A stretch of 50,824 bases of DNA from the IMG/VR virus record IMGVR_UViG_3300009506_000048, positions 1-50,824 of that record. One strand, given 5' to 3'. Within the stretch, counting starts at the first letter, position 1. Each line of letters opens with the position of its first letter. The translations under genes and the position numbers were made by a program. Under the pieces are notes generated by a model. That model was not told the origin of the DNA and ran no database searches. It was given only the letters and a program-made list of their open reading frames with translations. Source of the DNA: a virus. Below, in pieces: positions 1 to 50,824 of this stretch.

Positions 1-318
1 ACCCGGTACAACAGCCTGCAGCATAAGTGGGAGGACGTGCCCAAGGATGGCATGCTGGCTCTACGCACCTATGAGAGCGAGTTGAAGTCTAACAAAACCC
101 CAGTTGGTTTTAAGTTCCTTGGGTGTGACTATTACTTTATGGCACCGGGACCAAATGATGTCATTGTTGGCATCGACTATGACCGGCGCGACAAGGATGT
201 TGAGAAGGAGATCGAAAAGCGTTACCCAGGAGCCATTATCAGACGCGGCAAATGGACTGATGTGGTGACATTTGAGCTGGCTAGAAAAGAGATGGAGGCA
301 GCCGCTAACTGGCCTTAA
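1..318 (+). CDS. Hypothetical protein, 3' part of a gene crossing the window junction
   Basis: The reading frame is open from base 1 and ends at TAA 316-318. It joins in frame to 50777..50824 at the right edge (16 codons there, 105 here), giving a protein of about 121 residues. There is a GTG at 37 and an ATG at 52, but the residues before them (RYNSLQHKWEDVPKDG) read like ordinary protein, so the start at 50777 is preferred. The product is soluble and mixed charged/aromatic, with no domain I recognise. It lies between the tRNA gene and the repeat-rich tail protein. Confidence 0.75.
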   Translation, partial: TRYNSLQHKWEDVPKDGMLALRTYESELKSNKTPVGFKFLGCDYYFMAPGPNDVIVGIDYDRRDKDVEKEIEKRYPGAIIRRGKWTDVVTFELARKEMEAAANWP

Positions 319-324
319 ACGACA

Positions 325-3135
325 ATGGCAGCGACATTCACACAAACAGATACCAACGTAACGGATACGTCCTATATCTGCTACACGCCTGCAGATGGAG
401 CATGCTCTCCATTCCTGCGCAAACGAGCAGACATCAGTGCTACCGCTGGCAGCACAGAGGGAACCGTTACCATTGGCAAGTCTGTAGAGTGTGCCGGTGT
501 CATCTTCCACTGTGGAGAGGTTGCCGGTTTAGGCCTTACCTCGTGGCCGAGCGGCACAGTCACGGTCAATGTTGATATCACTACACCAGACAGCACTGGT
601 GATATCACGATCACCGGAGTGTACGCATGTCGCACTGACGGCACAGTAGTGAAGAGCACTTGGGGCTCATGGACTGGTTCACGAGCAGTAAGTACAGCTC
701 AGGTAGAGAGCTTCGACATCACTGTAGCATCCATTGGTAGCACAGCCACAGATGACTACCTGTTAATCGAGGTGGTGTTCACCAATGCAGGTCACTCTGG
801 CATCTCCATCGGTGTCACACCGTCACAAGGCATAGACACTCCATTCACATTTGGCATCGGTACAGCAGCCGCCACGCTGCCTGTCACCGCTTCACTCATC
901 GCTACACCATCAGAGGTAATTCATGCAGCATCCACTCTCGCCTCGACGGCAACCCTGCAAGCCACGGGCTCCCTAACGCTCACCGGCCAAAGTACGCTAC
1001 TCACACAGGCCTCACTCGTCGCACAGGCCACAAATGAAGCGCTCGCACAGGCACAACTAAGCAGTACAGCATCACTCACCGCAGTACCAAGCAAGGTCAT
1101 ATCAGCATCCACTGCCCTGCCATCCACAGCCAGTGTTATTGCTAGTGCCACAGTACAGGGAGTGGCATTAGCCCAGGCTACTCTCGCATCCACTGCGACA
1201 CTCAATGCAGCCGGTGTACTCACGCTCACCGGACAGTCACAGCTCGATACTGTCGTCTCACTCATACCAAACGCCACAATCCTTGGCACCATCACGGGAC
1301 AGGCATCACTCGATAGCGTGGCATCGCTCCAGGCCATCGCATCCATGGTACGGGGAGCAGTAGGACTATTAAGCAGCACAGCCAGCCTCACAGCTATACC
1401 CAGCAACCTACACCAGGGCACAGCCACACTGAGTAGCACTGCATCGCTCCAAGCATCAGCATCACTCATTCATGGAGCCCAGGCACAGCTCGATACCCTG
1501 GTAGCACTCAATGCCACCGGGACGACCGCAGGCACCGGGGTGACACATACAGCTGCAGCCACTCTCGCAACCCAGGTCACCATGTATCCGACGAGTGTTG
1601 CGGTACAGCTATCGAGCACTACACCAGGGAGCGCTGACTACTATGTAGCCATGGACCTGAGCACTGGTGATGTGGGCGCACTCAAGCCTCATCACTTCGG
1701 TGTGGTATCAAGAGCCGTGGATGAGGATAACTGCTACCTGGGATACTACGATGCAGACCTGGGACGCTGGACCATAGCCAAGCTGGTTAATGGTGATATG
1801 ACTGTACTCACCAGCTATACAGAGACGTTCGCCAACGCAAATGTGCGACTCACCATCATTGGTTCACAGCTCACCCTGTATGCAGATGGAGTGCAGAAGG
1901 CACAGGTAACGGACACCACCTTTTCTGAGACAGGAAAAGGAGGAGTGTACGCAAGACGGTTCCTGCCCAGTTATGCCACCAATGAGGCACTACAGGGGGA
2001 TAACTTCGCTATCTATAACCTGGGGGCGGTCATCCACCATGCTGCAGCTGCACTCACCACCACGGTCACGCTCGATGCAATAGCCAGTGCGACACTCACC
2101 GGCAGCTCACTCCTGGATGTAGCGGCGACACTCACTGCCACACCCACACGTATAGTGAGCGCACAATGCACCATGGCATGCACTGTCACCATGAATGCAG
2201 TACCAAGGCGCATCGTATCAGCCAGCACACTCATGGATACCCTGGCTGACCTCACTGCCAATGCCACGTACATCCACCACGGACAGACCACGTTCCAAAG
2301 CACGGGGCTCCTCACCGCCATTGCCACCAAGCAGGTACACGCTGCCGGGCTCTTGGATGTGCAGGCATTACTCATCGCAGTGCCATCCAAGGACATACCG
2401 GCTAGTGCATCCCTGGGCAGCACAGTAACCCTGAACGCATTAGCCACCGTACCAAGCAACTCAACCGCTACTCTCTCAGTCACCACCGGGCTGAATGCCA
2501 TCAGTAGCGTGATTCGCAATGCAGCAACCACACTCAATGTCACGACTTCCCTGTACGCATACTCAGCAGGGATACAGCAAGGAAGCGCAACGCTAAGCAG
2601 CACGGCAACACTGCTGGCCAATGGCCTACTGGTCAGGAATGCAGCTACAGTGCTACCAAGTACAGTCACCATGACCTCACTTGGCTCACTCACGCTCACC
2701 TCGCCAGTCACCATGCTCACCACGGTCTCACTTGCCGCCTCACCATCCAAGTTGGTGAACGCAGCAGTGAGTATGAGCATAACGTCACAGATGGCAGCAG
2801 TAGGGGTGATGGACCTGGGAGCAGTCTCATTACTCGGGGTGACGGTCTCATTCACTGCAGATACGTCCACATACATCGCTGGTGCTGCAGTGCTCCCGGT
2901 CGAGGTGTACTTCACCACTATGCCGAGAGGTATGGTGCTCAATGAGGGCATCGCCTTGATACCGGCTATGGATGGCATGACCCACACCACCCCAGTGATC
3001 GAGGGATGGCTATCGACAACTCCTTATGTTGTTGGTGCATTGGGGGTCAATCCGGTTATGGATTACACTATTATCAGCGTCGAGGTTGCCACACCGATGA
3101 GTTGGGAGTGGATAACCTGGGAGGAAGGACCATGA
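325..3135 (+). CDS. Repeat-rich tail/appendage structural protein with a LamG-like insert (936 aa)
   Basis: A long Ala/Ser/Thr-rich protein. After about 180 N-terminal residues come roughly ten degenerate repeats of about 19 residues (pattern: small-x-L-x-STASL-x-A-x-PS-x-V). A globular insert follows at about residues 430-560 (DYYVAMDL, GVVSRAVDEDNCYLGYY, LYADGVQKAQV), which reads like a LamG/concanavalin-type beta-sandwich. About twelve more repeats and a short C-terminal domain complete the protein. Such alternation fits a virion fibre or appendage with a carbohydrate-binding module; that role is inferred. Similar ATLSSTVTL units open the protein at 17943. The Shine-Dalgarno site is weak. 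The stop overlaps the next start by ATGA. The 325-residue antisense frame at 2013-2990 is a by-product of biased composition. Confidence 0.75.
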   Translation: MAATFTQTDTNVTDTSYICYTPADGACSPFLRKRADISATAGSTEGTVTIGKSVECAGVIFHCGEVAGLGLTSWPSGTVTVNVDITTPDSTGDITITGVYACRTDGTVVKSTWGSWTGSRAVSTAQVESFDITVASIGSTATDDYLLIEVVFTNAGHSGISIGVTPSQGIDTPFTFGIGTAAATLPVTASLIATPSEVIHAASTLASTATLQATGSLTLTGQSTLLTQASLVAQATNEALAQAQLSSTASLTAVPSKVISASTALPSTASVIASATVQGVALAQATLASTATLNAAGVLTLTGQSQLDTVVSLIPNATILGTITGQASLDSVASLQAIASMVRGAVGLLSSTASLTAIPSNLHQGTATLSSTASLQASASLIHGAQAQLDTLVALNATGTTAGTGVTHTAAATLATQVTMYPTSVAVQLSSTTPGSADYYVAMDLSTGDVGALKPHHFGVVSRAVDEDNCYLGYYDADLGRWTIAKLVNGDMTVLTSYTETFANANVRLTIIGSQLTLYADGVQKAQVTDTTFSETGKGGVYARRFLPSYATNEALQGDNFAIYNLGAVIHHAAAALTTTVTLDAIASATLTGSSLLDVAATLTATPTRIVSAQCTMACTVTMNAVPRRIVSASTLMDTLADLTANATYIHHGQTTFQSTGLLTAIATKQVHAAGLLDVQALLIAVPSKDIPASASLGSTVTLNALATVPSNSTATLSVTTGLNAISSVIRNAATTLNVTTSLYAYSAGIQQGSATLSSTATLLANGLLVRNAATVLPSTVTMTSLGSLTLTSPVTMLTTVSLAASPSKLVNAAVSMSITSQMAAVGVMDLGAVSLLGVTVSFTADTSTYIAGAAVLPVEVYFTTMPRGMVLNEGIALIPAMDGMTHTTPVIEGWLSTTPYVVGALGVNPVMDYTIISVEVATPMSWEWITWEEGP
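865..2900 (+). repeat. Degenerate tandem coding repeats in two blocks (about 865-1530 and 2035-2900)
   Basis: At DNA level, words such as agcagcacagc, actcaccgc and gcatcactc recur about every 55-60 bases. They encode about 19-residue units with a conserved STASL/STATL core. The two blocks flank the LamG-like insert. Units have diverged enough that no long identical runs are obvious, which suggests old duplication kept by selection on structure, not recent expansion. Confidence 0.7.
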
Positions 3136-3332
3136 AGAAGAACATTGAGATACGCTTCGAGGGAGGTCCGATGGGTGGTAGTCGCAGGATGGTCGATGAG
3201 GTCACACCGTACATCCGTGTCGCTATCCACTCACCAGAGACAAACGGCATGACCCAGGTCGGTGTGTGGTTCGCACTGTATGAGCTGTGGGACAATTGGC
3301 CGGTGCGTTACAAGTTCATTGCGATGGAGTGA
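3132..3332 (+). CDS. Small hypothetical protein (66 aa)
   Basis: Starts at the ATG that overlaps the stop of the tail protein (ATGA), with GAGGAAGGA just upstream; an upstream in-frame ATG at 3006 lies inside the previous gene and is not needed. Begins MKKNIEIRFEGGPMGGSRRM and ends YELWDNWPVRYKFIAME. Short beta-rich protein with no recognised domain; its position just before the terminase gene is the only functional clue. Confidence 0.65.
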   Translation: MKKNIEIRFEGGPMGGSRRMVDEVTPYIRVAIHSPETNGMTQVGVWFALYELWDNWPVRYKFIAME

Positions 3333-3336
3333 GGAC

Positions 3337-3513
3337 ATGGCAGTAGTAATAAGCAACGAAGAGCTTGAGTTAATCAGGCAGTGGTTTGATGCGGTCCAGG
3401 ACATGAACCCTGGTTACCTGGAGCGTCAAGACTATGAACTGGCCCAGGCGATCTACACACGGCTTGGAATGAGGGTGCCGAACAGCATCACAGACAAGGT
3501 GAATGGAGAGTGA
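3337..3513 (+). CDS. Small helical hypothetical protein (58 aa)
   Basis: ATG 3337 lies four bases after the previous stop, with GAGTGAGGAC upstream. The protein (MAVVISNEELELIRQWFDAV...) is predicted mostly helical and acidic. It sits two genes upstream of the large terminase, where a small terminase subunit is often encoded, but 58 residues is too short for a typical TerS and no helix-turn-helix is evident. Left as hypothetical. Confidence 0.65.
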   Translation: MAVVISNEELELIRQWFDAVQDMNPGYLERQDYELAQAIYTRLGMRVPNSITDKVNGE

Positions 3514-3516
3514 GCC

Positions 3517-3840
3517 ATGGCGGTACACGTAATTTACGAAGGGAACGACACCATCATTGAGGTGAAGGGGCTGAAGAACGAGGTGAGTGGCGATTATATC
3601 AACGCTGCCACTGTCGCAGTGACCTTGACTGATACAACTGGTGTCGAAGTGACTGGTGAGACATGGCCATTAGCAATGAGCTATGTCACCGGCAGCAACG
3701 GCAAGTATCGAGCTACCCTGGCCGACACTCTGTCACTCACTGTCGGTACACGTTATGAAGCCACCATCTCAGCGAATGCTGGTGCAGGGCTTCAGGCTAA
3801 ATGGGTGGAACAACTGGTATGTCAGCAGCGGAGAAAATAG
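3517..3840 (+). CDS. Beta-sandwich (Ig-like) hypothetical protein (107 aa)
   Basis: Good Shine-Dalgarno (GGAGAGTGAGCC) before ATG 3517. The pattern of alternating hydrophobic strands (VIYEGNDTIIEVKGL, AATVAVTLTDTTGVEVTG, GKYRATLADTLSLTVGTRYEATI) is that of a single Ig-like or BACON-like phage domain, as used in accessory virion proteins. The last residues overlap the beginning of the terminase gene in another frame. Confidence 0.7.
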   Translation: MAVHVIYEGNDTIIEVKGLKNEVSGDYINAATVAVTLTDTTGVEVTGETWPLAMSYVTGSNGKYRATLADTLSLTVGTRYEATISANAGAGLQAKWVEQLVCQQRRK

Positions 3841-5468
3841 AGGTCAATGACATCACAATCCCTCTCGATATCGTTGAGTCATTGCAGACTGCAGCCTATG
3901 AGGATGTGGTCGATATCTGGGAGACGATTACACTGTCATTCGGTGATGCCGGGAAGAGAGCACTGTGCCGTGTGGACAGGTACTATCTCCTGGTTATCAT
4001 CCTGCATCGCCTCGACGCACTACACCCATGGCTCTATGAGCGCTGCCGCGAGGTAGAAGCCAACCCTGATGAGCACATCGACCTATGGGCTCGTGAGCAC
4101 TACAAGTCCACCATCATCACCTTCACCGGCATCATTCAAGAGATCATCAAGAACAAAGAGATCACCATCTGCATCTTCTCGCACACCAAAGGCATCGCTC
4201 GTAAGTTTCTCGGTCAGATACAGATAGAGCTGGAGGAGAACAAAGAGCTGGTTGACCTGTTCCCTGATGTCTTCTGGTATGAACCCAAACGTAACGCTAA
4301 GCGCTGGTCCCTTGAATCCGGGTTGATAGTGAAGCGTGACACCAACCCTCGTGAGGCAACTGTCGAGGCCTATGGCATGGTCGATGGTATGCCTACCTCA
4401 GCTCACTACCAGCTGCGTGTGTACGATGACGTAGTGACCAAGGAATCAGTTAGCACCCCTGACCAAATCAGGAAAGTCACTGATGCCTGGGAGCTGTCCG
4501 ACAACCTGGGCGCACGACAAGAGAACGGCATGCCCGGTCGTCGTTGGCACATCGGTACTCGTTACCACTTCGCTGATACATACGGTGCCATCCTTGAGCG
4601 TGACATCCTCATCCCTCGCATCTACCCGGCCACAGACGATGGCACACCAGAAGGCAACCCGGTGTTCCTCACTGTCGAGGCGTGGGAGGACAAGAAGAAG
4701 AACCAGACCGGCTCAACATTAGCCTGCCAAATGCTGCAGAACCCTCTGGCAGGGGATCAGGCCATGTTCGATAAGAACAAGCTAAGGTTCCTGGAGGTTA
4801 GACCGGCAACACTCAACATCTACATCCTGGTAGACCCGGCTTCATCAAGGAAAGTGGGGAGCGACTATACTGTTATGGCAGTGGTAGCAGTCGATGCAGC
4901 CTTTAACAAGATACTGGTCGATGGGCTACGAGATAAGCTGAAGTTGCCCCAGCGCTGGCAGAAGATTAAGGAGCTGCGCAACAAGTGGATGAGGCAACCT
5001 GGAGTGCAGTCAGTCTATGTTGGATATGAACGCTATGGACTGCAGTCAGACCTTGAGTATTTCGAGGAGAAGATGGAGATAGAGCAGAACGCATTCACCA
5101 TCACTGAACTGAACTGGCCACGCGATGGTGAGCACTCCAAGTACGACCGCATACAGCGACTCACTGGTGACTTCAATGACGGCAAGTTCTATCTGCCGAT
5201 GGTCACCAAGGGAGAGACAGCAACACAGAAGAGATTCATCCAGGTAGGGCAGGCATGGAGGGTGTTGTCACCTACCCGGCGATACGATTACAAGAGGCAA
5301 ATCTATTCGCTGAATAGGGAGTTCCTGATCGAGTACCTGACATATCCATTCAGCACGCATGATGACATCCTGGATGCAGTGTCGCGCATTTACGATATGG
5401 ACCCGAGGCCTCCTGTTATAATCGAAGACGATATGCTTGAACCCGAAGTTTATGCTGATGGAGTATGA
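3819..5468 (+). CDS. terL: Terminase large subunit (DNA-packaging ATPase/nuclease)
   Basis: About 549 residues. An N-terminal ATPase with a degenerate Walker A (AREHYKST) and a Walker B/DExx-like motif (LRVYDDVV) drives DNA into the procapsid. The C-terminal RNase H-like nuclease shows its first acidic site in ILVDPASSRKVGSDYTV and a late one in STHDDILDAVSRI. These match the terminase-like ATPase/nuclease family in order and size. ATG 3819 (MSAAEKIEV) was chosen; an in-frame ATG at 3801 is possible, and both have weak ribosome sites. It heads the packaging-head block. The small subunit is not recognised. Confidence 0.9.
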   Translation: MSAAEKIEVNDITIPLDIVESLQTAAYEDVVDIWETITLSFGDAGKRALCRVDRYYLLVIILHRLDALHPWLYERCREVEANPDEHIDLWAREHYKSTIITFTGIIQEIIKNKEITICIFSHTKGIARKFLGQIQIELEENKELVDLFPDVFWYEPKRNAKRWSLESGLIVKRDTNPREATVEAYGMVDGMPTSAHYQLRVYDDVVTKESVSTPDQIRKVTDAWELSDNLGARQENGMPGRRWHIGTRYHFADTYGAILERDILIPRIYPATDDGTPEGNPVFLTVEAWEDKKKNQTGSTLACQMLQNPLAGDQAMFDKNKLRFLEVRPATLNIYILVDPASSRKVGSDYTVMAVVAVDAAFNKILVDGLRDKLKLPQRWQKIKELRNKWMRQPGVQSVYVGYERYGLQSDLEYFEEKMEIEQNAFTITELNWPRDGEHSKYDRIQRLTGDFNDGKFYLPMVTKGETATQKRFIQVGQAWRVLSPTRRYDYKRQIYSLNREFLIEYLTYPFSTHDDILDAVSRIYDMDPRPPVIIEDDMLEPEVYADGV

Positions 5469-5470
5469 TC

Positions 5471-5938
5471 ATGAGTGATGAGAAACCTGATGTAGTGTTG
5501 ACCAACGGAGAGCCTGTGACTGAAGGCTTTGATGAGTTAAAGACAAACGGTCAACAGAAAGCCTATGTGGTGCTGAGTGAGGAGGAGCGAGCCAAAGGCT
5601 TTGTGAGACCTGTGCGGACGGACTACATCCACAAGGGTATCCGTCCAAAGTACCCGACTCGTGAACTCACCCCGGAGGAGCATGAGCAGTATGACCGGTT
5701 CGGGTACGTGCTGTTCGAGCGTTACCCGGATGAGATGCTGCCTGTAACCGGTACGTTCTGGACCAAGGAGCAGCTTGAGTCAGGTTGCGGTGGAATGACT
5801 ACCATGTCTCGTGCCATCGCTGAAACGTATGCCAGAGACCCGAAGTTCTACGGTGGTACATTCTGCGTGCATTGTGGCCGCCACTTCCCAGTAGCGGAGT
5901 TTGTCTGGGCGGATGATGGCGAGGTAGTCGGATCATGA
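5471..5938 (+). CDS. Hypothetical protein with C-terminal zinc knuckle (155 aa)
   Basis: ATG 5471 has GGAG at good spacing; another ATG six bases upstream is too close to it. The protein is acidic and soluble, with a C-terminal CVHCGRHFPVAEFVW motif that resembles half of a zinc ribbon, and an earlier Cys (ESGCGGM) that may complete it. First of a run of nine small genes between terminase and portal. Function unknown. Confidence 0.7.
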   Translation: MSDEKPDVVLTNGEPVTEGFDELKTNGQQKAYVVLSEEERAKGFVRPVRTDYIHKGIRPKYPTRELTPEEHEQYDRFGYVLFERYPDEMLPVTGTFWTKEQLESGCGGMTTMSRAIAETYARDPKFYGGTFCVHCGRHFPVAEFVWADDGEVVGS

Positions 5939-6201
5939 GCATGGTAAGAGAAACATACCCAAAGTTACCCATCTATGTCTGTCACAAGGAAGTGCAGGCA
6001 GCCCGAATCATCGAGATACAGAGAGTAGGAGCTGGTTACGCTCTGACTCTTGAAGGTGTAGGGCCGGTGATAACTGTCACTAAGGAATGGTACGACAAAC
6101 ACAACCCGCATCCATGGGGCTACTATGTGGTCTACAAGGATGGCTACGCTTCCTATTCACCACCACGAGCCTTTGAAGAAGGCTATACACTGAAGGAGTA
6201 G
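5935..6201 (+). CDS. Hypothetical protein (88 aa)
   Basis: Starts at the ATGA overlap with the previous gene, so it is probably translationally coupled. Begins MSMVRETYPKLPIYVCHKEV and ends in an aromatic-rich stretch (HPWGYYVVYKDGYASYSPP). Looks like a small beta domain; no family recognised. Confidence 0.65.
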   Translation: MSMVRETYPKLPIYVCHKEVQAARIIEIQRVGAGYALTLEGVGPVITVTKEWYDKHNPHPWGYYVVYKDGYASYSPPRAFEEGYTLKE

Positions 6202-6205
6202 TATC

Positions 6206-6379
6206 ATGGCTGATGATAAGAAAATGCCCGACAACTCACGCAGACACGACCAGCGCTCACCCGCTGGCAAGTTCGTTGATGGAGTGCGTGACTTCTTCCA
6301 CGAGCATGTGACCAAGCCCATTGGTGAGGAGATAAAGCGGGAGATGACCGGCAAGAAGAAGGAGGAGGGTAAGAAGTGA
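6206..6379 (+). CDS. Small charged hypothetical protein (57 aa)
   Basis: Shine-Dalgarno AAGGAG before ATG 6206. Starts MADDKKMPDNSRRHDQRSPA and ends with a Lys/Glu-rich helix (EEIKREMTGKKKEEGKK). The central FVDGVRDFFHEHV could form an amphipathic helix. Fits exactly between its neighbours, which supports its being real. Function unknown. Confidence 0.6.
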   Translation: MADDKKMPDNSRRHDQRSPAGKFVDGVRDFFHEHVTKPIGEEIKREMTGKKKEEGKK

Positions 6380-6381
6380 CC

Positions 6382-6627
6382 ATGACCTGCACAAGTAGTT
6401 ACCTCGACCAGGACTGCACTATTAATCTTGCTGAACTTGTCGATATGACGCTGCACTTCACCAGCCAGACAGACGATGTTCTGTATGAGGGTGAGCTTGG
6501 TGAGTGGCATGGCGTGTCGGTGATTGAAGACCCTTACCCTGTAGTCAACCCGGTGACAGGTGATGTAGTCAAAATGGCTGACGGCACCAAGTATCTTGTC
6601 ACCAGCAAAGGATGGAGGAAGCTGTGA
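6382..6627 (+). CDS. Hypothetical protein (81 aa)
   Basis: ATG 6382 lies just after the previous stop. Starts MTCTSSYLDQDCTINLAELV; later GEWHGVSVIEDPYPVVNPVTG and DGTKYLVTSKGWRKL suggest a small beta-rich fold. The stop TGA overlaps the ATG of the next gene. Confidence 0.6.
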   Translation: MTCTSSYLDQDCTINLAELVDMTLHFTSQTDDVLYEGELGEWHGVSVIEDPYPVVNPVTGDVVKMADGTKYLVTSKGWRKL

Positions 6628-6992
6628 TGATTGAATTTATTCTATCCATAATGGGGGCTGCAGCGCTGATTGTCGCTGCTATCGCTATGGCGTTTATGAT
6701 CAACCTTGCCATGGAAGCATCAAGAGGACTTCACCTGACCTGGGATGTGGTGATGAAGGATGCCTCAGTCACCGGGCGAGATATCATTCTCAGTGGCCGA
6801 ACGTTTAGCGATGCTGATGCACTACTCGATAGGATGAGGCGACAGGGTGACAGGCTGGCCAATATAAGAACCATTAGTGACTTCTATCGTAAAGATGCTT
6901 GCTCAAAGCAATTTGCGCGATGTACCAGCTTATATATGAGACCCAGGATAACCTGGGGGCCTGAACCACCAATGGAATCGGGCATGTTCTGA
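6627..6992 (+). CDS. Small membrane protein (121 aa)
   Basis: GGAGG lies eight bases before ATG 6627. Residues 1-27 (IEFILSIMGAAALIVAAIA then MAFMINLAM) form one strong transmembrane segment, followed by a soluble basic domain of about 90 residues. One membrane segment at the N-terminus with a cytoplasmic or periplasmic tail would fit a pinholin, spanin or inhibitor of infection. No lysis gene is recognisable elsewhere, so this is a candidate lysis component, but only on topology. Confidence 0.65.
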   Translation: MIEFILSIMGAAALIVAAIAMAFMINLAMEASRGLHLTWDVVMKDASVTGRDIILSGRTFSDADALLDRMRRQGDRLANIRTISDFYRKDACSKQFARCTSLYMRPRITWGPEPPMESGMF

Positions 6993-7225
6993 TGACTCGT
7001 GGCTATAGATATACAGGGCTTAGATACGCATCGAGCAGGGAGCGTGGTCGTAATTATGAATATGCGCCCCATGGCAATCGTGTGGTATTGAAGTTCCTGG
7101 TGAGAGGAAGCAGCGAGGAACCAAGTAAGACCCTCTATCGTGACATACCATTCAGGGCTTGGTTGTTGCGAATGAGGAAGTTTCAATATACAGGAGATGT
7201 GTCATGGCTGACTCACAGAAAGTAG
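6992..7225 (+). CDS. Basic hypothetical protein (77 aa)
   Basis: Starts at ATGA overlapping the previous stop. Arg- and Tyr-rich (MTRGYRYTGLRYASSRERGR), with a C-terminal part that overlaps the next gene by 22 bases in another frame. No family recognised. Confidence 0.55.
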   Translation: MTRGYRYTGLRYASSRERGRNYEYAPHGNRVVLKFLVRGSSEEPSKTLYRDIPFRAWLLRMRKFQYTGDVSWLTHRK

Positions 7226-7347
7226 TAACAACAAGCCGCTCGTGGAAAGCTGAGTGTGATGCCGCAGACAAGACCAAAGAGGACAAGACTGCGTACCAGT
7301 TTTCCAACGGTAAGAAGTTCGTGGTCCCGGAGAAGCCTCGTGGATAA
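7204..7347 (+). CDS. Small hypothetical protein (47 aa)
   Basis: AGGAGATGTGTC precedes ATG 7204. MADSQKVVTTSRSWKAECDA... ending FVVPEKPRG; polar, no domain. The start is inside the end of the preceding gene, as is common in this operon. Confidence 0.55.
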   Translation: MADSQKVVTTSRSWKAECDAADKTKEDKTAYQFSNGKKFVVPEKPRG

Positions 7348-7360
7348 TCGCGAGAACTCC

Positions 7361-7501
7361 ATGTTCTACGAGCAATATATAAGACTGCCCGAGGCAATCA
7401 GGCAGTATTATTCGTATCATGAGTATTGCTGGATGAGTGAGCGGCAGCGCAATAACTTGGTGGCGGATAACACTGAGCCGGAGGAGTGGGACGATGACTA
7501 A
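7361..7501 (+). CDS. Small hypothetical protein (46 aa)
   Basis: ATG 7361 gives MFYEQYIRLPEAIRQYYSYH..., Tyr-rich and ending in acidic residues (EPEEWDDD). The ribosome site is weak (CGAGAA). The end overlaps the next start. Function unknown. Confidence 0.5.
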   Translation: MFYEQYIRLPEAIRQYYSYHEYCWMSERQRNNLVADNTEPEEWDDD

Positions 7502-7853
7502 CAAGACGATTATCGACTTAACGAGCGACCCTAACATCGTCGCTCTTGACTTTGAGACGGCTAAGTTTATGGCCGAACTCCTGCACAAACATTACCCGGA
7601 TCACCTCTGGGGTGTGACAGTGCAAAGCGATCAGGGAATTGCTACAGTGCGCAATCTTCGCCTATCGGGTAACTGGGGCTTCATCCTGAAGATGAAGAAC
7701 ATAGCAACGCGAAAGGAGCTTCGACGCAATACCATGATGGCAGGCGGTGAGCTTCTTGAACGGTATCGACTCAGCCGTGGAAGATTCAGAGCAGAAGAGT
7801 ACCTGGACCTCAAGGTTGACTATGCCGGTCGCATACTCGGAGACAAAGGGTAA
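7494..7853 (+). CDS. Hypothetical protein (119 aa)
   Basis: Strong Shine-Dalgarno CGGAGGAG seven bases before ATG 7494, so longer in-frame versions starting at 7437 are rejected. Alpha/beta protein (MTNKTIIDLTSDPNIVALDF...). Its stop overlaps the portal start as TAATG, so it is probably coupled to portal synthesis. No domain recognised. Confidence 0.65.
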   Translation: MTNKTIIDLTSDPNIVALDFETAKFMAELLHKHYPDHLWGVTVQSDQGIATVRNLRLSGNWGFILKMKNIATRKELRRNTMMAGGELLERYRLSRGRFRAEEYLDLKVDYAGRILGDKG

Positions 7854-9931
7854 TGGAAGGACAACAAGACAAAGACCCATGGCTGGCGCGTGCGTCACAC
7901 GCATTCTCTGACTCCACTACCTACTTCGATACCAACATCAGGGCGGCTATCGAGGAGGACATCAAGCGCTTCCAGGGGAGACACCCATCAGGGTCGAAGT
8001 ATTACACCGACTCCTACAGGTCTCGCTCGCGTCTATTCAGGCCGGTGACCCGCTCTGGTATTCGTACTGATGAAGCCACAGCTGCAGCTGCATTTTTCTC
8101 TACCCAGGAAGTGGTGAACGTACAGCCCAATGATGACAACGACCAACTGCAGATGATCTCTGCTGACCTTAATCAGCAACTCCTGCAGTACCGGCTCACC
8201 AAATCCATTCCCTGGTTCATGATCTGCATTGGTGCTTACCAGGATGCACTCAACGTTGGTGTGGTGTGTTCATATCAGAACTGGGAATACGATGAGAATA
8301 AGGGCAAAGACCAGCCAATGATTGATCTCATCCCTGTGGAGAATATCCGCATCTCACCCAGCGCAAAGTGGTATGACCCTATCAATACCAGTCCCTATGT
8401 CATTCACCTCATCCCAATGTATGTGAAGGACGTAGAGGCAATGATGGATAAGGTTGACCCAAAGACAGGTGAGCCAAAGTGGAAGAAGCTCACCAGAGAC
8501 CAGATTGGTTCAGCCACACGACACATCAACGACTCAGTGAGACAGACACGCGAAGAGAAGCGGACTGACTCCACTGAAGGCGATCAGAGCATCCATGAGT
8601 TCACCATCGTCTGGATACATCGCAACATCATGGAGTTCGATGGGGTAGACAAGATTTACTACACCCTTGGCACTGAATTTATGCTGAGTGACCCCAAGCC
8701 GCTCAAAGAGGTCTATCACCACGGCAATCGTCCATACGTCATGGGCTGCACTGTCATCGAAACACACCGCACTTATCCAAGCTCACCTAACCGACTCGGT
8801 AAAGACCTGCAGAAGGAAATTAACGAGATCGCAAACACTCGCATCGACAACATTCGTTTCGCACTGAGTAAGCGATACTTTGCTGCGCGAGACCGGCAAG
8901 TGGACATCCGTTCACTCATCCGAAACGTAACCGGCTCAGTCACTCTGATGAAAGACCCGGACAAGGATGTGAAGGTCCAGGAGACCAAGGACGTTACCTC
9001 ATCCAGCTACCAGGAGCAGGACCGACTGAAGGTTGAGTACGATGAATTGATGGGTCACTTCTCCGGCTCATCAGTACAGTCCAATCGCAACCTCAATGAG
9101 ACGGTCGGTGGTATGGAGATGCTGAGCAACGATGCCAATAAGGTATCCGAGTACCAGCTGCATGTGTTCGTAGAGACCTGGGTTAAGCCAGTGCTGCGAC
9201 AGATAATGAAGCTGGAACAGACCTACGAGAGCGACGAGACCATTCTCGCCTTGGCCGGGGTAAAAGCTGGGTTACCTGAGAAGTATGGTGTCCATGACAT
9301 CACTGATGAGATGCTGCAGCAAGAGTTGTTACTGAGCATCAATGTTGGTATCGGTGCCACCAATCCGCAAATCCAGGCTGAGCGATTCATCTACGGCATG
9401 AAGTCCATTCGTGAGATGCTGGGTGATGATGTCATCATGAAACTTAACCCGGAAGAGATCATCACTGAGCTGTTCGGCAAACTGGGTTACAAGGACGGTT
9501 CCAGGTTCTTCAACTTTGGTGATGAGGAGAACCCGCAGCTGGCACAGTACCTCAGTATCATCGAGCAGCTGCAGCAACAGCTGGCGCTCAAAGAATCACC
9601 GGAAATCACCGCAGCCAAAGTCGAGGAGATACTGGCTAAGGTGGATAAGATACGGGCCGAGACAGTCAAGATTGGTGTCGAGGCTCAGTATGCCGCCATG
9701 CAAGGCGGTGAAGTCGTTGCCTCCATTCCTGAGGTCACTCCTATTGGCGATCAGATACTTCGTAATGCTAACCCCTCGGTCACTGAGGACGAAGCACTAC
9801 AAGCTCCTGACAGGCCGATATCGCAGCTAGCGCTGGAGCATCGACAGAATACGACTCCTTACCTTCCTCCCGTACCACAGGAGGCGGACCAGGGGGCATA
9901 CCAGGGGATAGAAACCCAGGAGAGTGACTAA
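7853..9931 (+). CDS. Portal (head-tail connector) protein
   Basis: 692 residues, the size of podovirus portals. It forms the dodecameric ring at one capsid vertex through which DNA enters and leaves. Supporting features are the Asp/Arg-rich N-terminus (EEDIKRFQGRHPSGSKYY), the long mixed alpha/beta core, the NETVGGMEML segment typical of portal clip/wing regions, and the C-terminal Gln/Glu-rich helices (SIIEQLQQQLALKESPEITA). Position between terminase and scaffold is diagnostic. Starts at TAATG overlapping the previous gene and ends with a TAATG overlap to the next. Confidence 0.88.
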   Translation: MEGQQDKDPWLARASHAFSDSTTYFDTNIRAAIEEDIKRFQGRHPSGSKYYTDSYRSRSRLFRPVTRSGIRTDEATAAAAFFSTQEVVNVQPNDDNDQLQMISADLNQQLLQYRLTKSIPWFMICIGAYQDALNVGVVCSYQNWEYDENKGKDQPMIDLIPVENIRISPSAKWYDPINTSPYVIHLIPMYVKDVEAMMDKVDPKTGEPKWKKLTRDQIGSATRHINDSVRQTREEKRTDSTEGDQSIHEFTIVWIHRNIMEFDGVDKIYYTLGTEFMLSDPKPLKEVYHHGNRPYVMGCTVIETHRTYPSSPNRLGKDLQKEINEIANTRIDNIRFALSKRYFAARDRQVDIRSLIRNVTGSVTLMKDPDKDVKVQETKDVTSSSYQEQDRLKVEYDELMGHFSGSSVQSNRNLNETVGGMEMLSNDANKVSEYQLHVFVETWVKPVLRQIMKLEQTYESDETILALAGVKAGLPEKYGVHDITDEMLQQELLLSINVGIGATNPQIQAERFIYGMKSIREMLGDDVIMKLNPEEIITELFGKLGYKDGSRFFNFGDEENPQLAQYLSIIEQLQQQLALKESPEITAAKVEEILAKVDKIRAETVKIGVEAQYAAMQGGEVVASIPEVTPIGDQILRNANPSVTEDEALQAPDRPISQLALEHRQNTTPYLPPVPQEADQGAYQGIETQESD

Positions 9932-10254
9932 TGGCGAGTAGAGAGCAAGACGAAGCCGAAATGCTGAGGAGAGTCGGCTTAGGCATGGATGCAGAAGTGT
10001 TCCTTCAGAGTGATCTCGGTCGGGCGTTAATGGAGGCGGCAATAAACGAATCCATGGATGCCATGAACGAGTTAAAGACCATCAAACGGTCCTCATTCCA
10101 AAGCCCGAGACAGTACGAAGCACGCATCGAAGAGCTTCAAAATGTCGTAGCCAGGGCAGAGGGTTTTGAGACCTGGATAGCTGGTCTGATCACAGAAGGA
10201 AGAAATAATCAAGAAATATTGTTAAACTTAGACCAGGAGCAAGATCATGACTGA
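9931..10254 (+). CDS. Helical protein between portal and scaffold (107 aa)
   Basis: Coupled to the portal stop (TAATG). Mostly helical and charged: MASREQDEAEMLRRVGLGMD, later EARIEELQNVVARAEGFETW. Small helical proteins in this slot are common in podoviruses, but their role is not established; head assembly is inferred from position. Ends inside the scaffold gene start. Confidence 0.65.
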   Translation: MASREQDEAEMLRRVGLGMDAEVFLQSDLGRALMEAAINESMDAMNELKTIKRSSFQSPRQYEARIEELQNVVARAEGFETWIAGLITEGRNNQEILLNLDQEQDHD

Positions 10255-11413
10255 CAGAGCAGCTACCCCCAAGGGCGCATCGTCACGACTGGATATGATG
10301 GATAATATCTCTCGCCAGCGTGTAGGAGAAATTGCGGAAGACAACAAGGTTGACCCCTCTACCATTATCGATGAGGAGTCACGAGCCGAAAAGTTTGTGG
10401 ACCCGCGTCTCGAAGCACGACAGGATGATGAAGGAGAGGCGGCTAAAAAGGAAGAAGAAGCCGCCAAGCGCAAGGAAGAAGAGGTAACGGACCCTCAGAA
10501 CAAGGATGTTCATCACCAGGAGGAAGAGGAAGGCAAGAAGCCTGAAGTGGCAGCACAGCCACAGGATATTGAGGAGTACCTTGATATCGACAGTGAAGAG
10601 GAAAAGAAGTATCGTTTCCGCGTCAAGGTCGATGGAGAGGAAAAGCTCCTCACTGCAGCTGAAATGAAACGTGGCTACCAGAAAGATGCCACTGCCTCCA
10701 AGAGGCTCGAAGAGGCTGCGAAAACAAGGAAGGAGCTTGAGGACGAAAGGAAGGTACTTGATGACCGCGAAGCTGACATAGCCAAGCGTGAGAGTGCTCT
10801 GAATAAACGGACAGTAACAACTGCTGCTGAAACTGCACTGGATGGTGGTGACAGCACACCCAATGCGCATCCACCCACTGAGGGCGATGTGAAGAAATTG
10901 CTCGATGCTCTGTATTCAGACAACGAGGACGAGGCTGTAGCGCTGTTTACTCGACTGCTGCAGCCTGGGCGCACGCAACAAGCCGAGAGTGCTACCCAAG
11001 AAGAAGCGGCTGTAATCGATGAGGCATCGATTGTAAACAAGGTCCGCAGTGCCATGTCATTTGAAGCGGCAGTTAATAGCTTCAAGGACAAATACCCGGA
11101 CATCCTGGAAGATGAGCATCTAGCCAAAATGGCCGATGACTTCCTCTCCGAAGAGATGGAAACCGGAATCTCGTATGATGAAGCCTTCACCAACGCTGGT
11201 GATCGTGTTCATGACTGGATGAAGGAACGGGGAATGTCCACAGCACAAGGCAAGTCTCGTCAAGAGATGAAGCGGGAGCTTGATACGGCAGTAGATGCCG
11301 GAGCCTCATCAACGAGCACCGTCACGGAAGAGAAGCCACAGTCCAAGTCGGACGTAATTAAAGAAATGGCTTCTGTACGTGGGGCGAGCCGTCAATACCA
11401 TAACCCAACATAA
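10247..11413 (+). CDS. Scaffolding protein
   Basis: 388 residues, highly charged and largely coiled coil. It has a Glu/Lys-rich N-terminal third, a compact segment KYRFRVKVDGEEKLLTAAEM (an extended-strand module often seen in phage scaffolds), a long coiled coil (residues about 145-190) and an acidic C-terminal part. Directly upstream of the capsid gene, as scaffolds usually are. It would line the procapsid interior and leave before or during packaging. Confidence 0.82.
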   Translation: MTDRAATPKGASSRLDMMDNISRQRVGEIAEDNKVDPSTIIDEESRAEKFVDPRLEARQDDEGEAAKKEEEAAKRKEEEVTDPQNKDVHHQEEEEGKKPEVAAQPQDIEEYLDIDSEEEKKYRFRVKVDGEEKLLTAAEMKRGYQKDATASKRLEEAAKTRKELEDERKVLDDREADIAKRESALNKRTVTTAAETALDGGDSTPNAHPPTEGDVKKLLDALYSDNEDEAVALFTRLLQPGRTQQAESATQEEAAVIDEASIVNKVRSAMSFEAAVNSFKDKYPDILEDEHLAKMADDFLSEEMETGISYDEAFTNAGDRVHDWMKERGMSTAQGKSRQEMKRELDTAVDAGASSTSTVTEEKPQSKSDVIKEMASVRGASRQYHNPT

Positions 11414-11427
11414 AGGAGATCGCTGTC

Positions 11428-12366
11428 ATGGCTGGTCAATTATGGGTGACGGATAGCTTGGGTGGCTACATGTATAGCGATAAGCTGTCGCGAGAGCTGC
11501 GTTACGCTGTCCAACCCCTTGTAAAGTTCCGCCAGTTTGCAGACGTACATGATGCGACTGCACAAGGCAAACACCGTGGTGCAACCTTCCACTGGAATAT
11601 CTACTCTGACGTAGCAACTCAGGGTACTACTCTCGTGGAAACGAGTACCATGCCCGAAACCAACTTCACCATCTTGCAGGGTACGATGACGATTACCGAG
11701 TTCGGTAACTCTGTACCGTACACCGAGAAGCTGGACGATCTCAGCCTGCATCCGGTGCGTGAAGTTATCCATAAAGTGCTGAAGAACGATGCCAAGAAGG
11801 CATTCGACCTCGCGGCACACGCGCAGTTTAACGCTACACCCCTGCGTGTAGTGTCCACTGATACCGCTGGTGCAATCATTCTGACCACCAATGGTACTGC
11901 CACTGCCACCAACTCGGTCGCACTTAACAAGTCACATGTTAAGTCCATCGTTGACATGATGAAGGAACGTAACATTCCTCCATACGTCAATGACGACTAC
12001 GTGTCCATCGGTCGTCCGAGCACCTACCGCACCTTCAAGAATGAACTGGAGCAGATTCACCTCTACGTGAACCAGGGCTTCCAGATGATCCTGAACGGTG
12101 AGATGGGGCGCTATGAAGCTGTTCGCTTTGTCGAGCAGACCAACATCGCTGCCTCTTCCTGGACCAACTCCGCTTCTGACTGGGCCTACTTCTTCGGTGA
12201 TGATACTGTCGCTGAGGGTATCGCGGTCCCTGAAGAACTGCGCGGTAAAATCCCGGATGACTACGGTCGTGGTCGTGGTGTCGCATGGTACTACGTTGGT
12301 GGCTTCGGTCTGGTACATACCGAGGCTGTCGGTGGTCGTATCGTTAAGTGGGACTCTGCTGCTTAA
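11428..12366 (+). CDS. Major capsid protein, N4-gp56-like
   Basis: 312 residues with a strong Shine-Dalgarno (AAAGGAGAT) before ATG 11428. The N-terminus (LSRELRYAVQPLVKFRQFAD) and the segments TLVETSTMPETNFTI, TMTITEFGNSVPYTEKLDDL and GRGRGVAWYYVGGFGLVHTE read like the N4-gp56 family of HK97-fold capsid proteins. Codon choice becomes noticeably regular here (cgt, ctg, ggt), as expected for the most abundant virion protein. Followed by overlapping hairpins. Confidence 0.85.
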   Translation: MAGQLWVTDSLGGYMYSDKLSRELRYAVQPLVKFRQFADVHDATAQGKHRGATFHWNIYSDVATQGTTLVETSTMPETNFTILQGTMTITEFGNSVPYTEKLDDLSLHPVREVIHKVLKNDAKKAFDLAAHAQFNATPLRVVSTDTAGAIILTTNGTATATNSVALNKSHVKSIVDMMKERNIPPYVNDDYVSIGRPSTYRTFKNELEQIHLYVNQGFQMILNGEMGRYEAVRFVEQTNIAASSWTNSASDWAYFFGDDTVAEGIAVPEELRGKIPDDYGRGRGVAWYYVGGFGLVHTEAVGGRIVKWDSAA

Positions 12367-12372
12367 TAGTGT

Positions 12373-12404
12373 GAGGGGGTTAAGTCCCCCTCCTCTTTAG
12401 GAGG
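12373..12404 (+). promoter_or_regulatory. Two mutually exclusive hairpins after the capsid gene
   Basis: GAGGGGG (12373-12379) can pair with CCCCCTC (12386-12392) around a TTAAGT loop, giving a terminator-like stem without a good T-run. Alternatively CCTCCT (12389-12394) pairs perfectly with AGGAGG (12399-12404) around CTTT, hiding the ribosome site of the gene at 12411. The shared bases 12389-12392 mean only one stem can form. This may reduce expression downstream of the capsid gene. Confidence 0.6.
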
Positions 12405-12410
12405 TGCGTC

Positions 12411-12617
12411 ATGAAAGAGTCCAATGCGAGTATCAAGGGTGGCAGCAATGGTTCCCTGGGAGGGGCCACAACTGCCGATTTAAAACAAGGTTACATGAAG
12501 CAGGATGACAAGCTGCCCTCTGACTACTGTGATGAGGACGAGGAGTCTTTCCTGGATGAACTGTACGAGAAACCCGATGGAGGCTTCGTAGGCCGACCAA
12601 AAGGCTTTGAGAGGTAA
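12411..12617 (+). CDS. Small hypothetical protein (68 aa)
   Basis: Strong site AGGAGGTGCGTC before ATG 12411, which can be sequestered in a hairpin. Gly/Asn/Ser-rich N-terminus (SIKGGSNGSLGGATTADL), acidic middle (DYCDEDEESFLDEL) and basic end. Low-complexity ends suggest a flexible head-associated or decoration-type protein, but this is inference from position. Confidence 0.6.
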   Translation: MKESNASIKGGSNGSLGGATTADLKQGYMKQDDKLPSDYCDEDEESFLDELYEKPDGGFVGRPKGFER

Positions 12618-12622
12618 TCGTC

Positions 12623-12832
12623 ATGTCTGATTCAAACTATCGTCCTAAGGGCGACCTCAGCGGTGACCCAAAGATGATCCCTGATAAGGGGAGCAAGACT
12701 GCGGTTACCGATGGTTACGGTGCCAACCTCGACCCTACCGCTACCAATCGCGAAGGCCCCATCAGTGGCTCCACGATGAGTGACGGCATGCAAGAGGGAG
12801 GCTTGAGCAAAAACAAGCGCAAGGGAGGCTAG
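12623..12832 (+). CDS. Small hypothetical protein (69 aa)
   Basis: GAGAGG upstream of ATG 12623. Gly/Asp/Asn-rich with few hydrophobics (MSDSNYRPKGDLSGDPKMIP; ends GGLSKNKRKGG); probably disordered. Same style as the preceding protein, possibly a distant duplicate. Function unknown. Confidence 0.6.
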   Translation: MSDSNYRPKGDLSGDPKMIPDKGSKTAVTDGYGANLDPTATNREGPISGSTMSDGMQEGGLSKNKRKGG

Positions 12833-12834
12833 TC

Positions 12835-13182
12835 ATGGCCGAGTTCCGCAAAGACAAACCCCATTCCGAAATATGGGGAAGGGTGGGGGTTAAGTATTTA
12901 CAGGATGGTAACTACTTCACCTCTTCAGGTGAACAGGTCGATGAGTTCGGCAAGCCTCTGAAGAAGGCTTCAAAGTCAACCAATCCGCCTGATGGTGATG
13001 GCCAGGGTGTGGCACCTCCTCAGGAGCCCCACATGAAGCACAAGGGTGGTGGTCGATACATCGTGTACGACGAGAATGGAAGTATTGTCCTGGAGGGTGT
13101 CAGGAAGCCTGAGGCCGAGGCTAAGGTCGAGGAACTGAAGGTCAACCTGGAACAAATCAATCAGGCACTCGAAGATGGCTGA
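12835..13182 (+). CDS. Hypothetical protein with C-terminal helix (115 aa)
   Basis: Site AAGGGAGG precedes ATG 12835. Disordered polar middle (STNPPDGDGQGVAPPQEPHM), then a strand pair GRYIVYDENGSIVLEGVR and a C-terminal coiled helix (AEAKVEELKVNLEQINQAL). Looks like a small virion-associated adaptor. Overlaps the next gene by 8 bases. Confidence 0.6.
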   Translation: MAEFRKDKPHSEIWGRVGVKYLQDGNYFTSSGEQVDEFGKPLKKASKSTNPPDGDGQGVAPPQEPHMKHKGGGRYIVYDENGSIVLEGVRKPEAEAKVEELKVNLEQINQALEDG

Positions 13183-13765
13183 GGTTAATGCTTCAGCCTT
13201 GGTACATGGAAAGAGGGAGCGTCTTAAACCAGTAGAAGATGCTCCCTTCTCCGTTATACCCCATGCAGCTATCGAGAGCCTGTGTCGATATGCTTCAGCT
13301 GCCCCCGAAGGCTGTTTCGTTGAAGTCGGGGTGTACCTGGGAGGCTCTGCCTTCTTCCTTAACCAAATTGCCCAGAAGATAGGAGTGAGACTGTATCTGT
13401 ACGATACGTTCGAGGGCATCCCTTATCAGAACGAAGAAATGGGTGACCGACATGCTGTCGGTGACTTTGATGATACCTCGCAAGGCTACGTGGCTTCGAT
13501 GGTTCCTGAGGCGATCATTGTTCGCGGCATCTTCCCGCAGAGCATTATCCCGATGCCCAAGGTTGCCTTCGCTCACATCGACTGCGATCAGTATCAGTCC
13601 ATCATTGAGTCTGTTGCAGCGCTGCAGCCGTTGATGGTTGAAGGTGGGATGATGTTGTTCGATGACTATGGTTGCCTTGAAGGAGCGACCAGGGCAGTCA
13701 AGGCACTCTTCCCGGAGGACCGAATCATTCTCACAGATGCCGGTAAAGCACTGGTCATCTTCTAG
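13175..13765 (+). CDS. SAM-dependent methyltransferase, TylF/MycF-like
   Basis: 196 residues. The SAM-binding glycine motif is FVEVGVYLGGSAFFLNQIA, the acidic end of strand 2 is LYDTFEGIP, and the metal-binding signature of TylF-type sugar O-methyltransferases appears in AHIDCDQYQSI and MLFDDYGC. Family members methylate sugar hydroxyls on macrolides or glycans. Placed directly before a methyltransferase-glycosyltransferase fusion, it probably methylates a sugar on the virion or on host LPS (inferred). Starts at ATG 13175 inside the end of the previous gene. Confidence 0.78.
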   Translation: MAEVNASALVHGKRERLKPVEDAPFSVIPHAAIESLCRYASAAPEGCFVEVGVYLGGSAFFLNQIAQKIGVRLYLYDTFEGIPYQNEEMGDRHAVGDFDDTSQGYVASMVPEAIIVRGIFPQSIIPMPKVAFAHIDCDQYQSIIESVAALQPLMVEGGMMLFDDYGCLEGATRAVKALFPEDRIILTDAGKALVIF

Positions 13766-13775
13766 GAGGACAGTC

Positions 13776-15359
13776 ATGGTATGGCGAATCAACGACCCTC
13801 AGGCCAATGAGGCGCAGAAGGTCAAGTACGATGTTATCCGTTGGACTCGTGGTCCAGGTCTCGATATAGGCTGTGGGCCATTCAAGGTGTGGCCTCACCT
13901 TATCGGAGTGGACAACGGGCACCACTGGGGCACTCAGGGCGCGGACATCGCTATTCCTGATGCCACCGACCTGAAGGTATTCAGCGATAACTACATGAAC
14001 TCAGTGTTCTCCAGTCATCTCCTGGAACACATGGTCGATCCGCTCGCAGCACTCAAGGAATGGTGGCGTGTCCTGGACTACGGTGGTTATCTCACTCTCT
14101 ACCTCCCTCACAAAGACCTCTATCCACGCTGCGGCGAACCCGGTGCCAATCCCGATCACAAACAGGACTTCGATAACGATGACGTTATCAAGCTGATGGA
14201 ACAGGTGGGTGACTGGCAGCTACTCGTGAATGAGGTGCGCGATCATGACAATGGTCCAGGTGAAGAGGGTAATGAGTATTCCCTCCTGCAGGTCTATCGC
14301 AAGAAGCCCTCAGGTTTTGGCCAGGAGCATGTCTACAGGGACTACAACCCAGGGAAGACCGCCCTGGTTATTCGTTATGGCGGTGTCGGTGATGTGCTGC
14401 AGGCATCGAGCGTACTGAAAGAGCTGAAAGACCAGGGCTACTACATCGTCTTCATGGCGGCTCCACTCGGATACACGGTACTCAAGGATCACCCCTTTAT
14501 CGATGAATGGTTCGTTGTCGATAAGGGGCAGATACCGGACGGTGAGCTGTATCCATTCTGGCAGCACCTCATGAAGAAGTACGACAAGTTCGTCAACCTC
14601 TGCGAGAGTATCGAGGGCACACTTCTCACCATCCCTGATCGGGTCAACAACCTGTGGCCAAAGAACGTGCGCGAGAAGTACCTGGGTATCAACTACTACG
14701 AGTGGATACACGAGCTGGCAAACGTTCCGTTCACCAAGCCAAACGTGAAGTTCTACCCCACCAAGGAAGAGGCTGCCAAGGCTGATGCGTTCATCAACGA
14801 ACTGGATGGCTTCAACATCATGCTTGCATTGGCTGGCTCAGCTATCCACAAGATTTACCCCTATCAGGATGAGCTAATCAACCTCGTGCTGCACTACATG
14901 CCTGAGGCCCGCTTCGTCCTGGTCGGGGGAGAGCAAGACAAGCACCTGGAGCACGGATGGGAGGACAACGACCGCGTATGGTGTTTAAGTGGTAAAATAA
15001 CCATAAGAGAGGCCCTTGCTGCCGCTCAACGCATGGACTGCGTAATCGGCCCGGAGACTGGTGTACTAAACTCTGTGGCAATGGAGGAAGATGTGAGAAA
15101 GGTGATCTACCTCTCCCACTCCTCAAAGGAGAACCTGACCCGAGACTGGGTGAACACTGTCACTGTAGTCCCGGATAAAGCCATGGCTCCATGCTACCCA
15201 TGTCATCAACTCCAATATGGCAAAGGCGCATGTCCTCTTAATGCACGTACTGGTTCACCTGTCTGTGCCGCTTCAAGCGACCCTAACGAGGTGTACGAGG
15301 GAATAAGGACTGCGTATGAAACTTGGAAAGCTCAAAGAGCTGCTAAGACAGGAACTTGA
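13776..15359 (+). CDS. Methyltransferase-glycosyltransferase family 9 (heptosyltransferase-like) fusion
   Basis: 527 residues starting at ATG 13776 behind AGGAGG. Residues about 1-175 are a class I methyltransferase (GPGLDIGCGPFKVWPHLIGV; SSHLLEHMVDPLAALKEWWR). Residues about 190-520 resemble GT9, the ADP-heptose:LPS heptosyltransferase family: ALVIRYGGVGDVLQASSVL at the acceptor-side N-terminal loop, ALAGSAIHKIYP, RFVLVGGEQD, and DCVIGPETGVLNSVAME at the nucleotide-sugar site. The Cys cluster near the end (CYPCHQLQ, later CPLNA and PVC) is seen in many GT9-like proteins. It probably transfers and modifies a heptose-like sugar. An HldE-type enzyme at 49807 could supply ADP-heptose. Confidence 0.82.
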   Translation: MVWRINDPQANEAQKVKYDVIRWTRGPGLDIGCGPFKVWPHLIGVDNGHHWGTQGADIAIPDATDLKVFSDNYMNSVFSSHLLEHMVDPLAALKEWWRVLDYGGYLTLYLPHKDLYPRCGEPGANPDHKQDFDNDDVIKLMEQVGDWQLLVNEVRDHDNGPGEEGNEYSLLQVYRKKPSGFGQEHVYRDYNPGKTALVIRYGGVGDVLQASSVLKELKDQGYYIVFMAAPLGYTVLKDHPFIDEWFVVDKGQIPDGELYPFWQHLMKKYDKFVNLCESIEGTLLTIPDRVNNLWPKNVREKYLGINYYEWIHELANVPFTKPNVKFYPTKEEAAKADAFINELDGFNIMLALAGSAIHKIYPYQDELINLVLHYMPEARFVLVGGEQDKHLEHGWEDNDRVWCLSGKITIREALAAAQRMDCVIGPETGVLNSVAMEEDVRKVIYLSHSSKENLTRDWVNTVTVVPDKAMAPCYPCHQLQYGKGACPLNARTGSPVCAASSDPNEVYEGIRTAYETWKAQRAAKTGT

Positions 15360-15975
15360 TGACACCACTCAGCCGTACCTGTGGAGTGACATCGAACTCG
15401 AAGCATACCTAAACGATGCAGAACGAGAGGCGTGTCGTCGTGCTCGTCTTCTCGTTGACTCCTCCACTGATGCTGTCTGCAGCATTGCCGTTACCGCTAC
15501 CACTGCCACCTATGCACTAGACTCACGAGTGATTGCTGTTCGCCGGGCTAAATTGGCCAGCATGACCACTCCTCTCGGTCGAGCCAGCGTGATTGACCTG
15601 GATGAGGCTCGCGCCGGGTGGGAGGATGAGACAGGTGAGGTGGAGGCATACATCGTTGACCTCAATAGCAACTCTATCACCCTGTACCGAATCCCTGATG
15701 TCGATGACACACTCAATCTCACCGTGGTGCGTGAACCGCTTAACGAGATGAATGACGACGAAGAGTCACCAGAGATACCGACTCGATACCACATGAGCCT
15801 GAGATTCTGGGCAAAGTATCTGGCTTACTCTAAGCCTGATTCAGAGGCATTCAATGACAAGCTGGCACTCATTAACGAGGCGGCATTCACCCAGGAGTTC
15901 GGACCGAAACGCGCAGCTATTGATGAGGCGTATGAAGCGCAGCATCAATACTTACCAGAGGATGGGAGTTTCTGA
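15316..15975 (+). CDS. Head-tail connector/adaptor protein
   Basis: 219 residues. The N-terminus (LKELLRQELDDTTQPYLWSD then DIELEAYLNDAEREACRRAR) is the helical start of podovirus head-tail adaptors (P22 gp4-like). A beta domain follows (TYALDSRVIAVRRAKLAS) with a helical C-terminus (RYHMSLRFWAKYLAYSK). It would bind below the portal ring. Overlaps the preceding gene by 44 bases and is coupled to the next (start at 15975). Confidence 0.78.
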   Translation: MKLGKLKELLRQELDDTTQPYLWSDIELEAYLNDAEREACRRARLLVDSSTDAVCSIAVTATTATYALDSRVIAVRRAKLASMTTPLGRASVIDLDEARAGWEDETGEVEAYIVDLNSNSITLYRIPDVDDTLNLTVVREPLNEMNDDEESPEIPTRYHMSLRFWAKYLAYSKPDSEAFNDKLALINEAAFTQEFGPKRAAIDEAYEAQHQYLPEDGSF

Positions 15976-17138
15976 TGGTTATCGATAAGTTCCTTGGATT
16001 GAACAACACGGTATCGAGCGAGAGGATGAGTCCCGGTGATCTCGAAGAGGCTATCAATGTCTATCTCGATGATACCGGCAGACTTGCGAGACGCAGTGGA
16101 GTAACCCAGGTTTCAGCGGTGGCTACTCACTCTCTCTGGTCGAGCGGTAACATCTGCCTGTTTGTCCAGGGAACAGACTTAAAGCGCATGTATATCGATG
16201 GTTCGATCACAACGCTTCGCTCTGATATGAGTGGCAACAGGGTGAGCTATCAAATGCTCCTAGGGACTGTTTACTACAGTGATGGTGTTGTTACCGGGGA
16301 GTATTCAGACGGATTCAATAGGACTAAGTGGGGTGTCTCATCTCCTGGTCTCGTGGGTGCCTCGATCACATCCGGGGCTCTGCCTGCAGGTCGATACGGT
16401 TATGTCGGAGTTGCTGTCAGGGACGACGGCATTCGCTCTGGTGCCATCGACTTTGGAACTATCGAGCTTTCATCCGATGGCGGCATAACATTCACCGCTC
16501 CGAATATCGATGAGGCAGCTGTCGCCTTCTACATGACATCGACGGACGGAGACGTGTTCTATGCCTCTGGCTCATGTATCCCTGGGTCATCAGTCAACAT
16601 CACCAACGTTAATGTCTTGGGCGAGCCCCTGGAGAGCATCAACCTCATGGAGCCGCCAGCCGGTCAGATCGTTTCATTCTTTCGAGGCAGGATGTTGGTA
16701 GCTGCCGGTGAATGGCTTTACTACAGCATGCCTTATGGCATACATCTCTTTGACCCACTCGGGTATCACGGGATGGGTGATCGTATTACCATAGTGGCAC
16801 CGATGAAGAATGGAGTCTTCGTGGCCACAACCAAGAAAACATACTTCCTGCTTGGAACATCGCCGGAAGAGTTTACGCTCCAGGAGATTGCTGACTATGG
16901 AGCGATTGAAGGAACCCTCAGCACTATCGCGAGTACCGATCTGCCATGGCTTAGAAATGTGGCATCACAGACACTCGCAGTATGGGCATCCTCTGCTGGC
17001 ATTTGCTTAGCCGGTGATGAGGGGCTATTTATCAACATGACAGAGAACCGCTATCGCTTCGACGTGGTGCTTGCAAAGGGTGCGACTACCATCATCACGA
17101 TGGACCGTACAAAACAACTCATAACAGCTATCGAGTAA
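15975..17138 (+). CDS. Head-tail/tail-tube closure protein, beta-propeller-like
   Basis: 387 residues, almost all beta. The opening DKFLGLNNTVSSERMSPGDL with DLEEAINVYLDDTGRLARRS is the N-terminus of the podovirus stopper/stabilisation family (P22 gp10-like). Repeated four-strand patterns follow (GRYGYVGVAVRDDG; GQIVSFFRGRMLVAAGEWLY; NGVFVATTKKTYFLLG). It is expected to cap the connector and lead to the tail needle or fibres. Follows the adaptor with overlapping stop/start. Confidence 0.72.
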   Translation: MVIDKFLGLNNTVSSERMSPGDLEEAINVYLDDTGRLARRSGVTQVSAVATHSLWSSGNICLFVQGTDLKRMYIDGSITTLRSDMSGNRVSYQMLLGTVYYSDGVVTGEYSDGFNRTKWGVSSPGLVGASITSGALPAGRYGYVGVAVRDDGIRSGAIDFGTIELSSDGGITFTAPNIDEAAVAFYMTSTDGDVFYASGSCIPGSSVNITNVNVLGEPLESINLMEPPAGQIVSFFRGRMLVAAGEWLYYSMPYGIHLFDPLGYHGMGDRITIVAPMKNGVFVATTKKTYFLLGTSPEEFTLQEIADYGAIEGTLSTIASTDLPWLRNVASQTLAVWASSAGICLAGDEGLFINMTENRYRFDVVLAKGATTIITMDRTKQLITAIE

Positions 17139-17149
17139 GGAGTAGGACA

Positions 17150-17923
17150 ATGGCACTGCGACTCTCTACAGCCCTACGGAATTTTCTAAACCGTGACGGC
17201 TCAATGAAACGCGCCTTTCATGGTGGCGTCCTGAAAATCTATAGCGGCTCTCAGCCTTCGAGTGCAGATGCCGCTGCAACTGGAACCCTGTTGGCTACGA
17301 TCACCGATGCCTCTGGCGCTCTGACAAACGAGGTGCTATCAAGCGGTTCGGTAGAACTGACTGGTGGTGCAAGCGGTAGCATTGATGCGCTCACTGTGGA
17401 TGGTGTCAGCATCATCGACAATGTGGTGCCGTTCAATACTTCACTGGCACAGACCGCATCTGACCTCGCTGATGAAATCAACTCAAGCCTGAGCACGCCT
17501 GAGTACACCGCATCTGTCTCTGGTGCAGTGGTAACAATCACAGCGGCTCCTGGTACTGGTACAGGGCCAAACACCTTCGCTGTTGTTACGACCACGACCA
17601 CCATCACCAAAACCGATACCAACTTCTCCGGTGGTGTCGCCGCGGTGAATGGACTAAAACTCGGTGACACTGTTGCCGGTGTCGTGAGTAAGCTGTCCTC
17701 ACAAACGTGGTCAGGGGTGGCTGGTGCAGGCGGTACTGCAGGATGGTTCCGTTTCTATGCCTCTGAGGCAGATGACGGCTCAGCCGATACCGCGGCAGCC
17801 AAGAAGCGTATCGACGGTGCGATCAGTACCTCTGGTTCCCAGATGGACATGGCCAGCACCACGATAACCTCAGGGTCCACACAGACGGTCAACACCTTCG
17901 CTCTTACACTACCGTCCTCCTAA
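17150..17923 (+). CDS. Virion structural protein, Ser/Thr/Ala-rich (257 aa)
   Basis: AAGGAGTAGGACA precedes ATG 17150. The N-terminal helix-rich ALRLSTALRNFLNRDGSMKR and GVLKIYSGSQPSSADAAATG motif is common to a phage structural family next to connectors. The rest is Thr/Ser/Gly-rich beta sequence. Likely an appendage or head-decoration component. Product class is by resemblance and position only. Confidence 0.65.
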   Translation: MALRLSTALRNFLNRDGSMKRAFHGGVLKIYSGSQPSSADAAATGTLLATITDASGALTNEVLSSGSVELTGGASGSIDALTVDGVSIIDNVVPFNTSLAQTASDLADEINSSLSTPEYTASVSGAVVTITAAPGTGTGPNTFAVVTTTTTITKTDTNFSGGVAAVNGLKLGDTVAGVVSKLSSQTWSGVAGAGGTAGWFRFYASEADDGSADTAAAKKRIDGAISTSGSQMDMASTTITSGSTQTVNTFALTLPSS

Positions 17924-17942
17924 TCGATAGAGGAGTAGTGTC

Positions 17943-19166
17943 ATGGCTACGTTGACTGCTGCAGCAACGTTATCGTCCACGGTAACGCTCGTCGCTTCGC
18001 ATGCCGGTGATGCAAACGCAGCTCTTGCTGTGTCTGTGTCACTGGTGCCGAACGGTGTTGTCTACGAAAACGAGCTGAACACCAATAGCGACTTCATGCA
18101 GCTACCGGCTTACACCGGGTCAAGTTCTGTTGAAGCGGCTAACGTCATCACGCTACCTGCTTACACTTGCTCAAGCACGATGCTGAATGGTGGTGTCGCC
18201 AACACGAATGAGCTGTTCACTAAACTTCCTGCCTACACATCATCAGGCTCCATCCTTAACGGTAACGAAATAGCCGTATCCCTGGTGCTTCCTGCATACA
18301 CTGTAGAAGCCCAGATGTGGCATGAGCAGGTGATCACCTTACCTGCCTATACACTCGCTGCAGAGATGATATCCGGTGGGCTTATGTCGGTGGCTTCCAG
18401 GCTGCCTTCATATACCTGTGAAGCATCATGCAGTAACGAGAATGTCATCAGTGGTGGTGTGAATGTAACGCTTCCAACATACACCCTGGAAAGCAGTGTC
18501 ACTGCAGAAAACATAATCAACGTTAATGCCACACTGGGGCGCATTACACTCGCTGCTGAATGCTACTCCGGCAACGTTATCAATGTCTCTGTGGAGCTGC
18601 CTGCATACACTATCGATGCTGAAGGCGCAGCAGATGGTATCGGTAATGTAGAGGTGGTATTGCCGGGTATTCAGTTGCAATCAACGATGAGTAATGCTTC
18701 AGCTGAGCCAGACCCAAGCAATGCCTACACGATGAACTTAGCAACACGAGCCCTGACCAAGTACGAGGGCTTCGGGTACAACAGCTTCGCTAACTTCAAT
18801 GGCACCTCACTTGCTGCCGGTCCCGATGGCATATTCGCTATTACCGGAGAGACCGATAATGGTGTTGCTATAGATGCCAGTATCAAGACGGTATTGCCAA
18901 ACGCAACCATCTCTCGCGCACGCGAAGCGGTGGTGAATTGCAGGACTAATGGTGATGTGGTGCTGCAGGTGATCCCGGATGAGACCAATGATATTTATGA
19001 ATACAACCTCGCGGTATATTCCGACACATTGAAGAAACAGAAGATAAAACTGGGGCGCGGCATCAAAGCGGAAAACATGGAAATTGTGATCCGCAACAGA
19101 GATGGCGCTGACTTTGAAATCGATTATCTTGACGTGGTGACTGATCAAACACGAAGGAAGAGATAA
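17943..19166 (+). CDS. Repeat-containing tail/appendage protein (407 aa)
   Basis: AGGAGTAGTGTC before ATG 17943. The opening ATLTAAATLSSTVTLVAS matches the repeat unit of the 936-residue protein at 325. It is followed by eight or nine units of about 25 residues centred on LPAYT-x-x-(S/A)-x-M/S, separated by N-(V/I)-I turns, and a compact C-terminal beta domain. Looks like a shaft built of stacked strands with a globular tip. Its stop overlaps the next start (TAATG). Confidence 0.7.
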   Translation: MATLTAAATLSSTVTLVASHAGDANAALAVSVSLVPNGVVYENELNTNSDFMQLPAYTGSSSVEAANVITLPAYTCSSTMLNGGVANTNELFTKLPAYTSSGSILNGNEIAVSLVLPAYTVEAQMWHEQVITLPAYTLAAEMISGGLMSVASRLPSYTCEASCSNENVISGGVNVTLPTYTLESSVTAENIINVNATLGRITLAAECYSGNVINVSVELPAYTIDAEGAADGIGNVEVVLPGIQLQSTMSNASAEPDPSNAYTMNLATRALTKYEGFGYNSFANFNGTSLAAGPDGIFAITGETDNGVAIDASIKTVLPNATISRAREAVVNCRTNGDVVLQVIPDETNDIYEYNLAVYSDTLKKQKIKLGRGIKAENMEIVIRNRDGADFEIDYLDVVTDQTRRKR

Positions 19167-20359
19167 TGAAATACACAGGGGAAATGCGATTGCAGACGTT
19201 CGGTGATGAGAACCGGGCGCACCAAAGCATCCCCTATGCTCGGGAGATGGCAGCTCGCCTGAAACTAAGGATGCTCCTGGGTGATGTCCAAACACTTAGC
19301 GACTACAAAATCTATGACGGTGTGGAAGTTACAGTCCGCGTCAGTCATGGTCAGGTAGAAGCAGTCATCAATGCCCCAGCAGTACAGCAGCAAATCATCA
19401 CGACACCTAAAGTGGAAATACCTGAGCCGGTTATCACAACCTCTTACAGGAAGCCATGTTATCTGCCAATAGCTGATGGTTTTTTCTTCTCCGAACTGGT
19501 GGATATTCCGTTCTACAATATGCAGAACATCACCGGGCAATATGTGTTTGACGACTACGGTGTACCTCACCCATGGTGGTATGGATATAACCCCAGATAC
19601 GATTTCAATATAAGCAACTTTGTCACCATCGACGGATATGTATCGGACTACATGAGGGTATCGCTATACGGTGGACTAAGCATGTGGTTCAAGGATGTAA
19701 ACCCGCTTTACTACTACCTCAATGCCGGACCTTACATAACATTTAATGCGTTATATGGTCGTGAAATCTACAATCTATGTGACGGTGACTCGTTCAGCTC
19801 AGTAGGTGAAATGGTAAGTGGTGCGCCACAGGTTTATCTCTATGAAGGCGACATCATAATGCCGAACCAGCTTTATAAGAGGCGCGGAGTAATTGTTACC
19901 TACTACAAGATGGCTTACCCATTATGGTCAACGTATCGTGATGCGTGTGTTGCCTATGGAGGATATCAGTGGGTTGAATACGTGAGCGCATCTGGCCCGC
20001 CAATGATTAGCTCATTTCAAATTGTGATTCTTGAATCTCAGGTGACCAACATCAAAAGTGGAGCTGTTACCGAATGTGACTTGGCTATCGGGCTTTTCTA
20101 CAAGGAGCTTGGATACCATGGTGGCGATGGAGACATGCCGACATACGATGAGTGGGACGGAAGCGCTGGTAGCCAGTGGCTCTATCTTTATGACCCAGCA
20201 AGTGCAAGGGTAAGTGGTGGTGTAGTTAATACCATTAATTACAAAGACAATGAATCAGCAGCAATTAAAACATCACTAGCTAATCGATCCTTCTGGCATT
20301 ACTTCGACAGATACACTGGTGCTGTGGTGACAGATACACTCAATCCCGATTGGAGCTGA
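19166..20359 (+). CDS. Probable receptor-binding/appendage protein (397 aa)
   Basis: Coupled to the preceding shaft-like gene. After about 90 residues (MKYTGEMRLQTFGDENRAHQ...), the protein is very rich in Tyr, Trp, Gly and Asp (YGVPHPWWYGYNPRYDF-like stretches, YGGLSMWFKDVNPLYYYLNA). Aromatic-rich beta domains of this kind suit carbohydrate recognition. Codon use is looser than in the capsid block, which may mean recent exchange. No enzymatic motif is seen; the receptor-binding role is inferred. Confidence 0.55.
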   Translation: MKYTGEMRLQTFGDENRAHQSIPYAREMAARLKLRMLLGDVQTLSDYKIYDGVEVTVRVSHGQVEAVINAPAVQQQIITTPKVEIPEPVITTSYRKPCYLPIADGFFFSELVDIPFYNMQNITGQYVFDDYGVPHPWWYGYNPRYDFNISNFVTIDGYVSDYMRVSLYGGLSMWFKDVNPLYYYLNAGPYITFNALYGREIYNLCDGDSFSSVGEMVSGAPQVYLYEGDIIMPNQLYKRRGVIVTYYKMAYPLWSTYRDACVAYGGYQWVEYVSASGPPMISSFQIVILESQVTNIKSGAVTECDLAIGLFYKELGYHGGDGDMPTYDEWDGSAGSQWLYLYDPASARVSGGVVNTINYKDNESAAIKTSLANRSFWHYFDRYTGAVVTDTLNPDWS

Positions 20360-20374
20360 TAAGAGGACACGAAA

Positions 20375-22381
20375 ATGCCATATTCAAATACAGGAGTAGC
20401 GCTTCCATATATAAACTTAACTGTGCCTGAGTTCACTGAGTTGTCTGTTATCGATGACGGTATCAGTGCGGCAACCAGTTATGCCGATGCAGCGCTGCAG
20501 CAGGCAAACCTATTCCTGCAGGACTTAACCGGCCTACTAAGTCAATTTCAGGACATCCCAGAGATCACCACAGAGATTGGTACAGTCGATAAAGTGATTA
20601 CTGATGTGGTGCTACCTGATGCACCTGACAGACCGTCCGGGCTTGATTACGCCAATATCAACCAACCCGAGGAGCCGACCTTCGGGGATGTAGCAGCCCC
20701 GGTAATTCCAGATGCTCCAGAGTTCACTGCAACAAGGCCGGTGATTACCTACCCGGATCAGCCTGATTCATTGAGTGCCGAGGTGCCTGCAGCACCATCA
20801 TTGAATGACATCAATCTGCCGGATGCACCAACTATCACTCTGCCCAGCGATCCAAACCTATTGGCAGTCGATATTCCTGGAGCCCCAGAGATCGATCTGC
20901 CGACATTCAGTGCTGAGCTTCCAGCTGTTCCTGGGAGCCCTTCAGTGCCGGAGTTTGCATTTAATGAACCTGAGTATGTGTCATCGCTTCTTACCAGCCT
21001 GCAGACTATCCTGGAGTCCTGGGTGAATGGTGCAGCTACCGGGTTAAGTGCAGCGGTGGAGCAGGCCATCTTCGACCGTGCCCGATCTCGTGAGGACATC
21101 GCGGCAATTCGTGAGCGCCAGGAAATCATTCGTAACTTCTCCAGCAGCGGATTCTTGTCTCCTCCAGGAGCAATGCAGGCAGCTCTGCGCGATGCAGCCA
21201 GAGAGACAGCAACGAAGATAAGTGCCCACAATCGAGAGATCACTATTCAGATCGCGGACCTCGAACAAAGCAACAGAAAGTACGCTCTCGATAAATCAGT
21301 GCAACTCGAAGGCGTCCTCATCGAGCGTGCCAATGGTATCGCTAACAGAGCGTTCGAGTCGGCGCGTATGACTGTCACAGCAGCCCTGGAGTTGTATCAG
21401 GTAATTGTGTCTCGATACCAAGCTCAGCTTGAGGGTTTCAAGGCTGAGGCCGCGGTATTCGATACCCTGGTTCGAGCAGCAATCTCCAAACTGGAGGTGT
21501 ATCGTGGGCAGCTTGAAGGGCAGCGTCTCATTGGTGACCTCAACGAGAGTGCAGTGAGAGTGTATGCAGAGCGTGTGAATGCTGTCATATCTACCATTGA
21601 GTCGTACAAAGCTCAGGTGAGTGCTGCAGAAGTAGCGAGTAACGTGAACAGAAACATCATTGCCCGGTTCGGTGAGCAGGTGAACGCTTATCAGGCCCAG
21701 GTGACAGCAAAGGCATCAGAGTACGATGCTTATGCTAAACAGCTGCAGGCAGAGATCGCCAAGCTGGATGGTTACAAGTCAGATGCAGATGTATTCCGCT
21801 CTCGCATGGATGGCTATGAATCTCTGGTGCGTGCTCGCTCACTGGAGAAGGATATAGAGTTCAGGGTTAAGCAAGAGAACCCGGTGAACCTCTTCAAGGC
21901 CCGTATCGAGGCATTTTCCTCCTTGGTGGGGGCGGAGGCGGACCGGGTAAGATCACTGGCCACGGTATACGACTCAGACATCAGGAAGTATGCTGCTAAT
22001 GCTGATGCACTGACGAGATTGCATGCCTCTGATGTGAACGAGTACCAAATCAAGGGGCAGATGCTTATCCAGGAGGCACAGACACGTATCCAGTCATTAA
22101 TAGCGAACGTTGATCGCCTGACCAAGATACTGAGCACTGCCGGTGAGATATCACGAGCAGGAGGAGCCATCTCAGCCCAGCTCGCGGCATCTGCCATGTC
22201 TATGCTCAACTTCAGTCAGAACATCAGCCAGTCGGACGCTCAGACACGCTCACAGAGCTATTCAGCCAGTGAGTCCAACAGCAACAGCATTGCCAGGAGC
22301 GATAGTGTGAGCTGGAACTACAATTACTCCTATGCAGTGGACACCAGTAGCTACAGCCTGTCAGACCTGAATAGCTACTAA
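20375..22381 (+). CDS. Long helical virion protein with Pro-rich N-terminus and Ser-rich tail (668 aa)
   Basis: Three zones. Residues about 70-200 hold spaced Pro-Asp-Ala-Pro units (LPDAPTITLPSDPNL). Residues about 205-610 form an almost continuous helix-rich region with coiled-coil periodicity (EREEI-type repeats, AYQAQVTAKASEYDAYAKQL). The last 50 residues are Ser/Asn/Tyr-rich. It resembles long helical tail or ejection proteins of podoviruses. No catalytic motif. Precedes two further likely internal-virion genes. Confidence 0.6.
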   Translation: MPYSNTGVALPYINLTVPEFTELSVIDDGISAATSYADAALQQANLFLQDLTGLLSQFQDIPEITTEIGTVDKVITDVVLPDAPDRPSGLDYANINQPEEPTFGDVAAPVIPDAPEFTATRPVITYPDQPDSLSAEVPAAPSLNDINLPDAPTITLPSDPNLLAVDIPGAPEIDLPTFSAELPAVPGSPSVPEFAFNEPEYVSSLLTSLQTILESWVNGAATGLSAAVEQAIFDRARSREDIAAIRERQEIIRNFSSSGFLSPPGAMQAALRDAARETATKISAHNREITIQIADLEQSNRKYALDKSVQLEGVLIERANGIANRAFESARMTVTAALELYQVIVSRYQAQLEGFKAEAAVFDTLVRAAISKLEVYRGQLEGQRLIGDLNESAVRVYAERVNAVISTIESYKAQVSAAEVASNVNRNIIARFGEQVNAYQAQVTAKASEYDAYAKQLQAEIAKLDGYKSDADVFRSRMDGYESLVRARSLEKDIEFRVKQENPVNLFKARIEAFSSLVGAEADRVRSLATVYDSDIRKYAANADALTRLHASDVNEYQIKGQMLIQEAQTRIQSLIANVDRLTKILSTAGEISRAGGAISAQLAASAMSMLNFSQNISQSDAQTRSQSYSASESNSNSIARSDSVSWNYNYSYAVDTSSYSLSDLNSY

Positions 22382-22410
22382 GGTGTTAAAATAGGGAAAG
22401 GAGGTGCGTC

Positions 22411-23691
22411 ATGCCCAATGTAATCGCGACAATTGGTAAGAAGAAGGAAGAGGATCGCCCACGCCGCATTGGTGGTACAAGCGTGCTCGGTGGGCCTGAT
22501 GCTTACGTCAACCAGAATCCACCTACCCTACCCCAAGGAACTCTGCAGCAGAGGGCGCGACAGGCACAGCAGGCACCATCCACCCCTGCGGCCCCCTCCA
22601 GTGGTGGAGTGATCAATACCCTGATGAAGCCTATCAATGAACTGACAACTCCAGAGGGTGGCTTCAAAGGCACGAGTACGCCATATCGCATCGGTGAGTC
22701 ATCCCGTGCTCTCATTCACAATCTGGCTAAGCCGGTAATGGGTGGTCTTGAGTTGACTGGCAATAGCCTGGAGTACCTTGGTGGACTGGCTAAGGATGTG
22801 TATAAGGGTGCCAGGGGTATCCCTGAGGAAACCAATCTCTCCATGCCGACAACCAACCCGATCAGCCAGGCTGCAGCGGCTTCATCACCTCAGACTCGTG
22901 TGGTGCAGCGTCCATCTGCTTCATCGAAACGTCCGACACCTCCCGCTCAATGGACTGGTGGCGAATATGTAACCGACATGGGTAGTGGCTTGTTCGCTAC
23001 CGGCCAGGGCTCACCTACACACCAGCGCTGGGGCGTGAACCAGAATGGTGTTATCAGCAACCTCACGCTGCCTATCGGTCAAAACCCGAATCAGATGAAT
23101 CCGGCTGATTACCAGAGTCTTATCGAGCGCGAGGAACCGGCAAAGGGCGTGAGCGTGATCCGTGGACTGCGCGAGTTCAAGAACGGCAAAGAGGTTCGTG
23201 ATGATATGACTCCTCAGCGGCAGCTGGCCAGTCAGATAGCCACTATGCTGAGTGAGTACCAGAAGTCAGTTGGTGCCCCTCCTGGAGGCCCTGAGGCTGC
23301 CAATATCATCTCATCACTAATTTCCGGTGAGACTGCTAAGGCACAGTCAAAAATTGCCGCTAACGCTGCCGTGAGAGCTTCACAGAACAAAACCGATAAC
23401 GGTCCTGTCAGCGCATCCAAGTTCCCGCTCCTGGATAAAGAAGGAAATCAGGTTAAGGACATGACTGGTGAGCCTATCCTCACTACTGTACCGACTCAGC
23501 GTATTGGTGATCAGGTGCTCTTCATGGATGCTGTCAGTGGTCCTCGTCTGGTTCCAATCCAGCAAGTTCGCCAGGGTAATCAGGCTGGCGGAAGAACACT
23601 AACTCAAACCGAGTTCGATGCTCTGGTGAAAGAGCTTAAATCGAAAATCGGTGGTGAAGAAAAAAGCTGGTTTAGCCGTCTATTCGATTAA
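22411..23691 (+). CDS. Probable internal virion protein (426 aa)
   Basis: Strong site AAAGGAGGTGCGTC before ATG 22411. Gln/Pro/Ala-rich, mostly disordered N-terminus. The segment GGLELTGNSLEYLGGLAKDV closely parallels the start of the giant protein downstream (TGIEYLGGKL), suggesting related targeting or packaging signals. The C-terminus is helical (LVKELKSKIGGEEKSWFSRL). Probably packaged with, or partnering, the giant protein; inferred. Confidence 0.6.
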   Translation: MPNVIATIGKKKEEDRPRRIGGTSVLGGPDAYVNQNPPTLPQGTLQQRARQAQQAPSTPAAPSSGGVINTLMKPINELTTPEGGFKGTSTPYRIGESSRALIHNLAKPVMGGLELTGNSLEYLGGLAKDVYKGARGIPEETNLSMPTTNPISQAAAASSPQTRVVQRPSASSKRPTPPAQWTGGEYVTDMGSGLFATGQGSPTHQRWGVNQNGVISNLTLPIGQNPNQMNPADYQSLIEREEPAKGVSVIRGLREFKNGKEVRDDMTPQRQLASQIATMLSEYQKSVGAPPGGPEAANIISSLISGETAKAQSKIAANAAVRASQNKTDNGPVSASKFPLLDKEGNQVKDMTGEPILTTVPTQRIGDQVLFMDAVSGPRLVPIQQVRQGNQAGGRTLTQTEFDALVKELKSKIGGEEKSWFSRLFD

Positions 23692-23703
23692 GAGGTATCT
23701 GTA

Positions 23704-26700
23704 ATGCCTACTGGTCCTATCTCGCAGTTGCGGGAGTTACAAAAAAAACAGGATGAGCCGAGTTTCCTGAAAGAGACAGGTAAAGGTGTCGCCTCAGGCT
23801 TGGTTAATCTTGCCAGCTCTGTCGGCACTGGTATCGAGTACCTTGGTGGTAAGCTCGATGACCAGGACTTGCTCGATCTGGGTGAGACTGTTGCATCCTA
23901 CTGGAACGATGTGAACCAGGAGCACTTCCAGGCTCATGAGTCGCTGCGTGGTCCCATTTATACACCAGAGAAAGGCCTTAACACCGACCTGCTGTCAAAA
24001 GCCGCGTGGTGGGGCTACAACGTGGGCAACATCGTTCCTTCTGTTGCTGCTTCCATGATCCCTGGTGCTGCCGTGGCCAAAGGTGCCAAGGCATTACAGA
24101 TTGGCCAGAAGGTTGTTCGTTGGACTCCATCTGTCGTAGCCAAGATGGGACGCCTTGGCAGAGCCCTTGCCGATGCTGACAAAATCAATCGCGGTCTCGG
24201 TGCCGCTGCCGGTGGTCTCGTTGGTGGTGCGCTCGAAGGCTCCAGCACATACCAAGAAGTCCTGCAGCGTGGTGGTTCGAGAGATGAGGCTGAAGCCGCA
24301 GCTGAGCAGATGACACTCGCATCCGGTTTCCTTAACGCACTGTCTGTCGGACAGATGATGAAGAAGTTGCCAAAGGGAGTCATTGGTAATCTGGAACGTA
24401 GAACCATTGATGGTCTTGTCGAGGGCATTACCGAATGGTTAGAAGAACCGTCTGAAGCGTACATCAAAATGCGCTTAGCAGATAAGAAAGGATCAGAGCT
24501 TAAATTCACCCCGGAGCAGGCCATGCAGCAGATTTACAATGGCCTTAATGTCATCCCTCCATCTATCATCTCCGGGATGTTATTTGGTGGAGGCGAGCCC
24601 GCTTCTGTTGGTCAGGTCACAGAGACCAGGGCAGTGCCAGAACCTACCGGCCCACTCACCACTGCTGCACAGGGTCTAAATCGTGCGATCCCACTTAATG
24701 AAGAGGGTGCCATGCGCCGGGCTGAAGCTCTGTCTGCGCAGGGTATGCAGCATGCAGTCGTACCTCATCCTGAAGTGCCAAATAAATTCACCGTGATGCC
24801 GGTGCAGGAGGTGCAAAATGCCAGCGAAGTACGAGGCAATGAGGGACAAGTTCAAGAAGGAATGCCTGCAGTCGGGGAAGGGGGAGAAGTATTGCGACCG
24901 ATTCGCCAAGACCAAGGCAGCGAAAATATACAACTCCCAGAGGAAACCAGGGCAGGAGCCGGTAACGAGAAATTCGGGCTGACTCCGGCTGAAGAGGGAG
25001 ATATCAAGATCAGGGAAATGGATACGATCAAGCGGAATGCCATTAACGAAAGAGCAGGAAAACTTGTCACCGATGAAGTTGGTGCTGATCGTAAATTGAA
25101 GGAGATGGATTCAATCAAAGCATCTGCCCTGAAAGAGCGTCTTGATAAAATGCCGTCTGAAGAAAAGGCTGCATCACTTCAGGCATTCGCTACTTATCTC
25201 AGGGCACCAAAAAATGGCGGTGAGCACATCAACAGCAAGCGTGTTGATATGGAGATAAGCGAGGCACGCAGACGCCATCTTGCTCTTCGTGAGAGCATCG
25301 ACAACATGACACCGGAGGACAGGGCTACTGCTATCTCAGCATTGCGTGAGATGGCTCTCACATCACGTCTCACCGGATTAAGAAATAACGATGCCTTCGT
25401 TGAAGAACAGGGTGAAGACTTCGATGCTGAGGGCAGTGATAAATTCATTGCCTCTATCGATGCAGATGGATTGAAGGCTATCAACGATAACCTGGGACAC
25501 AAGAAGGGTGATGCTCTTCTGCGTGCCATTGGTTATGCAATTAATGCAGAGCTGTCAGGAGACGCCAAGGGGTATCACCTCCATGGCGATGAATTCACTA
25601 TCACTGGCAATAACCGGGATGAAATAGAGCAGATCACTCAGCGTGCAGCAGAGCGTTTGAAAGAAGCTACTATCACCGGCATGACACCTGATGGTGAAGA
25701 GATTGAACTGAAAGGAATTGGTTTCTCCTACGGCATCTCAGATACGTTACAGGAGGCCGAAAATGAACTCGCAAGAAACAAAGCAGAAAGGGAAAAAACC
25801 GGGGAAAGGTCGCCTCGTGGTGAACTCCCTGCAAGAGTTCTTAGAAAAGGCAGACCCGAAGCAACCAATACAGGTCAGTCTACCAAAGAGAAGTCAGAAA
25901 GACTAACGTCTAACCGGCCCCAGTTTGTGATGGAGGAGCCTACCGGACCGTCTGCAGAGGATATAACAAAAGAGGCGCATCGTGCCGCCACGAGTCCCCG
26001 TAGCAGAGTCAGGAAGCCTACCGAAGCACAGCTGAAGGCCGGTAACTACAAGAAGGGTCACGTCACTCTACAGCAGCTCCCTCTTACCATTGAGAATGCA
26101 GCAGGGACCAAACGCAAACCCGATTGGCCAAATCTGCAGAACCACTATGGTTACATCAAGGGAACCCTGGGTAAGGACGGTGATCAGATCGATGCCTTTA
26201 TCGGTCCAAATCCTCAGTCAACCAAAGCATTCGTCATCGACCAAAAAACCAAAGATGGTAAGTTCGATGAGCATAAAGTCATGCTTGGATTTAATTCACT
26301 AAAACAGGCTAAGCAGGGATACCTGAAAAGCTATGAGGAAGGAGAGGGTCGCATCAAAGCGATCACCCCTACCAGCGTGAAGAAGGTCAAGCAGTGGATT
26401 GATGCCGGTGATACCAGAAAGGAATTTGCCAAGGGCAAGAAAGAGTTCATGTTCTCCACTGAATACATCCGTGAGATGAATGAGGCAGAGGCACGCAGGA
26501 ACGCTCTTAATGTAGCTTCTGGTGATGAGAACACAGCCATGGATGTCTATGACAACCAGATCGACGAGCACAACTTCTCTAGCGACTGGGATGTAGATGA
26601 TGCAGAGTATGCACTAGACACAGAACAACTAAATCAGGCCATCGACGACACCCTTGGCAGGGAAGAGCTGAAAAAAGAGTACATGGAAAAAGAGGATGTC

Positions 26701-29700
26701 ACAGAAGAAGAGGCTGACAAGCTCTCCAACTATGGCTTAATGGATGCACTGGGTTATACCTTGGAGGATGATGGTGACTTCGATCTGAGTGATATCGCTA
26801 CTTACAACGAAGAGCTTGGTTATCATTACACTACACAGGACGGGTATGTCGTGCTTCGTGATGATAATGGCGACTTCAATGTTGTTGACTGGAAAGATGG
26901 CCAGCCAGCCTATGTAACTGTGCCAGAGGATGAAGTTGCTCAGTGGATGGATACCGAATCAGCCAAGGGGCAATATGAAGCATTATTCAGAGAACGTTAT
27001 GGTAACGACTGGACCATCGACGAATACTCTGGTGATGCTGCTTACTGGTCAAATACTATTAATGGCATCACGGTCAATGTTATTGAATCACCAAGAGGCG
27101 CATTTGGTGAAGCGTTCATTGATCCAGAAGGAGACCCTGAAACCACTGAAGATGAGAGTGTTGACTCTGTTATAAATGAACTGCATGACATGACAGAGAA
27201 TGCAGAAATCTCTGGTGTCCTAAAGATGTTTCCTGTTTACGATGGAGAAAATGCTGTTTATGTCGATGTCGAATATACCAAGGAAGTAAATGGTGATGAC
27301 ATCACTATAGATAACATAAGCAATGGTGAAAGTGGCGCAGGATATGACATCGGATCATTTGGCGAAGATGAAATATCAGCTGTGAAAAGAGAAATCGAGA
27401 CGCACTTTGCAAACGATAATACCGTGTTCGATTATGAACCACCTGACGCTCAATCCAAAAAAGCACCAGAATACAAACAAATTAATAAGCTGGTGAACGA
27501 GGTATTGCCAGCAGCAAAACGTATTCATGACATGTTCGCTGGTAGAGTTTCAGATGGTGGATTGACCCTCACAGACAATCCTGAACTTGAAATGCAGGTA
27601 GCCGCTCACGCTTCTGGTCTTGCTAATCCTATAATTGCAAAAAATGCAATAGACGCAATGGGCAGCAATATTATCGAAGACCAGCCATATATGTATAACA
27701 TTCCTGCGTTCTTCGAGCCCACCGCAAAAGGTTATGGTGCATATAGCGCCATGACCGGAGAACTGCTTGCAGATGTTCCTGTTGCTGATGAGAACGAGAT
27801 GGTTGCACTCACATCAATGCTACGAGACAAGTATCTACTTTCACAGGGAGAGAGTATCGGCAGTATGCCTAAAAAAAGCTCTATCGAGTCAGAGTCAAAC
27901 GCTGAAATAAATGATAGATACGAAGCACGTCTCCAGGAGATGAGGGATGCAGCTCTTGGCCTTAATGAACATGTAGAGAGCGTCATTGAGAGCTGGGCTA
28001 ACGCACTTGGAATACAGAAAAATAAACGTAAGGAATTTATCGAGAAAAAGAAAAGCGATTATACAGCCAAGTACCATAGAAAACTCGCAGCAAGTGCAGA
28101 GGAAATTCGTAAGGCTATTTCTGAGCTTGAATATGCTGTTCATGATATCGAGGTTGCCACTGGAGAAAATCTAACTCTGGATATCGATTCTCCATACTCT
28201 CCTATACACGCACTTATCCGTGATGAGGCAACTAACTATTCATGGAAAGAGGAGATGGCAAACAATAAAAAACTCAGGCCTGAAATGCTGACAAGATTTA
28301 ATGCCGCCACTCAAAAGTTACGTGGGGCATTATCAGTATTCCCGTTTACTGATAAAGAAAACGAGGAGATGACAAAATCACTCATTGGCTATGCAATGCG
28401 TAATCTACACCTTGGTGAGCCACGTCAAGATACGGCTGACTACCTGAGGTCAATAGCTGAGAAATACGATATCGCTTCTCTGGTTCCTGCATTAAATATT
28501 GAAGGTGTGACACCTGAGTTCGGTGTCAAACAAAGCATCTTTGCTGAAGCTATACCGAGTGAGAATTACGAGCCAGCAATACTCGATCTGAAACCAGAGG
28601 CACAATACAACTTCACCAGGGATGCGATGTCACTCATCTACGATGGTGGCGGCAGAAACGTTCTCATGGATAAGCTGGGTATTACCGGGTACAAAACCAT
28701 CTTCTCAGAAGGTGCCTATGCCGGTGGCGTGCATCCAAACATCGTCACTGAAATGCCGCTGCTAACCAACCTGGATCGCGATAGCGCCAACCTGTACGCT
28801 ACTGCCCTTCAGTATCTCTATCGCCAGGACAGTGTGGTGGTGCAACGACTTGTACCTGACTCTGCCGACCATGATGGATTGGCTCGTGGTTTCCGAATCC
28901 GGTTCGGCTCTGCAATAGATGAAGCCACTGAAGCTAGGCTGCTTGAGGCCTTGGCGGCAGAGGTAAGTGACGGAGCCGGATTCACACGCATCGATAATGA
29001 TGCTATAGTCTTAACTAACATCGCTCTGTACTCAGGCCTGTCAGAGGATGAGTTCGAGTCCAAGATGGTTGATTTCCTTACCAAAAACGAGGACTCGTTC
29101 GGCATCACCGAGGCAGGAACGTACTGGGCTGACCTAAACCTTGCAGATGAGGAGGCTCACCATGACTGGAGCAAAGACAGAGAAGGGACAGCGCTTGCAG
29201 ATAAAATCGCTGCCAGCGGACGATCCGATATTCTCCCGTGGCTGGACAGTAGGCGGAAGGCCTATCAATCAATTATTGAAGCGTACAAAAACGGCAGTGC
29301 AGAAAAGGGTATTTCCTTCGCGCTCTCGCAAGAGCTGAGCTGGACATGGCCAGAAAGTCCCGAGGAAGGGAGCAAGTTTGTTGTATCCAAAGGAAGGGAA
29401 CGCATTACCGGCTCATTCGTAAGCATTCAAGACACCAAAGGCAGACCGCGCCTCGCTGTTAAAATCGGTATGCAGATTGGAGATAACACTTTGACCATCG
29501 ATTCCATGGTCAGGGGGATCATCAATAATGCTATCGAGTCAGACGTTAAGTCCTTGGCATTCAGTCAGCAGTCACTAAAACGAAGCAGCGATCTAACCGG
29601 GACACTGCAGACATTATCTGCCCAGGGATTAATTAGTGACGCTTACATGACATCACCGCCAGATTCAGATGTCATGCTATATGCTTCTGATATCCTCAGC

Positions 29701-32700
29701 AGGCCTAAGTCTTCGCTGCAGGACGTGTGGATTAACGATGAAATAGCACAAGCTGTTCAGGCAACGCACGAAACCCAGGACGCATTCAAGGCTCCGTTCC
29801 ATACTGAAAAGCCACGCACAAAACCTACTCAGAAATATGCTGATAAGGTGGAGTGGTTAATGCAGTATAAGACTCACCGTACTGCAGACGAAAGTACCGG
29901 AGAGCCAATTTGGTATGATACGTTCCCGCCTAGTGAATTCCAGAAGACGGTGCTGGCTGCTGCTATGCAAGACCTAGAAAAGGCTGGCATGCCGAGTTTT
30001 AACGACTCGAAGATAACCAATATCGGTGTCTCCTACATCAACAACCTTAACATCGGCGGCTTCTATGCCACTGATGAAAATTCACTGTACCTTAACTCAG
30101 TCATAGTGGACTCACTGGCACTTAATGAATCACCGGCAACGAGACGTGTGGTTGAGCAATATCTCGCACACGAGATGTCTCACTACTATGACTACCGTGG
30201 AGAAGATACATCGTTATCAATGGAGTCTCCGCTGTTCGACATTAACTATAACAATATCTTCCCCACTGGAGAGACCACGGCTCGACTTGAGGGTGCCGGA
30301 GATATTATTACCGAGGTATATGAATTCTTTCGCGATCTTGCTGATAGTGCAGGCGCAAGAGACTACCTATCATATCCGATGGTGTACCTTGGAAAGCTGC
30401 ATGGTTACGGTCGTATTCTTGATGCTATCGATACCATCGTGGATGACACTACATACTTCTCTGTAAGGCTTCACGCAATGCAGGTGGCAGCTCAAATTAA
30501 GAAGGAGACGTTTGCGCAATTAAGCGCTATGTATTTCACGCATCCTGAACTCGTTCAACGTTATCTACCACGTAGTTACATATTTATGCAGGAGGTGTCA
30601 CATGGCATCAATCAATTCGCAGCTGGGGATGGCGAAGGCCACCTACGAGCTGTATTTCGGGCACGCGATACCAACTCCGTTCGAGATATCAGAAGACGAC
30701 GACTCGCTAATGAAGGAGTTGGTTCAGGCATTGCAGAAGAAGGAGCCGGTAAGAAGGTTCGAGTTGTACCGGCCAAAGAAAAACGCAACAGAGGAGAGTC
30801 CGAAACCTCCGATGCTATCAGACGAGTCACGCGAGAAAATAAGGGAGAATTTTCTAAGCGGGATGTCACCAAGTCCTTCGCAAAGGCGGCTGAAGAAGAA
30901 ATAAAATTTGCCGTTGCAAATAATGGTGAGATGCTGCTGCATACTGAACGTGAAGAGATGTTTGACCGTTCTGATCTCCTGGTGCAAATCGCTGAGATAG
31001 CCAAGAAGGTAGAAGGTGACAACGACATCATGCTCGAAGTCATCCGTGTTGATCTTGGCGAGGACACTCCATTGTCTCCGCATGAGCGTGATGCTATCCG
31101 TGCATTCCTTAGCGAGTATCGTGCAGGTATGTCCACTTACAGTGGCACTACCAGTATCTTCGGTGATAAATCATTCACTGATGATAAGCAGGCATTCATG
31201 TTCGAGAGCATGGAGCACGCACTTAAAAATCGCATGAGCAAAGCGTCAGGTGTCAATGAAGATGAAATATGGAAGATGAGCCGTGACGATTATGTTGGCG
31301 ATACCACAGGGGAAGAGTTAAAGCTGCGTGAAGACCGTCACTATCATCTCGTATCTAAGAAGAATAACGAGTACATCAAGCTACGCATTGATCAGGCGGC
31401 TCATAAGGCAAAGGTATTGAATATCCTGGATGCCTATGCGAACAAAACAGGACACCTCATCCCTTACGATCTGTTCGACAGACTGTATACCAATGAAACG
31501 CTATACAACAGCGCTCCAAAGTGGATGAAGGAGGTTGTCGATGAGGCACGCGAAGAACATAGCCTCATGATAAATAGCTCGAATGATGCTGGCGCTATTG
31601 AGAACTTCTTCACACGCGCAGAACACTACCGCACCTACCGCAACCTGAAAGATGAAGCGAACAGGAAAATCGTGCGTGGCGTTACTCCATATAGCGGATT
31701 CCGTACCATTAAGCAGATTGAGGATATTGTCGATGAATCATTCGACTCATTCCTGGTGCCGTCCATCATCCCTAAGATCAAACTGCCTCGATTCAGCATG
31801 AATAATGATGAGGGTGGCATTCCTAATAACGGAGACGCAACCCAGGTGCCGGATGAACATATCGCACGTCGAGCTATAGATGGGTATCGTGCAGCTGCCC
31901 AGTCAGTAGTTGACTGGATCGACAACGGACTTAACCCATTATCTGGATTACCTCAACTGGATAACTTCCTGCGTGGTCGTAGACAGGCTGTTGGTCGCAT
32001 TGCCAAGGTCAATGAATTAACCCGGCGCATTTACAATATCTTCGAGCAGGCCACCGAGGAGGAGGCAAAATCTATTTATGAATACCTGACCAATGCAGAG
32101 GGCGCTCTGGCTGACCCAGGACGACTACCTAACCGTAACGTCCTGGTGCATCGAGAACGTGGTACTGGTCGCTTCTTCAGGAAGAAAGAAGAGGTCGATC
32201 TACGTCAAGAGACCATTGCTGTTAAGCGTCTCATCAATCATGTCGGTCGTAGCCTCGTTGAGCATGGAGTCATACCAGCAATGAGCTTCAAGCACTTCGA
32301 GAACAAGTACCTACCGAGGCTATATCTGGCTCACCTCCTTGGTGAGGGCGGATATCGCAAAATTGTCGGCGGTAAGAAGCTGTCCACCCTGGACTACTCG
32401 AAGAAGAGAAACCTGGGTCTCGATGATGTGACACGCATGGTCCTGGGTGAGATTAAAGACCCGGCTTATGTGGCTGCCAAGACAGTCGGTGTACCCATGC
32501 GCGACATCGCGATCCTGGACTTCCTGCAGAAGATATCTGAGAACGGTGAATGGTCCGTCCCTGGGGTAATCGTCAACTATGGCGGCAAGAAGGTTACTGC
32601 CTACTGGTTGATCGAGGAAGGAGAGTCCATGCTGGAGCGTGCTCAGTACATGAAGGGGGACGATGCCACCTATACCCGCAGTATCGCTACCGACATGATC

Positions 32701-34251
32701 GGGACAGGTCGCCAGAAGCTCTCTGAGGCCTTTGGAGAGGACTTTGAGCCCAAGCTATGGAGACAGGTGCCTAATACCCCTCGATATGGAGCCCTGCGCG
32801 GTCTGTGGGTGCGTAAGGAGATTTACAACGATATGCTATCCACTATGGGTGGCAACCCTGCAGAAAGCACCATGGAGCGTCTGCTGGGCCAGGGTGGTAT
32901 CGCCACCAAGGTTACCCAGTGGTGGAAAATGATGAAGGTGCCTCTCAACCCACCGTCACAAGTCCGCAACTTCGTCTCCAACGGCGTGCTTATGAACCTC
33001 TCTGGCGTCCCCATGAGGCGTATACCGGGATTAATCAAGCATGCCCTGCATGACATAAGGACCAACGGCAAATACTGGCGTATAGCTAAGAGTGAGGGCG
33101 TCACAGAGTCCACCTTCACTGCCAACGAGCTGATCCGCATCGACAACGAGCTGCTGAACCTCAAGAAAAGGATGGGGGTTTCCAGGGATGCAATGGACTA
33201 CCTGCAGCATGTGGGATCGATCATCTCTAACTTCGCCTCAGACAGCTATCAGTTTTCCGAGGGTCTGTTCAAGACTGCCATGATTATCGATGCCATGGAG
33301 AACCAGGGCAAAGGTGCCGGAGAGGCTGCTGAGCTGGCCAGTAAGTGGCTGTTCGATTACTCCCTGGTAGGGCCGAACATCAAGTACCTGCGTAATGCAC
33401 CTATCGGTGTACCGTTCATCACCTTTTACGCCAAGGCACTTCCACGCATGGTAGAGGCTCTGCTGTTGCATCCACACAGGTTTGCGCCATACATCGCTGT
33501 ACCCTGGTTGATGGCTGAGGCCATAGCAAAGCACATGGATGTCGGCGGTGATGATCTCGATAAACTGAAAAAGGCACTCCCGGTATGGCTCCAGGAACGA
33601 GGCCACACCATGATTATGCCTTACAAGGACGCAGCCGGTCGCTGGCAGATATTTGACTATGGCTACTTCATGCCATGGGGTATGTACTGGGATGTACTGA
33701 AAGATATTGGTGAAGGCCAACCAGGAGAGGTAATCAAAACCCTGGGGCTGTTCGGTGGTCCCGTGCCTGAGTTAATTACTGCCATCAAGGGTGGTACTGA
33801 CTCATTCACTGGTCGCCCAATCTATCGTCCAGAAGACCCACCTAAGCGGCAGTTTGAAGACATCCTCCTGTACCTTACCAGGATGGCACTACCCACCTGG
33901 ATAACTGACAGGGGTGCTGTGGCGCACATGTACCGTGCTTTAACTGGTCACGTTGACCCTCGCACAGGGGAGCCGACAACAACGGCTACACAGGCATCTC
34001 TACGCTTCGTGGGTATGAACGTCTACCCGGTTGATCCACAGTACACCAGGGCTCGTAACTTGATGTTCATGCAGATCGAGATTAAGGACATCATCACCAG
34101 GATGCGCTCTAAGCTGCGCGACCGTAACCTCAACGACAAACAGCGTGCCGACATCCGGGCTGAATATCAGGAATACCTGAAGCGCAAGATCGATAAGATG
34201 CGTGAGTACGCGAAAGAATCAGAGGTACACGAGAACTTGAGAGTAAAATAA
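23704..34251 (+). CDS. Giant polyvalent virion protein (3515 aa): GGDEF-like, InPase-like, HExxH and LPD38-like domains
   Basis: One unbroken frame of 10.5 kb. Residues 1-300: helical with Gly/Ala-rich hydrophobic stretches (about 109-130, 165-180), possibly membrane-active. About 548-690: GGDEF-type nucleotidyl cyclase fold (LTSRLTGLRN; metal motif IDAD 585-588; INDNLGHKKGD; HGDEF 627-631, first Gly replaced by His). About 770-905: inorganic-pyrophosphatase-like domain of polyvalent proteins (GNYKKGH 780; DGDQIDAFIGP 825-835). About 925-1245: very acidic. About 1636-1880: unrecognised globular domain. HEMSH 2156-2160: zinc metallopeptidase motif. About 3075-3330: LPD38-like region (NPPSQVRNFVSNG, GVPFITFYAKALPRMVEALL). 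By analogy with Bcep22-type giant proteins it is probably packaged and injected to act early in infection (inferred). Four small genes lie inside it in the +1 frame. Confidence 0.85.
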   Translation: MPTGPISQLRELQKKQDEPSFLKETGKGVASGLVNLASSVGTGIEYLGGKLDDQDLLDLGETVASYWNDVNQEHFQAHESLRGPIYTPEKGLNTDLLSKAAWWGYNVGNIVPSVAASMIPGAAVAKGAKALQIGQKVVRWTPSVVAKMGRLGRALADADKINRGLGAAAGGLVGGALEGSSTYQEVLQRGGSRDEAEAAAEQMTLASGFLNALSVGQMMKKLPKGVIGNLERRTIDGLVEGITEWLEEPSEAYIKMRLADKKGSELKFTPEQAMQQIYNGLNVIPPSIISGMLFGGGEPASVGQVTETRAVPEPTGPLTTAAQGLNRAIPLNEEGAMRRAEALSAQGMQHAVVPHPEVPNKFTVMPVQEVQNASEVRGNEGQVQEGMPAVGEGGEVLRPIRQDQGSENIQLPEETRAGAGNEKFGLTPAEEGDIKIREMDTIKRNAINERAGKLVTDEVGADRKLKEMDSIKASALKERLDKMPSEEKAASLQAFATYLRAPKNGGEHINSKRVDMEISEARRRHLALRESIDNMTPEDRATAISALREMALTSRLTGLRNNDAFVEEQGEDFDAEGSDKFIASIDADGLKAINDNLGHKKGDALLRAIGYAINAELSGDAKGYHLHGDEFTITGNNRDEIEQITQRAAERLKEATITGMTPDGEEIELKGIGFSYGISDTLQEAENELARNKAEREKTGERSPRGELPARVLRKGRPEATNTGQSTKEKSERLTSNRPQFVMEEPTGPSAEDITKEAHRAATSPRSRVRKPTEAQLKAGNYKKGHVTLQQLPLTIENAAGTKRKPDWPNLQNHYGYIKGTLGKDGDQIDAFIGPNPQSTKAFVIDQKTKDGKFDEHKVMLGFNSLKQAKQGYLKSYEEGEGRIKAITPTSVKKVKQWIDAGDTRKEFAKGKKEFMFSTEYIREMNEAEARRNALNVASGDENTAMDVYDNQIDEHNFSSDWDVDDAEYALDTEQLNQAIDDTLGREELKKEYMEKEDVTEEEADKLSNYGLMDALGYTLEDDGDFDLSDIATYNEELGYHYTTQDGYVVLRDDNGDFNVVDWKDGQPAYVTVPEDEVAQWMDTESAKGQYEALFRERYGNDWTIDEYSGDAAYWSNTINGITVNVIESPRGAFGEAFIDPEGDPETTEDESVDSVINELHDMTENAEISGVLKMFPVYDGENAVYVDVEYTKEVNGDDITIDNISNGESGAGYDIGSFGEDEISAVKREIETHFANDNTVFDYEPPDAQSKKAPEYKQINKLVNEVLPAAKRIHDMFAGRVSDGGLTLTDNPELEMQVAAHASGLANPIIAKNAIDAMGSNIIEDQPYMYNIPAFFEPTAKGYGAYSAMTGELLADVPVADENEMVALTSMLRDKYLLSQGESIGSMPKKSSIESESNAEINDRYEARLQEMRDAALGLNEHVESVIESWANALGIQKNKRKEFIEKKKSDYTAKYHRKLAASAEEIRKAISELEYAVHDIEVATGENLTLDIDSPYSPIHALIRDEATNYSWKEEMANNKKLRPEMLTRFNAATQKLRGALSVFPFTDKENEEMTKSLIGYAMRNLHLGEPRQDTADYLRSIAEKYDIASLVPALNIEGVTPEFGVKQSIFAEAIPSENYEPAILDLKPEAQYNFTRDAMSLIYDGGGRNVLMDKLGITGYKTIFSEGAYAGGVHPNIVTEMPLLTNLDRDSANLYATALQYLYRQDSVVVQRLVPDSADHDGLARGFRIRFGSAIDEATEARLLEALAAEVSDGAGFTRIDNDAIVLTNIALYSGLSEDEFESKMVDFLTKNEDSFGITEAGTYWADLNLADEEAHHDWSKDREGTALADKIAASGRSDILPWLDSRRKAYQSIIEAYKNGSAEKGISFALSQELSWTWPESPEEGSKFVVSKGRERITGSFVSIQDTKGRPRLAVKIGMQIGDNTLTIDSMVRGIINNAIESDVKSLAFSQQSLKRSSDLTGTLQTLSAQGLISDAYMTSPPDSDVMLYASDILSRPKSSLQDVWINDEIAQAVQATHETQDAFKAPFHTEKPRTKPTQKYADKVEWLMQYKTHRTADESTGEPIWYDTFPPSEFQKTVLAAAMQDLEKAGMPSFNDSKITNIGVSYINNLNIGGFYATDENSLYLNSVIVDSLALNESPATRRVVEQYLAHEMSHYYDYRGEDTSLSMESPLFDINYNNIFPTGETTARLEGAGDIITEVYEFFRDLADSAGARDYLSYPMVYLGKLHGYGRILDAIDTIVDDTTYFSVRLHAMQVAAQIKKETFAQLSAMYFTHPELVQRYLPRSYIFMQEVSHGINQFAAGDGEGHLRAVFRARDTNSVRDIRRRRLANEGVGSGIAEEGAGKKVRVVPAKEKRNRGESETSDAIRRVTRENKGEFSKRDVTKSFAKAAEEEIKFAVANNGEMLLHTEREEMFDRSDLLVQIAEIAKKVEGDNDIMLEVIRVDLGEDTPLSPHERDAIRAFLSEYRAGMSTYSGTTSIFGDKSFTDDKQAFMFESMEHALKNRMSKASGVNEDEIWKMSRDDYVGDTTGEELKLREDRHYHLVSKKNNEYIKLRIDQAAHKAKVLNILDAYANKTGHLIPYDLFDRLYTNETLYNSAPKWMKEVVDEAREEHSLMINSSNDAGAIENFFTRAEHYRTYRNLKDEANRKIVRGVTPYSGFRTIKQIEDIVDESFDSFLVPSIIPKIKLPRFSMNNDEGGIPNNGDATQVPDEHIARRAIDGYRAAAQSVVDWIDNGLNPLSGLPQLDNFLRGRRQAVGRIAKVNELTRRIYNIFEQATEEEAKSIYEYLTNAEGALADPGRLPNRNVLVHRERGTGRFFRKKEEVDLRQETIAVKRLINHVGRSLVEHGVIPAMSFKHFENKYLPRLYLAHLLGEGGYRKIVGGKKLSTLDYSKKRNLGLDDVTRMVLGEIKDPAYVAAKTVGVPMRDIAILDFLQKISENGEWSVPGVIVNYGGKKVTAYWLIEEGESMLERAQYMKGDDATYTRSIATDMIGTGRQKLSEAFGEDFEPKLWRQVPNTPRYGALRGLWVRKEIYNDMLSTMGGNPAESTMERLLGQGGIATKVTQWWKMMKVPLNPPSQVRNFVSNGVLMNLSGVPMRRIPGLIKHALHDIRTNGKYWRIAKSEGVTESTFTANELIRIDNELLNLKKRMGVSRDAMDYLQHVGSIISNFASDSYQFSEGLFKTAMIIDAMENQGKGAGEAAELASKWLFDYSLVGPNIKYLRNAPIGVPFITFYAKALPRMVEALLLHPHRFAPYIAVPWLMAEAIAKHMDVGGDDLDKLKKALPVWLQERGHTMIMPYKDAAGRWQIFDYGYFMPWGMYWDVLKDIGEGQPGEVIKTLGLFGGPVPELITAIKGGTDSFTGRPIYRPEDPPKRQFEDILLYLTRMALPTWITDRGAVAHMYRALTGHVDPRTGEPTTTATQASLRFVGMNVYPVDPQYTRARNLMFMQIEIKDIITRMRSKLRDRNLNDKQRADIRAEYQEYLKRKIDKMREYAKESEVHENLRVK
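24818..24982 (+). CDS. Nested small gene 1 in the +1 frame of the giant gene (54 aa)
   Basis: AGGAGG at 24806-24811, six-base spacer, ATG 24818, stop TGA 24980-24982. Reads MPAKYEAMRDKFKKECLQSG and later AKTKAAKIYNSQRKPGQ. This looks like an independent small phage protein: a helix pair with the AAKIYN-x-x-RKPG ending I associate with short conserved phage proteins, though I cannot name the family. In the giant protein the same bases encode residues 372-427, a low-complexity Gly/Glu/Gln stretch between domains. Confidence 0.7.
   Translation: MPAKYEAMRDKFKKECLQSGKGEKYCDRFAKTKAAKIYNSQRKPGQEPVTRNSG
25763..25906 (+). CDS. Nested small gene 2 in the +1 frame of the giant gene (47 aa)
   Basis: AGGAGG at 25751-25756, six-base spacer, ATG 25763. 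Reads MNSQETKQKGKKPGKGRLVV then NSLQEFLEKADPKQPIQVSL, a basic leader followed by a helix-turn-strand. The overlapping giant-frame residues (687-735) form the linker between the GGDEF-like and pyrophosphatase-like domains. A longer in-frame version from 25718 has no ribosome site. Confidence 0.6.
   Translation: MNSQETKQKGKKPGKGRLVVNSLQEFLEKADPKQPIQVSLPKRSQKD
29162..29338 (+). CDS. Nested small gene 3 in the +1 frame of the giant gene (58 aa)
   Basis: AGGAGG at 29150-29155, six-base spacer, ATG 29162. Reads MTGAKTEKGQRLQIKSLPAD then RGWTVGGRPINQLLKRTKTA; basic. Corresponds to giant-protein residues 1820-1879, at the end of an unrecognised globular domain. The basic composition could partly be a by-product of reading Glu/Lys-rich codons one base shifted, so confidence rests on the start signal. 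Confidence 0.5.
   Translation: MTGAKTEKGQRLQIKSLPADDPIFSRGWTVGGRPINQLLKRTKTAVQKRVFPSRSRKS
30602..30904 (+). CDS. Nested small gene 4 in the +1 frame of the giant gene (100 aa)
   Basis: AGGAGG at 30590-30595, six-base spacer, ATG 30602, stop TAA 30902-30904. Reads MASINSQLGMAKATYELYFG and AIPTPFEISEDDDSLMKELV, with a balanced residue mix, a probable helical start and a basic C-terminus (SPSQRRLKKK). It is the longest and most protein-like of the nested set. The giant frame here (residues 2300-2401) is Arg/Glu/Gly-rich and linker-like, just after the metallopeptidase region. Confidence 0.68.
   Translation: MASINSQLGMAKATYELYFGHAIPTPFEISEDDDSLMKELVQALQKKEPVRRFELYRPKKNATEESPKPPMLSDESREKIRENFLSGMSPSPSQRRLKKK
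31541..31570 (+). other. Nine-codon micro-ORF with strong ribosome site inside the giant gene
   Basis: AAGGAGG, a six-base spacer and ATG 31541 in the same +1 phase as the four nested genes, but the frame closes after nine codons. The stop overlaps, as ATGA, an in-frame Met of the giant protein (ATG 31567, residue 2622). Could be a decayed nested gene or a reinitiation device for an internal product; may also be chance. Confidence 0.3.
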
Positions 34252-34256
34252 AAAAA

Positions 34257-34294
34257 ACCCGCTACAGCTAAATTGGGGGTAGGCTGCAGCGGGT
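34257..34294 (-). terminator. Intrinsic terminator ending the leftward recombination operon
   Basis: ACCCGCT (34257-34263) pairs with AGCGGGT (34288-34294), extended by CAGC/GCTG after one mismatch. On the minus strand the stem is followed by eight T then ATTTT. It stops leftward transcription before it runs antisense into the giant gene. On the plus strand no T-run follows, so it is a poor terminator for the late operon. Confidence 0.85.
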
Positions 34295-34319
34295 GATAAG
34301 GAAGTGTTAATAGTAGATT

Positions 34320-34658
34320 CTATTTTTGATTCTGTCTAGTGAGTATCCTCATCAAACTATCGATGCCGTTCTGAACATCGTAATGTGGATTCTCGCTAAA
34401 GTTGATCAGGATATCACTCAACTCAGCACCCACTTCTTGCTCGATATCAGATATCTTCTTCGCACCAACAACAGCGGCAAGGAATTCATTGGTTCGCTCT
34501 TCAGGTATCTCGAACACAAATCCAGTCCTGAAGCTCTTACCCTGTTCGACACTTATCATATCGACCTTGCCTTCACGGAATACCATCAAATCAACGTTAT
34601 AGGAATTACATGCGCTGACCGTGGCCACTATACCAACATCTATCGCTACGGTTCCCAT
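34320..34658 (-). CDS. Hypothetical protein (112 aa)
   Basis: Last gene of the leftward operon. GGAGG lies seven bases before the ATG at 34658; a GTG one codon earlier overlaps the methyltransferase stop. N-terminal half is beta-rich (GTVAIDVGIVATVSACNSYN, DLMVFREGKVDMISVEQG), C-terminal half helical (ISDIEQEVGAELSDILINF). No family recognised. Confidence 0.6.
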   Translation of the reverse strand: MGTVAIDVGIVATVSACNSYNVDLMVFREGKVDMISVEQGKSFRTGFVFEIPEERTNEFLAAVVGAKKISDIEQEVGAELSDILINFSENPHYDVQNGIDSLMRILTRQNQK

Positions 34659-34660
34659 CA

Positions 34661-35272
34661 CTACACCTCCAGGTGAATGTCTGATTTAACTTCGTCACCC
34701 CACGAGTGCCAGCCTTTGTAACGCTGCCTCGCGAATAACTCGATCCTTTTCTTCTCCGGGTAAAGTAGTTCAATTCTCCGGCGAGCCTCATCCGGCTTCT
34801 TGGAGTGCCTTTCCCTGGGAGCGAAGATGAGGTTACTGATGTCATTGCGCACTGGTGTCATACCTGTACCACGCACAGCAAGAAGGCACGGCTCTGGGTT
34901 TCCTCTGGTGTATGAGCCCATGCCGAAAGTCGGTTTATGTAGCAAATTGTCATCACCGAGTATCAGATTTTCTGTGGTGATATCTTTTGCTTTTGTGGGG
35001 TAATACTTAACCCAGAGGAAGCCCCAGGTTTTATACACAAATCCCCATGCCTTGATAACATCGAGAGCATCTTGATAAGCGGGTGGAGTACCCCAAAGGA
35101 ACAGGATAGAGTTTTTTTCTGAGATGTCTTTTATCTGATCACCCATTCCCATTATTTGTTTCTTGGTTAATGTTTTGTAATGATCATTGGCCTTTCCGTG
35201 GCCAGTCTTATTCGTGTACTTTTTGTATTTCCACGGGGCGTCTGCATAGATAACATCGTATTTATCAGTCAT
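34661..35272 (-). CDS. MT-A70 family DNA N6-adenine methyltransferase
   Basis: 203 residues. The catalytic motif is DAPW (YDVIYADAPWKYKKYTNK), the MT-A70 version of DPPW. The SAM-side segments are ILFLWGTPPAYQDALDVIKA and FVYKTWGFLWVKYYP, and NPEPCLLAVRG with RHSKKPDE completes the family pattern. It transfers a methyl group from SAM to adenine N6, probably protecting phage DNA from host restriction (inferred). Start chosen at ATG 35272 (GGAAG upstream), overlapping the previous gene by 8 bases. Confidence 0.88.
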   Translation of the reverse strand: MTDKYDVIYADAPWKYKKYTNKTGHGKANDHYKTLTKKQIMGMGDQIKDISEKNSILFLWGTPPAYQDALDVIKAWGFVYKTWGFLWVKYYPTKAKDITTENLILGDDNLLHKPTFGMGSYTRGNPEPCLLAVRGTGMTPVRNDISNLIFAPRERHSKKPDEARRRIELLYPEKKRIELFARQRYKGWHSWGDEVKSDIHLEV

Positions 35273-35567
35273 CTTCAACTTCCTTCGCAAGCTCACCAGA
35301 GCGCTTTATCAGAACATCCCTTATCGCGTTATATTCTGATGCCTTTTCCGGTGTGAAATTCATGAGTGATGACATCATGTTAAGAGCTACGGTAAGGATG
35401 TCATTCTGTTCTTCAGCCAAGCTCCTTAAACCAGCCAGAAGAAGTGTGTCATACATCTTTACCATGCGGACATTGATCACTGCCAGATCAACAAGCTCAG
35501 GGGGGTGCTTCCCCCTCAGCTCTTCAATGCAGCGCTTCATCACATTTTGTGCGTCTGCCTTGTTCAT
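35265..35567 (-). CDS. Helical hypothetical protein (100 aa), paralogue of the neighbour
   Basis: All-helical: MNKADAQNVMKRCIEELRGK, then VDLAVINVRMVKMYDTLLLA and a C-terminal FTPEKASEYNAIRDVLI-type helix. The order and spacing of helices and the LAVINVRMV/MALINVQLL match suggest it arose by duplication with the gene at 35571. Function unknown. Confidence 0.65.
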   Translation of the reverse strand: MNKADAQNVMKRCIEELRGKHPPELVDLAVINVRMVKMYDTLLLAGLRSLAEEQNDILTVALNMMSSLMNFTPEKASEYNAIRDVLIKRSGELAKEVEDD

Positions 35568-35570
35568 CGG

Positions 35571-35912
35571 TTACTCCATGGAGTTAATGGCGTCTGCGAC
35601 CACCTGATTCTTTTTCTCCATGATGAGTTTGCGAAGCTCAACAAATTTAGCCACGCGAATCTCATCTCCCTTTTCTTTCAATCCTACCAGCAGCGACATC
35701 GTATTCATGATGTCATTCATGAGGATTTCAAACTCATTCATAGCCATCTCTGGATTGGTATGAATGCGATGGTTGAAGTCGAGTAATTGCACATTAATGA
35801 GTGCCATTGAAACGAGGTTGTTATCCTCCTTCTGTTTCAGGTCATCAACGTAGTCAATCATCTCCTTCTGGACTTTCTCCGCAAGGTCACGGTACTTATC
35901 TTGCTCGCTCAT
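35571..35912 (-). CDS. Helical hypothetical protein (113 aa), paralogue of the neighbour
   Basis: GAGGAAGAGGTAG precedes the ATG. Helical: MSEQDKYRDLAEKVQKEMID, VSMALINVQLLDFNHRIHT, EIRVAKFVELRKLIMEKK. Same layout as the 100-residue neighbour downstream. The 62 bases between it and the SSB gene are AT-rich and may hold a weak promoter. Confidence 0.65.
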   Translation of the reverse strand: MSEQDKYRDLAEKVQKEMIDYVDDLKQKEDNNLVSMALINVQLLDFNHRIHTNPEMAMNEFEILMNDIMNTMSLLVGLKEKGDEIRVAKFVELRKLIMEKKNQVVADAINSME

Positions 35913-35974
35913 CTACCTCTTCCTCTATGTTGTTTATAACGTTAAATATTTACCTTTATAGTCTCAGGTAAACG

Positions 35975-36580
35975 TCAGAATGGAATGTCATCATCGAAGT
36001 CATCGAAGTTATCGCCGCCACCATTGCTGTTGCCACGACCACCTCCACCCTGGGCGGGACGACCACCTTGATTACCGCCACCACGACCACCCTGGTTGCC
36101 ACGACCACCACCTTGATTACCACGACCTCCTCCACCGTTACCACGATTGCCCTGATTGCCACCACGGTTCCCCTGGTTACCCTGGTTACCCTGGTTCCCC
36201 CTGCTACCCTGGTTCCCTCTGTTACCACCATTGTTACCGTTGTCTCTGCCGCCACCAAGCATCTGAATTACCGAAGCAACAATCTCAGTGGTATAGCGAT
36301 CCTGACCGTTACTGTCCTGCCATTTACGTGTCTGCAGCTTGCCTTCGACATAAACTACCGATCCAGTTTGCAGATACTCACCAACAATCTCACCAAGACG
36401 ACCGAAGGCAATACACCTGTGCCATTCTGTCCGCTCCTGCTTTTCACCACTTTGGCGGTCGGTCCACTGTTCGTTAGTGGCCGCACTGAACGATGCCATT
36501 GCTCCACCATTATCGTTGTACCTTACCTCCGGGTCTTGTCCGAGGGTGGCCACAAGAATTACTTTATTGATACCTCTCAT
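35975..36580 (-). CDS. ssb: Single-stranded DNA-binding protein
   Basis: 201 residues. N-terminal OB fold ([60 protein letters not shown]) is classic bacterial-type SSB. A long Gly/Asn/Gln/Arg-rich linker follows, and the acidic tip [10 protein letters not shown] recruits partner proteins in this family. It coats ssDNA during replication and annealing. ATG 36580 overlaps the exonuclease stop (ATGA), so the two are coupled. The linker is made of GNQG/GNRG units. Confidence 0.95.
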
Positions 36581-37188
36581 TGCCTTTTCTCCAGTGCAGT
36601 TTGAACTTCGTCCCATGTCTCAAGACATGCTTCTTCGAGAAGTTGGATGTAAATATCATCTCGCATTACCCGGTGAATATGGATATCTGTTTCACGAGTG
36701 ACGATGCTTTTATAATAACTAATATAATCCCACCACTTCCTTCCTGTTACCCACATACATCCCTGAATTTGAGGAAGGTATACGCTCTCTACACCAGCCG
36801 CAACTGATTTATCGAATGCGTCCTTTGACTTTCTTGATTTAACCTCTGTGCCACCATCTGTGCCGACAAGGCCATCAGGTGAACAGCCAATAAACTTGTA
36901 TTCTGGATGAATGATTAGCCCGGTTCTTTCTACATTAACATTGCGAATGAATTCATATTCACCGATTGCTTCATCTTCCCAAATAGTCCCGTGTCTGAAC
37001 CATGGGTTACGGTTTAACTTGTCTTCCTGATCTGAATCAAAATCAGGTACACCAACAAAAGCGTGAACGATCTCCCTGACCAATAGTTTATGCCTCGCTG
37101 TATCTTTACCGGCGAGAGCATCACCGAAACGTGAAGCGGTAATCATATACCGCCTCGCGTCCATCCATTCTTCGCTACGCTGTTCCAT
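36577..37188 (-). CDS. YqaJ/lambda-Exo type recombination exonuclease
   Basis: 203 residues. The opening [20 protein letters not shown] is the YqaJ signature. [11 protein letters not shown] is the middle motif, [11 protein letters not shown] holds the first catalytic Asp, and [12 protein letters not shown] supplies the E-x-K pair; [20 protein letters not shown] is the conserved Gln helix. It degrades one strand of duplex ends to give ssDNA for the ERF annealing protein. ATG 37188 was chosen; an in-frame ATG at 37206 is also possible. Confidence 0.92.
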
Positions 37189-37190
37189 GT

Positions 37191-37361
37191 TTATTTTGGG
37201 CCGCATTCTTCACGGTGCTGATGAAGACCAAGCATGGCCTTTTGCCACTCTATAAAGTCTTCCCAGCTGTTAAACCCTGCATCCTTGGCTTTACCATCTT
37301 CCTGATACTGCACGAGGATATGGCCATTGCCAAGAGCACGTACATTCATGTTTGTGATCAT
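37191..37361 (-). CDS. Small hypothetical protein (56 aa)
   Basis: AGAGGAAAGAC precedes the ATG at 37361, which overlaps the previous stop (TAATG). Reads MITNMNVRALGNGHILVQYQ then EDGKAKDAGFNSWEDFIEWQ. Ends three bases before the exonuclease start. A short strand pair followed by a helix; function unknown. Confidence 0.65.
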   Translation of the reverse strand: MITNMNVRALGNGHILVQYQEDGKAKDAGFNSWEDFIEWQKAMLGLHQHREECGPK

Positions 37362-37600
37362 TAGTCTTTCCTCTGTAGACGGTGAGCCATAATGCCTAGT
37401 TCGTTGACGTGTGCATAGTTCTGAAAAACAAGTTTGCCAGCCTGCGGCATCACGTCATCATAAAACTCAGCTGCTAAATCGACACACTTCTGCATATCAT
37501 TCAAGAGTGATATGAGTTCCTTTTTGGTCATTGCCTCACCATCCATAGTGATAGGGTGGCCATCCGTGCGAGTGTCTTTATAGAACTTGTCTCGCCTCAC
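37361..37600 (-). CDS. Helical hypothetical protein (79 aa), GTG start
   Basis: The GTG at 37600 has a very strong ribosome site (GAGGAGGTGTGAC) built into the last codons of the previous gene; later ATGs lack one. C-terminal part is helical (MTKKELISLLNDMQKCVDLA, NELGIMAHRLQRKD). No family recognised. Confidence 0.6.
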   Translation of the reverse strand: MRRDKFYKDTRTDGHPITMDGEAMTKKELISLLNDMQKCVDLAAEFYDDVMPQAGKLVFQNYAHVNELGIMAHRLQRKD

Positions 37601-37601
37601 G

Positions 37602-38513
37602 TCACACCTCCTCTACAACAATATCGACTTTTACTTTCACTCCAGCAGCTATCAATTTGCTACGCAGATTTTCCTCAATTTCATCTGCCGTCATGCTGTC
37701 TGATGTTTCGATATTGAATGTGGCAGCCACATACCAGCTCTTTCTACCAGCCTTGGCTTTTGCCGGGGCCTTGAATTTCTTCTTCGACGTGGTGGTAGCC
37801 TTGGCCTGTTCTTCCTTGATAACCTCAGCCTCAGCCTTGCGATCAATTTCTGCTTCGATGAGACGCTGTACTTCTGCGTTATACACCTCATCATCAGAGA
37901 GCAGGACACCGCCAACGTGAGCCTTTGTTAATGGAGAATCCAGACCGGCACGGAAGCATTGACTCTCTAACTGCGACAGGCGCATATCGGTACGATCCTG
38001 CAAAGCTCGATTGGAACGAACCTCATTGGTCATCTCGCGAAGAGTAGAAGCCACCACGGCAGAAGTGCCGGTAATGGCGGTAAGTTTTACGAAGCCGTCA
38101 ACTTTGGTTAAACGAAATTCATCATTAACCTTGTAGTCGTCGTACAGGTCATCGAGACATTCCTGCAAAATATCCTTGATGCGATCCCTTTCTTTATCCT
38201 CGAACACCTTCACCTGATCAACAATCTTCTGCCTACCTTCCTTACAGATAGTGACAATCTCTTTCATTGAGACATCAGCCTCGTTGATGTACTTCGAGGC
38301 TTCCTGAATAATCTCTTTGCGCTTGGTGTCGATGCTCTCTGCTACCTTGTTAAGTTTGGTAGCAACGGTCTTGGCTCCTTTCACAGAATCCTCGGTAACC
38401 ACAATATTGTATTTGGCTACCTGGGCCTCGACTTCTTTCTTTACTGCAGCAAGATTGAGGTCGATTTTACCGGGTGTGATTTTTGCCTTAATTGCAATTT
38501 CTTTATCACTCAT
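37602..38513 (-). CDS. DUF1351-like recombination-associated protein
   Basis: 303 residues, helical, with an N-terminal coiled region (LAAVKKEVEAQVAKYNIVVT, KVAESIDTKRKEIIQEASKY), a central charged helix (KVFEDKERDRIKDILQECLD) and a C-terminal ferredoxin-like part (KSWYVAATFNIETSDSMTAD). This is the layout of DUF1351 proteins, usually encoded beside phage RecT/ERF and exonuclease genes. Biochemical role unknown. Its ATG overlaps the upstream gene stop (ATGA). Confidence 0.75.
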   Translation of the reverse strand: MSDKEIAIKAKITPGKIDLNLAAVKKEVEAQVAKYNIVVTEDSVKGAKTVATKLNKVAESIDTKRKEIIQEASKYINEADVSMKEIVTICKEGRQKIVDQVKVFEDKERDRIKDILQECLDDLYDDYKVNDEFRLTKVDGFVKLTAITGTSAVVASTLREMTNEVRSNRALQDRTDMRLSQLESQCFRAGLDSPLTKAHVGGVLLSDDEVYNAEVQRLIEAEIDRKAEAEVIKEEQAKATTTSKKKFKAPAKAKAGRKSWYVAATFNIETSDSMTADEIEENLRSKLIAAGVKVKVDIVVEEV

Positions 38514-38701
38514 GACTTACCCTCTTCGTCACTCCACACTATGGTTCTTACATATCTATCTTGTATGTCATTACATTTATCACAGTATCGCCGCTTCCTC
38601 ACCTCCGTTGTTGGTGGTATTACATAATTATCTGTAATGTGGTGCTGTGGGTGACATATTACATAAATCTCCCACTTACCCCATTTATGAAATATGTGCA
38701 T
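38510..38701 (-). CDS. Small zinc-ribbon protein (63 aa)
   Basis: Starts at ATG 38701, just after the ERF stop. MHIFHKWGKWEIYVICHPQH then a KRRYCDKC knuckle; the CH...C-x2-C arrangement and the HKWGKW opening resemble small phage zinc-ribbon proteins that follow recombination genes. Could bind DNA or an annealing partner. Overlaps DUF1351 by ATGA. Confidence 0.65.
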   Translation of the reverse strand: MHIFHKWGKWEIYVICHPQHHITDNYVIPPTTEVRKRRYCDKCNDIQDRYVRTIVWSDEEGKS

Positions 38702-38703
38702 AA

Positions 38704-39492
38704 TCAACCACCAAACGGGTCTTCTGGCTCTTGCTGCTGTTCTTGCTGCTTATTGCTGCGAGAACGACGAGGTTTTTTCTCATCCTGCGGCTTTTCCTGT
38801 GGTGGTTTCTTGTCTGCACGCTTAGCATCTGCAGCCTTTTTCCTCAGACGCCTCTGGGCATCCTTGAAGGAGTTAGATGGAACGTCCTCAATGGTGTCAA
38901 CAGCATAGACACGATTTGCGAGTGACTGCAGCGTCTCATCGACCGGGAACCCAAGCTCCTCAGTGAGGATTTGAAGCTGTTCCACTTCACTCTTGGTCAG
39001 GGGACCAGGGCTGGCATCAATACGCTCCTCGTCATCCTCACCCGTCTCCAGCATCAATACTTTCAGCAGGGCATTTTTGACAGCGTATGAGAGGGCTTTA
39101 CCAGGGGCTTTGTCACCCTGATCATTGGCATGCGCCCTAACCCTTGCAAAGACCTTATCATTGGGATCGTCTTTGTTAATGAAAAAAATATCATAGATAG
39201 CTTCGTATCTGATGATGGGTGTCCCGCTACTTGTTATTGTTCCGGTATCCACAACCTCATCTGATACGAGCATTGGGATAACAACCAACCCATACTTTTT
39301 CATGAGAGGGTGGGTAGCCTTAGTCACGTCATCATGGCTGGTTGCCTTGTATGACATATTACCCTTACCGACAGTCCTGTTCTTTTTGATGTAATTTATT
39401 TCACCCATTACACCATTAATTCTCTGCAGAACATTCCAGTCTCCAGGAATTGTTTGGACGGTCTTGCTACTGCTTCGTTTTGACGCTGCCAT
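38704..39492 (-). CDS. erf: ERF-family single-strand annealing protein
   Basis: 262 residues. Core motifs: INGVMGEINYIKKNRTVGKG, YKATSHDDVTKATHPLMKKY (dry/flexible loop of ERF), FARVRAHANDQGDKAPGKAL with SYAVKNALLKVLMLETGEDD, the ERF signature ending in GEDDE. It anneals complementary ssDNA made by the exonuclease, probably circularising or repairing the genome. The C-terminus is Lys/Gln-rich and disordered. GAGAGGG precedes ATG 39492. Confidence 0.93.
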   Translation of the reverse strand: MAASKRSSSKTVQTIPGDWNVLQRINGVMGEINYIKKNRTVGKGNMSYKATSHDDVTKATHPLMKKYGLVVIPMLVSDEVVDTGTITSSGTPIIRYEAIYDIFFINKDDPNDKVFARVRAHANDQGDKAPGKALSYAVKNALLKVLMLETGEDDEERIDASPGPLTKSEVEQLQILTEELGFPVDETLQSLANRVYAVDTIEDVPSNSFKDAQRRLRKKAADAKRADKKPPQEKPQDEKKPRRSRSNKQQEQQQEPEDPFGG

Positions 39493-39967
39493 TTGCTGAG
39501 CCCTCTCTGATCTTTCTTACGTCATATTCGATAATGCAATTACCTGACTTTCTGCACTGATCACATTTATGGCTATCATCATAAGATGCCAGTGCGAGCA
39601 TTTTTATCGCTTCAGGGGATGATGTTAATAGATCAAGACAAATCTTTTCCATCGAGATAATAAGAGCTTCAGCAATGGCATGATCTTGTTGATATAAAGG
39701 TTCACCTTTTTTTCTACGATTATTATATCCAGTGGCGTATGATAGTGCCTCAATAAGCTCACCGACACTCTTACGAGGAACCGCAATAGGTAGAAATATT
39801 GCATTCTTGAATGCTGCGTCTGCTTTCTGCAGTGCTTCAAGTGCATATTCAATATCTATTTCTCTTCCCTCGAATTTAACTTCTACATCTCCATTAACTT
39901 GAGCCCTGGCGCAAGCTGCACGAAGCTGTTCGACATTTGCCATTGTTACTATGAGAGGCTGTTGCAT
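39467..39967 (-). CDS. Hypothetical protein with C-terminal Cys cluster (166 aa)
   Basis: ATG 39967 has AAAGGA upstream and is preferred to earlier in-frame ATGs. Helical (MANVEQLRAACARAQVNGDV, YALEALQKADAAFKNAIF), with CDQCRKSGNC near the end that could bind zinc. Lies between DUF932 and ERF genes. No family recognised. Confidence 0.6.
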   Translation of the reverse strand: MQQPLIVTMANVEQLRAACARAQVNGDVEVKFEGREIDIEYALEALQKADAAFKNAIFLPIAVPRKSVGELIEALSYATGYNNRRKKGEPLYQQDHAIAEALIISMEKICLDLLTSSPEAIKMLALASYDDSHKCDQCRKSGNCIIEYDVRKIREGSANGSVKTKQ

Positions 39968-40014
39968 TTTTCTGTCCTTTAAATGGAGGTTATGGGCATC
40001 CATGCCCGGTGGGG

Positions 40015-41088
40015 TTATGCGGCTTCTGCGATTTGGCTCCATGCCGACTTGTTAAGGTTGAGGATACGACCACCCATTTCTTCTAGTTCGATGGCTCGGT
40101 CGTATGACTCGTGGTTGTTGGCAAGTGCCGTTACCGCATTCACCATTCCCCACTTGCTGTAATCACCATCACGGATGAGGTTTTCAATTAACTTGTTACG
40201 CTCCTCCTCGCGGATAGTGAATGCCTTGCCAAGCTCCTCTACTGCCTTGATCGGATTTGCTGCTGCACTGGTTTCGGCTGACGCCTTCATCTGTTCCATT
40301 AATTGCATAAACAATTCCGGGTTAGACAGGGCAAGAATACTGTCGCGAATCTTCAGCATTAAAGCATGGTCATCAGCACGTAGCGTCTCTTCAGAATAGA
40401 CGCTGTAATCTTCACCAGCCTCAACACGACGACCCAGGTGGTTCTTGCGTAGGCGACCTTCATCGAGAGTTGATCCGGTAACCATGCCGTTAGTACATAC
40501 CAATCGATAAATCATTGGTCGTACTTCAAGTGCGCCAGAACCAATTTCAGAGTTAGTAATAATCAGACCACCTTGCACGGGGTCTCCCACTTTTACCTCG
40601 CCTTCCATTTTCGGGAAACGTGCCTGCAGATATAACTTGCGATCAGTAACATCTGTGGACACTACTTCAACTTCAGCACCGGATTCAATTAATGCTTCTC
40701 CGGCAGCCTGGAAAATCTGATCATTATCGATACGACGATAGCGGTCAGAAAGAAATGCGCGAGCATTACCATCCAGTGTACGAACCATTCTGCGTGCTGC
40801 TTTGTTTTCATCGTGTAGCCAATGATGAATGTTGTTGATTAACAGGTGCGGAGATTCTGCACGCATGCGATCATAATAGCGTTTAGGAATCTCAGTGAAC
40901 GCTGCGATTTGTCCGTGAGCATGACTGGTAATGCCGTGGGCCGGTTGTTGCGGAATAACCAGCTCGAATTCTTGATCGGCATGATGACTTACCTGCAGCT
41001 CGCGGGTATCGACCAGAAAGTCCTGCTTTGCTTCGGACTGACGCTCAAGTTCCGCTGCGAGTTGGGAAAGAGTTTTGCCTTTAATCAT
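40015..41088 (-). CDS. DUF932-family phage/plasmid protein
   Basis: 357 residues, first gene of the leftward operon, with GAGGG upstream of ATG 41088. The motifs NARAFLSDRYRRIDNDQIFQ, GGLIITNSEIGSGALEVRPM and IYRLVCTNGMV are hallmarks of DUF932 (plasmid and phage proteins often beside recombination genes). Biochemical role is not known; a place in replication or recombination is inferred from neighbours. A palindrome GGGCATGGATGCCC lies just after its stop. Confidence 0.82.
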   Translation of the reverse strand: MIKGKTLSQLAAELERQSEAKQDFLVDTRELQVSHHADQEFELVIPQQPAHGITSHAHGQIAAFTEIPKRYYDRMRAESPHLLINNIHHWLHDENKAARRMVRTLDGNARAFLSDRYRRIDNDQIFQAAGEALIESGAEVEVVSTDVTDRKLYLQARFPKMEGEVKVGDPVQGGLIITNSEIGSGALEVRPMIYRLVCTNGMVTGSTLDEGRLRKNHLGRRVEAGEDYSVYSEETLRADDHALMLKIRDSILALSNPELFMQLMEQMKASAETSAAANPIKAVEELGKAFTIREEERNKLIENLIRDGDYSKWGMVNAVTALANNHESYDRAIELEEMGGRILNLNKSAWSQIAEAA

Positions 41089-41110
41089 GATACTGCCCTC
41101 TTGGTTGAAG

Positions 41111-41126
41111 CCCGTTCCTCAACGGG
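41111..41126 (-). promoter_or_regulatory. 5'-leader hairpin of the leftward mRNA
   Basis: CCCGTT-CCTC-AACGGG forms a perfect six-base-pair stem with a tetraloop. Given the promoter at 41135-41163 it would lie at the very 5' end of the leftward transcript, where such stems protect mRNA from decay. Confidence 0.55.
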
Positions 41127-41134
41127 ATGGTGAT

Positions 41135-41163
41135 AGCTTAGACCACCCTGAAACCGGATGCAA
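41135..41163 (-). promoter_or_regulatory. Promoter of the leftward recombination operon
   Basis: On the minus strand: TTGCAT (41163-41158), 17-base spacer, TAAGCT (41140-41135). The -35 runs into ATCCGGTT, the motif shared with other promoters here. Predicted transcription start near 41128, about 40 bases before the DUF932 gene. Confidence 0.6.
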
Positions 41164-41212
41164 GTATTTTTCATGCTATTTTTTAACTCCTTATAAATCA
41201 GTAACTTATATA

Positions 41213-41252
41213 CAAAAAAAAGCCCCGATTGACGTTGCATTCAATCAGGGCT
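41213..41252 (-). terminator. Intrinsic terminator for leftward transcription in the control region
   Basis: AGCCC-x-GATTGA (41221-41232) pairs with TCAATC-x-GGGCT (41241-41252). On the minus strand the stem is followed by eight T (41221-41213). Since the nearest leftward gene starts further left, at 41088, this stop can only end a transcript made inside 41253-41780, which has no convincing gene. Confidence 0.8.
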
Positions 41253-41640
41253 ATTCTTGGCTTTACGTTAGCCGGTGCTTCCAACACCGTGCCGATGAGA
41301 GTAGAGCAGGTACTTCATCAGTGGCTAATCAGCCTTGCAAAGTATTTTACCTTACCTCATCAGCATTGCAACTCCGGCTTTGTCGGCTCCTGGTCTGTCG
41401 GTCCGCAGTGTGTCACCACTGGGCCAGTGTGTCGTGATAGTCCCCTACAGGCAACCCGAGGGGGAGAGCGCGAAGTATGGTCGTTGACCATGATGGCTGG
41501 CTCGGGAGGACGAAGCACAGGATCGAGGCTTCGGTAAGCAGCTATCCATGACGAGGTTATGCCCGTGTTTGGGCAGGGGCTCGTCTGGAACTTTTCTTCC
41601 CGACCAAGGGAAGATTGCTATCACTAAAACCATAGTTATC
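41221..41640 (-). ncRNA. Candidate large structured non-coding RNA
   Basis: About 420 bases without a credible gene. Stems visible: 41595-41614 (TCTTCCC/GGGAAGA), 41550-41585 (GACGAG/CTCGTC enclosing TGCCC/GGGCA), 41478-41490 (TGGTC/GACCA), 41417-41429 (CACTG/CAGTG), 41273-41289 (CGGTG/CACCG), then the leftward terminator. The direct repeat TTGCAA occurs at 41335 and about 41367. The terminator fixes the strand as leftward. I cannot assign a known class such as GOLLD or ROOL. The exact 5' end and promoter are uncertain. Confidence 0.55.
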
Positions 41641-41670
41641 TTTTAGTACGGAGTTCTTATCACCTATACC

Positions 41671-41687
41671 TAGAACATAATGTTCTA
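41671..41687. promoter_or_regulatory. Perfect palindrome, candidate operator
   Basis: TAGAACAT-A-ATGTTCTA, eight-base arms with a one-base centre, lies in the AT-rich part between the structured RNA region and the rightward promoter. On the minus strand it could sit in the spacer of a TTATTT/GTATAG promoter driving the RNA. Likely a dimeric repressor site; the protein is unknown. Confidence 0.5.
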
Positions 41688-41722
41688 AATAAATAAGCTG
41701 GCCATCGAAATCCTGGTCGGGC

Positions 41723-41751
41723 TGGCACTATGCGAAACCGGATGCTATGAT
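41723..41751 (+). promoter_or_regulatory. Promoter of the rightward early operon
   Basis: TGGCAC (41723-41728), 17-base spacer, TATGAT (41746-41751) preceded by TGC, an extended -10. The spacer contains AACCGGAT, the reverse complement of the motif in other promoters. Start predicted near 41758, about 25 bases before the first gene. Confidence 0.6.
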
Positions 41752-41782
41752 GTAGTAAAATATAACCCAGTAGGTGATCGTC

Positions 41783-41989
41783 ATGGGGTCAACTCCACAT
41801 ACCAGCGCAAGGAAAGGAAAGCGAGTCATAGTTACTCTCAAGAATGGCAAAAAGATTTTGGACAAATTTGTTGAGAGAACTGGCAAGGGAATAGTTTTGG
41901 AAAAGAATGGATTTATTCGAGGCAGGGATTTACGAGCTATGACCATATACCGTGGTCAAGACATGTCACAATTTGATGATGAAGAATAA
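41783..41989 (+). CDS. Small basic SH3-like hypothetical protein (68 aa)
   Basis: First rightward early gene; AGGTGAT precedes ATG 41783. Sequence (RKGKRVIVTLKNGKKILDKF, ERTGKGIVLEKNGFI) is a five-strand, Lys-rich barrel pattern like small nucleic-acid-binding folds. As the first early product it may take over host functions, but no target is evident. Confidence 0.65.
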   Translation: MGSTPHTSARKGKRVIVTLKNGKKILDKFVERTGKGIVLEKNGFIRGRDLRAMTIYRGQDMSQFDDEE

Positions 41990-41992
41990 CTT

Positions 41993-42325
41993 ATGTGTAC
42001 CTGTATATCAGAAACCGACGAGCATGGAAGATGCCTGGATTGTGGAGAGCAGAGCAAGATGACCAAAGAGGACTGGGACGCATACGAGAAATACCAGCGT
42101 GCCGTTTTGTTGAATGGCAACTACGTTCAACCAGAGGTTATTGATCCAACCAAGCACCGCTATGTCGGAATGTTTAGACCGCCCGTCAATCCAGTAATCA
42201 ATCCGACAACTGATATCCTGTGTCGGTGTGGAGAAATACTGAGGTATCGTGGGGAGGAGGTAGAGCACTACCGCAAGGGATGCTATGACGTGCCTCAGTA
42301 TGTTGATATTGAAGGCTCCGAGTAA
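41993..42325 (+). CDS. Zinc-finger-like hypothetical protein (110 aa)
   Basis: N-terminal cluster MCTCISETDEHGRCLDCGEQ gives C-x-C and C-x2-C, a treble-clef or ribbon pattern, and the C-terminal DILCRCGEILRYRGEEVEHY adds another C-x-C. Stop and start of the helicase overlap (TAATG). Likely partner or regulator of the helicase next door; inferred. Confidence 0.6.
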   Translation: MCTCISETDEHGRCLDCGEQSKMTKEDWDAYEKYQRAVLLNGNYVQPEVIDPTKHRYVGMFRPPVNPVINPTTDILCRCGEILRYRGEEVEHYRKGCYDVPQYVDIEGSE

Positions 42326-44187
42326 TGCAGTGTAGCTGTGGTGGCTCTACTGCAAATAAGCCAGTTATTAGATACGGTGAAATAGCTGGTGAGTACGAGC
42401 AATGCACGGCTTGTGGCAGGATTGCGTGGAGACACATCAGCGAAGAATTAAAACTCGAATTATTCGGGGAAAAAAATATGGCAGTTATCCAAAGTAGAAC
42501 ACTCTATGGTGGATTCACCCCGGTATGTAGTAGCTGCGGTGTTTGTGAGAGCTGGGACATTAGCTCTCAGGAATACCGTTCGATGGAAAAATACTGGGAT
42601 GATTGGGAGTGCGATGAATGCAACCCAATGGCAAAAGGTAAGAGGTTCATTACCCAAGCTGTAGAGAGAATTTTAAGGGGATACCAGCAGAGGGGTCTTG
42701 ATGAGCTGAGGCAGGCAGTCAGGGACGGCTTCAGGCGCATATTACTCGTACTTCCAACTGGTGGCGGTAAGTCAGTCATCTTCTCCAAACTAATCCAGTC
42801 AGCAAATCAAAAAGGTAACCCTGTACTCTTCCTGGTACATAAGCGAGAGCTTGTTTATCAGGCATCGGATCACATGGATAAAGAGGGGGTACAGCATGGC
42901 ATTATTATGGCCGGTGAACCGATGAATAAAATGAAACAGGTTCAGCTTGCCAGCACACTCACGCTATGGACTAGGGCAAAACGACATGAGCGTATCGATA
43001 TGCCTCCGGCTAAAGTTGTTGTGGTTGACGAGGCTCATCGTACCGGGTCAAAAACATACAACCAGATACTTGATGATTATGATGACTCGATACTCATTGG
43101 TGTAACAGCAACCCCAGTAAGAAAAAATGGCAGAGGGCTTGGTAATCAATTCGAGAAAATGATTGTCATCTCATCTATTTCTGAGCTTCAAGAGCTTGGT
43201 TTCTTATGTCAAGTTGAATACATGGTTCCAAATATTCCAGACCTTTCTGAAGTTGATATCAATGATGGTGAGTTTGTCGAAGAACAACTGCAGGAAGTTA
43301 TGGATAACAAACACCTTGTAGGAAATATTGTTGATCATTACATCAAGTTTGCTAAAGGTAGACAGGCGGTATTGTTTGCTGCGGGTGTTAGGCACTCGAT
43401 TCATTTGCGCGACAGATTCAGAATGAAGGGTATTGCCGCAGAGCATATTGACGCTAACACCAATACGGCTGAAAGGGATGAAATCCATGACAGATTCGAG
43501 AAGGGTGAGATACAGGTAATATGTAATTACGCGATCTACACAGAGGGTGTAGACATGCCAGAGCTTAGCTGTGTTATTAATGCCAGACCATCAAGGTCAA
43601 TCGTATTCCATTTGCAAAGTATAGGTAGGGGGTTGAGACCAAAGAAAGATGGTGGTAACTGCCTCGTCATTGACCACTCTGGAAATGTTCTTCGTATGGG
43701 TCCGGTGGAGATGGATCACGAGTGGTCGCTGGATGAGTTCGAGGTTATTTACGACAGGGATGCCAGTAATGAAGAAAGAAAGGAAAGAGAGAAAAAAGAA
43801 ACAGAGTACATCTGCAGTAATTGTGGAACCATGTTTGAGTCTGAACCAAGGTGTCCTACCTGCGGTGAACCTCTGGCTAAGATTGGTAGGGACATCAAGG
43901 TGGCTAAGGGTGAATTAACTCTTTATAAGCCGAAACTAAAAAAGAAGGACAAGGAACCAAGCAAAGAGGAGAAGCAGCTGTGGTACTCCATGTTTTTACA
44001 TTATGCCAAATCGAAAAGTTACCAGGATGGGTGGGTCTCACATAAATACAAGGAAAAGTTTGGCGTATGGCCGAGGGATATGAAGAGGTCACCAATACCG
44101 CCTTCAGTGGAGTTCAATAATTACATGAAGTACCTGCGTATTAAGTACATTAAACAGCAGGAGAAAAAGAGACATGAACAACCATGA
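42325..44187 (+). CDS. SF2 DEAH-type helicase with fused N- and C-terminal zinc ribbons
   Basis: 620 residues. Residues 1-115 contain cysteine pairs (CSCGG, CTACG, CSSCG, CDEC) in two modules; a second module starts at an internal ATG (42478). Helicase core: Q-like GYQQRGLDELRQAV, Walker A LPTGGGKS, motif Ia VHKRELV, DEAH in VVVDEAH, motif III VTATP, motif V TEGVDMP, and motif VI QSIGRGLRPKKDGG. Another ribbon (CSNCGTMF...CPTCGEP) follows. Close to SSL2-like helicases of phages. It would unwind DNA at phage origins or forks, with the primase encoded next. Confidence 0.92.
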   Translation: MQCSCGGSTANKPVIRYGEIAGEYEQCTACGRIAWRHISEELKLELFGEKNMAVIQSRTLYGGFTPVCSSCGVCESWDISSQEYRSMEKYWDDWECDECNPMAKGKRFITQAVERILRGYQQRGLDELRQAVRDGFRRILLVLPTGGGKSVIFSKLIQSANQKGNPVLFLVHKRELVYQASDHMDKEGVQHGIIMAGEPMNKMKQVQLASTLTLWTRAKRHERIDMPPAKVVVVDEAHRTGSKTYNQILDDYDDSILIGVTATPVRKNGRGLGNQFEKMIVISSISELQELGFLCQVEYMVPNIPDLSEVDINDGEFVEEQLQEVMDNKHLVGNIVDHYIKFAKGRQAVLFAAGVRHSIHLRDRFRMKGIAAEHIDANTNTAERDEIHDRFEKGEIQVICNYAIYTEGVDMPELSCVINARPSRSIVFHLQSIGRGLRPKKDGGNCLVIDHSGNVLRMGPVEMDHEWSLDEFEVIYDRDASNEERKEREKKETEYICSNCGTMFESEPRCPTCGEPLAKIGRDIKVAKGELTLYKPKLKKKDKEPSKEEKQLWYSMFLHYAKSKSYQDGWVSHKYKEKFGVWPRDMKRSPIPPSVEFNNYMKYLRIKYIKQQEKKRHEQP

Positions 44188-44449
44188 AGCGATACTTGAG
44201 TATATGGATGATAAACCTCAAGGTGTGCTGGCAAGAGATATTCAAAAAAGCATGCCAACCAGATTTGAGACAGCTCATGCCGTCTCATTCATCATGAGGT
44301 CACTGGAGGGTAAGCACCTAGTATTCAGAGAGCGTGATACAGGCACCAGTTTCACCAGATACAAACTGATGAAGTACAACCCGAACAAAATTATTAATTC
44401 AATATGGAGGCGAGATGGCCGAGGAATTAAAGCTAAAAGCCCATGGTAA
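44174..44449 (+). CDS. Winged-helix-like hypothetical protein (91 aa)
   Basis: ATG 44174 overlaps the helicase end. MNNHEAILEYMDDKPQGVLA, then RDIQKSM, FETAHAVSFIMRSLEGKHLV and FRERDTGTSFTRYKL follow the helix-helix-recognition-helix-wing order of small MarR/FUR-type DNA-binding domains. Could regulate transcription or guide the helicase. Overlaps the primase start. Confidence 0.6.
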   Translation: MNNHEAILEYMDDKPQGVLARDIQKSMPTRFETAHAVSFIMRSLEGKHLVFRERDTGTSFTRYKLMKYNPNKIINSIWRRDGRGIKAKSPW

Positions 44450-45335
44450 GTGGCGATCCATCTTCAGGGATTTAGGAGTAGACGCTAAGATACTTAATGG
44501 CAGGCATCAGCCATGTCCTCTATGTGGAGGAAAGGATCGTTTTAGATTCGATAACAAGAGAGGAGATGGTGACTACTACTGCAATGTGTGTGGTCCTGGA
44601 GATGGATTTGATCTACTCAGAGGGATAAACGGGATCGAATTCAAGGAAGCAGCAAAGCTAGTTGAATCTGTGATAGGTAGGGCAGGAAATGATGACGAGC
44701 AATACAAGCCTAAGCCATTCGCTAGACTGAGGAGAATCAGTAAAGGTCTTATGCGTGTCTCTCCTGGAGACCCTGTGTATCTGTACCTGATTAACCGTGG
44801 TCTCAGCAAATTACCACGGACACTGAAGCTGCACCCAGGTCTAGCATATTATGAGGACCGTGTGCGCTATGGAACCTACCCGGCCATGATTGCCCTGGTC
44901 AGGGACAATGACAGGAACGGTGTGACATATCACGTTACCTATCTTACGAAGGATGGTCATAAGGCATCCGTGAATAGCCAGAAGAAGGCTATGTCAGAAC
45001 TTGGTGAGAACGGGTATTGTATTCACCTGTATCCTGTTACCAGGGAGATCATGGGGGTTGCTGAGGGAATCGAGACAGCCATAGCAGCAAGGGTGATGTT
45101 TGATGTCCCTACATGGGCAACGATCAACTCTAATGGCATGGAGAGCTTTATGCCTCCTGCAGGGGTAAAGAGGGTCATGGTATTTGGTGACAACGATACT
45201 AACTTTGCCGGTCAGGCGGCAGCCTATAAGTTGGCTAAGCGTTTGGTAATGCTTGGTTATGAGGTTGAGGTACATATACCGAAAGAACCTGGAGACTGGA
45301 ATGATGAGCTGTGCAAATATACCTATTCCAACTAA
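44415..45335 (+). CDS. TOPRIM primase (zinc-binding, P4/phage type)
   Basis: 306 residues; GGAGG five bases before ATG 44415. N-terminal zinc ribbon (HQPCPLCGGKDRFRF...YYCNVCG), a middle domain, then TOPRIM: MGVAEGIETAIAARVMFDVP carries the catalytic Glu and VMVFGDNDTNFAGQAAAY the D-x-D. It synthesises RNA primers for replication. No DNA polymerase gene is seen, so host replicase is probably used. Confidence 0.9.
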   Translation: MAEELKLKAHGKWRSIFRDLGVDAKILNGRHQPCPLCGGKDRFRFDNKRGDGDYYCNVCGPGDGFDLLRGINGIEFKEAAKLVESVIGRAGNDDEQYKPKPFARLRRISKGLMRVSPGDPVYLYLINRGLSKLPRTLKLHPGLAYYEDRVRYGTYPAMIALVRDNDRNGVTYHVTYLTKDGHKASVNSQKKAMSELGENGYCIHLYPVTREIMGVAEGIETAIAARVMFDVPTWATINSNGMESFMPPAGVKRVMVFGDNDTNFAGQAAAYKLAKRLVMLGYEVEVHIPKEPGDWNDELCKYTYSN

Positions 45336-45363
45336 TACAAATATTCATATCATGGTTTATATC

Positions 45364-45540
45364 ATGGGCAACTCAATGACATTTGAGCTTACTCTCAAGA
45401 CTCTTAAAAAGGGTCGCAAGAAAGTTATGTGGAGACAGAATATTCTGATTCATGGTATATCAGAGCAGACACCGGAAGTGAGAAGGTTTGCAGAAACAAC
45501 CTTGCTTAAAATGTTTTGGCGTTATCGAGGAGCACTGTAA
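45364..45540 (+). CDS. Small hypothetical protein (58 aa), first of a paralogous pair
   Basis: Frame MGNSMTFELTLKTLKKGRKK... ends in TLLKMFWRYRGAL. That ending parallels LCRLFWRHIGAM of the next gene, and both have a strand pair before it, suggesting duplication. The start is uncertain: 45301 has GGAG but lies inside the primase; 45364 follows the primase stop and is preferred. TAATG overlap to the next gene. Confidence 0.55.
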   Translation: MGNSMTFELTLKTLKKGRKKVMWRQNILIHGISEQTPEVRRFAETTLLKMFWRYRGAL

Positions 45541-45761
45541 TGACGCAGGCAAAAATCCCAGAACCAAAGAATATCGAATTCGATGTGGAGTCAAGGGACT
45601 TTGGTCATGCTACAGCATTCAGTGTATGCGTAAAGGTAAACAACTACTCCTGGTCAAAGGGATTACTGGAGCCAGGATTAAAGAAAACCACCGAGTCTAT
45701 AAACCAGGAAAGATATAGTGAATTATGCAGACTATTCTGGAGACACATAGGGGCAATGTAG
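45540..45761 (+). CDS. Small hypothetical protein (73 aa), second of a paralogous pair
   Basis: GAGGAG seven bases before ATG 45540. MTQAKIPEPKNIEFDVESRD, then ATAFSVCVKVNNYSWSKGLL and a C-terminal helix ending FWRHIGAM. Related to the preceding gene as noted there. Last gene before a promoter. Confidence 0.6.
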   Translation: MTQAKIPEPKNIEFDVESRDFGHATAFSVCVKVNNYSWSKGLLEPGLKKTTESINQERYSELCRLFWRHIGAM

Positions 45762-45768
45762 AATCCGG

Positions 45769-45797
45769 TTGCATTTGAATCAGGGTTCAACTACACT
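45769..45797 (+). promoter_or_regulatory. Promoter with ATCCGGTT motif
   Basis: TTGCAT (45769-45774), 17-base spacer, TACACT (45792-45797). ATCCGGTT (45763-45770) overlaps the -35. It sits in the only real gap of this stretch and leads directly into the gene at 45816. Confidence 0.65.
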
Positions 45798-45815
45798 TCA
45801 TGCGAGGTGACGAAA

Positions 45816-46154
45816 ATGGCAGGAACCATGAGAGTATTAATAAAGAGAACTGATTACAACGAATTCAGGGTATGCTGTGATGGGCAAATCCTCAATCCGC
45901 CAATTGGTTTTACTGAGAATAGCTGCGGTGGTTTCGATGCCAAGGTTCTTCTTGGTGACACGATCTCAATCAACGTGCCAGTACCACATGTCCAGTCTGA
46001 ACCAGATGAAAGTGATGTGGTAGAACAGGCTAAGTGGGAATTATCTATCGAAAGATTTGAAAAGGCTGTGGAGGAAGCCAAAGAAAAGCTGCGTAAAAAG
46101 AAGTCATGGTTCCCATGGCGTATTCGTTTTATCAACATGAATGAGGTGAAGTGA
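45816..46154 (+). CDS. Hypothetical protein (112 aa)
   Basis: GCGAGGTGACG before ATG 45816. Beta-rich N-terminal half (TMRVLIKRTDYNEFRVCCDG) and a charged C-terminal helix (IERFEKAVEEAKEKLRKKKS) ending SWFPWRIRFINMNEVK, which could be membrane-peripheral. First gene of the promoter at 45769. Confidence 0.6.
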   Translation: MAGTMRVLIKRTDYNEFRVCCDGQILNPPIGFTENSCGGFDAKVLLGDTISINVPVPHVQSEPDESDVVEQAKWELSIERFEKAVEEAKEKLRKKKSWFPWRIRFINMNEVK

Positions 46155-46155
46155 A

Positions 46156-46350
46156 ATGGTATCTGAAGTGAAACAATCCAATGCTCTTGAGAAAGCTAAA
46201 GCAGAGCTTCAAGAAGAGCGCGAAAAGAAAATGGTTGCAAGATACAAAGAGTTGTTGCGCCAGCGTGAAAGTGCCCAGATTGTCGTCAACAATCTCGACC
46301 GAGAGATTGCTGAACTGGAGCACGAATTCAAAGAAGGCGTTGGCCTTTAA
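46156..46350 (+). CDS. Coiled-coil protein (64 aa)
   Basis: GAGGTGAAGTGAA before ATG 46156. Almost entirely a heptad-patterned helix (EKAKAELQEEREKKMVARYK, VVNNLDREIAELEHEFKEG). Probably an oligomerising small regulator or adaptor; function unknown. Confidence 0.65.
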   Translation: MVSEVKQSNALEKAKAELQEEREKKMVARYKELLRQRESAQIVVNNLDREIAELEHEFKEGVGL

Positions 46351-46359
46351 TTAGTAGCC

Positions 46360-46899
46360 ATGGACTTTACCAAGGCTATCCTGCACCCCGGCGTCAAGGT
46401 ATTTGCCGGGGTGTGGACATCAGACGTGTACTCACTATCACGAGCAGGATGGAAGTTCGATGTGAGTCTCGCAGTAGATTATGGTAGAACGATTCAAGTA
46501 ATGTTGCGTAACCCGTTATCAGGGATGGTGGGTGGATTTGTGGTAAACAGGTCACATTTTGAAATGGCCAGGGGAGCAGAGGTTCTGTATTTTAGAGAAG
46601 ACATCCTCATAGAGAAGGAACACGCATTCTTCAGAACGATGCGTATTGCACCAGTAGACCTTCTCCAGGCAGATGTGGGTGTAGCTATCAATACGCAGGA
46701 AACGGAATTCAGAGAATACACACCGGAAGAAGAGCGTGGTCCGCAGGAAATAATTGTTACTCCAGAAAAGGTTCCAGAGCTACTAGAAAGGATAAGGGCA
46801 GCACAGGAGCCCAGGGCTCGTGAACTCCTGAGAAAGCAGGAGCACCGAGACAGAATGTCTGTATTATTCCCAGCAGCTAAGATACTGACAATAAAATAA
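46360..46899 (+). CDS. Hypothetical protein (179 aa)
   Basis: Mixed alpha/beta N-terminal domain (HPGVKVFAGVWTSDVYSLSR, YGRTIQVMLRNPLSGMVGGF), then a long charged C-terminal helix (KVPELLERIRAAQEPRAREL). Ribosome site weak. Stop and NinB start overlap (TAATG), tying it to the recombination genes. No family recognised. Confidence 0.6.
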   Translation: MDFTKAILHPGVKVFAGVWTSDVYSLSRAGWKFDVSLAVDYGRTIQVMLRNPLSGMVGGFVVNRSHFEMARGAEVLYFREDILIEKEHAFFRTMRIAPVDLLQADVGVAINTQETEFREYTPEEERGPQEIIVTPEKVPELLERIRAAQEPRARELLRKQEHRDRMSVLFPAAKILTIK

Positions 46900-47348
46900 T
46901 GAAGACCTTCATCCTAAACGGAAGAAACAATGATGTCATACGGGAGTACATGAAACTTATCCCGTTTGACGGCACCTATAAAATGGAAATTAAAAAGGTG
47001 CAATCAAAACGCAGTTTAGCTCAGAATGATCTCTATTGGATGTGGTTGACTATTATTGCTAATGACATCGGTTACACCAAAGATGAGATGCACGATGTTA
47101 TGAGGGACATGCTTCTTGAGCCGGTGGTTAAGGAGGTGATGGGGAGAGTGATCTCTACCTTACCGTCCACAACTGATATGGGTGTAAAGGATTTCTGCGA
47201 TTATCTCAATGCAATAGATATATGGGCTGCTGGTTTTGGTATCATCCTCCCGCAACCAGAAGAGCTTTATTACTTAGCTCTTGGGTATCACAAAAGGAAG
47301 AAAGATGGCCCTGAAACGAAAGCCATATCGCAACAACAAGATACTTAA
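46899..47348 (+). CDS. ninB: NinB/Orf-family recombination protein
   Basis: 149 residues. KKVQSKRSLAQNDLYWMWLT with KDEMHDVMRDMLLEP is the NinB signature. The lambda homologue (Orf) binds ssDNA and helps recombination mediators load in place of host RecFOR. Works logically with the ERF, exonuclease and SSB of the minus-strand operon although it lies in the rightward one, as in lambda nin regions. Followed by a YbcO-like gene, another nin-type neighbour. Confidence 0.85.
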   Translation: MKTFILNGRNNDVIREYMKLIPFDGTYKMEIKKVQSKRSLAQNDLYWMWLTIIANDIGYTKDEMHDVMRDMLLEPVVKEVMGRVISTLPSTTDMGVKDFCDYLNAIDIWAAGFGIILPQPEELYYLALGYHKRKKDGPETKAISQQQDT

Positions 47349-47628
47349 AGCAGCCATGGGTCAGGCATGCCTATTGCGCCTACCAGGGGTTTGCACTGGG
47401 GGAGGAGATGACACGGTGGCGTGCCATTCCAATCTTGGTGAGGACGGTAAGGGCGGTAGCCAGAAAGCCGATGATTGTTTTGTTGCGTTTGGGTGTCAGG
47501 CCTGCCATGACGAATTGGATGGAAGGACTCACAAGTCAGGGATGAGCGAGGATGAAATACTTTACTTTTTCCATCGCGGCATGAAGCGCACATGGAGAAA
47601 TTTATTAGACAGAAACATCATATCGTAA
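47305..47628 (+). CDS. DUF1364/YbcO-like putative nuclease
   Basis: ATG 47305 with AAAGGAAG upstream, overlapping NinB by 44 bases. Motifs GQACLLRLPGVCTGG, HSNL, and FVAFGCQACHDELDGRTH match the YbcO/DUF1364 fold with paired cysteines and HD/E residues around one metal. The E. coli prophage protein has an HNH-like active site; nuclease activity is inferred. Its pairing with NinB is common in phages. Confidence 0.8.
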   Translation: MALKRKPYRNNKILKAAMGQACLLRLPGVCTGGGDDTVACHSNLGEDGKGGSQKADDCFVAFGCQACHDELDGRTHKSGMSEDEILYFFHRGMKRTWRNLLDRNIIS

Positions 47629-47641
47629 CGAGGGTATATTT

Positions 47642-48037
47642 ATGAGTAGAATAGAGCTAAATGACACCATGCTTGACGCAGTAGTAAAAATGGCAGACGG
47701 CAACCCTGGGGCTATCATGGCCTTGACTGAGCTTATAAAGCATAACGAGGAGATTGATCCGCAGGCTGCATTCGGGGCATTAAGCCCGGTCATGATGCTC
47801 GACACGTATGAAATTTACGGGTCTTCCATCTACGTCCTGTTCTCTGATAAGTGTGACAGAGATGTAAGGAAATTCATCATGCTAATCAGGGCAACACAGC
47901 TCGGTATATTCCCATTCACTAAGCTAAAGGAGATGGCTGCTGACCAACTGCGTGAGATGAATCTCACTGATGATGAATGGAATACTCTTGATACAGAGGT
48001 GTGCAACCTCCTCGACGATTTCAAAAGGGCTTCTTGA
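47642..48037 (+). CDS. Hypothetical protein (131 aa)
   Basis: Helical protein (MSRIELNDTMLDAVVKMADG, ALTELIKHNEEIDPQAAFGA) with a central YGSSIYVLFSDKCDRDVRKF and IRATQLGIFPFTKLKEMAAD. I have the impression of a widespread phage protein without known function. Its last bases overlap the -35 of a promoter. Confidence 0.7.
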   Translation: MSRIELNDTMLDAVVKMADGNPGAIMALTELIKHNEEIDPQAAFGALSPVMMLDTYEIYGSSIYVLFSDKCDRDVRKFIMLIRATQLGIFPFTKLKEMAADQLREMNLTDDEWNTLDTEVCNLLDDFKRAS

Positions 48038-48062
48038 AACCGGAGATGTACCCTGCTACATT
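48034..48062 (+). promoter_or_regulatory. Sigma-70-like promoter for the possible RHH regulator gene
   Basis: TTGAAA (48034-48039), exactly 17 bases, TACATT (48057-48062) with TGC before it (extended -10). The spacer begins AACCGGAGAT, a near match to the AACCGGAT motif of other promoters. Predicted start near 48070, only about 14 bases before the GTG at 48084. Confidence 0.68.
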
Positions 48063-48083
48063 ATAGGTCGGAGGACCGGACAA

Positions 48084-48323
48084 GTGATTGAAGAGAAGAC
48101 ACCAAATCCTGACACGGAGAGGGCGAGTAAGAGCAGGAACGCGAGACTGAAGGCCGGGTATACCCGTGTCGAAGCACTCGTGAATCCCACCGTATCAAAG
48201 TTCATGAAGTCCGTGATGAAGAAAAGAAAGTTCCTCAATCGGACTATAATGGTAGAGACTTTGATAACCGAGGAATACCTGCGGTTGAAAGGCCAGAAGA
48301 AAACTGACGAGAAGGGAAAGTGA
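48084..48323 (+). CDS. Possible ribbon-helix-helix DNA-binding protein (79 aa), GTG start
   Basis: GTG 48084 follows CGGAGGA and a good promoter; upstream in-frame ATGs lie before the promoter and are rejected. A basic N-terminus (NARLKAGYTRVEALV) leads to VSKFMKSVMKKRKFLNRTI and VETLITEEYLRLKGQK, a strand-helix-helix pattern as in Arc/MetJ-type repressors. Possible regulator of the phage promoters sharing the ATCCGGTT motif (inferred). Confidence 0.55.
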   Translation: MIEEKTPNPDTERASKSRNARLKAGYTRVEALVNPTVSKFMKSVMKKRKFLNRTIMVETLITEEYLRLKGQKKTDEKGK

Positions 48324-48324
48324 C

Positions 48325-48513
48325 ATGGCATCTGGAACAAACAGGCAACGAGTTGAATCACTGGTAGGAAAATCTGTAGCGGTTACCTACAGAGACAATA
48401 CGGAAATCAAGTCCCATACCGGGATGCTGAGAGGAGTCGATGGACGACTTGCCGAGTTTGACAAGAAGAGAATCTGGATACCGAATATCACGGATATCAA
48501 GCCTGCGTGGTGA
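48325..48513 (+). CDS. SH3-like small protein (62 aa)
   Basis: GAAGGGAAAGTGAC before ATG 48325. RVESLVGKSVAVTYRDNTEI then HTGMLRGVDGRLAEFDKKRI resembles an Sm/SH3 barrel; the first early gene (41783) has a similar build. Function unknown. A ribosome-site-hiding hairpin follows its stop. Confidence 0.65.
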   Translation: MASGTNRQRVESLVGKSVAVTYRDNTEIKSHTGMLRGVDGRLAEFDKKRIWIPNITDIKPAW

Positions 48514-48517
48514 CCGC

Positions 48518-48546
48518 ACACCTCGCGGGTTTTCCCGAGGAGGTGT
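48518..48546 (+). promoter_or_regulatory. Hairpin hiding the ribosome site of the next gene
   Basis: ACACCTC (48518-48524) pairs with GAGGTGT (48540-48546), continued by CGGG/CCCG around TTTT. The right arm contains the GAGGAGGTG ribosome site of the GTG start at 48550, so translation of that gene probably needs the stem to be opened, for example by ribosomes ending at 48513 or by a protein. Confidence 0.6.
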
Positions 48547-48549
48547 ATA

Positions 48550-48741
48550 GTGGTTACTGAACTGATAAAAGCTATGGAGTTGTATCGAGAGCGTCACGGG
48601 GAGCCCTTACGGGTCATCCAACTTGACCGCGAGCACCACCGTGAGCTTGTCAGAGAACTCAAAAGCAGAGGCCTCTTAACACACGAAAACATCGCAGGTG
48701 AGGAGGAATTGTTTAACGGAGCCCGGATTGAGGTGATATAA
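48550..48741 (+). CDS. Small hypothetical protein (63 aa), GTG start
   Basis: MVTELIKAMELYRERHGEPL then RELVRELKSRGLLTHENIAG: helix, strand and helix. GTG 48550 follows GAGGAGGTG, which is inside a stem-loop. No family recognised. Confidence 0.6.
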   Translation: MVTELIKAMELYRERHGEPLRVIQLDREHHRELVRELKSRGLLTHENIAGEEELFNGARIEVI

Positions 48742-48753
48742 TTATCACTGACT

Positions 48754-48789
48754 CCCCGTGGCCTCCCCTACCCTCGCCATACCACGGGG
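48754..48789 (+). repeat. Inverted repeat (CCCCGTGG/CCACGGGG)
   Basis: Perfect eight-base arms with a 20-base pyrimidine-rich loop in the gap between 48741 and 48874. Without a T-run it is not a terminator by itself; together with the following terminator it makes a structured end or leader. Confidence 0.6.
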
Positions 48790-48829
48790 CCTCAGCACCC
48801 CGCCTGCGGTGTAGTCAATTGCAGGTAAG

Positions 48830-48856
48830 AGCCTCGACAGTAGTCGGGGCTTTTTT
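48830..48856 (+). terminator. Intrinsic terminator (rightward)
   Basis: AGCCTCGAC (48830-48838) pairs with GTCGGGGCT (48843-48851) with one G-T wobble, followed by six T. A strong rho-independent stop splitting the early operon; genes after it need antitermination, read-through or another promoter, and the next promoter I see is at 50293. Confidence 0.85.
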
Positions 48857-48873
48857 GTCTCTGGAGGTGCAAG

Positions 48874-49110
48874 ATGGAGGAGATCACCTATCTGATTGGT
48901 GGTGATGTTCTGGCTCTCGTGGTAGTTGACGAGATTGAAGCGTTAGAAAGTTTTGAGAAATTCCTGGATGACTCCGGGTATCAGTACAGGATTGTTGATG
49001 AAGACTACAACGGTCCATTCTCACAAGCCGCTGGGGAGCGTATTGCTGAGGAGTATTACAACATGATCGATGGTATTGACAATGGCGAGATGCAACCACA
49101 AACGATATAA
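48874..49110 (+). CDS. Acidic hypothetical protein (78 aa)
   Basis: GGAGGTGCAAG before ATG 48874. Begins MEEITYLIGGDVLALVVVDE; alpha/beta, strongly acidic (pI clearly low). First gene after the terminator. Acidic small phage proteins often mimic DNA or block enzymes, but no evidence beyond charge is visible. Confidence 0.6.
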   Translation: MEEITYLIGGDVLALVVVDEIEALESFEKFLDDSGYQYRIVDEDYNGPFSQAAGERIAEEYYNMIDGIDNGEMQPQTI

Positions 49111-49393
49111 GGATGGACACTACATGACAGCCGCCAGGATAAGGCGACTGCAGAATAGTGGACCGTCCTGTACCATCGCACGCACAGGCCCCCTGGTCCA
49201 GTATTGTGAGGACTGTGGGGCCGACCTATCCCAATATCAAATACATCGCGTTTGGACTGCTCAGGAGGTCGCTGAGGAGCTTGGGATAGCTGATAAGATG
49301 GAGAACAACAAGCAACCCAGGAAAAACACCAAGGATCGCCTCAGGGACAAGCAGGCGAAGCTGGAGCAGGCCGGGCAGAAGAGACTGCTATGA
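49082..49393 (+). CDS. Zinc-ribbon hypothetical protein (103 aa)
   Basis: Overlaps the preceding gene. ATG 49082 keeps the N-terminal CNHKRY that can pair with YCEDCGADLSQYQIHRVWTA to make a zinc ribbon; a later ATG (49124) would lose it. The C-terminus is Lys/Arg/Gln-rich and helical. Ends in ATGA overlap with the nuclease gene. Confidence 0.6.
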   Translation: MARCNHKRYKDGHYMTAARIRRLQNSGPSCTIARTGPLVQYCEDCGADLSQYQIHRVWTAQEVAEELGIADKMENNKQPRKNTKDRLRDKQAKLEQAGQKRLL

Positions 49394-49686
49394 GGCGCAA
49401 GGCGCGGGTTGACGCCAATCAGAAGGGCATCCGGGATGCTTTCCTCGCCATGGGGTGTAGTGTCGCTGACACCTCTCGCCTCGGTGAAGGTTTCCCTGAT
49501 CTTGTAATTGGTTGCTCAGGAGTGAATTTGCTGATAGAAGTCAAAGATGGGGATAAGCCGCCATCGGCACGCAAGCTGACCGATAGCGAAGCTAAATTCA
49601 TGCAGGGCTGGCTTGGCCAGTACACCATCATCGAGACTGAGGATCAGGTCATCGAGCTGGTGAACCACATCAGGAGGCGAAAATGA
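49390..49686 (+). CDS. VRR-NUC-like PD-(D/E)XK nuclease
   Basis: 98 residues. DANQKGIRDAFLAMGCSVAD, GEGFPDLVIGCSGVNLLIEV and VKDGDKPPSARKLTDSEAKF give E..., PD, and E-V-K catalytic elements of VRR-NUC nucleases, which in phages may resolve or trim branched DNA. The length is typical for stand-alone phage versions. Start and stop overlap both neighbours (ATGA each). Confidence 0.82.
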   Translation: MRRKARVDANQKGIRDAFLAMGCSVADTSRLGEGFPDLVIGCSGVNLLIEVKDGDKPPSARKLTDSEAKFMQGWLGQYTIIETEDQVIELVNHIRRRK

Positions 49687-49805
49687 GGCAGCGAACAAAA
49701 AATATACTGGGTAGTAACTTGGTAAAAATGCTTATCGCCATTGTGATTGGCTTTCCTTTCATCATCTTAATTATGGCAATCAAATACTTCTTCGGGTGGC
49801 AGTGA
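49683..49805 (+). CDS. Small single-span membrane protein (40 aa)
   Basis: AGGAGG five bases before ATG 49683, overlapping the nuclease stop. Basic N-terminus (MRQRTKNILGSNLV), then one transmembrane helix (KMLIAIVIGFPFIILIMAIK) and a short aromatic tail (YFFGWQ). Could be a small holin-like or membrane-modifying peptide. Function unknown. Confidence 0.7.
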   Translation: MRQRTKNILGSNLVKMLIAIVIGFPFIILIMAIKYFFGWQ

Positions 49806-49806
49806 C

Positions 49807-50286
49807 ATGATTATCGAACACAGTACCGCGCACATCATTATCGACAACATCGAGCGCCGACAAAAAAAGACCATCGTCATGACCAATGGTTGCTTCGATA
49901 TCATTCACGCTGGCCACGTACACCTCCTGAGAGAGGCCAAGAAGCTCGGGGACGTTCTGGTGGTGGCAATCAATAGTGACGCCTCGGTGACGCGCCTGAA
50001 GGGAAGCTCTCGCCCCGTGGTCAGGCTCATAGACAGGTTGGCTGTGCTGGATGCGATAGAGTTTGTAGACTACGTTGTGACGTTTGTAGGAGACGACCCT
50101 AACGCTGTTATCTGCGAGATCATGCCTGACATCCTGGTGAAAGGAGAGGACTACGCAGATAAGGTCATCTCAGGTTCAGAATGCGTGATGGATAACGGGG
50201 GGCGAATTGAGATCATTAAGTTCCTTGAAGGGCGCTCAACCACCGGCATCATTAATACCGCAATTAATTTGAAAAAAAGTTCATGA
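49807..50286 (+). CDS. Heptose-1-phosphate adenylyltransferase-like protein (HldE C-terminal type)
   Basis: 159 residues, the size of the stand-alone adenylyltransferase domain of HldE. MTNGCFDIIHAGHVHLLREA contains the HxGH nucleotide site (HAGH); INSDASVTRLKGSSRPV, DAIEFVDYVV and PDILVKGEDY match the RfaE domain II pattern, and GRSTTGIIN supplies the ATP phosphate loop. Makes ADP-heptose from heptose-1-phosphate and ATP, an LPS precursor. A glycerol-3-phosphate cytidylyltransferase-like role is less likely. Probable donor supply for the GT9 enzyme at 13776. Confidence 0.85.
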   Translation: MIIEHSTAHIIIDNIERRQKKTIVMTNGCFDIIHAGHVHLLREAKKLGDVLVVAINSDASVTRLKGSSRPVVRLIDRLAVLDAIEFVDYVVTFVGDDPNAVICEIMPDILVKGEDYADKVISGSECVMDNGGRIEIIKFLEGRSTTGIINTAINLKKSS

Positions 50287-50292
50287 ATCCGG

Positions 50293-50321
50293 TTGCATTG
50301 TATCCGGCTGCATGCTAACTT
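50293..50321 (+). promoter_or_regulatory. Promoter with double ATCCGG motif
   Basis: TTGCAT (50293-50298), 17 bases, TAACTT (50316-50321) with TGC before it. ATCCGGTTGCAT and ATCCGGCTGCAT occur in tandem, one at the -35 and one in the spacer. It may drive the zinc-ribbon gene, the tRNA and the whole late operon. Confidence 0.65.
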
Positions 50322-50354
50322 TATTTTGAAGTTAATCAAGCGAGGGTTGAAACA

Positions 50355-50585
50355 ATGTCAGGAGGTGTCTCATGTAAATGCGAAGGAACACGTAAAGACA
50401 AGATACATAATTGGAAAATTGTTCATTATCGTTGTAATCATTCCGCGTTCAATGGATACCACAAGACGAGTAGCGACTACAGTCTCATCAGGTGCATGAA
50501 GTGCGGACATTCCTGGAGAACGAAAGCCGAGTATGTAAGTGAACTCGACTTTGCAACAGAGGAGGAGCGGTTCAAAAGCATTTAA
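50355..50585 (+). CDS. Zinc-ribbon protein (76 aa)
   Basis: GAGGG upstream of ATG 50355. Four cysteine pairs/ligands (CKCEG, YRCNH, RCMKCGHSWRT) form a probable zinc ribbon like those of transcription-factor-type proteins; ends in an acidic helix. As the first gene after a promoter that leads into the late operon it might be a late regulator (inferred). Confidence 0.7.
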   Translation: MSGGVSCKCEGTRKDKIHNWKIVHYRCNHSAFNGYHKTSSDYSLIRCMKCGHSWRTKAEYVSELDFATEEERFKSI

Positions 50586-50586
50586 T

Positions 50587-50673
50587 GCTCGTCTAGCCGC
50601 GAGTAAGGAGCAAGGTGCCTAAAGACCACCTGTTCAGTCCTCTGCCAGTGGGGGACGCTCCGGGTTCACTGGC
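50587..50673 (+). other. Hairpin-rich leader before the tRNA
   Basis: Three stems: CTCG/CGAG (50588-50603), AGGTG/CACCT (50613-50631), GCCAGTG/CACTGGC (50644-50673). No gene fits. Could be a processing signal for the tRNA or a regulatory RNA; the last stem has a GC-rich 16-base loop and no T-run, so it is not a normal terminator. Confidence 0.45.
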
Positions 50674-50681
50674 AAGAACAT

Positions 50682-50767
50682 GTTGGTGTAGACAAATTGG
50701 TAAAGTCACCGGGCTTTCAACCCGGAGCCGAATGGCCTTGCGGGTTCGAGCCCCGTCACCAACTCCA
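50682..50767 (+). tRNA. tRNA with UUC anticodon and long variable arm (class II body), CCA encoded
   Basis: Acceptor GTTGGTG/CACCAAC (50682-50688, 50757-50763), three-base-pair D stem GAC/GTC with loop AAATTGGTAAA, anticodon stem CCGGG/CCCGG with loop CTTTCAA, anticodon TTC at 50716-50718. The 14-base variable arm contains stem GCC/GGC; T arm GCGGG-TTCGAGC-CCCGT; discriminator T at 50764; CCA 50765-50767. All cloverleaf elements fit. The anticodon predicts glutamate, but the D loop and variable arm are those of leucine- or serine-type tRNAs. Confidence 0.85.
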
Positions 50768-50776
50768 GAGTGCGTT

Positions 50777-50824
50777 ATGCTTTTTGAGTGTTTTTGCGAG
50801 GCACGCAAGTCGGAAAAATGCTAC
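50777..50824 (+). CDS. Hypothetical protein, 5' part of the gene continuing at base 1
   Basis: ATG 50777 lies nine bases after the tRNA. The 16 codons to the window edge (MLFECFCEARKSEKCY) are open and continue in the right frame into 1..318. Ribosome site weak (GAG at good spacing). Confidence 0.65.
   Translation, partial: MLFECFCEARKSEKCY

Follow-up and report, generated by a model that had tools for sequence, protein, structure and literature searches.

The early region of the tailed phage considered here raises the question of what is encoded in the gene-free stretch that separates its two diverging early operons. The window, i.e. the whole stretch of DNA that was analysed, is a 50,824-base record in which the genes for terminase, portal and major head protein reside at 3801-12366. 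As close relatives of the major head protein (70-74% identical) occur in the genomes of Zoogloea, Pseudothauera and Aromatoleum, the host is probably a rhodocyclalean betaproteobacterium. On one side of the stretch, a recombination operon encoding DUF932, Erf, YqaJ and SSB proteins runs leftward from 41088, with the DUF932 gene as its first member (40015-41088, minus strand). On the other side, a replication operon runs rightward from 41774, encoding a 71-aa and a 110-aa protein, an SF2 DNA helicase (42325-44187, plus strand), a primase and NinB. A preliminary description of this DNA had placed a candidate large structured RNA, read leftward and ending in its own terminator, between these operons at 41221-41640.

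The region is indeed rich in hairpins, as had been described. The minus strand of 41213-41660 (448 nt) folds at -166.7 kcal/mol, compared with -131.8 +/- 6.05 kcal/mol for shuffled sequences (z -5.8), while the plus strand reaches z -4.0. When the terminator is left out, the minus strand of the region still has a z of -4.8, which is lower than every tile in the minus-strand background of 88 sampled 400-nt tiles (mean z -0.8, sd 1.2, lowest -3.9); on the plus strand, one intragenic tile in another part of the window has a z of -5.05. The signal is unevenly distributed, with 120-nt windows being significant solely around 41191-41310 and 41491-41640 and the middle part (41311-41480) being ordinary. 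The predicted leftward intrinsic terminator was found at 41213-41252 (minus strand), consisting of a stem at 41221-41252 (12 bp, loop of 8 nt) and a U8 tail at 41213-41220. It is the sole terminator-like site in 40000-43000, and no minus-strand ORF is situated just upstream of it, also as described. At the other end, the 5' domain features a hairpin with inner and outer stems, GACGAG/CUCGUC and UGCCC/GGGCA (41547-41587, minus strand), which contains the nested double stem noted earlier at 41550-41585, and a second hairpin, UCUUCCC/GGGAAGA (41594-41613, minus strand). Based on these features, we propose a structured noncoding RNA gene of approximately 440 nt at 41213-41656 on the minus strand, with a putative 5' end. 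The location given in the preliminary description thus stands, but its size does not, as the element is longer, running leftward from a likely start close to 41656 down to the terminator tail at 41213. Of this, approximately 41229-41428 is conserved in a second phage.

This second phage, hereafter L111, is a 48.5 kb IMG/VR contig that was found via alignment of the helicase (60% identity, versus 40% for the runner-up). Its genome is colinear with that of the window throughout, most proteins are 45-68% identical, and both the DUF932 gene and the helicase gene are syntenic. Between these two genes, L111 carries a region of the same size and in the same orientation that ends in a leftward terminator (5004-5480, minus strand). 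The terminator resides at the same place as in the window, with its stem rebuilt from different sequence. The L111 element folds at -196 kcal/mol on the minus strand (z -4.6) and at -160 kcal/mol on the plus strand (z -3.3). At the DNA level, blastn of the window against L111 recovers a core with 72% identity over 108 nt, and a softer-scoring blastn extends the alignable part to 41229-41428 (minus strand; 65% over 204 nt, E 2e-10 among the loci compared). Additionally, a covariance model built from the window sequence alone (R1, representing the conserved 3' domain at 41262-41379, minus strand) was searched against 735 kb, and its sole match besides the window itself was L111 5065-5189 (minus strand; 38.1 bits, E 1.3e-5). 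Segment identity between the two phages is approximately one third in the 5' half, where the sequences of both hairpins are not kept, and up to approximately two thirds in the 3' half. Abutting the 5' end of the RNA in L111 is a small ORF (5495-5683, plus strand) whose product resembles ribosome modulation factor, with a match to Pfam RMF at E 3e-4 that stays below the curated cut-off.

The same comparison bears on whether the region could encode a protein. Mechanical ORF calling yields a 102-aa ORF (TTG start, plus strand), which has no Pfam match, and a 62-aa ORF (ATG start, minus strand). However, the alignment of the element between the window and L111 contains indels of 1 and 2 nt, which are not multiples of three, and there is therefore no reading frame common to the two phages. 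The protein-coding reading was accordingly rejected, and the earlier statement that the region has no credible ORF holds; a search for an ORF with protein-level conservation gave none.

In both phages, the 3' domain forms a predicted long hairpin composed of a basal helix (P1), a long helix (P3) and a small apical hairpin, GGCU/AGCC, all on the minus strand. P1 pairs AGCCGG (41374-41379) with CCGGCU (41270-41275); both strands are identical in L111, where the helix has 8 bp. P3 pairs GCUGAUGAG (41356-41364) with CUCAUCGGC (41291-41299). The apical hairpin at 41323-41334 has the form GGCU-NNNU-AGCC, being GGCUGAUUAGCC in the window and GGCUUGUUAGCC in L111. Further, two blocks are invariant, UUAGCCACUGAUG at 41316-41328 (13/13 identical in L111) and CACCGGCUAAC at 41267-41277 (11/11), and they stand where most DNA of the two genomes barely aligns. 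The paired parts of P1 and of the apical hairpin show no variation between the phages, and P1, because it is invariant, offers no covariation test.

P3 does vary, and the covariation check that had been proposed could be made there. Between the window and L111, five of its pairs have changed on both sides, and 94% of the cells are paired, with two unpaired. When the partner strand was slid by 1-3 columns the pairing was lost, and the slid controls had at most one compensatory pair, while 63 of 500 letter shuffles reached the score of the real alignment (n = 2 sequences). We thus consider the covariation of P3 suggestive and not statistically decisive, since just two sequences are available, and the verdict rests on the combined evidence. 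In this regard, the one-sided changes are also informative: U-A to U-G, A-U to G-U and, in the terminator, C-G to U-G keep their pairs on the minus-strand reading only, and would therefore be tolerated only if the RNA is the minus strand.

The invariant blocks are also partly complementary to each other, and in place of P1, GGCUAA of CACCGGCUAAC could form a helix with UUAGCC at 41323-41328. The resulting alternative fold (UUAGCC/GGCUAA together with CUGAUG/CAUCGG) is preferred by RNAalifold for the sequence pair, and in each sequence taken singly it falls short of the main fold by 8-14 kcal/mol and leaves the terminator stem uninvolved. The UUAGCC/GGCUAA pairing may reflect binding of a second molecule, or may have no meaning. 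As a separate observation, one invariant block sits within GAAGCACCGGCUAAC (41267-41281, minus strand), a 14-mer occurring once in the window. This we take to equal the universally conserved 530-loop flank of 16S rRNA, with which L111 has CACCGGCUAACUC in common, and the likeness is probably due to chance.

Position, strand, terminator, helix and loops are thus conserved between the two phages without a coding pattern. The proposal of a large structured RNA, leftward and with its own terminator, is supported by its place and orientation in L111, the compensatory changes, the rebuilt terminator and the non-coding indels, all of which are features of the compared sequences. The element is probably a real, lineage-restricted structured RNA of two phages, representing a new family. 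That the element functions as an RNA in one way or another is likely, since the sister phage keeps its place with compensating base changes.

The arrangement of the surrounding promoters bears on whether this RNA is a gene of its own. A palindromic, operator-like 12-mer with the consensus GAAWCCGGWTTC is located in or beside the early promoters of both phages. In the window it is found at 41150-41161, 41734-41745, 45761-45772 and 50285-50296, at leftward, rightward and further rightward promoters, and in L111 at 4783, 5729 and 10075 (32602, 33548 and 37894 of the sister contig). Six sites with at most one mismatch were found versus 0.2 expected, and a phage repressor probably binds the 12-mer. 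The promoter of the leftward operon, TTGCAT-N17-TAAGCT (41135-41163, minus strand), carries the operator GAAACCGGATGC in its spacer (41150-41161); its L111 counterpart is TTGCAT-N17-TAATCT, with the same operator. Likewise, the rightward operon has a promoter with an extended -10 element (41722-41751, plus strand) and the operator GAAACCGGATGC in its spacer (41734-41745).

The structured RNA has no GAAWCCGGWTTC operator site, and the lack of the operator shared by the flanking early promoters argues for a free-standing gene. In addition, the leftward operon has its own promoter beyond the RNA terminator, i.e. downstream of it, in both phages. The terminator therefore need not serve the operon, and the RNA is most simply seen as transcribed on its own, although it may additionally be part of a long leader read from a further upstream promoter. 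What counts against a free-standing gene is that the best candidate for an RNA promoter is weak in both phages and that a plus-strand ORF directly adjoins the RNA 5' end in L111. In the window this is TTTAGA-N15-TATAGG (41663-41689, minus strand), which matches 8/12 positions and has a short spacer, and which would place the RNA start near 41656. Within the same segment, a perfect 8-bp inverted repeat, TAGAACAT-A-ATGTTCTA (41671-41687), is a candidate operator of the RNA promoter; it is the sole perfect copy in the window and is absent from L387, being confined to the window phage. Altogether, we give the reading of the region as a free-standing, trans-acting RNA gene an even chance.

Extensive searches were made for further members of the family. 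Rfam searches of the window and L111, whether at the gathering cut-off or with E relaxed to 10, returned chance matches only, in agreement with the earlier failure to match the region to GOLLD or ROOL. There was no blastn match of the region among phage and plasmid records, DNA comparison with 40 viral records gave generic terminator letters only, and a further 22 viral records contained no third member. In IMG/VR scans by protein and by pattern, L111 was the sole real relative; five other loci (L192, L193, L383, L384 and L385) had the pattern by chance with no structural match and were rejected. Covariance models found nothing beyond L111 across approximately 2 Mb of related loci, and no member in approximately 1,000 bacterial genomes (12 + 300 + 369 + 299, with some overlap). 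One weak hit in one genome among the 299 (L389; 25.7 bits, E 0.02) has neither of the invariant blocks and was rejected. Apart from L111, phages with a DUF932 gene lack a comparable structured region ending in a terminator upstream of that gene, and a DUF932 search of genome contigs yielded no relative. As the large genome scans used stricter filters and records very near the window are possibly absent from the collections searched, the family may be larger.

Several other explanations have to be weighed against a free-standing RNA gene. The leftward recombination operon could have an additional transcript that begins further upstream and has the RNA as its 5' leader, with the fold of the RNA deciding between a stop at 41213 and readthrough into DUF932 and beyond, as in the HK022 put RNA or in attenuators of the riboswitch type. 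On the strand of the DUF932 gene, 125 bases separate the terminator from the start of that gene, in L111 the terminator is likewise upstream of this operon, and the conserved sequence allows two mutually exclusive pairings, namely P1 with the apical hairpin or the alternative fold described above. We nevertheless regard a cis-acting leader or attenuator as unlikely, given that the operon's own promoter and the shared operator are downstream of the terminator in both phages, that the alternative pairing is the weaker one and does not reach the terminator stem, and that the RNA would be very long for such a role. The HK022 put RNA and other antitermination leaders resemble the element in being structured leftward RNAs that end at a terminator near an early operon; they differ in that the element does not lie between a recognised operon promoter and its genes, and the HK022 put RNA is much shorter. 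A phage replication origin, where the RNA or the hairpins would prime or load replication, would fit the placement between recombination and replication operons and a 16-nt direct repeat, TTGCAA.GCTGAT.AG, of which the window has two copies. This appears quite improbable, as the repeat is not kept in L111, the conserved features, namely G-U changes and a one-strand terminator, are those of an RNA, and no AT-rich element or origin-protein site was identified in the region.

An antisense or immunity RNA, pairing with phage or host mRNA leaders as the P4 CI RNA or P1 c4 do, is suggested by the location, since the related temperate phages PS-1 and YA3 carry CI and Cro between their divergent early promoters and those ORFs of the window that were scanned include no recognisable repressor or integrase. 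The element shares with the P4 CI, P1 c4 and N15 small processed RNAs that it is a noncoding RNA in an early control region, but those are short antisense RNAs, and the element greatly exceeds c4-type RNAs in size and in degree of folding. A search for antisense targets in both phage genomes gave no conserved or orthologous match, the longest being 13-15 nt in unrelated places, so that conserved complementarity is lacking and the probability of this reading is slim indeed. That there is no functional RNA at all, and that the region is a relic or encodes a protein, its structure being due to chance and its one terminator an ordinary one, would agree with there being two known members, a middle part that is not unusually structured and a poorly conserved 5' half. 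We hold this to be very improbable, because structure, sequence blocks, terminator and position are kept although the proteins are approximately 60% identical, and the 1-2-nt indels exclude a common reading frame. The roles suggested in the preliminary description (replication start, packaging or the early switch) were drawn from position, and nothing singles one of them out.

For the free-standing RNA, we tentatively outline how it might work. Transcription would start near 41656 on the minus strand and stop at the terminator at 41213, giving an RNA of approximately 440 nt that would fold into a fast-evolving, multi-hairpin 5' domain, serving as a scaffold, and a conserved 3' domain. The latter would be a long hairpin closed by P1, with the covarying P3 and with UUAGCCACUGAUG and CACCGGCUAAC presented as invariant loops. 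The RNA would act in trans, with the invariant 3' loops making the contact to its partner, be this a protein, a different RNA or a further copy of the same RNA; the sequences searched yielded neither an interacting partner nor a complementary target. Residing outside the operator-controlled early operons, it can be made at a different time. It is conceivable, if still doubtful, that the two phages hold the first members of a new family of structured phage RNAs under control separate from the early operons, similar to GOLLD and ROOL at half the size, and that the invariant loops bind a partner or another copy of the RNA.

Among the known large phage RNAs, GOLLD, which is encoded by phages and prophages and has a conserved 3' region and a less conserved 5' region (PMC12286853), is similar in layout only: both are phage-encoded large structured RNAs with a conserved 3' and a variable 5' part. 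GOLLD, which forms a homo-oligomeric cage, is usually longer than 800 nt, whereas the element spans approximately 440-480 nt from the terminator to the next gene or promoter, has no Rfam model match at E up to 10 and no shared sequence found, and is not beside tRNA genes, the sole tRNA of the window being at 50682. ROOL, of which one example has 659 nt and which is typically found near tRNA islands (PMC12286853), is likewise phage-encoded, structured and free-standing, the last being a prediction for the element. It differs in that the element has no Rfam match and has one tRNA 9 kb away in the window and none in the sister phage. Since it is half the size of GOLLD, has no tRNAs nearby and matches no model, we assigned the element to neither. 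In phage ICP1, an approximately 800-nt ncRNA from an ORF-less space by the lysis cluster has been shown by RNA-seq (PMC7567579). Both cases involve a gene-free intergenic space in a phage of a Gram-negative host and a large noncoding transcript, which is predicted here, but the element lies between early operons; when the region was compared with the phage collection by blastn, nothing matched.

Large phage RNAs of the GOLLD and ROOL type are abundant and have no known function. A compact RNA with the GOLLD layout, placed in an early control region with well-defined flanking promoters, would be a small system with a direct readout for deletion and complementation. Further, lineage-specific structured RNAs can be found from one distant sister genome, even though ordinary blastn against public phage records sees nothing.

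Some other features of the window were also recorded. Within the helicase ORF, a very strong hairpin is located at 42519-42590 (plus strand; z -6.6 for 42481-42600), in a Cys-rich N-terminal extension of approximately 100 aa that is unaligned to helicase homologues. At 46300-46440 (plus strand; z about -4 to -5.8), a 13-bp perfect hairpin, CUGCACCCCGGCG/CGCCGGGGUGUGG, is found at the start of the gene at 46360 and possibly acts in translational or transcriptional control. The tRNA at 50682-50767 (plus strand; 86 nt, encoded CCA) has the anticodon TTC, read as Glu, and a variable arm of the class II type (GCCGAATGGC), which is odd for tRNA-Glu; it is absent from the sister phage. A single 3515-aa ORF (23704-34251, plus strand) includes a GGDEF-type-like stretch (LTGLRNNDAF ... 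HGDEFTI) and probably encodes a giant virion-associated protein. Finally, 37252-37352, part of a 56-aa ORF (37191-37361), has 77% DNA identity over 102 bases to 47241-47341 of the sister contig, non-syntenic and in opposite orientation, and is a gene that has moved relative to the sister phage.
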